From NCBI GenBank assembly GCA_001777015.1, contig MFCV01000047.1:1-44510 (forward strand): DNA of 44,510 bases. Reading direction: 5' to 3'. The notes beneath the pieces are model-generated. The model was not told the origin of the DNA. It made no database searches and worked only from the letters and a program-made list of their open reading frames with translations. Origin of the DNA: Candidatus Daviesbacteria bacterium RIFCSPHIGHO2_02_FULL_36_13. GTDB taxonomy: Bacteria > Patescibacteriota > Microgenomatia > Daviesbacterales > UBA10151. The translations under genes and the position numbers were made by a program. Positions 1 to 44,510 of this stretch are shown here, piece after piece (the first letter of the stretch is position 1; the number at the start of each line of letters is the position of its first letter).

Positions 1-589
1 AAATTGCATCAGTTAGTTTATCCTTTATAAGTTTTATTGCCTCATAACGACTCATCTCAAAAGCATTATTTTTTGAAGGATTCAAGTGTTTTTCAAAAGT
101 GTTCTTTTTAATAACAAGTACCACGGGTTTTTTTGTTTTTTCTGCCTGTGAAGTAAGATTTTGGATTTGAGCTGAATATTTTTTTTCATCAATAATTTCA
201 TAAGGAATATCAAAAGTTTTTAGAAATTCCTCCATTTTTTCTCCTGTTATATCATGTTCAGGAGCGTCATATCCCTTCCCACCTTCTCCTCTCCATGTAA
301 TTAAATAGAAGACAGGAATTTCATATAATTGATTTAGCGATGTTAGGGCATTCAATGTATTCATAAATCCTGAATTTTGAATGGCAACTATTGGAATTTT
401 TCTTGTTGATAAATAGTAACCAGAAGCAACTCCCATCACCAAAGCCTCATTAGCTGGATTAATAATTTCTATTCTTTTAGATTCCCAAAGGTAGTTAAAA
501 AAATCTTTAAAATAAGAACATGGCACTTCTATAATAGGCCCTAGATTATTTTTTATAAGTTCGGTTGTAAAATCTTTTGAATGAATCAT
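1..589 (-). CDS. Phosphonopyruvate decarboxylase, N-terminal TPP domain (truncated at left edge)
   Basis: Not in the ORF track (open at edge). My reverse translation from ATG at 589 reads [116 protein letters not shown], typical of phosphonopyruvate/sulfopyruvate decarboxylases. Start codon overlaps the PEP mutase stop (TAATG). Confidence 0.9.
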   Translation of the reverse strand, partial: MIHSKDFTTELIKNNLGPIIEVPCSYFKDFFNYLWESKRIEIINPANEALVMGVASGYYLSTRKIPIVAIQNSGFMNTLNALTSLNQLYEIPVFYLITWRGEGGKGYDAPEHDITGEKMEEFLKTFDIPYEIIDEKKYSAQIQNLTSQAEKTKKPVVLVIKKNTFEKHLNPSKNNAFEMSRYEAIKLIKDKLTDAI

Positions 590-1902
590 TAAGATGGTAT
601 AAGTTTTATAGTCTCCTCTATAGACAGACATAGCTTATCTGCTTCTTTGGCTCTACCGTTTTTAAGTATTAATTCTGCCACATTCTTCATGGCAGGATAG
701 GCACTTCTTATCAATTGATTCGCATAGATAACCATACCAATACCCTCCTTAATAAATTCTTTCTCTCTAACACTACTAAAGGTTGACGGAACTACAATTA
801 AAAGAACTCTATACTTAAATTTCTTATATTTCCTACAAAATTCAAAAATCTCAGAGGGTGTCTCTTTTTTGCTGTGTATTAAAATTCCATCTGCCCCAGC
901 AGCAATATATGCTTTTGCCCTTTTTAAGGCATCCTCTATTCCTTTTCCTAAAATCAAACTTTCAATACGGGCAATTATCATAAAATCCCCTGTTACTTGT
1001 GCTTTCTTTCCCGTATTAATCTTCTCTGAAAAATTCTCAATTGAATCTTGCGTCTGATCAGCATCCTTTCCAAAAAGAGAATTTCTTTTCGCTCCAATTT
1101 TATCTTCAATAACAACAGCAGATACTCCTAACCTTTCCAGAGACTTAACAGTAAAAACAAAATGCTCAGACAACCCCCCGCTATCCCCATCCACAATAAT
1201 AGGTTTACTGGTTACTTCTAAAATCTGTTCAATGGTTTGAAGTCTTGATGTTATATCTACAGCAGCGGTATCAGGTTTTCCCTTAGATGCTGAGTCAGTC
1301 AAACTACTTTCCCACATACCATCAAACTCTACTGACTTACCATCTTCTACAATTTTTGTATTTTCCACAATAAGACCAGTTAATCCATTATGCACCTCTA
1401 GAATTTTTACCAGCGGTTTAAGTTCAAACATTCTGCGTAGCTGTCCTATTCTCTGAGAGGAGGTTATTCCTCTACCTCCTGAGTGATTAATAAGTTCAGA
1501 GGAGGAAATACCAACAGTATATTCAGGCTCAATAAGCTCCCCTCCCCATTCTTTTAAAACTTCTATAACTCTTTCTCTAGTTTCTTTTTGTATGCCAGTT
1601 TTCCAATCATCGCCATGTACTACAAAATCAGGTTTTATTGACCTTAGATTTTCCACATAATCAAGAGTTTTTTGTGGAATTACTTTGTATACCCCATCTA
1701 AATTTTCAATAACCTGCTTCCTTTGATCAAATGTCAGAAGAGGGACTCTCTTATAGCTAGCTATAGCCTCATCTGTTAATAATCCTACAACTACTTTACC
1801 CAACTTTTTTGCAGTTGTTATTATATTGATGTGACCATGATGTATAAGGTCTGCAGACATACCCACATACACTATTTTTTCTTCCGTTCCCTTCCGTCTC
1901 AT
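589..1902 (-). CDS. Bifunctional cytidylyltransferase-like / phosphoenolpyruvate mutase
   Basis: N-terminal HxGH nucleotidyltransferase motif ([13 protein letters not shown]); C-terminal PEP mutase signature [10 protein letters not shown] plus isocitrate-lyase-like fold residues (VDGDSGG, RIESL). ORF track start at 1908 is TTG; ATG at 1902 is likelier. Confidence 0.92.
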
Positions 1903-1913
1903 ATTCAAGAATG

Positions 1914-1942
1914 ATTGTACAGCCTCCTCGAGCTTTTCGCAA
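1914..1942 (-). promoter_or_regulatory. Promoter TTGCGA-N17-TACAAT for the PEP mutase / phosphonopyruvate decarboxylase unit
   Basis: -35 complement TCGCAA at 1937-1942, -10 complement ATTGTA at 1914-1919; ATG at 1902. Confidence 0.55.
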
Positions 1943-1977
1943 ATGCATACATATGCTAAAATCAGATTGGTGAAAAT

Positions 1978-2760
1978 ATGATCAAAAGATTCTTATTACC
2001 ATTTTTATATTATAAATTTTTGCTTTCTCAGCTTATTTTAAGGGAAATTAAAGCCAGGTATAAACAATCCATCATGGGCTATGCCTGGATAATATTTAGC
2101 CCCCTAATTCAACTTTTAATTTATTCCTTTGTTTTTTCGATCATATTCCGCTTCCCTACAGGAGATATCCCCTACTCCATATTTTTACTGGCAGGACTTC
2201 TTCCATGGATATATTTTCAAACTACTTTATCTACAACTGCTTTAGTATTAGTGGATAATTCTAACCTTATAAAAAAAGTTTATTTTCCAAGAGAGGTATT
2301 GCCTTATTCAGTTATTTTAGCAAAAGCAGTTGACTTATTTTTTGCAGCATTAGTACTTGTTGCTTTTATGATTTTTTATCAGATCCCATTTCATTTAACT
2401 GTACTACTGTTAATACCTCTATTTCTTATTCAGGTAGCTTTAATGACAGGAATATCTTTTTTTATTTCAACAGCAAATTTATTCTACAGGGACATACAAT
2501 ATGTTGTTAATTTATTTCTCTTTATGTGGATGTTTTTAACTCCTGTTGTTTACCCGCTATCTTTGGTGCCTGACAAATATATTTGGCTGTATAAGCTAAA
2601 CCCGATGGTAGGTATTATTGAAGGCTACAGATCAGCTCTTTTCAATTTCTCTTTTGACAGCGGGACAATACTTTGGTCAGCTCTTATATCATTTTTGATT
2701 TTTATAGTCGGATTTATATTTTTCAAAAAAAGCGAGAAAATATTCGCTGATATAGTCTAA
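1978..2760 (+). CDS. wzm: ABC-2 type polysaccharide export permease (Wzm/TagG-like)
   Basis: 260 aa, six hydrophobic segments, [33 protein letters not shown] motif; TAATG overlap with the downstream ATPase gene. Confidence 0.93.
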
Positions 2761-3509
2761 TGGATAATAAAAACGTAAGCATACAATTTAAGAATTGCAC
2801 AAAGAAATTTTACTTGCAGGAGGATAAAACTTTCAAAGAGTTTCTACCCAATTTAATTTTAGGCAAATCCTGGGCAAAGGAACTTATAGCTTTAAATGAT
2901 ATTTCCTTTGAGATTAAGCAGGGAGAAACTGTAGGAATTGTGGGTAAAAACGGTGCGGGCAAATCAACTCTGCTAAGACTTATAGCAGGAGTAACCTCGC
3001 CTACAAAGGGTGAAGTAAGGGTAGAAGGTAAAGTAGCACCCTTAATAGAACTTGGCGCAGGATTTCATCATGAATTATCAGGATATGAGAATATTTTTCT
3101 CAATGCAGCAATACTTGGAATGCATAAAAAAGAAATAGAGCTGGTTCTGGATAAAATTATTGAATTTTCTGAACTTGAGGATTTCATTCATATTCCTGTT
3201 AAAAGATACTCCTCCGGAATGTACATGCGGCTGGCATTTGCTATTGCAGTACATGTTGATGCACCAATTCTTCTTATTGATGAGGTTCTGGCAGTTGGAG
3301 ATGCTGCCTTTCAAAAAAAATGTTTAGACCGTCTGAAAGAGTTTAAGAAACAAGGCGATAAAATTATTATCTTTATTAGTCACAGTGAACAATCAGTAAA
3401 GAATTTCTGTGAAAGAGTAATCCTTTTAGATCATGGAAAAATGCTGGATGAGGGTTCACCGGCAGAAGTATTTGAAAAATATCACCATATTCTTACCCAA
3501 AAGACTTGA
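2760..3509 (+). CDS. wzt: Polysaccharide ABC transporter ATP-binding protein (Wzt-like, no C-terminal carbohydrate-binding domain)
   Basis: Walker A GKNGAGKSTLL, signature YSSGMYMRLAFA, Walker B ILLIDEVLAVGD; only 249 aa. Confidence 0.94.
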   Translation: MDNKNVSIQFKNCTKKFYLQEDKTFKEFLPNLILGKSWAKELIALNDISFEIKQGETVGIVGKNGAGKSTLLRLIAGVTSPTKGEVRVEGKVAPLIELGAGFHHELSGYENIFLNAAILGMHKKEIELVLDKIIEFSELEDFIHIPVKRYSSGMYMRLAFAIAVHVDAPILLIDEVLAVGDAAFQKKCLDRLKEFKKQGDKIIIFISHSEQSVKNFCERVILLDHGKMLDEGSPAEVFEKYHHILTQKT

Positions 3510-5601
3510 ATAATTCTCTTTTTAATTTAAATCCTGCGAAAGTAAGTAACAATAGATTTAAGACAAGAGGTATTAGTATCCAACTTTTTGGTATGTCCCA
3601 GTAATACAGATTTCTGACCCACCAAAAATCAGGCAGTCTTTCAAAAGTTTGAGTGTGTATATCCCAAAATTTCCAGGGGTCTTCATTGGCGAAGCCAAGA
3701 ACTTGTTCATTTGTCCCTCCCCAATTTTGATAAGTTACTCCTGCAATTTTGGGGCCCAAATCTGAAACATATGGCACATCTATGCTTTCCATATTCTGCC
3801 TTTGGCCGTTTATATCGAAATATTGAATTGCTAAAATTTGTTTTTTATCCAAAAGAATTTTTGGATCCCCGTAATCAACAACTACCATCAACTGATTATC
3901 CTTCGGCTTTACTAAATTTTCACTTATGGGTAATTTTATCATCATTCTTTCCGTAGCCCCCAATTCAAAAGTTCCATTTGAAATAGGAATGTCATTTAAT
4001 AAAAATTGCAATTTTGCAGATGAAGACGACTCGGCAATAGGATGATTAATTCCTCCAAATGTTAACTCCCTAACGTGATCTTTATTATTATCATCAAATG
4101 ATATATATCCCTTACCTTCTACTACCCTCCATCTTTCAGGACCTACATTGAACGGAAAGTCTATCCCGTCATAAAATCTGACATTATATATTCCCCTTTC
4201 AAAAGTTTTGGGGAAATTTTGCCCTAATTTAATAAAGTTTTTTGACATATTCAAAAGAGGTGTGTATCTTGGTAGAAGGTTGCTGTAGGTAAACATCGTA
4301 TACTGATTTTGGTTCACATAAAATTTTTTATCTAAATTAGCATACTTTGTCTGATAAGGAATTAAAATTCCCATAATTTCGATCAAAAATCCTATAAGTG
4401 CTAAAGGCAAAAATACAAAATAGATTGCTTTTTTAGAAAGAAATTTATATATGCTTCCCACCACAAGCATCCCAAGCGGTATTAAAGGAGTTAAATATCT
4501 TGGCCCCCAGCTATTTTCACCATGCCATAGACCTTCAATGCCCTGATCAGGCCTGCCTATTGTATAAGCTTTTGCATAAAAAAGTATTAAAACTACACTG
4601 TAGAGAAGAAAAATAAAAAATTCTGGACGTATATCCTTTTTAATTTTATGCCAGAAAAAAAGAATAATTAAAAGTATAGGAGAGTAAATAAAAATACTCC
4701 TCCCCGGACTAAAAAGCTGTCCGTAAATCCCCTCGAAAAATACCCCCAGAGGTATTCTGCTAGCAAGATAACTTGTACCGACCAAGATTAAGTTAGAACC
4801 GCTCCCAACCCTTATATTTTCATACCAGGTATATATTAAAACAAACGGAAGTACAGCAATAAGAAAAACTGCACAATCCTTAAAAATAATTTTTAGTGAC
4901 TGTATGTTGAACTTATGCTTTAACAGCATTGTGTAATAAAGAAAAAGAGGAGGTGCAGCCAAAATAAAGGTCGGATTATAAGTAATCACGAAAATCCCGA
5001 AATACAGACCGGCTAAAATTAACAGATAGATTTTTCTTTTTATTGAATAAAGTTTAATCATTAAAAAAGTAAGCATCAAAAATGTAATAAACATCATATG
5101 CGGCATTGAATGCTTGGTATAAACAAATAAATTAGTAGCAACAATTGAGATCAAACTGAAAAATATTGACTGTTTTTTTGATAAACCCAGTATGACAAAA
5201 TAAACAAATAAAATTACACCCAGAAGTGCCCCAAAAAAAGCATTGGTAAAGCCGGCCATCAAAAATATTAACCAGTCATTTTCCAAAGGAAAGTGCTCCG
5301 AAGGACTAACACCATAAATTTTATATACAATATCTGTTATAGCTACTGCAGGGAGATAAGCCAAAGAAAAACCCAAGCCTGTTAAGCTATAATATTTACC
5401 ATCCCTGCCTTCTACAATATTCATGTGGATATTTTTTCTTTCCGAATATTCATACGGAGGAGTTGTCGGCTCACCTTTATAGTAAATACTTCTGGCAACC
5501 GTCAGATATTGAAATCCGTCACCTGAATCAATTACTCCTGCGGAAAAAAAAGACAGGAATGCAAAGAGAAATAAGAAGTAATAGATAATAATATTTTTCA
5601 T
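3493..5601 (-). CDS. Multi-spanning GT39/PMT-like glycosyltransferase with a soluble insertion before the last TM helix
   Basis: 702 aa; many TM segments; early acidic motif GVIDSGDGFQYLTVARSI typical of lipid-linked-sugar-dependent GT-C enzymes; about 200 aa polar region before the final hydrophobic helix. Confidence 0.7.
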   Translation of the reverse strand: MKNIIIYYFLFLFAFLSFFSAGVIDSGDGFQYLTVARSIYYKGEPTTPPYEYSERKNIHMNIVEGRDGKYYSLTGLGFSLAYLPAVAITDIVYKIYGVSPSEHFPLENDWLIFLMAGFTNAFFGALLGVILFVYFVILGLSKKQSIFFSLISIVATNLFVYTKHSMPHMMFITFLMLTFLMIKLYSIKRKIYLLILAGLYFGIFVITYNPTFILAAPPLFLYYTMLLKHKFNIQSLKIIFKDCAVFLIAVLPFVLIYTWYENIRVGSGSNLILVGTSYLASRIPLGVFFEGIYGQLFSPGRSIFIYSPILLIILFFWHKIKKDIRPEFFIFLLYSVVLILFYAKAYTIGRPDQGIEGLWHGENSWGPRYLTPLIPLGMLVVGSIYKFLSKKAIYFVFLPLALIGFLIEIMGILIPYQTKYANLDKKFYVNQNQYTMFTYSNLLPRYTPLLNMSKNFIKLGQNFPKTFERGIYNVRFYDGIDFPFNVGPERWRVVEGKGYISFDDNNKDHVRELTFGGINHPIAESSSSAKLQFLLNDIPISNGTFELGATERMMIKLPISENLVKPKDNQLMVVVDYGDPKILLDKKQILAIQYFDINGQRQNMESIDVPYVSDLGPKIAGVTYQNWGGTNEQVLGFANEDPWKFWDIHTQTFERLPDFWWVRNLYYWDIPKSWILIPLVLNLLLLTFAGFKLKRELFKSFG

Positions 5602-6452
5602 TTACGTATTGCTATTATATTCCAACCCTGATTTTTTTCCATCACTAAGTTTATTAAATTATACTTTTTGTCAAACATATAATTTTTAAATCCGTAATTC
5701 TCCAGATAACTTACAGTATCTTTTGTTGAAAAACCAAAAGATTTATAAGCTTCCTCATTTACTTCTACGATTAATATATCTACTTTTTTACCCTGTAAAC
5801 TTTCTTCCAACCCCTTCAGAACTAGCATTTCTGCTCCTTCCACGTCAATTTTAATCATTTTAATCTTTTTGATATTTTGATCCTTTATAAATTTATCAAG
5901 AGTAGTTGATTCCAATCTTAGCGTATTTTTGTTACCAGAATTAGGTGAGATGTGATTATAATCCGGGTATTCACTAGTATCGAAATTTACAAGTTGGGAT
6001 CTATCAGATACAACTTTTCTTATAACCTCAATCCTGTCTTTTTTCTGATTAAGAGCTATATTTTCATATAATTTAGGTAATATTTTAGGTGAAGGTTCAA
6101 AAGCAAAAATTTTTCCTGTAGTAATTTTAGAAGATGCGAGAAAGGAGTAAACCCCGATATTTGCACCAACATCAATAAAATAATCCCCCCTTTTTAAAAT
6201 ACTTAATAAAAATTGCATCTCCCCGTATTCCGGAAATCTTAAATATACAACCAAAGTACTGTAAAGAGAATCATTCGGATAGCAAATACATTTAGTACCT
6301 GGAACTAACTCTACTACACAGGGGGATTTAAGGAAAATTTGATTTATTTTCCACCAAAATATTTTTAGCAGTGTTCTTATTGTATTTCCCTTATTTAACG
6401 GATGATTTAAAATAAATTTCAGGAAAAATAAATAACTGAAAAATTTAGTCAT
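5598..6452 (-). CDS. FkbM family methyltransferase
   Basis: SAM motif DYFIDVGANIGVYSFLAS, then FAFEPSPKILPKL and IKMIKIDVEGAEMLVLKGLE: classic FkbM. Confidence 0.92.
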   Translation of the reverse strand: MTKFFSYLFFLKFILNHPLNKGNTIRTLLKIFWWKINQIFLKSPCVVELVPGTKCICYPNDSLYSTLVVYLRFPEYGEMQFLLSILKRGDYFIDVGANIGVYSFLASSKITTGKIFAFEPSPKILPKLYENIALNQKKDRIEVIRKVVSDRSQLVNFDTSEYPDYNHISPNSGNKNTLRLESTTLDKFIKDQNIKKIKMIKIDVEGAEMLVLKGLEESLQGKKVDILIVEVNEEAYKSFGFSTKDTVSYLENYGFKNYMFDKKYNLINLVMEKNQGWNIIAIRK

Positions 6453-6488
6453 AAATAAGTTAAAATATTAAGAAGGATAATTTAACAC

Positions 6489-7424
6489 ATGGATGTTACA
6501 AAAAATAGCGGTAAACAAGTAATTATTTTACGTCAAAGCGGAGGAAGATTAGGAAACCAACTGCTTCTTTATGCTAGTGTCTATGCTTTTTGCCTGGAAT
6601 ATAACTATAAGTGTATAAATTATACTCTTTATAATTATGCTGATTATTTTGAGAAGTCTAATCGTGATAAATTTACAAAACTGGTTGGAATTTTCTCCAA
6701 ATTAAAACTCTATCATACCCACCGTGATTATTTTATTGTATATCAAATTTATAGATTCTTAACATATCTTTACAGCTTTTTTAAAAGTGGTATTGTAATA
6801 AAAGAAGACCCCCAGGCTACTATATATCTCCCTCCAACAGATGATAAAAATAGAAGTCATAAAAAATTAATAGAAAATATAACCAAAAGTAAACACAGAA
6901 TTTTCTATATTGATGGATGGAGCTTCAGAAACCCGGTTGGTTTGAAAAAATATCATAAAAAAATAGTAGATTTGCTAAAACCAAAACAATACACTATTAA
7001 TAGGGTAGAATCTTTCATTAATCCTCTAAAGAGAAAATATCATTTAATTGGAGTGCATATCCGCCAAGGTGAATATAAAAGTAAAAAATTTATGGGAGGG
7101 GAATGGTATTTTAATGAAAAAGAAGTAGCAGGAATCCTTAAGACTTATATAGAAAAAAATCACAAAGATCCCAATAAAGCGATGTTTATAATTTGTTCCG
7201 ACGAACCAGTAAATTTAGATTATTTTAAGGGATTAAATGTAATAAGAGGTATCGGTAGTATGATGGAGGATATAGTGACTTTATCAAAGTGTAATTTGAT
7301 AATCGGCTCAAACAGCACATTCGGCTCATTTGCTGCATATTTTGGCAATATTCCATTTTTTATATTTGACAGGGGTAAAAAATATGTTCCAGCCAAGAGT
7401 GAAAACTTATTTCAAAATTTTTAA
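6489..7424 (+). CDS. GT11 (alpha-1,2-fucosyltransferase-like) glycosyltransferase
   Basis: GGRLGNQLLLYASVYAF near N-terminus; GVHIRQGEYK; CNLIIGSNSTFGSFAAYFG near C-terminus. Confidence 0.75.
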   Translation: MDVTKNSGKQVIILRQSGGRLGNQLLLYASVYAFCLEYNYKCINYTLYNYADYFEKSNRDKFTKLVGIFSKLKLYHTHRDYFIVYQIYRFLTYLYSFFKSGIVIKEDPQATIYLPPTDDKNRSHKKLIENITKSKHRIFYIDGWSFRNPVGLKKYHKKIVDLLKPKQYTINRVESFINPLKRKYHLIGVHIRQGEYKSKKFMGGEWYFNEKEVAGILKTYIEKNHKDPNKAMFIICSDEPVNLDYFKGLNVIRGIGSMMEDIVTLSKCNLIIGSNSTFGSFAAYFGNIPFFIFDRGKKYVPAKSENLFQNF

Positions 7425-8230
7425 TTTTTTCTGAAATGATATAAACCACAAGAAAAATTGTTGTTTATAAAATCATTTGGTTCGGCATCTTTTATAAAAC
7501 TATTTCTGTCATCAACGGCACTGAATTCTACCAAACTACACCCGTTAAAAAGCTTCAGTACATATAATGGATTAAATACCCTATGCGCATTAAATTCTAA
7601 TCTTTGCATACCAATGGGTACTGAAAAGTAAATGCTTCCTCCTTTTTTAGTAACTCTTTTCATTTCATCAATAGCTTTTTTATAACCCCAAGGATCAATC
7701 GGATCACCGTATCTTCCTAAACCAAAATGTTCAATAGCATGAAGGGAGGAAATAGAACTAATGCTTTTGGATTTAACATTTCTCATATTTGTACAATCTG
7801 CTTGAATAAATTCCAAATTTGGAATTTTTATCCTAAGAGGCCTTATATCGAGCATTATTACTTTACAAAATACCAAACAATGGGAGATAAAACCATCCAG
7901 TCTGCTGCCTATATCATAATGTTTTTTTACACCCGATCTATAAATCCTGTTTGCTGCCCATATATCCTGGTAAAAGTAATGCTGCAGTATCCCTCCGGCT
8001 TCTTCATAACGGTCATAATAAAATGGATAAGAGTGTAAAAACTTTATTTCAAATGGGCTCTTGATTTTGCTGTTTAAGCTCCGATATTGAAAATAATCTT
8101 TGTAGTAGGCAACTACGCCCTTAGCAATTTTTAATCCCGCAATTGTCCGTAAAAAGGGATACGCAGAAGGGAAAAGTGCATTTCCCTGAATAAGGATAAA
8201 TCTTAACAAAGGGGTAATGGGAGATTTCAT
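7421..8230 (-). CDS. DUF268-type methyltransferase-like protein
   Basis: HYDIGSRLDGFISHCL, VIMLDIRPL, SISSLHAIEHFGLGRYGDPIDPWGYKKAIDEMKRV: DUF268 pattern with SAM-like core. Confidence 0.75.
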   Translation of the reverse strand: MKSPITPLLRFILIQGNALFPSAYPFLRTIAGLKIAKGVVAYYKDYFQYRSLNSKIKSPFEIKFLHSYPFYYDRYEEAGGILQHYFYQDIWAANRIYRSGVKKHYDIGSRLDGFISHCLVFCKVIMLDIRPLRIKIPNLEFIQADCTNMRNVKSKSISSISSLHAIEHFGLGRYGDPIDPWGYKKAIDEMKRVTKKGGSIYFSVPIGMQRLEFNAHRVFNPLYVLKLFNGCSLVEFSAVDDRNSFIKDAEPNDFINNNFSCGLYHFRKN

Positions 8231-9156
8231 TATTTAAATTGTTTTCTGTATATTTTATAAAAGTTTTTTGTATTTTCAGGCAGGAATGATTCAAAATCAT
8301 CCAGGTTGTTAATAAATTTCATTGTGTTTCTGTAACCTAAAACCTCTTTTTCTAAATTAGTAATTAAATCCTGTTTATTTCTATCCTGATATACGCTTGC
8401 CTTATTGTACGCAACGGATCCCGGGAAATAATGCTGTAGTATATATCCTCCCCAAATATCATCCATTCTGCCGATATGGGGCAAAACCGCGTAGTAAGGT
8501 ATCACTTTTCTTGACAAAAAAGTATTCTGTGAATTAAACGGAGAAATTCTATTGGATCCGTATACAGATTTAATTTCCGGAAACTTAACAAGCGGCATAA
8601 ATGTTAATCTGGCTAAAGCATCAATATCCGGATCACCGTCCCAAAGATCGGCCTGAACCAAAATTTTTCTTTTAACTTTTCCTTTGTACCTAACCTTTAA
8701 CCTTTTTTGCAAAAGATCGATAGGAAAACCTCTGTGCCATACAAAATTACTCATGGTAATAGAGAGCGGGTCAAACACTCCGCATTGAGGCTCATATAAA
8801 TCTATTAACACCTCCTTATTAACCTTTAAATCTTTGCCCCAAAAATCATAAGGAATATTGTCATCATCAACCGTTGCAATAATATCCGCCCCCAAATTAT
8901 ACGCCTCGACAAACCCGATATTTCTTCTTTGAATACTTTTCCATCCGATAGCATCACTCAACTGCCGGTATTTTTTTTCCTGTTCTTCCGGGTGTAAATA
9001 TTTAACATTTTTATTTTTTTTCTCAAGCACTCTGTATAATTGGTGGGGGGTGATTAAGTCTCCTGCTATGATAAGCTCCCAATCTTTCCTCTTACAAAAA
9101 TCTAATATTGCTTTTTGGGGAGGATTGATCGTAGTTGTAACAATTATTTTTTTCAT
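8230..9156 (-). CDS. STELLO/DUF288-like glycosyltransferase
   Basis: TTTINPPQKAILDFC, WELIIAGDLITP, RRNIGFVEAYNLGADIIATVDDDNIPYD. Confidence 0.72.
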   Translation of the reverse strand: MKKIIVTTTINPPQKAILDFCKRKDWELIIAGDLITPHQLYRVLEKKNKNVKYLHPEEQEKKYRQLSDAIGWKSIQRRNIGFVEAYNLGADIIATVDDDNIPYDFWGKDLKVNKEVLIDLYEPQCGVFDPLSITMSNFVWHRGFPIDLLQKRLKVRYKGKVKRKILVQADLWDGDPDIDALARLTFMPLVKFPEIKSVYGSNRISPFNSQNTFLSRKVIPYYAVLPHIGRMDDIWGGYILQHYFPGSVAYNKASVYQDRNKQDLITNLEKEVLGYRNTMKFINNLDDFESFLPENTKNFYKIYRKQFK

Positions 9157-10154
9157 CTGCTTGATTTTGTTTTTAAAACCTGTTTTTCAATCCAAAGATA
9201 CGTTTTTTCCAAGCCATTCTTTAATTCCAGAGTGGGCTCCCAATTAATTTTTTGTCTTATTAAAGTATTGTCCGAATTTCTCCCCCTAACACCGAGGGGC
9301 CCTTTTATATGCTTTATCTTTAAGTTCTTTTTAGCAATTTTCATAACCATTTTTGCCAACTGGTTTATTGTCACCATCTCCTCTGAACCAATATTGACAG
9401 GGCCTGTAAAATTCGGGGTATTCATTAATCTCCTTACACCATCTAAGCATTCATCTATAAAAAGAAATGATCTGGTTTGCTTACCATCTCCCCACATTTC
9501 TATCTCTCCTCCATCTTTTGCCTCGGCTACCTTACGACATATTGCAGCAGGCGACTTTTCTTTTCCCCCTCGCCATGTACCCTCCGGACCAAAAATATTG
9601 TGAAACCGGGCAATTTTTACATCAAATCCATAGTTTCGATGGTATGCTAAATAAAGCCTTTCGCTAAATAATTTTTCCCATCCGTATTCGCTGTCGGGAG
9701 CTGCAGGATAAGCAGAATCTTCACTACATTTTGGATTATTTGGATCTTCTTGGTTATAGGCCGGATAGATACAGGCCGATGAAGGGTAAAATATTTTTTT
9801 AAATCCTATTTTTCTGCCTAAATTAAGCATATTTAAATTAATTGTTGCTGAATTATTCATTATATCTGCATCCATTTCTCCTGTGAATATATATCCCGCC
9901 CCTCCCATATCAGCAGCCAGTTGATAAACCTCATCAAACTCTTTGTCTAATACTTTCTTACAAACAGATAAATTTCGTAGATCTCCAATAATAAATTCAT
10001 CAGCCTCACTCTTACTAAATTCAGATCGCTTTAGATCCACACCTCTTATCCAATATTTTTCTTTTTTTAATCTTTTTACCAAATGACCCCCTATAAATCC
10101 TCCTGCTCCACAAACTAAGGCTGTCTTTTTTTTCTTTTCTGCTTGTTTGTTCAT
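9153..10154 (-). CDS. NAD-dependent epimerase resembling GDP-mannose 3,5-epimerase (GME)
   Basis: Extended-SDR GAGGFIGGHL; MGGAGYIFTGE...NNSATINLNML; SSACIYP; SAYPAAPDSEYGWEKL; RFHNIFGPEGTWRGGKEKSPAAICRK; MWGDGKQTRSFLFIDECLDG; NIGSEEMVTINQLA. These closely parallel plant GME as remembered. Confidence 0.82.
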   Translation of the reverse strand: MNKQAEKKKKTALVCGAGGFIGGHLVKRLKKEKYWIRGVDLKRSEFSKSEADEFIIGDLRNLSVCKKVLDKEFDEVYQLAADMGGAGYIFTGEMDADIMNNSATINLNMLNLGRKIGFKKIFYPSSACIYPAYNQEDPNNPKCSEDSAYPAAPDSEYGWEKLFSERLYLAYHRNYGFDVKIARFHNIFGPEGTWRGGKEKSPAAICRKVAEAKDGGEIEMWGDGKQTRSFLFIDECLDGVRRLMNTPNFTGPVNIGSEEMVTINQLAKMVMKIAKKNLKIKHIKGPLGVRGRNSDNTLIRQKINWEPTLELKNGLEKTYLWIEKQVLKTKSSR

Positions 10155-10164
10155 ATAAAATTTT

Positions 10165-11130
10165 CTATACTAAATCCTTTAGATATCTTAAAAAAAATTC
10201 TTTAGTTGTATAGTTTTTGACTGCCTTTTTAAAAGCTTGGTCTATTATTTTCTCATAAATTCTAAAATTTTCCAAAATATTTTTAATTTTTTCCTCTAAT
10301 TTTCCTTCCTCAAAGTATACAAATTCTTGATTCTCTTTAAAATACCTTTCAACAAGGTTAAAAGGATCCCTTTTGCATAAAATGAGAGATTTTGAGAATG
10401 CAGCTTCAAATAATCTAGATTTTAATTGTGGAGCAATAACATAATCTGTTAACCTCCAGGACCGATACCATTTGGGGATAAATCTAAAAGCCTTATTTTC
10501 CTGCCAATCTGGAAATTTCCAGACATTATAGATATGCCTCGGGTTCAGATATAATAAATTGTGCACCAAGGTTATCCGGGATTGAGAAATCAGTAACAAC
10601 TTTTCTTGATAAGAGGTACTTTTGTTGGTAACTAAGGGATGGTCGGAATTTGAAACTACCCTATGGTTAAATTTACTAATCGTTTTTATATCTTTAAGAA
10701 TTGGTTTTGATAATATGTGTCCTGTATAAATAATGTCGTATTTTTTGGGTGTTTCTTTCGGAATGTATTGTTCATTAAACGGAAAATAGATTGGTATATG
10801 CTTTTTGTTTCCCTGCCTTTTATTTAACCAATCCGCAGTATAGGGGCAAATAGTAAATATTTTATAAAAATCTCCATCGTATTCATCAGGATTATCCCCA
10901 ACAAAAAATTTATTCGGCTCTTCAAAATCCAGTCTGATAATTTTTTTACTAAGTATGTTATTTAATTGCTTCCTGCTAAAACCGTACTGTCCCCATCTCA
11001 TCTTCTTTGAAAACCCAAAGCCTGCCTCGAGTAATACAAAATTTCCCGCCTGCTTATTAAATCTTCTGAAATTTAAATAATGAGTAGGATCTTGTGTATA
11101 ACCTTTATCTGTTCTTGGTATAACTTTCAT
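10165..11130 (-). CDS. Putative GT1-like glycosyltransferase
   Basis: C-terminal QLKSRLFEAAFSKSLILCKRDPFNLVERYFKENQEFVYFE resembles the GT-B donor-site region of Glyco_trans_1_2 proteins; N-terminal half not recognised. Confidence 0.5.
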   Translation of the reverse strand: MKVIPRTDKGYTQDPTHYLNFRRFNKQAGNFVLLEAGFGFSKKMRWGQYGFSRKQLNNILSKKIIRLDFEEPNKFFVGDNPDEYDGDFYKIFTICPYTADWLNKRQGNKKHIPIYFPFNEQYIPKETPKKYDIIYTGHILSKPILKDIKTISKFNHRVVSNSDHPLVTNKSTSYQEKLLLISQSRITLVHNLLYLNPRHIYNVWKFPDWQENKAFRFIPKWYRSWRLTDYVIAPQLKSRLFEAAFSKSLILCKRDPFNLVERYFKENQEFVYFEEGKLEEKIKNILENFRIYEKIIDQAFKKAVKNYTTKEFFLRYLKDLV

Positions 11131-11131
11131 A

Positions 11132-12625
11132 TTATTCGTTTTTTTTGGGTAAAATCATAAATAAAATTCTTTTATCATAAACCTTAAGTATAAATCCAAA
11201 GATTGCAAAAATCATCGTGTAAATCATTCCTGCAGCGACAAATTCAAACCAGTTTTGTGGATTTATTGCTGTAATTTTTACAATTAAATATGCCAATGAG
11301 GCAAAAATAAGTAACTTTATATAAAACATATAAGGGGCCTCAAAAGGTATTATCCCTCTGATTATCCTTGCAAAAAGAATACTTAAAGATAAACCAACCA
11401 AACTATTTGTTATTGCTACTCCTAAAACACCCATTTTCCAGATAAAAATTGCATTAAAAATTACATGAAATATCCCCACAAATGCAAAAATTTTTAATCT
11501 TTCCCTTATTCTGCCTGTGCCAATAAGAATAGTTCCTAAAATTATAGACATTAAAAGTCCTATTACTCCCAAGGCAATAATAGTAAGGGGGAATTCTACC
11601 AACCCTAACCATTTACTACCAAAGATCAAGCCTACTACTGATGACGGAAACATGACTATAAATAGGGCAAAATATACCCCTATGAATGGGGTGATTTCAA
11701 GAACTTTCTCTACCAAATATGTCAACTTATCTTTTTCACCTTCCATAAGGTGCGAAACTAAAGGCAGAATCAAACCATTAAGGGGATTTAAAAGCATCAT
11801 GGAAATTGAGGCAATCGGATAAATGATATTATAGATGCCCACTTCCCTGACTCCTCTAAATAGAGTCAAGAAAAAAGTATCAGTTAAAATCACAAAAGAA
11901 TACATTACCGATTCTATAAGAGCCGGAAAAGCAAATACCCAAATAAGTTTTAAGGTTTTACCTTCCAGTATAATTTTGTTGCCTGTTAAGAATGGATGGT
12001 GTAAATAAAGCAAATACAGAAAGATTATGGTGGTTGCTATATGCGCCAGGGCCCATGCTATAGCGTAATAGATAACATTGGAAAATTTAAACAGGAAGAA
12101 AAGTTGGGAGAAAACGAAAATTAACAGCCATTTAGAAACCGTAATCGATGAGTAATATTTTGGTTTTTGCAAACCTGTATAGATTTGGCTTAGGGTGTTT
12201 AGGACGGTTGAAGTAACTATGTAAATACAAAAAATATATATCAGATTTTCTGAACCGGCTATTTTAAAATAATTCTTAGCCAAAAAGGGTGCCGATATTG
12301 CCAGTATAGTCGCAACAACAACTGACATGATTGCCGGAATTACCAAACCGTGTATAAAAATATTCCAGGCTTTGGCATAATCTTTAACTTTTAAGTATTT
12401 TGGTAAAAGATAGACCATTGAATATCCAAAGCCTAAATCTATATAGGCCGTGGCTATCCCGAACATGGCTAACACCGCGTAAAATAAACCGTAATCTTCA
12501 ATTGTTAAAGTACGGGAATATAGTATTCTTATTAAATAAGCAAAAAATGACCCTAGAAGAGTCATCACCAGTACGATTACACTGCCCTTAACAACTTTTT
12601 CTTTTAAAGATTGTGCATTATTCAT
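11132..12625 (-). CDS. wzx: Wzx-type oligosaccharide flippase (MATE/MOP superfamily)
   Basis: Polytopic; KEKVVKGSVIVLVMTLLGSFFAYLIRILYSRTLTIEDYGLFYAVLAMFGIATAYIDLGFG is a typical polysaccharide-flippase N-terminus. Track start at 12652 is TTG; ATG at 12625 preferred. Confidence 0.9.
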   Translation of the reverse strand: MNNAQSLKEKVVKGSVIVLVMTLLGSFFAYLIRILYSRTLTIEDYGLFYAVLAMFGIATAYIDLGFGYSMVYLLPKYLKVKDYAKAWNIFIHGLVIPAIMSVVVATILAISAPFLAKNYFKIAGSENLIYIFCIYIVTSTVLNTLSQIYTGLQKPKYYSSITVSKWLLIFVFSQLFFLFKFSNVIYYAIAWALAHIATTIIFLYLLYLHHPFLTGNKIILEGKTLKLIWVFAFPALIESVMYSFVILTDTFFLTLFRGVREVGIYNIIYPIASISMMLLNPLNGLILPLVSHLMEGEKDKLTYLVEKVLEITPFIGVYFALFIVMFPSSVVGLIFGSKWLGLVEFPLTIIALGVIGLLMSIILGTILIGTGRIRERLKIFAFVGIFHVIFNAIFIWKMGVLGVAITNSLVGLSLSILFARIIRGIIPFEAPYMFYIKLLIFASLAYLIVKITAINPQNWFEFVAAGMIYTMIFAIFGFILKVYDKRILFMILPKKNE

Positions 12626-12682
12626 TTTTGGAATAGTATCTAGTATAACCAACGCATCACTGATTATCTACACTTAGAATAT

Positions 12683-12690
12683 GGTATATT
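12683..12690 (+). promoter_or_regulatory. -10 element GGTATATT (TGGTATATT, extended) upstream of 12698
   Basis: TATATT at 12685-12690, ATG 7 nt downstream; no convincing -35. Confidence 0.45.
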
Positions 12691-12697
12691 ATCTTCC

Positions 12698-13675
12698 ATG
12701 TTAAAAAATATCTGTTTAATTGGGGCAGGTAATATTGGCAGCAGACATTTACAGGCTTTGGCTAAAATCACTCAACCACTCTTAATACAAGTTATTGATC
12801 CATCTTCTGATTCTATTGAACAAGCTAAAAAAAGATATGAGGAAGTAATCAAATCGGATTCTCCACACAAGATAGAATATTTCCAAACTATGGATAAGGT
12901 AAATAAACTAATTGATATTGCAATTATTGCTACAAGTTCTAATGTAAGGTATCAGGTTACAAAACAATTATTAGAAAAATCGAAAGTTAAATATATAATT
13001 TTTGAAAAAATACTTTTTGATAAAAAATTACAATACGATGAGATGAAGAGTATTTTAACTAAAAAAAATATTAAGGCCTGGGTAAATTGCAGCATGAGGA
13101 CTGATCCTTTTTATTCTAATCTAAAAAAATCTTTTCAAAACCAGAAAATTACATATATTGTCTACGGCAGCCAGCATGGATTAATTTCTAATGCTATTAA
13201 TTATATTGATCATATCTCTTACCTTACTAATTGCTATGATTTTAAAGTTGATACTAACTTTCTCGATAAAACTCCTATTAAAAGCAAAAGAAAGGGATTT
13301 TTGGAACTAAATGGAACTTTAAACATTCATTTTAAAGACGGCGGTGAAGGCAGCTTTATTTGTTATCCATCTGGCAATGCACCTTTTTTCATAGAAATTT
13401 TATCTGAAAAATATCATTGTATTGTTAGAGCTTTGGATAGTAAATCACTTATCTCAAGCGCTGGTTCAGATTGGAAGTGGCAAATTAAAACAACCCCACT
13501 CTTGTTTCAGAGTCAAATGACAAATTTAGTTGTATCTTCTATCCTTAAATCCGGACTATGTGATCTTCCCCCTTTTGATCTATCTTCGAAGATGCACCTT
13601 AATTTTCTTGAGCCTGTTTTAAAATTCTTAAATCATAACTCCCGGAAAAAATTTGATTACTATCCTTTTACTTAA
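12698..13675 (+). CDS. Gfo/Idh/MocA-like oxidoreductase
   Basis: NICLIGAGNIGSRHLQAL Rossmann motif; IAIIATSSNVRYQVT; YIIFEKILFD. Confidence 0.78.
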   Translation: MLKNICLIGAGNIGSRHLQALAKITQPLLIQVIDPSSDSIEQAKKRYEEVIKSDSPHKIEYFQTMDKVNKLIDIAIIATSSNVRYQVTKQLLEKSKVKYIIFEKILFDKKLQYDEMKSILTKKNIKAWVNCSMRTDPFYSNLKKSFQNQKITYIVYGSQHGLISNAINYIDHISYLTNCYDFKVDTNFLDKTPIKSKRKGFLELNGTLNIHFKDGGEGSFICYPSGNAPFFIEILSEKYHCIVRALDSKSLISSAGSDWKWQIKTTPLLFQSQMTNLVVSSILKSGLCDLPPFDLSSKMHLNFLEPVLKFLNHNSRKKFDYYPFT

Positions 13676-13678
13676 ATT

Positions 13679-14626
13679 ATGGATAAAACAAAAGTGCTTT
13701 TATTTGGAACAGGACCTATGGCGTATGAGTATGCCAAAGTTTTAAAGGCTCAAGGTTATAAATTTATAGTAGTAGGTAGGGGTCAGGATTCTGCAACGAA
13801 TTTTAGGAAAAAAACCGGCATTACACCTTTCATTGGGGGAGCTGTTAAATTTTTATCTACAGATAGCTTTAGCTCTTATAAAGCAATTGTTGCAGTAACA
13901 GGAGATCAGCTTGGGAGTGTTACTATCTCATTAATTAAGCATGGGATAAAATCCATCCTGGTTGAGAAACCGGGGGGATTAGATCAAGAAGAAATCCAAC
14001 ATGTTAGAAATGAAGCCAAGAGACATGCTGTAGAAATTTTTATTGCTTATAATAGAAGATTTTATTCATCTGTAATAACAGCAAGGGGAATTATCAAAGA
14101 AGATGGGGGAATATTATCCTACCATTTTGAGTTTAATGAACCTGGTTATAAAATTGCTCAACTTGAAGACTCCATAGAAATTAAAAACAACTGGCTTTTA
14201 CATAATTCTAGTCATGTGATTGATTTAGCTTTTTTTATAGAAAATCAGCCAAAATTAATGAACTCTCAAATATCAGGTTCCTTAAGTTGGCATCCTGCAG
14301 GTGCAATTTTTACAGGAAGTGGAATTAGTAAAACCAATACTCCATTTACATATCATGCCAATTGGCTGACCCCTGGAAGATGGGGGCTAGAATTCATGAC
14401 TAAAAATTACCGTCTTATTTTTAGACCTATGGAAAAGCTGCATGTTCAAAAAAATGATAGTTTTGAAATAATGGAAGTGAAAATCGATGATAAGTTAGAT
14501 AGAGATTTTAAACCCGGTTTATATAAGGAAGTTGAATCATTTATTAACGGTCAAAGAGACCTTTGTACAATTGATGAGCAGTTTGAACATCTTAAATGGT
14601 ACACTAAAATATTAAAAGGCAGTTAG
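13679..14626 (+). CDS. Gfo/Idh/MocA-like oxidoreductase
   Basis: VLLFGTGPMAYEYAKVLK; ILVEKPGGLD; NSSHVIDLAFF. Confidence 0.75.
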   Translation: MDKTKVLLFGTGPMAYEYAKVLKAQGYKFIVVGRGQDSATNFRKKTGITPFIGGAVKFLSTDSFSSYKAIVAVTGDQLGSVTISLIKHGIKSILVEKPGGLDQEEIQHVRNEAKRHAVEIFIAYNRRFYSSVITARGIIKEDGGILSYHFEFNEPGYKIAQLEDSIEIKNNWLLHNSSHVIDLAFFIENQPKLMNSQISGSLSWHPAGAIFTGSGISKTNTPFTYHANWLTPGRWGLEFMTKNYRLIFRPMEKLHVQKNDSFEIMEVKIDDKLDRDFKPGLYKEVESFINGQRDLCTIDEQFEHLKWYTKILKGS

Positions 14627-14635
14627 AATATTCCA

Positions 14636-15652
14636 ATGTTAAAAAAAATTATTAAAGATTTAGTTTTCACTGTTAATAGAAATCCGGTTAGTAGCTTTAT
14701 ATATGAAAGAGAGATTTCCAAACGATCAAAATTACCAATTACTGATATTTATTCTTTATCAAAACATATACAAGTATTTTCTCCCTTCACCAAAGAAATA
14801 AACCCCGCTAATGATTGGTACGGCCATGCTAAGAATTTTAAAAAATATTTAAATCTGTCTCAGAATTATCAATTTAAATTTATAATTGAACATGGTACAT
14901 ATCTTAATGATAAAGTAGCAGAAGTAGAATTGGAACCCAATCTTCCGACATTTTTAACATATAGCAACTTTAGGGTAAATGTACTCAAAAAATATAGGGA
15001 TCACGCATTTAGCGTAGGACCATTTATTCATTATGCTTCTACTCTTTATTCAAAAGAAAAAATAAATCAAGAAAAAAAACGTTTGGGAAAAAATATTTTA
15101 GTTTTTCCCGCACATTCCTTTTCATACATAATACACGAGTATGACAAAAGCTGGTTCATAAATAACATAAAAAATCTTACCGGAGACTTTAAAACTGTAA
15201 GAATCTGCTTATTCTGGGCAGATATTCAATTGGGATTACACAAATACTATGAACGATTGGGCTATGAGTGTGTAACGGCAGGCCATATTCTTGATCCTAA
15301 TTTTCTCCCCCGACTCAAAACCCTGATTGAAATTTCAGACTTAACTATTTCTAATGATGCAGGTACTCATGTAAGTTATTGTACTTACCTTAATAAACCA
15401 CATATTATTTTTCATAAAGTTCCTAAAGTTAAAGGAAATAAAAAGTGGACTAAAACTTCATTTGATATTTGGACCGCCGAACCTTATAAAGAAATTCTTA
15501 AAGAATTCAGTAAAATTTCCCATAGAGTTACTTCTATTCAAAGGAGGGTAGTAGATAAATATTATGGGAGTAAAAACAATATAAAAACTCCATCAGAGTT
15601 GAGAAAAATAGTTAGCTTTACAGAAAAAATCTATCAAGAAACTAAACGCTAG
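14636..15652 (+). CDS. Uncharacterised protein of glycan loci, possibly GT-B-like
   Basis: Intact 338 aa ORF in the same strand unit as the two oxidoreductases; ISDLTISNDAGTHVSYCTYLNKPHIIFHK resembles a GT-B C-terminal donor region. No confident family. Confidence 0.5.
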   Translation: MLKKIIKDLVFTVNRNPVSSFIYEREISKRSKLPITDIYSLSKHIQVFSPFTKEINPANDWYGHAKNFKKYLNLSQNYQFKFIIEHGTYLNDKVAEVELEPNLPTFLTYSNFRVNVLKKYRDHAFSVGPFIHYASTLYSKEKINQEKKRLGKNILVFPAHSFSYIIHEYDKSWFINNIKNLTGDFKTVRICLFWADIQLGLHKYYERLGYECVTAGHILDPNFLPRLKTLIEISDLTISNDAGTHVSYCTYLNKPHIIFHKVPKVKGNKKWTKTSFDIWTAEPYKEILKEFSKISHRVTSIQRRVVDKYYGSKNNIKTPSELRKIVSFTEKIYQETKR

Positions 15653-16640
15653 AGAGAGATGCCAGTATATCGTTATTTTCAATTGATTTAAATTTTTTTA
15701 CTTTACTATATTTAGATCGCCTTTTAAGATAATCTTCTCTTGTTGGTTCAATTATATTGAAAGGACCTGAATCAATCATGTATTCTTTTTCCTCATCAGT
15801 AAATAATATTTCATTCATTTTCTCTCTTTCCCTAGCTCCTATAATTTTTATTTTATGTTCGCTTCCATTCCCATATTTTTTAATAACTGCTTTAGCCAGG
15901 GTATGAATGTTATATTTCGGCATTTTCAAAACAAATATTTCACTTCCAAGCATCACTGTGGCTGCTACAAATACCAATCTCACAGCATCATAAATACTCA
16001 TAAAATATCTCTCCATCTTTTCATCAGTCAAAGTTAAAGGTTTCCCTTTTTTTATCTGATCAATCCAAAGAGGAATAACCGAGCCTCTGGAATTAACAAC
16101 ATTCCCAAAACGTACAGCTGCAAACTTAAGATTTGGGGCACCAGAATAATTTGATGCTGAAACTACCATTCTTTCCATCATAAGTTTGGTAATACCCATA
16201 AATGTATTTGGATATACTGCCTTATCAGAAGATATAGCAACGACTTTTTTAACATTATGGTCAATTGCCAAATCTAAAACATTTTGGGTACCATAGACAT
16301 TTGTTTTGGTGGCCTCAAAAGGATTCATCTCACAAAAAGGAACATGCTTTAGTGCTGCAGCATGGAAAACAATATCGATATCTTTAAAGGCTCTATCCAA
16401 TCTATCTTTATCACGAATATCTCCAATTAGAAAACGTAGAATTTTTACATTATCTTTCTGTTCCATAAGTTCTTGATGAAGATAGAATTGTTTAGACTCA
16501 TCCCTTGAATAAATTCTTATCTGTTTAGGTCCGTAGCGCAATAATTGTCTTACAATCTCACTGCCAATAGAACCGGTTCCCCCGGTTACTAATATTCTTT
16601 TTCCCTTAAATGCTTTTTTAAATTCACGAGTCAAGTTCAT
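15642..16640 (-). CDS. UDP-GlcNAc 4,6-dehydratase-like (LegB/PseB/CapD type)
   Basis: GKRILVTGGTGSIGSEIVRQLL; HAAALKHVPFCEMNPFEATKTNVYGTQNV; AISSDKAVYPNTFMGITKLMMER; VRFGNVVNSRGSVIP. Confidence 0.92.
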   Translation of the reverse strand: MNLTREFKKAFKGKRILVTGGTGSIGSEIVRQLLRYGPKQIRIYSRDESKQFYLHQELMEQKDNVKILRFLIGDIRDKDRLDRAFKDIDIVFHAAALKHVPFCEMNPFEATKTNVYGTQNVLDLAIDHNVKKVVAISSDKAVYPNTFMGITKLMMERMVVSASNYSGAPNLKFAAVRFGNVVNSRGSVIPLWIDQIKKGKPLTLTDEKMERYFMSIYDAVRLVFVAATVMLGSEIFVLKMPKYNIHTLAKAVIKKYGNGSEHKIKIIGAREREKMNEILFTDEEKEYMIDSGPFNIIEPTREDYLKRRSKYSKVKKFKSIENNDILASLSSV

Positions 16641-17730
16641 ATTTAATTTCTTTCACAATAAATTCTATATCTTTTTTCTTAAGCCCTATATATAAAGGAA
16701 GGGCAAGCGTTTCCTCTGATATCCTTTCTGTAATAGGATAATCTCCTCTTTTAAATCCAAACAATTCTTTCATAAAAGGCTGTAAATGTATAGCAGGCAA
16801 ATAGGGTTTTGTTTGTATTCCTTTTTTTGTTAATTTATTCATTAACAAATTCCTTTTTCCTTGTTTAACTCTTATAACATACACAAAATAAGAATGAGTC
16901 CTATTCAAACCTATCCTTGGAACCTCAATACCAGGAATATTTTTAAGTTCTTTATCGTACCAAGAAGCTATTTTCCTTTTTTGCTCAATCATCCAATTTA
17001 GTTTTTTAAGCTGTGTTATTCCTAATGCTGCACTCATATCATCCATTCTATAGTTGTATCCCAGCCTTTCATGAAGCAGCCAATCTTTTGTATTTGCTCT
17101 TCCCTGATTTCTCATACTATCGCAAAGCTCATAAAGTTTTTTTGAATTTGTCACAATCATACCCCCTTCTCCTGTTGTCATTTGTTTATTAGGATAAAAA
17201 GCAAATGTACCAATATCCCCAGTTATTCCAACCATTTTACCTTCATATTTTGCCCCCAAACTTTCACAGGCATCCTCTAAGATTTTCAGCTTATATTTTT
17301 TAGCTATTTTAAAAATAGGGTCCATTTCGGCAGATTGACCAAAAATGTGGACAGGAAGTATTGCTTTTGTTCTCTTTGTAATAGCTTTTTCTACGAGTTT
17401 TGGATCTATGTTAAATGTAACTTCTTCTATATCTACAAAAATTGGTTTTACATCTTCATAAATTAAACAGTTTGCAGAAGAAACAAAAGAAAATGGAGTT
17501 GTAATTACCTCATCACCAGCTTTTAATCCTAAGGCTCTTACTCCTAAATGCAAAGCTGCTGTACCCGATGATACAGCACATGCGTATTTAACTCCTACAT
17601 ATTTTGCAAATTTATCTTCAAATTCCTTAAGTTTAGGACCAAGAGCTAATTGTCCGGATTTTAAAACCTCAACAACATTTTTGATATCTTCGTCAAGAAT
17701 ATAGGGCTTTGCTATTTGTATTTTTTTCAT
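16624..17730 (-). CDS. DegT/DnrJ/EryC1/StrS sugar aminotransferase (LegC/PseC-like)
   Basis: YACAVSSGTAALHLGVRALGLKAGDEVITTPFSFVSSAN; EDACESLGAKY; TFAFYPNKQMTTGEGGMIVT with intact PLP lysine. Confidence 0.93.
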   Translation of the reverse strand: MKKIQIAKPYILDEDIKNVVEVLKSGQLALGPKLKEFEDKFAKYVGVKYACAVSSGTAALHLGVRALGLKAGDEVITTPFSFVSSANCLIYEDVKPIFVDIEEVTFNIDPKLVEKAITKRTKAILPVHIFGQSAEMDPIFKIAKKYKLKILEDACESLGAKYEGKMVGITGDIGTFAFYPNKQMTTGEGGMIVTNSKKLYELCDSMRNQGRANTKDWLLHERLGYNYRMDDMSAALGITQLKKLNWMIEQKRKIASWYDKELKNIPGIEVPRIGLNRTHSYFVYVIRVKQGKRNLLMNKLTKKGIQTKPYLPAIHLQPFMKELFGFKRGDYPITERISEETLALPLYIGLKKKDIEFIVKEIKYELDS

Positions 17731-18518
17731 TTCTTTATTATTTTATCCAAATACTTCAATAACTCATCATTTACTAAAGTAATGTCCTCATTTCCTACTT
17801 TGATCTTTGCCCCTGTATGTGGAGGAAAGAAGAATGCTCTAATCTTTTTGTTAATGGTATCTAAATCATCTTTTTCTAGATCCACATTTTTCAACTTTTC
17901 TAGTTGTTCTCTATTCAAATATAATCCTCCCTTATTTTCATAAGTTTTAATTTCTTTTCCAGATTGGAAAAGGATTATAGTTTCTTTAAAAAGTTTAAAT
18001 AATTCTTTCTGAGTCTTTTTATATAAGGACATCATATTCTCGTTCTTGCTTATTGGAAACTTTAGAACTTTAATAATAGGACCCTGATCAAACTCCTCAG
18101 TATCTATAAAATGAACACTCACACCATAATCAGACTTATTTTCCAAAATCGCTAAATTGTAGCCGGCACTGCTTTTATAATCAGGCAAAGGAGCTGGATG
18201 AAAATTTATACACCCTGCTTTACCCAATTTAATAAGCGGATTTTTGATCCTCTTTGAATATAAATAGGATATAACAAGATCAACCTTATTAAATCTTTTA
18301 TCTTGTTTTGCAATCAGCTCATACAATTCTCTTTCATTTAAAACAAATAGGATTTTATTTTTGTTTGCCATTTCTAAAAGCTCCTTGTGATAGGGATCAT
18401 TTTCTATGCCAACTATTACAGCAATTTTTGTCTTACTTTCGATTAGGAATCGAACAGCATCAACTGCTCCTTTTTTACGACCCATAAAAATTACTTTTTT
18501 AACTTTTCGACTTTTCAT
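17727..18518 (-). CDS. Formyltransferase-family protein, probable sugar N-formyltransferase
   Basis: CINFHPAPLPDYKSSAGYNLAI and YGVSVHFIDTEEFDQGPII carry the N-x-H...D catalytic triad of N10-formyl-THF formyltransferases; ATGA overlap with the aminotransferase gene. Confidence 0.85.
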   Translation of the reverse strand: MKSRKVKKVIFMGRKKGAVDAVRFLIESKTKIAVIVGIENDPYHKELLEMANKNKILFVLNERELYELIAKQDKRFNKVDLVISYLYSKRIKNPLIKLGKAGCINFHPAPLPDYKSSAGYNLAILENKSDYGVSVHFIDTEEFDQGPIIKVLKFPISKNENMMSLYKKTQKELFKLFKETIILFQSGKEIKTYENKGGLYLNREQLEKLKNVDLEKDDLDTINKKIRAFFFPPHTGAKIKVGNEDITLVNDELLKYLDKIIKK

Positions 18519-18519
18519 T

Positions 18520-19668
18520 TTAATAAGTTATTTGTTTACGAAGCAATCTATCATCTAAATCAATTTCAGATATAACCCTTACAATTCTCTCGCTGGCATG
18601 ACCATCACCCCAGATATTCTTAACTCTTTTAAGGCGTCTTAAATATTCCAAATCGTGTAGTGATTTTTCTATAGCCTTTACTATTTCTTTTTTTTTGTAA
18701 GTTACATTAATCACATTCCCACTTTGAGGCCTGCCATTTTGTCTATCCCCTACATTAACAACAGGTGTATGAAAAGAAGCTGATTCAATAATACCTGCGC
18801 TACTATTTCCTACCCAAACAGATGCATCCCTTTCTAAAGCTAGGAAGTATTTATGCTCTAAACTTTTAAATATATGGAATTTGGGATTATTTCTTTCCTG
18901 CTTAATCATTTCAATTATCGCCCTTCCTCCAGGATCAGAATTGGGGTAAATAACAACAACGGGCAAATTGAGAGCCTTAACAGCATCAACAGTTTGCTTC
19001 ATTTGTTTAGCCGCATCATCAATCTGTTCAGTAACTGAATGTTGCAATACCAATATATATTCATCTTCTAACGGAACTTTTAATTTTTGGAATAACTCCT
19101 CTTTTGTAGGAAGTACCTCATTCAAAATTACATCCAAAGCCGGAGCTCCAACTACATGAATTCTCCAGGCATCTTCTCCCAATCGTCTAATTCTCTCAGC
19201 AGAATCAACAGTTGTTGCAAAATGCAAATTTGAAAGCTTAGTAATTGCATGCCTCGCCACCTCATCAATAGTGAATGTTTTTTCTCCTCCATGAAGATGT
19301 ATAGTTGGAATTCCTAAATATGTAGATGCCAAAGCAGTACAAAGCATTTCTATTCTATCTCCCAGAATTAACATAAAATCTAATTTCTCTGAACCGATGC
19401 TTTTAACCAGTTGGTGCAAATAATCCCCGCTGAAACGAGCCATTCCTAATCGATCATTAGAGGTGAATACAGTCTTTATAACTTTCGTATTCGGAAATTC
19501 TTTCTTTACTTGATCAATTGTATATCCAAATTCCGGCATTAGATGCATACCCGTAGCAAAAAGGCGAAGTTTTAGTTTGTCACTCTTATCAATTGCTTTA
19601 AGAACAGGAGTCATTAATCCAAAATCCGCTCTAGTTCCACTAACATAAGCTATATTATTTATTTTCAT
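18520..19668 (-). CDS. UDP-N-acetylglucosamine 2-epimerase, hydrolysing (NeuC/LegG-like)
   Basis: YVSGTRADFGLMTPVLKAI; LGDRIEMLCTALASTYLGIPTIHLHGGE; VGNSSAGIIESASFHTPVVNVGDRQNGR. Confidence 0.93.
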   Translation of the reverse strand: MKINNIAYVSGTRADFGLMTPVLKAIDKSDKLKLRLFATGMHLMPEFGYTIDQVKKEFPNTKVIKTVFTSNDRLGMARFSGDYLHQLVKSIGSEKLDFMLILGDRIEMLCTALASTYLGIPTIHLHGGEKTFTIDEVARHAITKLSNLHFATTVDSAERIRRLGEDAWRIHVVGAPALDVILNEVLPTKEELFQKLKVPLEDEYILVLQHSVTEQIDDAAKQMKQTVDAVKALNLPVVVIYPNSDPGGRAIIEMIKQERNNPKFHIFKSLEHKYFLALERDASVWVGNSSAGIIESASFHTPVVNVGDRQNGRPQSGNVINVTYKKKEIVKAIEKSLHDLEYLRRLKRVKNIWGDGHASERIVRVISEIDLDDRLLRKQITY

Positions 19669-19735
19669 TTTAAATTTATGATCGTATTCTAGACGAAATC
19701 ACCAATTAAATCAAAAGATATAGGAGTTTTAAAAA

Positions 19736-20788
19736 TTATTCAAAATCTTCAAAAGATATTTGTTGGTCTGGAACAAGCTGTTTCTTTAATTTTTTACCTA
19801 AGAATTTTTCATATTGGGTCGGTGATACCCCATCACCAGGACGCTTTGCTTCAATATCATCTGCGGTTAAAATATGTCCTGCTTCCATATTCCTAACAGC
19901 GACAAGACTCTTTCTAACCGTACTTATCATAGAGTCAGTTTCATTTTTATTAGGAACTTTCTCTGCTCTTCCTAAAATTATCTTAGCTTTCCTAATAGCC
20001 TCAATTCGTTCTTTAAGTTCACTTGGTTCCGCGGAAGCAATATGATCAGGCCCTGGTAGATTTTTATCTATTGTAAAATGACATTCATAAATCTGCATTC
20101 CCATTGTTGCAGCCATAATAGCAACTTGAATACCTTGTGTATGATCAGAATATCCAACTGGTATATCCAGTTCATTCATCATAGTCTGCATTGCAAGTAA
20201 ATTTACCTCCTCAGGAGGACAAGGATAATTAGTAGTAGCATGCAACATAGCGACCTGATTATTTCCCTTTGATCTAACAAAGTTTATTGCATCTTTTACC
20301 TCTTCCATAGTGGCCATACCTGAACTTAGAATTATTGGCTTACCTGTTCTTGCAACCTTTTCCAGTAGAATATAATTTGTTAAATCTCCTGAACCTATTT
20401 TATAAGCTGGGACACCTAAAGATTCCAAGAAATCTACCGCTGCCTTACCCCCATGTGGAGTGGACATAAACAATATTTTTTTTTCAACACATCTCTTTAT
20501 TATGGGGGCATAAAATTCTTCAGGTAAAGCAACTCCTTCTAACATTTCTCTTTGACTCATTTCCTTTCCAATATTAGTCTTTTGGTAAGAAGCCATCTCA
20601 CCTGACTCTGTTACAAGATCACTCCCTGTAAAAGTTTGAAACTTCACCACATCAGCACCAGCATCTGCAGCCACATCTACAAGCTTTAAAGCAGTGTCCA
20701 GTTTTTGATTATGATTAACCCCGGCTTCTGCAATAATAAACACAGGTTTCCCTGTACCTATAGACTTGTTTCCAATCTGAATTAACAT
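19736..20788 (-). CDS. N-acetylneuraminate synthase family (NeuB/LegI-like)
   Basis: FIIAEAGVNHNQKLDTALKLVDVAADAGADVVKFQTF; YKIGSGDLTN; ECHFTIDKNLPGPDHIASAEP; C-terminal SAF domain. Confidence 0.95.
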   Translation of the reverse strand: MLIQIGNKSIGTGKPVFIIAEAGVNHNQKLDTALKLVDVAADAGADVVKFQTFTGSDLVTESGEMASYQKTNIGKEMSQREMLEGVALPEEFYAPIIKRCVEKKILFMSTPHGGKAAVDFLESLGVPAYKIGSGDLTNYILLEKVARTGKPIILSSGMATMEEVKDAINFVRSKGNNQVAMLHATTNYPCPPEEVNLLAMQTMMNELDIPVGYSDHTQGIQVAIMAATMGMQIYECHFTIDKNLPGPDHIASAEPSELKERIEAIRKAKIILGRAEKVPNKNETDSMISTVRKSLVAVRNMEAGHILTADDIEAKRPGDGVSPTQYEKFLGKKLKKQLVPDQQISFEDFE

Positions 20789-20789
20789 T

Positions 20790-21356
20790 TTATTTCCTTT
20801 TTAAATTTAGCTTTTTGATTACTTTTGCAGGAGCTCCGACAGCAATTGTCCTATCTGGTATACTTTTAGTAACTACACTACCTGCTCCTATTACTGAATT
20901 TTCCCCTATTGTCACTCCTGCCAAAATTATAACATTTGCACCAATCCAGCATCCTTTTTTTAAAATAACTTCCTTTACTTCATCATACCCTTGATCAATA
21001 AAGGGTTTATTTGGATTTGAAAATGTATGATTATTTGTATATATATGTACTCCAGGACCTAACATAACATCATCCTCAATAGTAATATCAGCACCATCAT
21101 CAGATGCTTCCGTTTGAATATATGAAAATGGCCTAATGATTACTCTTTTACCTATACTTATTTTTGAACAGCCAGTGGCGTATGAACCTGCTCTAAATTC
21201 TGCAGTTTCATCAAAATACTTAAATTTGCTTTTACATAAAGTAACCATCGTTGATTTAAAGAAAAGCTTCCAATAAGATGTTGGTATATCTGGACCAATC
21301 CTATCAGCATTGATCCAATATTTTATCCTTTGGAAAAATTCTAAAAAACTAATCAT
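20790..21356 (-). CDS. Left-handed beta-helix (WbbJ/LacA-like) acetyltransferase
   Basis: Hexapeptide repeats IEDDVMLGPGVHIYTNNHTF, ILKKGCWIGANVIILAGVTIGENSVIGAGSVVTKSIPDRTIAVGAPAKVIKK. Start reset from 21446 to ATG 21356, which leaves an 8 nt overlap with the upstream stop. Confidence 0.88.
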   Translation of the reverse strand: MISFLEFFQRIKYWINADRIGPDIPTSYWKLFFKSTMVTLCKSKFKYFDETAEFRAGSYATGCSKISIGKRVIIRPFSYIQTEASDDGADITIEDDVMLGPGVHIYTNNHTFSNPNKPFIDQGYDEVKEVILKKGCWIGANVIILAGVTIGENSVIGAGSVVTKSIPDRTIAVGAPAKVIKKLNLKRK

Positions 21357-22554
21357 CTGTACCTCCTCCCCAAACATTATGGGTAAGTCTCCATTCTCCT
21401 TTAACCTTTTTCCAAAGATGGGGAGAAGATTTTCTATAAAACTCAATAATTTCCCAGAATTCTTTCTCTGTAATACCTAAGTATTCTAAAAATTCAGCAA
21501 AGTATTTTTTTGGAAATTCACCATCATATCTTCTAACCAAAGCTATAGCTTCTTCCCTGCTAATATGCTTATTCCTAATTTCCATTTGAGCATCTCTTGA
21601 GGTTCTTCCCATTCCAAACTTAATATATCCCAAATACCAATGAAAACCATCAGTTTTATCATCTAAGCTGGCATATTTTGAATAAGTTCCTTCTGATCTT
21701 TCGGGATTTGCCTTAAATCCTGTGTGTTCTGCAGCATAATAAAAATTTTCCTGAGGGACCCATTTTTTATAAAAAGACATCCAATGCATTTCCGGGTTTA
21801 ATTTATTCATTTGCTGAAAAGCAGGCACTTTATAAATATCAAAAGCTCTATCCGATGCCTCATCTTTTGTAAAAATGCCTGACTTCAGCCCTGCCTTCAC
21901 TAATTCATCTACTCCGGAGCCTTTAAAATAATGCTCTTTAAAATCTTCAGGTGATTCATAAGGTTGATCAATATATTTTAAGGATCCTCCATATTCCACC
22001 TCACCATTTTCTCCGTAAAAAATTAGCTTGATGTTAAATTTTACTGCAGCATGGAAAGCAAAACTCTTTTGTCCGTAACCAAAGGGATCCCATGCATCTC
22101 CGTGTAACTCAAATGCCAGTCTAGATAATTTTCTATGAATTTTTCCGTTAGGTGTAAAAAGCAGGTTATCAAACCCCGAATCTTTGAATTTGATAAAATT
22201 ATTCCAACCTATATCAGTATATAAAAAGGGCGCCCAAGTAACTGTTAGCGGATGCATTCCATACTTATATTTTAAGAGGTGTGCTACATACCCACTATCC
22301 TTCCCGCCACTTACTGGAACAATACAATCATAGCTCCCATCTTTAGATCTGTGCTTCTTTAAAAGATCACCTAACATCTGTTCACGTTCATTCCAATCAA
22401 TCTCATGATGCTTTCTATAAGCATATTTGCAAGCACTACAAACTCCATCACTATCAAATGTGATTCTTGGTCTTTGATTTGAAACAACACATTTTTTACA
22501 AAATATGACTTCCTGGGGTCTATTCAATAATTGTTTGTCTAAGGTTTTTTTCAT
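21349..22554 (-). CDS. N-acetyl sugar amidotransferase (WbpG/PseA/PtmG-like)
   Basis: CKKCVVSNQRPRITFDSDGVCSAC zinc-like cysteines; PP-loop CIVPVSGGKDSGYVAHLLK. Confidence 0.92.
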   Translation of the reverse strand: MKKTLDKQLLNRPQEVIFCKKCVVSNQRPRITFDSDGVCSACKYAYRKHHEIDWNEREQMLGDLLKKHRSKDGSYDCIVPVSGGKDSGYVAHLLKYKYGMHPLTVTWAPFLYTDIGWNNFIKFKDSGFDNLLFTPNGKIHRKLSRLAFELHGDAWDPFGYGQKSFAFHAAVKFNIKLIFYGENGEVEYGGSLKYIDQPYESPEDFKEHYFKGSGVDELVKAGLKSGIFTKDEASDRAFDIYKVPAFQQMNKLNPEMHWMSFYKKWVPQENFYYAAEHTGFKANPERSEGTYSKYASLDDKTDGFHWYLGYIKFGMGRTSRDAQMEIRNKHISREEAIALVRRYDGEFPKKYFAEFLEYLGITEKEFWEIIEFYRKSSPHLWKKVKGEWRLTHNVWGGGTDD

Positions 22555-22574
22555 TAGTATTGCTTTTAACTTTC

Positions 22575-23228
22575 TTATTTTAAACTATTAGCAAAGTTTT
22601 GGTAAATCATTAACCCCTTGGGTCCACTTTTTTCAGGATGAAATTGTGCAGCAAATATATTTTTCGCTTTGACACTTGAACAATACTCTATTCCTTCATA
22701 ATTTGTATAGGAAGCTACTAATTTAGGATCTTCCGGTACAACATAGTATGAATGAACAAAATACATAAACTCATTATTTGATAAACCTTCCAAATATGAA
22801 TCCTTCCAAGCTTCCTCACTTTTAGAGTGATAAATTTTATTCCAGCCAATCTGAGGAACTTTAACAGCCTGATTGTTTTTATTTAAGGATGGGAATTTAA
22901 CAACTTTACCTTTAATAACATTCAAACCTTTATAGGCACCAAACTCCTCGCTTTCACTAAAAAGTAATTGCAAGCCTAAACAAACTCCTAAAAAAGGTTT
23001 TCCTCTGTCAATAAAGGATTTTATTGAAGTTATTAAATTTAGCTTTTGTAAATTTTCCATTGCGTCTCCAAATGCACCAACTCCTGGTAATATTGCCATT
23101 TGTGCATCTTCCAGATCTGATTTATCTGATGAAATAACTGCATCAAGACCCACAAAATCACAAGCATGCTTAACACTGTATAAATTGCTCATTTGGTAAT
23201 CAATTATTACAACTTTATTTTTACTCAT
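22575..23228 (-). CDS. HisH-like glutamine amidotransferase of the sugar amidation complex
   Basis: VVIIDYQMSNLYSVKHA; ILPGVGAFGDAM; FLGVCLGLQLLF nucleophile elbow; FAAQFHPEKSG. Confidence 0.93.
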   Translation of the reverse strand: MSKNKVVIIDYQMSNLYSVKHACDFVGLDAVISSDKSDLEDAQMAILPGVGAFGDAMENLQKLNLITSIKSFIDRGKPFLGVCLGLQLLFSESEEFGAYKGLNVIKGKVVKFPSLNKNNQAVKVPQIGWNKIYHSKSEEAWKDSYLEGLSNNEFMYFVHSYYVVPEDPKLVASYTNYEGIEYCSSVKAKNIFAAQFHPEKSGPKGLMIYQNFANSLK

Positions 23229-23229
23229 T

Positions 23230-24072
23230 TTAATTTCTACAATCGATATTTTCTTCTTGCAAATAATTTTTTATCTTTTCAATACTTGTCACTTCCACTT
23301 TAGAAAAACTTTGACCACTTTTTAAAAACTCTGTGTTTCCCTCTTCTCCGTTTTCCCTATCTTTATGAGTCTTTAAATAGTTGTAATGAAGTAACGAGGC
23401 TAAAGCCACCGCATCTGCTCCCCCATTTGATATTGCTTTATAAACATCCTCTTTTTTCCCGGCTCCACCACTCGCTATAACGGGTATTGAAACATTTTTT
23501 GAAATCATTTTTGTTAATTCCAAATCAAACCCTTCCCCTGTTCCATCCTTATCAATTGAAGTTAAAAGAATTTCCCCAGCACCAAGTTGTTCGGCTTTTT
23601 TTGCCCATCCTAGTACTTCAACTCCTGTATGCTCTCTTCCATTATCAGTAAAGGCAAGATAGCTTCCATCTTTCTGTTTTATTGCCTCTATTGTTACTGT
23701 TATTGTTGACGAACCAAAAATTCTTGAAGCTTCTTTAATGATTTGTGGGTTATTTATTGCAGCAGTATTTAACGACACTTTATCTGCTCCTGCCCTTAAA
23801 ACACTTCGGATATCGTCAATGGTTCTTAAACCCCCACCTACAGTGAGAGGGATAAATATTTCCCTTGCAGTCTTAGTAATAATTTCTTCTAAGCTATTAC
23901 GCCCAAAAAGACTTGCTACAACATCAATATAAATTAATTCATCAATACCGTTTTCATAGTAATATTTTGCGAATTCTTCAGGCTTTCCTAAAACCCTCAA
24001 GCCTTCTAGATGAATTCCTTTGACCAAATTAGGTCCTTTTATATCAAGCCTACCAATTATTCTGTGAATCAT
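23230..24072 (-). CDS. HisF-like (WbuZ-type) sugar amidation-associated TIM barrel
   Basis: HRIIGRLDIKGPNLVKGIHLEGLRVLG; GGGLRTIDDIRSVLRAGADKVSLNT; GAGEILLTSIDKDGTGEGFD; IPVIASGGAGKKED. Confidence 0.93.
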   Translation of the reverse strand: MIHRIIGRLDIKGPNLVKGIHLEGLRVLGKPEEFAKYYYENGIDELIYIDVVASLFGRNSLEEIITKTAREIFIPLTVGGGLRTIDDIRSVLRAGADKVSLNTAAINNPQIIKEASRIFGSSTITVTIEAIKQKDGSYLAFTDNGREHTGVEVLGWAKKAEQLGAGEILLTSIDKDGTGEGFDLELTKMISKNVSIPVIASGGAGKKEDVYKAISNGGADAVALASLLHYNYLKTHKDRENGEEGNTEFLKSGQSFSKVEVTSIEKIKNYLQEENIDCRN

Positions 24073-24078
24073 TGAGAT

Positions 24079-24867
24079 TTAAATTGCAGTCCACCCACCA
24101 TCAACCATTAATGTGATCCCAGTTATATACGATGCTGCATCTGATGCTAAAAATAAAGTAGCTGAAGCAATTTCTTCTGGTGTACCCATTCTGTTAAGGG
24201 GTGTATTTTTAGAATAATTTTTTACAAATACCTCATTTTGATTATCAAAAATTCCACCCGGACAAACAGTATTAACTCGAACATTAAATTTGCCAAAATA
24301 AGAAGCCAGGTATCGACTAAGATTAATTATCCCTCCCTTAATGGCAGCATATGCCATAGGAGATGTCATGGTTGTACCCTCATAAACTGCAAAATTATTT
24401 CCGACTACTCCATATATAGAACCAAAGTTAATTAGACTCCCTCCCTTTTGATCTTTCATAATTAAACAAACTTTTCTGCTAATCCAGGAATAACTATTAA
24501 GATGCGCATCTACATTTTTTTGCCAGGATTCTAATTTTAGATCTTCTAGCTTATCACTCCAATCTCTAGTTCTAGGATATGCAGCATTTATCCAAACATC
24601 AATTCTTCCATACTTTGAACAAAGTTTATCAATATTCTTATCAATATTTTTTAAATCTGTAATATCAAATTCTTCAAACTCAACATCTCCACCTATCTTT
24701 TTTAAATCCAAGGTAAGTTTTTGCCCCTTAGATTTATCAATATCTAAAATAACAACATTCGCTTTTGCCTCAGAAAATGCTTTGGTAATTTCCGTCCCTA
24801 AAAGACCAACTCCTCCAGTTATAAAAACAGTTTTTCCGCTCATCGAAAATTTATTCATATATTTCAT
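24079..24867 (-). CDS. SDR oxidoreductase (PtmA-like)
   Basis: GKTVFITGGVGLLGTEITKAFSEAKANVVILD; YAAIKGGIINLSRYLASYFG; RVNTVCPGGI; FLASDAASYITGITLMVDGGWTA. Confidence 0.9.
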   Translation of the reverse strand: MKYMNKFSMSGKTVFITGGVGLLGTEITKAFSEAKANVVILDIDKSKGQKLTLDLKKIGGDVEFEEFDITDLKNIDKNIDKLCSKYGRIDVWINAAYPRTRDWSDKLEDLKLESWQKNVDAHLNSYSWISRKVCLIMKDQKGGSLINFGSIYGVVGNNFAVYEGTTMTSPMAYAAIKGGIINLSRYLASYFGKFNVRVNTVCPGGIFDNQNEVFVKNYSKNTPLNRMGTPEEIASATLFLASDAASYITGITLMVDGGWTAI

Positions 24868-25574
24868 AGGCTTATTATATTCTCTTTTACTAAAAATTCT
24901 ATAAATTTAAAATCCATCTCAGAATCAATATCAATTCTTGAGATTTCATCCATTAAGTAAATAATAGAATTATCGCTAACTGGTTTATTATTGTTTTCAT
25001 CAAGTAAATATTCTCTATCATATATATAAATTGAGGCATTCATATCATACACTTTTGGAGCATCCTGACGACGAGAAAAACCACCACTTGATTTACTATA
25101 CTGGGCCTTTCCTTCTGAATCCTCTTCCACCATATTAAAATATGGATTTCTGTGGGCTTTTACTACACTAAAAAGTGTCTTTGGTTTTTTTGACAAAAAT
25201 AAATTAAAAGCTTTTTCTAAATCTTCAACTTTTCTAAGAGGAGATGTAGTATCCAAATCCATCACTGCGTCAAATTTCTTTTTATATATATCTTCACAAA
25301 ATTTTAACGCATGTCTGATTACCCCAACTTTACCAGCAGTATCTGTTGCAAGTTCGCCGGGTCTTAAAAAAGGAACTTCAGCTCCAAATTCTTTAGCAAT
25401 TGTTGCTATTTCTTTTGAATCTGTGCTGACAACTATATGCTGAGCTTTTCCCCATTCTTTAGCCTGTTTAATCGTGTAATATATTAAAGGTTTACCAGCC
25501 AGATCTTTGATATTTTTTCCTTTTACCCCTTTAGAACCTCCCCTTGCGCAAATTGTTAAAAGTAAATTATTCAT
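24864..25574 (-). CDS. Acylneuraminate cytidylyltransferase-like (NeuA/LegF/PtmB)
   Basis: LLLTICARGGSKGVKGKNIKDLAGKPLIYYTIKQA; MDLDTTSPLRKVEDLEKAF. Confidence 0.93.
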   Translation of the reverse strand: MNNLLLTICARGGSKGVKGKNIKDLAGKPLIYYTIKQAKEWGKAQHIVVSTDSKEIATIAKEFGAEVPFLRPGELATDTAGKVGVIRHALKFCEDIYKKKFDAVMDLDTTSPLRKVEDLEKAFNLFLSKKPKTLFSVVKAHRNPYFNMVEEDSEGKAQYSKSSGGFSRRQDAPKVYDMNASIYIYDREYLLDENNNKPVSDNSIIYLMDEISRIDIDSEMDFKFIEFLVKENIISL

Positions 25575-26499
25575 GGTTTTTAAAAGCTGTTATTTTTTCA
25601 AATAGGCCTGAGGCTTCACTTAAATTATTCATCATACTAGGGTTGTCTATATTATCAAGAAAATACTTTATCTGATCAGAATATTCCTGACCTTTCTGGT
25701 AATCTACTTTTTCAGTTTTATGCAATATGTCATTTTTGTATTCTCTAATCTCAGAATCAATTAAATCAGCAATAATAGTTAACTGGTCAAAATCAATTTG
25801 AATATATCTTTGACGAAGTTGGGATAAAAAATTAATATGAATATTCACAGGAGTTGTTTTTGTTTCCAATAAATAATCTACAAAATCTTCTGCATCAACT
25901 GTTACATTACTTCTTTTGGAGTAGGTACCAGTCATCTTATTAATATCTCCCAACAAATAAGAAATATAATCTAATTCATGGGATAAGTCTAAAATTACTC
26001 CCCCTCCCATATTTGTATTAGCAGAATATCCTTTAAGAAAATCTCTATCTGGTCTCCAAGTTGGAAGGTAGGAGGTACAAACTACTCTTGCATGTAATAT
26101 TTTTTTATTTTCAATATTTTTTTTCAACTTTAATATAATCGGATGAAATCTTAAGTTATAAGCAATATAAGTTACTATTTTTTTACTTTTTACAATTTTT
26201 TTTAATTTTTCAAAATCTTTTAAGGAACTTCCAATAGGCTTTTCAATAAAAAGCTTACAGCCGAATTCTGCACACTTAATGGCTGTTTCTATATGAAGGG
26301 AAGTTGGATTGGTGATAAAAGCCACATCAGGTTTTAATTTTTCTAACTCATCCCATGAATACAATTCCTTAATACCTAATTCATTCGGTTTACTTTTTGC
26401 ACTAGAGCGGAAAGCATACAAATCATGCGTGTAATCTTTAAGCAAAATATTGGCATGTCTTTGCCCAATTGAGCCCAAACCAAAGAATATTATTTTCAT
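25567..26499 (-). CDS. Gfo/Idh/MocA-like oxidoreductase
   Basis: IIFFGLGSIGQRHANILL; AFITNPTSLHIETAIKCAEFGCKLFIEKPIGS; YNLRFHPII; GGGVILDLSHELDYISYL. Confidence 0.88.
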   Translation of the reverse strand: MKIIFFGLGSIGQRHANILLKDYTHDLYAFRSSAKSKPNELGIKELYSWDELEKLKPDVAFITNPTSLHIETAIKCAEFGCKLFIEKPIGSSLKDFEKLKKIVKSKKIVTYIAYNLRFHPIILKLKKNIENKKILHARVVCTSYLPTWRPDRDFLKGYSANTNMGGGVILDLSHELDYISYLLGDINKMTGTYSKRSNVTVDAEDFVDYLLETKTTPVNIHINFLSQLRQRYIQIDFDQLTIIADLIDSEIREYKNDILHKTEKVDYQKGQEYSDQIKYFLDNIDNPSMMNNLSEASGLFEKITAFKNHE

Positions 26500-26507
26500 T
26501 TGCTGAC

Positions 26508-26536
26508 ATTATACATAAGTGAGGCTCAAGTATCCA
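26508..26536 (-). promoter_or_regulatory. Promoter TGGATA-N17-TATAAT for the nonulosonate operon (first gene 25567..26499)
   Basis: -10 complement at 26508-26513, -35 complement at 26531-26536; ATG at 26499, 8 nt after the -10. Confidence 0.6.
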
Positions 26537-26565
26537 TTGATTCGCTTGTAAAAAAGTGATATAGT
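26537..26565 (+). promoter_or_regulatory. Sigma70-like promoter TTGATT-N17-TATAGT (TGn extended) upstream of TPR gene
   Basis: -35 26537-26542, -10 26560-26565, ATG at 26577. Confidence 0.6.
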
Positions 26566-26576
26566 TCGTACCTAAT

Positions 26577-27407
26577 ATGGCTAATCCAGAACAAGGACAA
26601 ACACCGGATACTTTTACCCAAAGCTTAGATGCTGCTAGAAACTTGCAAGTAACTAATGATCATCAAGGTTCTATAGCTGCTTATAAGGCTTTAATGGCTC
26701 AGTATGGAGAAAGATCTGAGGCTTTAAATGGTATTGTGGTTTCTCTTAGAGTTACTGGTCAACACACAGAAGCATTTGCAGATGTTAATAAAGCAAAAAT
26801 ATTCTCTCAACAAAATTATTTAACAGCACTAGCTAATGGGATAGACGTACTGCGTACTGGTCATAGAGCTAAAGATGGTTTTCCAGGACAGAATTTTAAT
26901 AAGGCTCTAGAATATATGAGAGAAGCAGAAGATTTAATGTCTCATATGCCTGATGCTAGTATAGCAACCGTACATGCTTTCACTAATTTTGGGCTTCTAC
27001 ACAACGACATGGGAAATCTTGATCTGGCTTTAGCCGCTTATTCCAATGCAGAGATTGAGGCAAGAGAATTAGTGGGAAAAGTACCAGCTAACCCTGAATA
27101 TCAAAATAGACTAGCAAGAGCCTTGCATACCGAAGGAGTCACACAAGAAAAACTAGGAATGATCGATGAAGCAGAAATATCTCAAGATGAGGCCTTACCA
27201 ATATTTACAGAACAGGGAGATATCAGAAACATTTGTAATGTTCTAATCTCCAAAGGTGATATTGCATCAAAAAGAGCTGATCCAGAATTATCCAGAAGTC
27301 ACTGGGAAAAAGGATTAAGAGTAGCCCAGGAAAATGGAGAACAAACAATGATTGGAATATTCACTGAAAAACTTGCCCAACTTCAACCTCCTCCAACTGA
27401 ATCTTAA
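26577..27407 (+). CDS. TPR-repeat protein
   Basis: Alternating helical repeats such as AAYKALMAQYGERSEALNGIVVSLRVTGQHTEAF and ATVHAFTNFGLLHNDMGNLDLALAAYSNAEIEAREL; no signal peptide seen. Confidence 0.75.
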   Translation: MANPEQGQTPDTFTQSLDAARNLQVTNDHQGSIAAYKALMAQYGERSEALNGIVVSLRVTGQHTEAFADVNKAKIFSQQNYLTALANGIDVLRTGHRAKDGFPGQNFNKALEYMREAEDLMSHMPDASIATVHAFTNFGLLHNDMGNLDLALAAYSNAEIEARELVGKVPANPEYQNRLARALHTEGVTQEKLGMIDEAEISQDEALPIFTEQGDIRNICNVLISKGDIASKRADPELSRSHWEKGLRVAQENGEQTMIGIFTEKLAQLQPPPTES

Positions 27408-27439
27408 GCTTACAATCTGCTTATGATAAAATGTTTGAC

Positions 27440-28510
27440 ATGTTATCTGATGTTACTATTTTAGTTCCCAGTTTTAATCGCCACAGACAGCTAAAAAGAC
27501 TCTTGGAATATTATAAAGGTTTAAAAACTAACATCCTTGTTGGTGATTCAACCCTAACTGCCTTCCCTGACGCAGGTAAATATAAAAACCTAAACTACTT
27601 TCATTATCCAAATTATCCTTATGCCACAAAATTAGCCTTAATGTATAAAAAAATTAAAACAAAATATGTATTATTTTGTGCAGATGATGATTTTGTTATT
27701 CCAAATTCTGTTAAGGAATGTGTTAATTTTTTAGATAAAAATCCTGACTACGTAGCAGCTCATGGACACTATGTCTTTTTTGAAGATAAAGGCAAAGATA
27801 AAATCCCAGTTTATCCATTCTATCTACACGCAATAGATTTAGATGTAAAATCCAACCTACCATCTGAAAGACTATATTCAATTCTAGCCAATTATATGCA
27901 ATTACTTTACGCTGTAACCAAAACTTCTGTGGCAAGAAAAGTTTTTAATCAATTAGAGAAAAACCGAAAAATTCAAAATGATACGTTGGTTGAATTATTT
28001 CAAGCCATAATGATTTCTATTGAAGGCAAATCCAAAACCCTACCCAGTCTTTATTGTGCCAGAGAAGTAACTCCTGGTTCTGCCAGAACCCGTATCGCCT
28101 CTTTAGAAAATATTGTTACAGAGCCAAAATACAAAAAAGAATACAGTTATTGGTTAAAGGTAATCATTGATTATCTTATGAAAAAACAAAAAATATCAAA
28201 ACCCAACGCTGAGGCTTCTATTAAAGCAGGTGTTAATAATTACTTAAAAGGCTTACTTTTTACCATACCTATTATTAATTTCCACCTATACCCTCTTCAA
28301 ATTCAAAGGTTTATTATTAAAGCCACTTTTGGGTATGCAAAAAAGATTCGTGACTTGCTCATAGCACCCAAAGACTACGCCAATTTATCTAAACACGCTT
28401 TTTCTACTCCTCACGCAAAAAAAGAGTTTGAGAAAATCAAACTGTATATTAAGAAATATGGAGAAAAGTCCTTACTACTTTTTTTAGTCTATCGAGATGT
28501 TTTAAAGTAA
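27440..28510 (+). CDS. GT-A glycosyltransferase (TIGR00180-like)
   Basis: VTILVPSFNRHRQLKRLLEYY; YVLFCADDDFVIPNSVKECVNFL. Track start 27431; ATG 27440 preferred because a TGATAAAAT box ends 7 nt upstream of it. Confidence 0.82.
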   Translation: MLSDVTILVPSFNRHRQLKRLLEYYKGLKTNILVGDSTLTAFPDAGKYKNLNYFHYPNYPYATKLALMYKKIKTKYVLFCADDDFVIPNSVKECVNFLDKNPDYVAAHGHYVFFEDKGKDKIPVYPFYLHAIDLDVKSNLPSERLYSILANYMQLLYAVTKTSVARKVFNQLEKNRKIQNDTLVELFQAIMISIEGKSKTLPSLYCAREVTPGSARTRIASLENIVTEPKYKKEYSYWLKVIIDYLMKKQKISKPNAEASIKAGVNNYLKGLLFTIPIINFHLYPLQIQRFIIKATFGYAKKIRDLLIAPKDYANLSKHAFSTPHAKKEFEKIKLYIKKYGEKSLLLFLVYRDVLK

Positions 28511-29663
28511 GTCCCTGGTGTACACCTATAATCACTCCCTGCTCCATAATATAATCTGCAACAGGATAACTTTTCTGAGAATCCCTATGTGGGATATTCT
28601 TAAATCCCGGCTGTTTTAAGATATTTCCAGTAAAGATTGGTCTAGTTTGTATATTCTCCTTTTCCAAAAATGTTACAAATTCTAATCTAGAAAAGGGTGC
28701 TTCTTTTTTTATGGTCAATGGGAAAACCTGCCACTGGGCTAACGCATTTTCATTCATTTCTGGAACTATAAAATGGTCTGAATATTGACTAAAAAAATCG
28801 AATAATATTTTATAATTTCTCTCTCTAAGTTTTACAAATCCCTTTAATTTATCAAGTTGGGCATTACCAAAAGCTGCTCCAATCTCCATTGGCAAAAGAT
28901 TGTAGGCAACCTCGTCAAAGATAAATTTTCCATCATATGGAATCCCGTCAAGTTTTCTTCCAAAACGCACTTCAATTTTTTCCGATTCTGCAAATATGGC
29001 AGATGTTCTCCCCCAACCCCTTAATACTTTTGCTCTATCTCTTAATTTCTCATTATTAACCATTAACATTCCACCATTCCCACCAGCAGTAATAACATGA
29101 GATCCATAAAAACTAGTTGTTGTTATATCGGAATATGTACCTGTCGGCTTTCCCTTATAAAAACCAACTATAGCATCGCAGGAATCTTCTATAAAAATTA
29201 GATTATGCTTTTTTGCAATATCTCTTAATCTATCCATATCAGGAACATTTCCCATAAGGATTGGGATTAATATTGCCTTAGTCCTTTTAGAAATAGCATT
29301 TTCCACCTTATCAACATTGATAAAATACTTCCCCTCAACAACATCAACAAAAACCGGAATTAAACCTTTTTGAATTAACGGAGCTATAGTTGTTGAAAAT
29401 GTCAGAATTGGTGTAATAATTTCTGAACCAGGAGGAAGCTTCATAAGCTCAATTGCTAAAAGATTTGCAGAGGAGCCTGAATTCACCATAATTCCGTATT
29501 TTTTTCCAAATAACTTCGCAACTCTTTCCTCAAACTCTGCAACTTCACGGCCCATTATAGTCCTGTGTTCTTTTATAACATTCAGTACTCTTTCTTCCTC
29601 TTCTTTGCCATGAACAGCAAGAGCATGGGATATTCGCAGTGGATTTTTGTTATTACTTTTCAT
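28449..29663 (-). CDS. DegT/StrS-fold PLP protein of the NDP-4-keto-6-deoxyhexose 3-dehydratase class (RfbH/ColD-like)
   Basis: Fold motifs MVNSGSSANLLAIELMKLPPGSEIITP and EDSCDAIVGFYKGKPTGT; PLP lysine replaced by His in SFYGSHVITAGGNGGM; LRGWGR...RFGRKLDGIPYDGKFIFDEVAYNLLPMEIGAAFGNAQLDKL aligns with the E1/RfbH region. Start reset from 29687 to ATG 29663. Confidence 0.85.
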   Translation of the reverse strand: MKSNNKNPLRISHALAVHGKEEEERVLNVIKEHRTIMGREVAEFEERVAKLFGKKYGIMVNSGSSANLLAIELMKLPPGSEIITPILTFSTTIAPLIQKGLIPVFVDVVEGKYFINVDKVENAISKRTKAILIPILMGNVPDMDRLRDIAKKHNLIFIEDSCDAIVGFYKGKPTGTYSDITTTSFYGSHVITAGGNGGMLMVNNEKLRDRAKVLRGWGRTSAIFAESEKIEVRFGRKLDGIPYDGKFIFDEVAYNLLPMEIGAAFGNAQLDKLKGFVKLRERNYKILFDFFSQYSDHFIVPEMNENALAQWQVFPLTIKKEAPFSRLEFVTFLEKENIQTRPIFTGNILKQPGFKNIPHRDSQKSYPVADYIMEQGVIIGVHQGLTLKHLDRLKKVVRTFLHIS

Positions 29664-29672
29664 ATTCAAAAG

Positions 29673-29701
29673 AATATACATTACCACCTGATAAATGTAA
29701 A
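29673..29701 (-). promoter_or_regulatory. Promoter TTTACA-N17-TATATT for the 3-dehydratase-like gene
   Basis: -10 complement 29673-29678, -35 complement 29696-29701; ATG at 29663, 9 nt after the -10. Confidence 0.6.
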
Positions 29702-29726
29702 TGATGACTGTGATATTATCATCAAT

Positions 29727-30560
29727 ATGTTTAAACCAAATTATGTTGCTTTAGCCATAATTACTTATTATCCAAAATGGTATAAAGGAAAATTAAAAAG
29801 TATTGCAAACACAGATAAGGTAAGAGGTGATTTAGCGCTAAAATTTATTAAAAAAGCTGTCTATAAAAAATATCAGGTAATTGTAGTCGAGAGCAAAAGC
29901 TCAAAAGAATTCCGTAATGAATTATCAAATTTTAAATTGATAAACATTGTAAAAAGAATAAGCCTTAAATCCTCACCAGCCAGACGACAAGCTTTTAGGG
30001 CTGCCTCAAAACTTCCGCAAGTTAAGGTTATTATTGCGACCGAACCTGAGAAGGTATCATTAATTGATAATATTGTGGATATAGCACATCCTATCTTGAG
30101 CAATGAAGCAGATATTGTGATTCCAAAAAGAGAGGATAATCTTTTTAGAAAAACTTATCCTGATTACATGTATAAATCCGAAACTAAAGCTAATCAACTC
30201 TACAATAAATTATTAAAACTTCATAAAGTTTTTAAGAATAAATATGAGCAGATAGATATTTTCTTCGGACCAAAAGCTATTAAGAATGACTCAAAAATAT
30301 TAAATCTCTTTTTTAAACAGCCATTAAAAATAACACAGTTTGACCCAGAAATGTATTCAAATACGCTATTCTTTCCAGTAGTTTTAGCTTTGAGAAAAGG
30401 GTTTAAAGTTAAAAATATCCAAATTCCTTTTAAGTACCCCAAGATACAGAAAAAAAATGAATCGAGAGGGGCCAGAAATTTTTTTATTCAAAAAAGGCGT
30501 AATCAAAGTATACAAATGTTAAGTGAGTTAAAATATCTTTTAAGTAGTTTTACCTTGTAA
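29727..30560 (+). CDS. Probable GT-A-fold glycosyltransferase (mannosylglycerate-synthase-like)
   Basis: KPNYVALAIITYYPKWYKGKLKSI; GDLALKFIKKAVYKKYQVIVVES; IATEPEKVSLIDNI; EADIVIPKR. Track start 29565 overlaps the divergent gene; ATG 29727 preferred. Confidence 0.5.
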   Translation: MFKPNYVALAIITYYPKWYKGKLKSIANTDKVRGDLALKFIKKAVYKKYQVIVVESKSSKEFRNELSNFKLINIVKRISLKSSPARRQAFRAASKLPQVKVIIATEPEKVSLIDNIVDIAHPILSNEADIVIPKREDNLFRKTYPDYMYKSETKANQLYNKLLKLHKVFKNKYEQIDIFFGPKAIKNDSKILNLFFKQPLKITQFDPEMYSNTLFFPVVLALRKGFKVKNIQIPFKYPKIQKKNESRGARNFFIQKRRNQSIQMLSELKYLLSSFTL

Positions 30561-30582
30561 AAAATATTTATTCATATATAAT
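30555..30582 (+). promoter_or_regulatory. Sigma70-like promoter TTGTAA-N16-TATAAT upstream of hddA-like gene
   Basis: -35 at 30555-30560, -10 TATAAT at 30577-30582, ATG at 30590 (7 nt after the -10). Confidence 0.65.
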
Positions 30583-30589
30583 ACGAAAG

Positions 30590-31597
30590 ATGATTATTGT
30601 CAGAGCTCCTCTTAGGATAAGTTTTGTTGGCGGAGGTTCAGATTTACCCGATTTTTATCACATGTCTCCAGGGAAAGTTATTTCAGCCACTATTGATAAA
30701 TATGTTTATGTTGCAATCAATCCTGCACCTCTTCTAAAAGGAATCTCTGCACGATATTCCATCAACGAAAATGTTAAAAGAGTTATTGATTTAAAAAATG
30801 ACCGTATCAGAGAAACAATGCTTCATTTAGGAGTTGAAGATAATATGGAAATTGGTACTTTCTCTCACATGCCAGTAGGCACAGGTTTAGGAGGATCATC
30901 CAGTTTTGCTGTCACTTTAGTTAAAGGATTATCTACATATTTGGGCCAAAGACTTGATAAAAAAGATATTGCAGAAATTGCCTGCAAAATAGAGATTGAT
31001 ATATTAAAAGAGCCAATAGGGAAACAGGATCAGTATGCTGCAACTTTTGGAGGGTTTAATACTTTCCAATTCAATTCTGATGAGTCAGTTGATGTAGAAC
31101 CGATTCTACTCGATTATAAAAAAAGCCTAGATCTAGAAAATCATATGTTAGTCTTTTTTACAGGTATTCTAAGAAAAGCTTCTTCTGTATTAAAAGAACA
31201 AAAAACAAATATCCCTCAAAAAATGGATACATTAAAATCTATGGTGGACTTAGTAGAAGTATTTAAAAAGAAACTGATAAGAGGGGACTTTGAAGGATTA
31301 GGCAAATTGCTTCACGAAAACTGGCTTAAAAAAAAGAAACTTGCCTCAAATGTATCTAATTCCGAGATAGACCAACTCTACACTGTAGGTATGAGAAATG
31401 GGGCATGGGGAGGTAAAGTTTTAGGAGCAGGTGGGGGAGGATGTATTCTATTTTTGGCTCCTTTCAAAAAGAAGGAAATTATTAAAGAGGCAGTTCACGA
31501 AATGGCAAAAAAACTTGGGTTATCTGATTTTAAACAAGTTCCAATAAAATTTGTGCACTCTGGCGTAGAAATAGTTTCAAGCAGTTTATTTAATTAA
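30590..31597 (+). CDS. hddA: GHMP kinase, D-glycero-D-manno-heptose 7-phosphate kinase-like (HddA)
   Basis: IIVRAPLRISFVGGGSDLPDFY; HMPVGTGLGGSSSFAVTLVKGL; GAGGGGCILFLAP. Confidence 0.9.
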   Translation: MIIVRAPLRISFVGGGSDLPDFYHMSPGKVISATIDKYVYVAINPAPLLKGISARYSINENVKRVIDLKNDRIRETMLHLGVEDNMEIGTFSHMPVGTGLGGSSSFAVTLVKGLSTYLGQRLDKKDIAEIACKIEIDILKEPIGKQDQYAATFGGFNTFQFNSDESVDVEPILLDYKKSLDLENHMLVFFTGILRKASSVLKEQKTNIPQKMDTLKSMVDLVEVFKKKLIRGDFEGLGKLLHENWLKKKKLASNVSNSEIDQLYTVGMRNGAWGGKVLGAGGGGCILFLAPFKKKEIIKEAVHEMAKKLGLSDFKQVPIKFVHSGVEIVSSSLFN

Positions 31598-31603
31598 GAT
31601 AGT

Positions 31604-32209
31604 ATGGAAAAACATATAAAAAGTTATATTAAAAAAAGCGTTAAGTTACTGCAAAATCTGCCTCATAAAGAAATCGCTAAGGCAATGAATCTTCTACAAG
31701 CTACCTACGAACGGGATGGCAGAATTTATGTATTCGGCAATGGCGGCTCATTGGCTCTAGCAACACACTGGGTAGCAGATTTCAACAAAACCGTTTTTTC
31801 ACACCATTTAGATAAAAACACCAGACGTTTTCAGGCAATCCGTCTTCCCACAACCGAAGAGGAGTTAACAGCTTGGGCAAATGATGTGGGATTTGATATG
31901 GTCTTTGCTGGTCCTTTACGAAATTACCTAAGAGACGGAGATCTTGTTATAGCAATTTCATCTTCTGGGAATTCTCCCAATATAATTAAAGCTGTTGAGT
32001 TAGCAAAAGAATACAAAATTCCGGTAATCGGTGTTTCTGGTTTTGAAGGTGGGGTACTAAATGAATTAGCTGATGTTAAAATTCTAGTAAATACTGACAA
32101 AGGAGAATATGAATTAGTAGAAGGAATTCATGCGGTAATACTACACCTTATTACTAAATACTTTAAAAATTACTTTGATTATTTGGATAAGAATATTTCA
32201 ATTAAGTGA
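31604..32209 (+). CDS. gmhA: Phosphoheptose isomerase-like SIS protein (GmhA)
   Basis: RIYVFGNGGSLALATHWVADFNK; LVIAISSSGNSPNIIKAVELAKE; 201 aa. Confidence 0.87.
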   Translation: MEKHIKSYIKKSVKLLQNLPHKEIAKAMNLLQATYERDGRIYVFGNGGSLALATHWVADFNKTVFSHHLDKNTRRFQAIRLPTTEEELTAWANDVGFDMVFAGPLRNYLRDGDLVIAISSSGNSPNIIKAVELAKEYKIPVIGVSGFEGGVLNELADVKILVNTDKGEYELVEGIHAVILHLITKYFKNYFDYLDKNISIK

Positions 32210-33082
32210 GGCTTCAATTGTCTTTCTAAGACCTTCCTCTATATTTATCCTAGGTTTCCATCCAAATTTTTGAATCTTTGATATATCTGCATAGGCATAT
32301 GCTAAAGAATCCAGATTTTTCTTTTTTGTTTTTTTATATTTCTTCTGCTTACTAAAAGAATTGAAGATTTTTTCAATAATTGTTTGTACACTTGTTAACT
32401 GTCCTGACCCAATATTATAAACTCCTCCCTTTTTGCATTTCAAAAGGAGTGTACAAATTGCATCAGCAACATCTTCCACATAAACAAAATCATTCTGAGC
32501 ATATAGATTTCTTATTTCTGCCTTTTTATTTTCCTTTCCACACTTTATTAAATATGGGATAAGAGAATCTCTCTTTAAACCTGGGCCGTATACATAAAAT
32601 AATCTAATCCAGGTAAAGCTAATATCTCTTTCTTTAGCTATCTCTGAACCTAACCAATTTAAAGCATTTTTTGCAGCAGTAAATGCATTAAAGGGCTTAA
32701 TTTGCATATCTTCAGATAACTTTCCGCTTTGATCTCCGTATTCCCATAAAGTTCCTGTTGCTAAAATTTTTTTACATCCAATTTCAGCTAAAAGCTGTAC
32801 TAGCTCTAAGCTGAAATTGAGATTCTTAATACTATTTTTGCTGCTATAGTCAGGTATCCCTTCCCATGCAAGATGTATAGCCGCATCTGGCATGAATTTT
32901 TTTAGTTCATCCTTCCACTGATTTACATCAGACAAATCACCTTTCACGAAAAGGGTGTTCTTTGAGTTTTCTGAAACATGAAGATTCCTAGTTAAGATAA
33001 GCAGCTTATTTTTTTCGCTTTTGAGTTTTGAAATGACGAATTTACCTATAAATCCAGTGCCGCCTGTAACAAATATTTTCAC
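32198..33082 (-). CDS. NAD(P)-dependent epimerase/4-reductase (extended SDR)
   Basis: MKIFVTGGTGFIGKFVISKLK; IHLAWEGIPDYSS; RLFYVYGPGLKRDSLIPYLIK; VYNIGSGQLTSVQTI. Confidence 0.85.
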   Translation of the reverse strand: MKIFVTGGTGFIGKFVISKLKSEKNKLLILTRNLHVSENSKNTLFVKGDLSDVNQWKDELKKFMPDAAIHLAWEGIPDYSSKNSIKNLNFSLELVQLLAEIGCKKILATGTLWEYGDQSGKLSEDMQIKPFNAFTAAKNALNWLGSEIAKERDISFTWIRLFYVYGPGLKRDSLIPYLIKCGKENKKAEIRNLYAQNDFVYVEDVADAICTLLLKCKKGGVYNIGSGQLTSVQTIIEKIFNSFSKQKKYKKTKKKNLDSLAYAYADISKIQKFGWKPRINIEEGLRKTIEASLN

Positions 33083-33642
33083 TTTATTTTAAACTTTTGT
33101 TTTTTTAGAAATTGTTTAAAACTTTGAGCTTCTAAATCTCTTTCAGAAATAAAACTGGGATTCTTAACTGGCCAAGGTATTTTTAAATCAGGATCATTCC
33201 ATATAATGTTATCATAACTTTCAGGAGTAAAGTATTCATCCATTTTATATAAAACATGACAATTATTGGTTAGTGTACACAAACAAGACCCAATACCTTT
33301 AGGTATATACAGTAAGCTATCTTTCTTATCTGATAACACTATTTGAACCCATTGACCGAAAGTTTTAGATTTAGATCTTAAATCCAAAATAGTAAAAAGT
33401 ACTTCTCCCTGAAGAACTCTTATTAATTTAGTTTCCGCGTATGGCGGGTATTGAAAATGAAATCCCCGTATGGTCCCTTTCTTCTTGCTAAGAGAATGGC
33501 TTTCCTGCACCCATTTAGTTTTTAACCCTAATTTTTTAAATATTTTATCGTCAAAGGTTCTCATGAAAAAACCTCTGGGATCAATCTTCGGTTCTAGTTG
33601 AATTTCAAATAATCCTTTTATTTTTTCTTCTTTTGCTATCAT
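33079..33642 (-). CDS. RfbC/RmlC-like sugar nucleotide 3,5-epimerase
   Basis: DPRGFFMRTFDDKIF; KKGTIRGFHFQYPPYAETKLIRVLQGEVLFTILDLRSKSKTFGQW; WNDPDLKIPWPVK. Confidence 0.9.
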   Translation of the reverse strand: MIAKEEKIKGLFEIQLEPKIDPRGFFMRTFDDKIFKKLGLKTKWVQESHSLSKKKGTIRGFHFQYPPYAETKLIRVLQGEVLFTILDLRSKSKTFGQWVQIVLSDKKDSLLYIPKGIGSCLCTLTNNCHVLYKMDEYFTPESYDNIIWNDPDLKIPWPVKNPSFISERDLEAQSFKQFLKKQKFKIK

Positions 33643-34844
33643 GATTTTGTAATATCTTTTACTATGTCTAAAAGATTCCCTTCTGGTTTTATTAAAATTG
33701 TTTTACAACCAGCAGCATCTCCAGCTTCCTTATCCCGTGTATCATCTCCTACAAAGATTACTTTTGTCAAATCTACAAAATGATCTCTACTTGCAAAGTA
33801 TAATAATCCCGGTTTTGGTTTTCTGCAAATACAACCATCATCCCAATTATGAAGACAGGAATATATTCCTTCTATTTTTCCGCCGTTACTCTTTAAAACT
33901 TTTAGCATTTTTTTATGTATTAATTCAAGGTCTTTTTTAGTCATTGCTCCCCTAGCAATGCCTGGTTGATTTGAAATGATGAATATTTTATATCCTGATT
34001 TAGTTAAAAGTTTTATTGCTTCTATAGAACCTGGTAAGAATTCAAACTCCTCCCATTTTTTAACATAATCCGCTTTAAGAGGCCTCTTATTTATAACTCC
34101 ATCCCTATCTAGAAACATAACTTTTTTAGGGGTAAGAAATTTTTCTGTTAATTTAACCCTTTTCATATCCCCAATTGAATAATATTTTTGATTAGTTAAA
34201 TATCCTGATAATTTTCTCTTTGGAATTAAACTTTGTAAAACCCTTGTTTCAAATTTAGAATTTGATTTAGGTAAAAAGTCTAAAACTTTTTTATTTACTA
34301 TAAAAAATCCAATATCTACCCCATTTAAGTCCTTCTGTGATCTAGTGCTGTCATATTTAATAGCGTATCCATTTTCATCAATAAATAAATTACTCCTCGT
34401 AGATTTGTCTAAATTAGAATAGGCAGTTATTAAAACATCCGATGGATGACCGTTGTAAAAATCTATTAATTTTTTCAGCTGCAGCGGCCAATAATTATCA
34501 CAATACATTAAAAGAAAATGATCATTTAGTAGCTCTTCGGCATTCTTTATCCTTAGTCCACTTTCATTTTCCTGCCCATTCTCATCTAAAAAGGGGGTTT
34601 GCGAGTATTTAATTTTTATACCAAACTTTTTACCATCACCAAAATATTCATTAATTTTTTCACCAAGAAAACCCGTTAAAATTACAACTTCCCTTATCCC
34701 ATTATCTTTAAGTAAATTAATAAGGTGCTCTAAAAATGGCTTTTTATTAACCATTACAAGTGGTTTAGGATTTTTTAAAGTAAACGGGAGAAGTCTTTTC
34801 CCTTGGCCGCCTGCCAGGATGACCGCTTGTTTAATATTTATCAT
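33639..34844 (-). CDS. Fused heptose-1-phosphate nucleotidyltransferase (HddC-like) + heptose-1,7-bisphosphate phosphatase (GmhB-like)
   Basis: N-terminal AVILAGGQGKRLLPFTLKNPKPLVMVNKKPFLEHLI; C-terminal HAD motifs FLDRDGVINKRP, IISNQPGIARG, YSCLHNWDDGCICRKPKPGLL (zinc loop), VGDDTRDKEAG. Start reset from 34898 to ATG 34844. Confidence 0.92.
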   Translation of the reverse strand: MINIKQAVILAGGQGKRLLPFTLKNPKPLVMVNKKPFLEHLINLLKDNGIREVVILTGFLGEKINEYFGDGKKFGIKIKYSQTPFLDENGQENESGLRIKNAEELLNDHFLLMYCDNYWPLQLKKLIDFYNGHPSDVLITAYSNLDKSTRSNLFIDENGYAIKYDSTRSQKDLNGVDIGFFIVNKKVLDFLPKSNSKFETRVLQSLIPKRKLSGYLTNQKYYSIGDMKRVKLTEKFLTPKKVMFLDRDGVINKRPLKADYVKKWEEFEFLPGSIEAIKLLTKSGYKIFIISNQPGIARGAMTKKDLELIHKKMLKVLKSNGGKIEGIYSCLHNWDDGCICRKPKPGLLYFASRDHFVDLTKVIFVGDDTRDKEAGDAAGCKTILIKPEGNLLDIVKDITKS

Positions 34845-35814
34845 TCTTAATAAAATCTCTCCAATATTCAAGTGTGTCCTCAAGAACTGTATTAACATCT
34901 ATCTTTGGTTTCCATCCAGTTAATTTTCTAAATTTTGAGGTATCCCCTATTAATCTAGGAACCGAGGTGGGTCTTACGAACTGAGGATCCTGCACTATTT
35001 TAACTTTACCCACCTTAGACATTTTTATTAACATCCCTAGAATTTCACGGTATGAATAAATATGATCCTTCTCATCAGAACCTATTAGATATAGTTCACC
35101 AGGCTTGCAGTGAGTTATTGCAAGCCAATAAGCTTCAACTAAATCCTTAATATGGGTAAAATTTCTTCTATCTTCTATGTGTCCTACTCTGATAATTGGC
35201 TTTTGTTTTCCCGCCTCTATTCGGGCAATTTGGTAAGCATACCAAGGAATTCCAAAAACATTATCTCTTCTTGGACCTTCATGGTTAAATGCCCTGGTTC
35301 TAATTACATTAAGCCCATATGATCTAAAATAAACATATCCGATATAATCCTGTGCAACTTTGCTCACAGCATATGGATTAACCGGCCTAATAAGGGTATT
35401 TTCATTTATTGGTATTTCATTTTCAGGTATATCACCATATTCCTCTCCTGATCCAGGTATAAAAAATCTTGGATTTATATTTGCCCCCCGAATTGCTTCA
35501 AGAATATTTACAGTTCCTTTAAAATTCACATCCATATAGTGGGATGGATGATCCCAAGAAGGACTTACAAAACTTTCAGCTGCTAAATGAAAAACCCAGT
35601 CAGGATTTATTTTTTTTATGATTTTTCTTATTCCAATTGGGTCAGTTAAATCACAATCAAAAAATTCTACTTTGTCTAATAGATGTGCTACATTCCTAAG
35701 TCTTGATAAGTTCCACCTTTTTAATCCATAAACTTTAACACCTTTTTTCAGTGCATAATCTGCCAGATGAGATCCTACAAATCCAGTAATTCCTGTTATT
35801 AATATTTTTTTCAT
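34831..35814 (-). CDS. GDP-mannose/GDP-heptose 4,6-dehydratase-like (GMD/DmhA)
   Basis: KILITGITGFVGSHLADYALKKGVKVYGLKRW; HLAAESFVSPSWDHPSHYMDVNFKGTVNILEAIR; RTRAFNHEGPRRDNVF; VGHIEDRRNFTHIKDLVEAYWL. Confidence 0.9.
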   Translation of the reverse strand: MKKILITGITGFVGSHLADYALKKGVKVYGLKRWNLSRLRNVAHLLDKVEFFDCDLTDPIGIRKIIKKINPDWVFHLAAESFVSPSWDHPSHYMDVNFKGTVNILEAIRGANINPRFFIPGSGEEYGDIPENEIPINENTLIRPVNPYAVSKVAQDYIGYVYFRSYGLNVIRTRAFNHEGPRRDNVFGIPWYAYQIARIEAGKQKPIIRVGHIEDRRNFTHIKDLVEAYWLAITHCKPGELYLIGSDEKDHIYSYREILGMLIKMSKVGKVKIVQDPQFVRPTSVPRLIGDTSKFRKLTGWKPKIDVNTVLEDTLEYWRDFIKNDKY

Positions 35815-36566
35815 TTTTTATTAACTGCCATCATAATATTAGGTGTCATTGTTTTAAAATAGATACCGCCATTAATAATCATAATTAAAAGTAAAAACAG
35901 ATGTAGGATTTTTTGCAATAATACTCTTATTACATTAATTATACTATAGGTGGGGATTTCATATCCTCTAATCCTTATTTGATAATTCTTTAGCCCTGAT
36001 ACATTTATTAAATCTTTTAAGGATTGTTCTGTAAAACATCCTGTATGCTGCAAATCTCCATATCTTTCTATTAACCCTAAGGGATTATTGCCATTGGGTA
36101 CAACTATTATTAAAAAACCACCTCTTTCTAGATGTTTAAATAAAATCTTTACTGTTTCTGAATATTTATCAATAGGGATATGCTCTAAAACCTGCATTAA
36201 AAAGATAAGATTGTATTTATTTATTTTTTTGTCTAAATCCTCAATCTTTTTTGTTAGAATAGCTTTGTTTATTTTATATTTACTCAAACTATAATCTAAT
36301 ATACCTTGATCATTATCAGCAATATCAATATCAACTACCCCTTTATCATTTAAATAACTTTCAAATTCTCCCATCCCAGGACCTACCTCTAAAACCTTTA
36401 ACTTTTTATATCCTATTTTACTAAGATAACTTCCTAAGTTATAGTCAATATAATCTTTTTTTCTTTTAAATGTTTCAGGTGTATAGAGTTCCTGCAAATG
36501 TCTTATGTAATCACTCATATATTTTATGTATTCTAACAGATTTTCAAAGTCAGACAATATGGTCAT
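35811..36566 (-). CDS. Class I SAM-dependent methyltransferase
   Basis: KLKVLEVGPGMGEFESYLND; YNLIFLMQVLEHIPIDKYSETVKILFKHLERGGFLIIVVPN. Confidence 0.85.
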   Translation of the reverse strand: MTILSDFENLLEYIKYMSDYIRHLQELYTPETFKRKKDYIDYNLGSYLSKIGYKKLKVLEVGPGMGEFESYLNDKGVVDIDIADNDQGILDYSLSKYKINKAILTKKIEDLDKKINKYNLIFLMQVLEHIPIDKYSETVKILFKHLERGGFLIIVVPNGNNPLGLIERYGDLQHTGCFTEQSLKDLINVSGLKNYQIRIRGYEIPTYSIINVIRVLLQKILHLFLLLIMIINGGIYFKTMTPNIMMAVNKK

Positions 36567-36594
36567 GTTATGTTAAAATCATAATGCAAATTAT

Positions 36595-37374
36595 ATGAAA
36601 GTAGTTATTCTTAGTGGGGGCTTGGGTTATAGACTTAAAGAAGAGACAGAATTTAAACCAAAACCAATGGTATCCATTGGTAATAAACCTATGCTTTGGC
36701 ATATCATGAAAATTTATTCCCACTATGGATTTAATGAATTCATCATTGCTTTAGGTTATAAGGGTGACTATATTAAAGATTATTTTTTGAATCAAAGATA
36801 TTTTGCTGACAATTTTACTATTCATACTAAAAGTGGTTATACGCAACTTCACAGAAATAAGAATGATAAAGAAAAAGATGACTTTAAAATTACCTTTGTA
36901 GATACTGGTTTAGAAACATTACCTGGGGAAAGAATTCTCAAAATCAAAGATTTTATACCAGAGTCTGATGAAGATTTTATGGTTACATATGGAGATGGTG
37001 TTGCAGATATAAATATTGCAGATCTTGTTAAATTTCATAAAAAAAAGGGGACTATTGGAACAGTGACTGGAGTTCATCCAAGAAGCAGGTATGGTTTACT
37101 TGCAGTTGATGAAAAACAACTCGTTTGGCAATTCTTAGAAAAACCCGTATTATCTGACTGGATAAATGGAGGTTTTATGATTTTTAAAAGATCAGTTTTT
37201 AAATACTTCCGCGAAGGAGAATATGAACATCCAGCCATTAAAAGGCTGATAAAGGATAACCAGCTCTCCATATTTACTCACGAAGGATTTTGGCATTCTA
37301 TGGATACTTACTCTGATGTGGATAGTTTAAATCAACTATGGATAGAAAATCCGAAGTGGAAGGTGTGGAAATAA
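36595..37374 (+). CDS. rfbF: Glucose-1-phosphate cytidylyltransferase (RfbF-like)
   Basis: MKVVILSGGLGYRLKEETEFKPKPMVSIGNKPMLWHIMKIYSHYGFNEFIIALGYKGDYIKDYF; GGFMIFKR; FTHEGFWHSMDTYSDVDSLNQLW. Confidence 0.95.
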   Translation: MKVVILSGGLGYRLKEETEFKPKPMVSIGNKPMLWHIMKIYSHYGFNEFIIALGYKGDYIKDYFLNQRYFADNFTIHTKSGYTQLHRNKNDKEKDDFKITFVDTGLETLPGERILKIKDFIPESDEDFMVTYGDGVADINIADLVKFHKKKGTIGTVTGVHPRSRYGLLAVDEKQLVWQFLEKPVLSDWINGGFMIFKRSVFKYFREGEYEHPAIKRLIKDNQLSIFTHEGFWHSMDTYSDVDSLNQLWIENPKWKVWK

Positions 37375-38459
37375 TGGCTCTGAGCAGAGACGTAGAGGAA
37401 GAAGATTTAAAATATATTCACAAAAAAGCAAAAGAGGAATTTGAGGCTCTGTCTAACCATACACTCTTATTCACTGGAGCTAACGGATTCTTAGGTTATT
37501 ACTTTATCAAATCTATTATTGCCTGGAATAATCTTTATCCAGAAAAAAAAATTCAAGTCTATGCACTGGATATTTTCCTTAAAGGTATTCCGGAGTGGCT
37601 ATCTAAAAAAGGCATACAAGTAGTTAAATCTGATGTTACAAAATATAAACTAGCCAAAAGTAAAAAATTCGACTATATTATCCATGCAGCCTCCATTGCA
37701 TCCCCTATTTTTTACCGCCAATATCCAATAGAAACAATCAATGCAAATATTCAAGGCCTTATGAATGTTTTAGAATATATGGTAAAGAAAAGTAAGTCTA
37801 AAGAGGAGGTTAAAGGATTATTATTTTTCTCATCCTCCGAAATATATGGCGATCCCCTAGAAGGAAATATTCCAACTCCCGAAACCTATAGAGGAAATGT
37901 TTCTTGTACCGGGCCAAGGGCTTGTTATGATGAATCCAAAAGATTTGGGGAAACACTTTGTGTAAATTATTCAAGGGTTCACAACCTTCCCATAAAAATA
38001 GCTAGGCCCTTTAATAATTACGGGCCAGGATTAAGAATTACAGATGGAAGAGTTATTCCAGATTTTGCAAATAATATTTTATCTAATAAAAATATCACTC
38101 TTCTTTCCGAAGGATCCCCAACCCGCACATTTTGCTATATAACAGATGCAATTGTTGGATATTTAAAAGTATTAATAAAAGGCAAAAAGGCAGAAAGTTA
38201 TAATATCGGTGTAGAAAATCCTGAAATTTCCATTATTGAGCTGGCAGAAAAAATGAAAAGCATAGCTTTAAAACATTTTGGATATTCTGGAAAAATTATT
38301 AAAGAAAAGAGTGCTGATCAAAATTATCTGACAGATAATCCGAATCGTAGATGCCCCCAAATAGCTAAAGCCCAAAAAGACTTAGATTATAATCCTGAAA
38401 TCACTTTAGATGCAGGACTTAAAAATACAATGCTCTGGTATAAGGATATATATAAATGA
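37374..38459 (+). CDS. UXS-like extended SDR (UDP-glucuronate decarboxylase family)
   Basis: LLFTGANGFLGYYFIKSII; IIHAASIASPIFYRQYPIETINANIQGLMNVL; FFSSSEIYGDP; ACYDESKRFGETL; ARPFNNYGPGLRITDGRVIPDF; NPNRRCPQIAKAQKDLDYNPE. Start reset to ATG 37374 (TAATG overlap with rfbF). Confidence 0.85.
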   Translation: MALSRDVEEEDLKYIHKKAKEEFEALSNHTLLFTGANGFLGYYFIKSIIAWNNLYPEKKIQVYALDIFLKGIPEWLSKKGIQVVKSDVTKYKLAKSKKFDYIIHAASIASPIFYRQYPIETINANIQGLMNVLEYMVKKSKSKEEVKGLLFFSSSEIYGDPLEGNIPTPETYRGNVSCTGPRACYDESKRFGETLCVNYSRVHNLPIKIARPFNNYGPGLRITDGRVIPDFANNILSNKNITLLSEGSPTRTFCYITDAIVGYLKVLIKGKKAESYNIGVENPEISIIELAEKMKSIALKHFGYSGKIIKEKSADQNYLTDNPNRRCPQIAKAQKDLDYNPEITLDAGLKNTMLWYKDIYK

Positions 38460-39811
38460 AAATAGCTATTGTAGGTACAGGTTATGTTGGACTTGTCACG
38501 GGAATATCTCTTGCTCTACAAAATCATAAAGTTATTTGTGTTGACAACGATAAAAATAAAGTTTCAAAAATTAATAAAGGAAAATCCCCTTTTTTTGAAC
38601 CCGATATTGATAAGTATCTTAAAAAGGTACTTAAAGAACGAACTTTGAAAGCTACAAATGATTTGCAAGGCGCTATCCTAGAATCAAATGTAACAATAAT
38701 TGCTGTCGGTACACCCACTATTAATAGCAAGATAGATTTATCATTTATAAAAACTGCATCCGCTCAAATAGGAGAATCTTTAGGAAAAGTAAAAAACTAT
38801 CATGTAATAGCTGTTAAATCAACTGTTTTACCAGGAATAACGGAAAAAGTAATCAAACCAATACTGGAAAAATATTCAAAGAAAAAAGTAGGAGAATTTG
38901 GATTATGTATGAATCCTGAATTTTTAAGAGAGGGCAATGCCATAGAAGATGCCCTAAATCCAGATAGAATTATTATTGGGCAAATAGATGATAAAAGCGG
39001 AAAAGAATTTGCAAAAATTTATTCAAAATTATCAGTTCCAAAAATATTTACAAATCTTGCAACAGCAGAGTTCACAAAATATGCAGCAAATTCACTATTT
39101 GCCACTCTTATTAGTTTTTCAAATGAAATTTCAAGGATCGCAGAAACTACAGAAAATGTTGATGTTTTAGATGTATGGAAAGGCGTACATCTTGATAAAA
39201 GATTAAGCCCCATAATCAATAGTCAGAGAATAAAACCTGGAGTTTTAAGTTATATCCTTTCAGGTTGTGGTTTTGGAGGAAGCTGTTTCCCAAAAGATAT
39301 AAAAGCTCTGTCTTCGTTTGCAGATGAAATAGGTAGTGAGGGAGGACTTATTAAAAGTGTTATTGACATTAACACCACTCAACCCCAAAGAATGATTTTA
39401 CTCTTAAAGAAGGCTATGGGCGCAGCAAATTTAAAAAACAAAAAAATTGCTGTCCTAGGTCTCACCTTTAAACCAAACACAGATGATATACGAGAGTCTG
39501 TTGCCCTTCCCATTATCGAAACTCTACTTTCGCAAGAAGCTATCGTTGTAGCTCATGATCCAATGGCATACAAGGAAAATATATCTCCTCAACTTACCAA
39601 TCTTCCAATTACCCTTGCAGATACTTTAAAAGAAGCTTTGGAAAACGCAGAAGCTGCTATTGTTGTTACAGCATGGGATGAATATATAAAATTATCTCCC
39701 GAATTTTTTATTAAAATGATGAAAAAACCTATTGTTATTGATGGAAGAAGAATATATGATAAACACTCTTTCTTAAAAAAGGGAGTAATTTATAAAGGAA
39801 TTGGAACATGA
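38456..39811 (+). CDS. UDP-glucose/GDP-mannose dehydrogenase family (Ugd/TuaD-like)
   Basis: MKIAIVGTGYVGLVTGISLALQNHKVICVDND; ESNVTIIAVGTPT; LSGCGFGGSCFPKDIKAL with catalytic Cys; AVLGLTFKPNTDDIRESVALPII. Confidence 0.95.
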   Translation: MKIAIVGTGYVGLVTGISLALQNHKVICVDNDKNKVSKINKGKSPFFEPDIDKYLKKVLKERTLKATNDLQGAILESNVTIIAVGTPTINSKIDLSFIKTASAQIGESLGKVKNYHVIAVKSTVLPGITEKVIKPILEKYSKKKVGEFGLCMNPEFLREGNAIEDALNPDRIIIGQIDDKSGKEFAKIYSKLSVPKIFTNLATAEFTKYAANSLFATLISFSNEISRIAETTENVDVLDVWKGVHLDKRLSPIINSQRIKPGVLSYILSGCGFGGSCFPKDIKALSSFADEIGSEGGLIKSVIDINTTQPQRMILLLKKAMGAANLKNKKIAVLGLTFKPNTDDIRESVALPIIETLLSQEAIVVAHDPMAYKENISPQLTNLPITLADTLKEALENAEAAIVVTAWDEYIKLSPEFFIKMMKKPIVIDGRRIYDKHSFLKKGVIYKGIGT

Positions 39812-41088
39812 GTTTAAGTTATCCTAAGCATCATTTAATAAAATCAGGACCTATTTATAGTTGTCAGGTTTGCAACTCAAAAAAGCTTCATACTGTTTTA
39901 GATCTAGGCCATCAACCGCTCTGTGATACTCTCCTTTCAAAAGAGACAATTAATGAACCGGAAAAAACATATCCTTTGAGGATGATTTGGTGCGAGAACT
40001 GCACTTGTGTACAATTAGATTACTGTGTAGATGGATCTGAGGTATATCACCCGGATTACCCTTACAGAAGCGGGATTACTAAAGAACTTGCAGAATATCA
40101 AAAAAAAATTAGTAATTCACTTATTGAAAGATACAACCTTACTTCTAAAGATTTAGTTATAGATGTAGGATCCAATGACGGAACTCTTCTTAGTGGTTTT
40201 AAAGAGGCCGGTATAAAAGTTGTTGGGGTAGAACCTACTAATATTGCTAAAATCGCTAACGCAAATGGCATTCTAACAATTCAATCTTTTTTTGATATTA
40301 AGACTGCCAGTAAAATTAAGGAAAAATATGGACCAGCTTCTTTGGTAATAACTACAAATACTTTTGCACATATGCAAACATTAGGTGAATTTATAATGGG
40401 AGCATATAGCCTTTTAAGTAAAGACGGTGTATTTATTAATGAGACACATTATCTTCTCGATGTAATTGCAGGCGGTCAATTTGATACTATCTATCACGAA
40501 CATCTAAGGACATATTCACTAAAAGCTTATATTAAATTGTTTGAGCAATACGATTTCACTATTACTGATGTTGAGAGAGGAGATCGATACGGCGGCAATA
40601 TCCGAGTCTATGCTACAAAAGGAAAAGGAAAGAAGGTAAACCCCTCTGTAAAGAGGCTGCTACAATATGAGAAGAAATTTGGCCTTGGAAAACTTTCTAC
40701 CTTTCAAAAATTTGCAGATCGTGTTAAAAAGGCTCGTTTGGAGTTTATGGACTTTTTGATTAAAACTAAAAAGACTGGTAAATTGGTCGTAGGAAATTCT
40801 TGTCCTGCCAGAGCTTCAACTCTATTAAATTATTACGGTGTAGATAGCGAGCTTTTACCCTATATTGCTGAGCAGTCCACTTCTTTGAAATTAAATAAAT
40901 TCTTACCTGGCAAACACATCCCCATTATCAATAACCAAAGATTAATAGATGAGCAACCAAATTTCGTAGTTATACTGGCATGGCATTATGCAAAACCTAT
41001 TATGGAACAATTAAAAAAACGTGGGTTAAAATCAGATTTTGTAATTCCCCTTCCTGATTTCCAAATAGTTAAAAATTCAAAAGTATAA
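39808..41088 (+). CDS. TylC3-type sugar C-methyltransferase with N-terminal zinc-binding domain
   Basis: CQVCNSKKLHTVLDLGHQPLCDTLL...MIWCENCTCVQLDY; VIDVGSNDGTLLSGFKEAGIKVVGVEPTNIAKIAN; GVFINETHYLLDVIAGGQFDTIYHEHLRTYSL. Confidence 0.92.
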   Translation: MSLSYPKHHLIKSGPIYSCQVCNSKKLHTVLDLGHQPLCDTLLSKETINEPEKTYPLRMIWCENCTCVQLDYCVDGSEVYHPDYPYRSGITKELAEYQKKISNSLIERYNLTSKDLVIDVGSNDGTLLSGFKEAGIKVVGVEPTNIAKIANANGILTIQSFFDIKTASKIKEKYGPASLVITTNTFAHMQTLGEFIMGAYSLLSKDGVFINETHYLLDVIAGGQFDTIYHEHLRTYSLKAYIKLFEQYDFTITDVERGDRYGGNIRVYATKGKGKKVNPSVKRLLQYEKKFGLGKLSTFQKFADRVKKARLEFMDFLIKTKKTGKLVVGNSCPARASTLLNYYGVDSELLPYIAEQSTSLKLNKFLPGKHIPIINNQRLIDEQPNFVVILAWHYAKPIMEQLKKRGLKSDFVIPLPDFQIVKNSKV

Positions 41089-41101
41089 TACTATAAATAA
41101 A

Positions 41102-42109
41102 ATGATAAAAGTTGGTATAGTTGGTTCAGGTTTTGGTCTTTATGGCTTACTCCCTGCCTTTAATTCAACTCCGAATTGTAAGGTAATTTCTATTTGTGGA
41201 AGCGAAAGCGAAAGAATGCTTGATTATTGTATGAGCATTGGTTTAAAAAAAATTTATAGAAGTTGGCAGGAAATGCTGGATAAAGAAGATTTGGAGGCAA
41301 TAGCCTTGGCTGTTACGCCCAACGCCCAGTATGAAATTGCTAAAGCTGCTATCGAAAAAGGATTACATATTTTTGCAGAAAAGCCGCTTACTGCTACATT
41401 AGAACAAGCTCAAGAACTTCTTCAGTTAGCCAGTCAAAAGAAAATAGTACATGCAATCGATTTTCTTTTTCCAGAAATTGAAGAATGGAAGAAGGTTAAG
41501 AAACTGCTTGATAAAAAAGTATGCGGCAATTTAAAACAAATAAATTTAAAGTGGGATTTTTTAAGCTATGATATTAAGAATCAAAAATCCTCTTGGAAAA
41601 CAAATACAGCAGAAGGTGGTGGGGCATTATCCTTCTATTTCTCCCACTCGTTATATTATCTGGAATACTTTGCAGGTAAGATATTTGATTTAAAAAGTAG
41701 ATTATCCTACGCATCGAAGAGTCCTAATGGTGGAGATGTTGGAGTAGATTTACAATTAGAATTTGAGAATGGAGTTTTGTGTAATGCACATATTAATTGC
41801 AATTCAAGTGATGTAAATAAGCATCAATTAGAATTTATATGTGATGAAGGTACAATTAACTTAGAAAATGAAAATAATATTACCTCAAATTTCATTATAA
41901 AAATTAAAAAGAACGGAGAAGAAAAACAATTACCCCTTCCTCATGAGCAAAACATAGAAGGTGAAGATGAAAGAGTAAGGATTGTTCGAAAATTAGCTAC
42001 TAGGTTTATTAACTCAATAATTCAGGAAAAACAATTTATCCCTTCATTTAATGAGGGTGTAAGAGTTCAAGAGTTGATAGAAAAAATAAGGAATCAAAAT
42101 GTCACATAA
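41102..42109 (+). CDS. Gfo/Idh/MocA-like oxidoreductase
   Basis: KVGIVGSGFGLYGLLPAF; IALAVTPNAQYEIAKAAIEKGLHIFAEKPLTATLEQAQEL. Confidence 0.92.
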   Translation: MIKVGIVGSGFGLYGLLPAFNSTPNCKVISICGSESERMLDYCMSIGLKKIYRSWQEMLDKEDLEAIALAVTPNAQYEIAKAAIEKGLHIFAEKPLTATLEQAQELLQLASQKKIVHAIDFLFPEIEEWKKVKKLLDKKVCGNLKQINLKWDFLSYDIKNQKSSWKTNTAEGGGALSFYFSHSLYYLEYFAGKIFDLKSRLSYASKSPNGGDVGVDLQLEFENGVLCNAHINCNSSDVNKHQLEFICDEGTINLENENNITSNFIIKIKKNGEEKQLPLPHEQNIEGEDERVRIVRKLATRFINSIIQEKQFIPSFNEGVRVQELIEKIRNQNVT

Positions 42110-42893
42110 GAAAACTGTAATCGTTATTCCTACTCACCGACCAAATCTATCACCTGAAGATAATATTTCCCTACTCCATCTTAAGAAATACCTACCAAAA
42201 TATGATACTTTTTTTGTGATACCCAAAAATATTAGCTCAAAAGCATTTGAGACCTTGGGATTTAAGGTAAAAAAAGTTGATAATAATTTTTTTGGAACTA
42301 TAAGAAGAGCTAATGAAATGTATCTTTCAAAAAGCTTTTATGAAATTTTTAAAAAATATGATTTTATGCTTATTTATCAGCTTGATGCATTAGTATTTTC
42401 CAATCAACTAGAAAAATGGGTAAATTCCGAATATGACTTTGTTGCAGCTCCATGGGTTACACCTGTTATTGGCTACCTCTCTCATAAAAATGGTTCTCCT
42501 CCTTCCGGAGGTAATGGGGGGTTTTCTTTAAGAAATATAAAGAAGGCTATTAAAATACTAGATATTGTAAATAATTCCGCTACAAGAACTTCAAAAAGCT
42601 CATTAAAGAGAAAACTTTGGTTTTTGTTAGCACTAATACAAGGAAAATCTCATGATATTTGGTTAAATGCTCCAGCTGATAATTACCCTTTTAATGAAGA
42701 TGGATTTTGGACATTAGAGGCACCAAAGTATGATCCAACATATAAGATACCCTCTTTAAAAATTGCTCTGCAGTTTGGTTTTGAAAGATTTCCTAGAAAA
42801 TCTTTTGAGATAAATCACAGAAAACTTCCTTTTGGGGTTCATGCTTGGGCTAGATATGACAGGGATTTTTGGAAGAAATATATTCTTACCTAA
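42099..42893 (+). CDS. DUF5672-like protein, probable glycosyltransferase
   Basis: TVIVIPTHRPNLSPEDNISLLHLKKYLPKYDTFFVIP; FMLIYQLDALVFSNQLEKWVNSEYDFVAAPW; GNGGFSLRN. Confidence 0.75.
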   Translation: MSHKKTVIVIPTHRPNLSPEDNISLLHLKKYLPKYDTFFVIPKNISSKAFETLGFKVKKVDNNFFGTIRRANEMYLSKSFYEIFKKYDFMLIYQLDALVFSNQLEKWVNSEYDFVAAPWVTPVIGYLSHKNGSPPSGGNGGFSLRNIKKAIKILDIVNNSATRTSKSSLKRKLWFLLALIQGKSHDIWLNAPADNYPFNEDGFWTLEAPKYDPTYKIPSLKIALQFGFERFPRKSFEINHRKLPFGVHAWARYDRDFWKKYILT

Positions 42894-44510
42894 TTACTTT
42901 TTGATAAACATGCAAAACCATATTCAATATGAGTTTTGTAGCATGTAGTGATATAACCTTCCTTACTAAATTCATGAGTGCTTGTGGATATTATAATAGT
43001 ATCACCCTTAATCTGTGATGAATGAATTACTTTTTTATCAATTTGATTCTCTTTCATCAAAATCCAAAAAGGATATTCAAATTCATCTTCTAAACTGAGA
43101 GTTATCTCTCCTTTATCTTCTTTTTTAAGAAGTTCTATAACACTCATATAGGGTTCATACCAGTAATACCTGGCATTAAAATATTGCTGGTCCCGGGGTT
43201 TTAAATAAAAAGATTCAGGTATGCTTGATAAAGGCGGCTTTAGGGTTTTTACCATATCATAAAATACACTATATGAAATATAAGATCTTGAGACATTAAA
43301 GAATACAACAATCAAGGCAAGTAAACAGGATAAAATAGCACCGATATATAAAGGCTTTAATATTTTAAGATGGTTAAAAATAGCAATAGAACACATAGTC
43401 CCTACAATAAAAAACGGTATTTCTAATCTTGAATGAAAAGGCTGCCATTTAATTAGTGTTGAAAAAAATACAAATGAAACAATTGTCGACAGATATAAAA
43501 TTTTAATCTGTAAAATACTATTTAGCCCTCTCTTGAAAATAAGCAAAATTCCTCCTGCAACTATAGCAATTAGGTGTATGGGATTAGAAACAATATCCTC
43601 TTGAGGATATATGATAGATCTGATAATAAATTCCGTACCGCAACAAGTAATTCTTGGATCATTAATATCAAGTCCAATTAAGCTGTGGAGATTGATAATG
43701 TTTGTTTGTATAAAAGTAGAAAAAAACGGAACGGGCATATGTACAAAGAAATTGCGTATTAGGTTCGAAAGGACACTCGAAGGGGTAATTAAATCATTAA
43801 CATAAACCGACTCCCCTCCTTTATCAGAAATCTCTAATCCTAAAGGGTTTCCATATAAAGAAAAATTTTGATAAATTAATCTTGATTGAAGTAAAAAAAT
43901 TATAAAAAAAATAGGAATTAAAAGTAATATTGATTTTCTAAAATCCTTATGTAAAGGAAAAATTAGTGCACTAATCGGTATCAAGAAATAAAATGCAAAA
44001 GTGGCCTTAGTCAGAAATCCAAGGCCAAGAGTAAAACCAAGCAAGATTAAATACTTAAGAGAATAAGACTGTTTCAAAATAAGCGCTAAATGTAAACTTA
44101 GAAGAAGCAATACTGTGACAACCATATCCACCTGTGTACTAGATGATTGCATTACAGCAATTGGCAAAGTTGCTGTAAATAGTCGGGTAAGTTGTATCAG
44201 TTTGTGACTGCCTCCTAACTGAAAAGCAATTAATCCTATTATGTAGACTGAAAATACGTAAGCAATCCATTGAGATAAAAATAATATTCTGTCACTTCCT
44301 GCTATGAGATATAAATGAAGTAAAATGTATTCACCAAATGGAGCCATGTAATCATGCGAGGTTCTTATAACTTCCTGAAATACAGATTTTTCTTGTATCC
44401 AGTACATTACTCTAGGAATGTGATATACCATACTGTCTGTAGTATTGGGAGCACTGAAAAAACCCTGAACAAAAGTTATTATAGAAAGTAACAGTACAAA
44501 AATTAAGCTT
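42890..44510 (-). CDS. GT39/ArnT-like membrane glycosyltransferase, N-terminus beyond right edge
   Basis: Track starts at ATG 44431, but the frame is open to the edge (SLIFVLLLSIITFVQGFFSAPNTTDSMVYHIPRVMYWIQEKSVFQEV). Acidic motif plus YHIPRVMYW is GT-C-like; polytopic. Confidence 0.8.
   Translation of the reverse strand, partial: SLIFVLLLSIITFVQGFFSAPNTTDSMVYHIPRVMYWIQEKSVFQEVIRTSHDYMAPFGEYILLHLYLIAGSDRILFLSQWIAYVFSVYIIGLIAFQLGGSHKLIQLTRLFTATLPIAVMQSSSTQVDMVVTVLLLLSLHLALILKQSYSLKYLILLGFTLGLGFLTKATFAFYFLIPISALIFPLHKDFRKSILLLIPIFFIIFLLQSRLIYQNFSLYGNPLGLEISDKGGESVYVNDLITPSSVLSNLIRNFFVHMPVPFFSTFIQTNIINLHSLIGLDINDPRITCCGTEFIIRSIIYPQEDIVSNPIHLIAIVAGGILLIFKRGLNSILQIKILYLSTIVSFVFFSTLIKWQPFHSRLEIPFFIVGTMCSIAIFNHLKILKPLYIGAILSCLLALIVVFFNVSRSYISYSVFYDMVKTLKPPLSSIPESFYLKPRDQQYFNARYYWYEPYMSVIELLKKEDKGEITLSLEDEFEYPFWILMKENQIDKKVIHSSQIKGDTIIISTSTHEFSKEGYITTCYKTHIEYGFACLSKSN

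Follow-up and report, generated by a model that had tools for sequence, protein, structure and literature searches.

A predicted NDP-4-keto-6-deoxysugar 3-dehydratase related to RfbH/E1 but lacking its [2Fe-2S] ligand set, encoded beside heptose genes in a Daviesbacteria genome

The gene and its active-site residues

The window (the whole stretch of 44,510 nucleotides of Candidatus Daviesbacteria contig MFCV01000047.1 that was analysed) contains a gene for a PLP enzyme with a histidine at the position of the PLP lysine. The question raised by this locus is whether the product is an aminotransferase or a sugar 3-dehydratase, and whether a dehydratase of this kind would depend on a [2Fe-2S] cluster, as E1/RfbH/AscC (CDP-6-deoxy-L-threo-D-glycero-4-hexulose-3-dehydrase, 3BCX) does, or work without one, as ColD (GDP-4-keto-6-deoxy-D-mannose 3-dehydratase, 2GMS) does. 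The interval was found to hold a single ORF and to be a real gene, running from 29663 to 28449; the strand, absent from the preliminary description, is supplied in Table 1 together with the coordinates of the neighbouring features. An alternative GTG start at 29687, on the same strand and with the same end, would give a protein of 412 aa.

Table 1. Features of the dehydratase gene and its surroundings (positions of the window)
Feature	Position	Strand	Remarks
Predicted Fe-S-free, His-type NDP-4-keto-6-deoxysugar 3-dehydratase (window enzyme)	28449..29663	minus	404 aa from ATG
GWGRTSAIFAESEKIEVRFGRKLDGIPYDGKFIFDEVAYNL, counterpart of the E1 [2Fe-2S] loop region	28896..29018	minus	residues 216-256; no cysteines; coordinates from residue numbers
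FYGSH motif	29097..29111	minus	residues 185-189; coordinates computed from residue numbers
Uncharacterised protein, no Pfam match	29727..30560	plus	63 bp from the dehydratase gene and divergently oriented
HddA-like D-glycero-D-manno-heptose 7-phosphate kinase (GHMP kinase)	30590..31597	plus	
GmhA-like phosphoheptose isomerase	31604..32209	plus	SIS_2/SIS domain; role inferred from neighbours
SDR, candidate C4-reductase	32198..33082	minus	role inferred
RmlC-type 3,5- or 5-epimerase	33079..33642	minus	
Nucleotidyltransferase-GmhB phosphatase fusion (HddC-GmhB-like)	33639..34898	minus	
GMD/RMD-superfamily SDR, candidate GDP-heptose 4,6-dehydratase	34831..35814	minus	dehydratase inferred from NHEGPRR motif
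RfbF-like glucose-1-phosphate cytidylyltransferase	36595..37374	plus	277 bits vs cutoff 300; pathway membership uncertain

By alignment with E1 and ColD, the PLP-lysine position was assigned to His189 (404-aa numbering), the counterpart of H220 in E1 and of H188 in ColD, and the reading FYGSH against FYPNK in the sibling aminotransferase at 16624, made in the preliminary description, was borne out (ITTTSFYGSHVITAGGNGG in the window enzyme and GTFAFYPNKQMTTGEGG in the sibling, respectively). An Asn at the catalytic position of ColD was set aside as an artefact of the sequence source, 3B8X, which is the H188N structure. An active-site Lys was also searched for elsewhere, and no clade-specific Lys was found to take over from the His.

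The cluster ligands of E1 are C193, C251, C253 and C261 (numbered by the 3BCX alignment), and the corresponding positions of the window enzyme read C, S, I and I, respectively. The segment listed in Table 1 had been quoted earlier exactly as translated, with the statement that every [2Fe-2S] cysteine is missing; this holds for the C251, C253 and C261 positions, but the C193 position still carries a Cys, lying in EDSCDA. The alignment of the Fe-S-free clade to which the window enzyme belongs (86 rows, defined below) showed Cys at this position in 55 rows and Ala in 31, and ColD and the Lys-type sibling carry the Cys as well; it is therefore not regarded as a conserved ligand. The other three of the four cysteines of RfbH/E1 were absent throughout the 86 relatives, with no Cys within the Fe-S segment in any row and with Ser, without exception, at the place of C251; all 86 rows carried the catalytic His where the Lys-type DegT/DnrJ/EryC1/StrS enzymes have the Lys that forms the PLP aldimine. 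Since the pattern holds in 86 of 86 rows, the combination of His and missing Fe-S cysteines is not due to chance, and the proposed independence of Fe-S chemistry is supported by the absence of three ligands across the whole clade.

The residue before the His is Ser both in the window enzyme (Ser188) and in ColD (S187), and Ala in RfbH. The clade shares M59, P85, L136, S188, P258, Q303 and H382 with ColD against RfbH, and F89, D163, Y186, W217, R219, R233, Y243, D244, K246 and others with RfbH against ColD; the backbone is therefore RfbH-like and the residue beside the His ColD-like. The loop after the His (AGGNGG) is one residue longer than its counterpart in E1 (MGEGG).

Relatives, phylogeny and fold

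At least 538 stretches encoding relatives were found by a profile scan, and the best 80 loci among them were retained; single-sequence pattern scans of genome contigs and viral contigs gave no relatives, whereas the profile scan did find them. The Fe-S-free clade was defined by His and Ser, and no best match from the kept loci needed exclusion for missing either. Its hosts are CPR bacteria, Bacteroidota, Pseudomonadota, Acidobacteriota, Gemmatimonadota and archaea (Nitrososphaerota and Micrarchaeota), and it is apparently a large, unstudied branch.

Trees were constructed from 138 rows and then, more carefully, from 58 rows. The His-type enzymes were split from the Lys-type ones in both trees (100/100 in the 58-row tree), so the window enzyme stands apart from the Lys-type aminotransferases. 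A clade with the motif STYxAH branched first, followed by ColD and then by RfbH with the Fe-S-free clade and its three nearest relatives (L008-L010); in the 58-row tree the Fe-S-free clade and these three grouped with RfbH at 100/96. Both RfbH (100/100) and the Fe-S-free clade (100/99) were monophyletic, and the window enzyme was placed as sister to the RfbH clade, outside it. A forced union with ColD, to which the identity is about 30%, was rejected at a cost of 14.5 log-likelihood units (p-AU 0.012).

The Fe-S cysteines were confined to RfbH and one long-branch row (L027). They are explained more simply by one gain, on the RfbH side, and ancestral absence of the cluster from the clade would be more parsimonious than loss. 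It is unlikely that the clade lost an ancestral cluster: the Cys kept at the C193 position in most rows would fit such a loss, but it is equally a common feature of ColD and the Lys-type enzymes, and the distribution of the cysteines asks for one gain only.

Further His-type proteins were observed. The protein of L027 (1195-2352) is divergent; its E1 Fe-S segment has four cysteines in another spacing (CDCVVC...C), its residue at the place of C193 is Ala, and it may hold Fe-S in a different arrangement. A His-type clade with STYxAHxxVTGVGG and without Fe-S cysteines (L022, L024, L025, L026, L028, L029 and the second PLP protein of L037) branches outside ColD and RfbH, and its member in L037 comes directly after a member of the Fe-S-free clade.

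The window enzyme was matched by Pfam PF01041 (DegT_DnrJ_EryC1) with 264 bits (gathering score, 19.8), and its best model was NCBIfam RfbH (NF011936) with 341.2 bits, under the cutoff of 423; the same model matched 36 of 36 sampled members of the clade. With phmmer against PDB, E1 was the first match (1e-73), followed by ColD (1e-49) and then by Lys-type enzymes. An AlphaFold2 model built from 36 clade sequences (pLDDT 91.7, pTM 0.90) matched the fold of E1 first and that of ColD next. The RfbH-like backbone proposed in the preliminary description thus agrees with sequence match, fold match and tree.

The window enzyme is not an ordinary aminotransferase. Automatic annotation labels its relatives DegT/DnrJ/EryC1/StrS aminotransferases, and some transamination is known for SpnQ (PMC8987622), but the reading of the window enzyme as an aminotransferase, or as an inactive homologue, in spite of its His has very little chance, given the invariant His, the full separation from all Lys-type rows, an active site strongly conserved over many phyla and an E1-like gene context.

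Gene context and likely substrate

Genes near the clade members were compared with those near RfbH and Lys-type enzymes. The cytidylyltransferase gene rfbF was found near 52 of 82 clade loci, and rfbF together with rfbG (CDP-glucose 4,6-dehydratase) near 40 of 82; in the controls rfbF was near 10 of 15 RfbH loci and 1 of 20 Lys-type aminotransferase loci. The difference between clade and Lys-type loci gave a Fisher p of 1.5e-6. This value is indicative only, because the Lys-type control loci come exclusively from CPR and the clade loci from a mixture of hosts, and because related loci do not count as independent observations. RmlC-type epimerase, YerE-like TPP enzyme and split transketolase genes were near 20, 17 and 10 of the 82 clade loci, respectively. 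The order was rfbF-rfbG-gene-C-methyltransferase-reductase on Palleronia and Roseibium plasmids and rfbF-rfbG-RmlC-...-RmlD-like-gene in Flavobacteriales, the latter being the ascarylose gene set without E3. Yersiniose A, a branched sugar, is made by YerE, and enzymes like YerE are believed to join acyl donors to deoxy-keto sugars (PMC12247030). These rfbF/rfbG, RmlC/RmlD and YerE-like contexts imply that the clade gene performs the E1 step. The ColD relatives examined were mostly accompanied by gmd and fcl.

Split transketolase pairs stood beside the dehydratase gene in CPR loci (L038, L039, L041, L042, L058, L066 and others) and may extend 3,6-dideoxy-4-keto sugars by two-carbon branches.

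In the Daviesbacteria genome a three-gene unit that includes HddA and GmhA runs divergently from the gene, and a minus-strand unit with the GMD/RMD-like SDR, the HddC-GmhB fusion, RmlC and an SDR lies nearby. The first gene of the divergent unit encodes a protein with distant relatives near two other clade members. The genes for GDP-3,6-dideoxy-heptose in Campylobacter jejuni HS:5 are hddC, gmhA, hddA and those for 4,6-dehydratase, C3-dehydratase, epimerase and reductase (PMC10440746), and candidates for all seven of these functions were found in 28449-35814, the one for the 4,6-dehydratase being a possible reductase. The closest match of this SDR was the GDP-4-keto-6-deoxymannose reductase 2pk3 (230 bits), followed by the C. 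jejuni GDP-heptose 4,6-dehydratase 7us5 (186 bits), and its NHEGPRR motif resembles those of dehydratases; because 2pk3 outscores 7us5, its putative role as 4,6-dehydratase is uncertain. The C3-dehydratase of C. jejuni is 62-67% identical to the GDP-sugar 3-dehydratases of E. coli and Yersinia (PMC10440746) and is therefore ColD-type, so that the HS:5/HS:11 enzyme and the window enzyme share the predicted pathway step and, by candidate assignments, the set of seven functions but belong with ColD and beside RfbH, respectively.

In the genome (963,675 bases, estimated 96% complete), rfbG was not found by genome-wide searches, the best score being 57 bits, for an RmlB. The gene thus stands next to a GDP-heptose gene set in a genome without rfbG, which makes GDP-3,6-dideoxy-4-keto-heptose the most likely product, and GDP-6-deoxy-4-keto-heptose, at about even probability, would be the foremost candidate substrate in this organism; the heptose suggestion of the preliminary description is thus favoured by the locus. 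Heptose gene linkage is kept in two other loci, one with the gene, RmlC, an SDR (70% identical), HddC/GmhB and an SDR in one row (L044) and one in which GmhA-HddA-HddC/GmhB adjoin the clade gene (L040), although two or more heptose genes were found in only 3 of 82 clade loci and most members lie in CDP-sugar loci.

The same type of enzyme might, somewhat less probably, act on another NDP-4-keto-6-deoxysugar in this organism, namely GDP-4-keto-6-deoxymannose (GMD homologue, 309 bits, on contig C45), dTDP-4-keto-6-deoxyglucose (rmlABCD, including RmlB, also on C45) or CDP-4-keto-6-deoxyglucose via RfbF and an unrecognised dehydratase. The rfbF/rfbG neighbours of the majority of clade members, the RfbF gene 7 kb from the window enzyme gene and a clade member with rfbF/rfbG beside relatives of the C-methyltransferase (76%) and Gfo (47%) of the window (L062) speak for such a substrate; the missing rfbG, the position of the GMD and RmlB genes on a different contig and the direct neighbourhood of the heptose genes, with their linkage kept in L040 and L044, speak against it. 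The C-methyltransferase/Gfo cassette of the window was also considered as a partner of the enzyme, and this was weakened by a second C-methyltransferase/SDR/Gfo set farther along on the contig with no dehydratase beside it.

The two sets, at 37338-42109 of the window and at 45100-48334 of contig C47 (L122), each comprise a C-methyltransferase, a UXS-like SDR and a Gfo/Idh oxidoreductase, and suggest C-methylated sugars; in the former the C-methyltransferase has Methyltransf_13/14, and RfbF and UDP-glucose dehydrogenase are also present. Elsewhere in the window, NeuB-like, NeuC-like, PseB-like, HisF/HisH-like and amidotransferase-like genes at 15642-24867 were read by eye as a nonulosonic acid pathway of the legionaminic or pseudaminic type in this CPR host, followed by a CMP-sugar-synthetase-like gene at 24864-25574. 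The ORF at 589-1908 appeared by eye to be a cytidylyltransferase-type N-terminus fused to a phosphoenolpyruvate mutase-like domain, which may serve phosphonate synthesis.

Predicted reaction and its meaning

In E1, ColD and SpnQ, PMP is joined as a Schiff base to C4 of the sugar, and proton removal by a His lets the C3 hydroxyl depart. From there E1 and SpnQ depend on electrons delivered via [2Fe-2S], while ColD hydrolyses the intermediate and glutamate regenerates PMP; the ligand cysteines of E1 form a four-cysteine motif (PMC8987622). SpnQ, the dTDP-sugar 3-dehydratase of spinosyn biosynthesis, resembles the window enzyme in the PMP-dependent C3 deoxygenation predicted for the latter, but has ferredoxin or flavodoxin as its partner and carries the [2Fe-2S] motif (PMC8987622). 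The biochemistry of a clade member or a characterised Fe-S-free relative of E1 was not found among the open-access papers searched.

With the cluster absent, the window enzyme would most plausibly follow the route of ColD. On this route L-glutamate, as the expected amino donor, would convert PLP to PMP, the PMP would condense with the sugar at its C4 ketone to give a Schiff base, His189 would take the C4' proton and the C3 hydroxyl would depart; hydrolysis of the intermediate as in ColD would then yield the 3,6-dideoxy-4-keto sugar together with ammonia and PLP, and an E3 reductase would not be needed. The adjacent heptose genes would supply GDP-6-deoxy-4-keto-heptose, and the GDP-3,6-dideoxy-heptose made from it would enter a surface polysaccharide.

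An E1-like outcome, in which an enzyme without its own Fe-S cluster eliminates the C3 hydroxyl by PMP and then receives electrons from an external donor, is very improbable. The sister relation to RfbH and the residues shared with it around the former Fe-S loop (W217, R219, Y243, D244 and K246) are in keeping with it, but three of the four ligands are missing throughout the clade, a search around the clade members examined gave no E3-like gene, there is no apparent site for a redox cofactor and ColD demonstrates that hydrolysis suffices. The missing adjacent E3 is weak as evidence for Fe-S independence, since RfbI-like reductases seldom adjoin even RfbH (of about 15 RfbH loci, just 2 had one nearby). 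A Fer2 ferredoxin was not found by search of the genome of the window enzyme, and its absence was dropped as evidence because 9 of 11 CPR genomes with Fe-S RfbH also have none.

The best reading is therefore an Fe-S-independent 3-dehydratase acting like ColD on an RfbH backbone. That the window enzyme is an Fe-S-free 3-dehydratase is held with good confidence, and the fuller statement, a PLP/PMP-dependent NDP-4-keto-6-deoxysugar 3-dehydratase in a distinct clade sister to RfbH/E1, without [2Fe-2S] and most likely with a heptose substrate here, is considered probable.

With roughly balanced chances, the clade may represent an unrecognised family of 3-dehydratases in bacteria and archaea that would perform the E1 reaction on CDP- or GDP-sugars without Fe-S or reductase; the [2Fe-2S] cluster of E1/RfbH would then be a later addition to an older, glutamate-driven hydrolytic enzyme, and a CPR branch would make 3,6-dideoxy-heptoses independently of the ColD-type enzymes. 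If so, a large group of genes annotated as aminotransferases would be Fe-S-free 3-dehydratases, and many loci read as producers of amino sugars would make 3-deoxy sugars. The two chemistries would become directly comparable on a nearly identical protein, the origin of the iron-sulfur cluster of E1 would become testable, and the clade would be a source of reductase-free enzymes for the synthesis of 3,6-dideoxy sugars.
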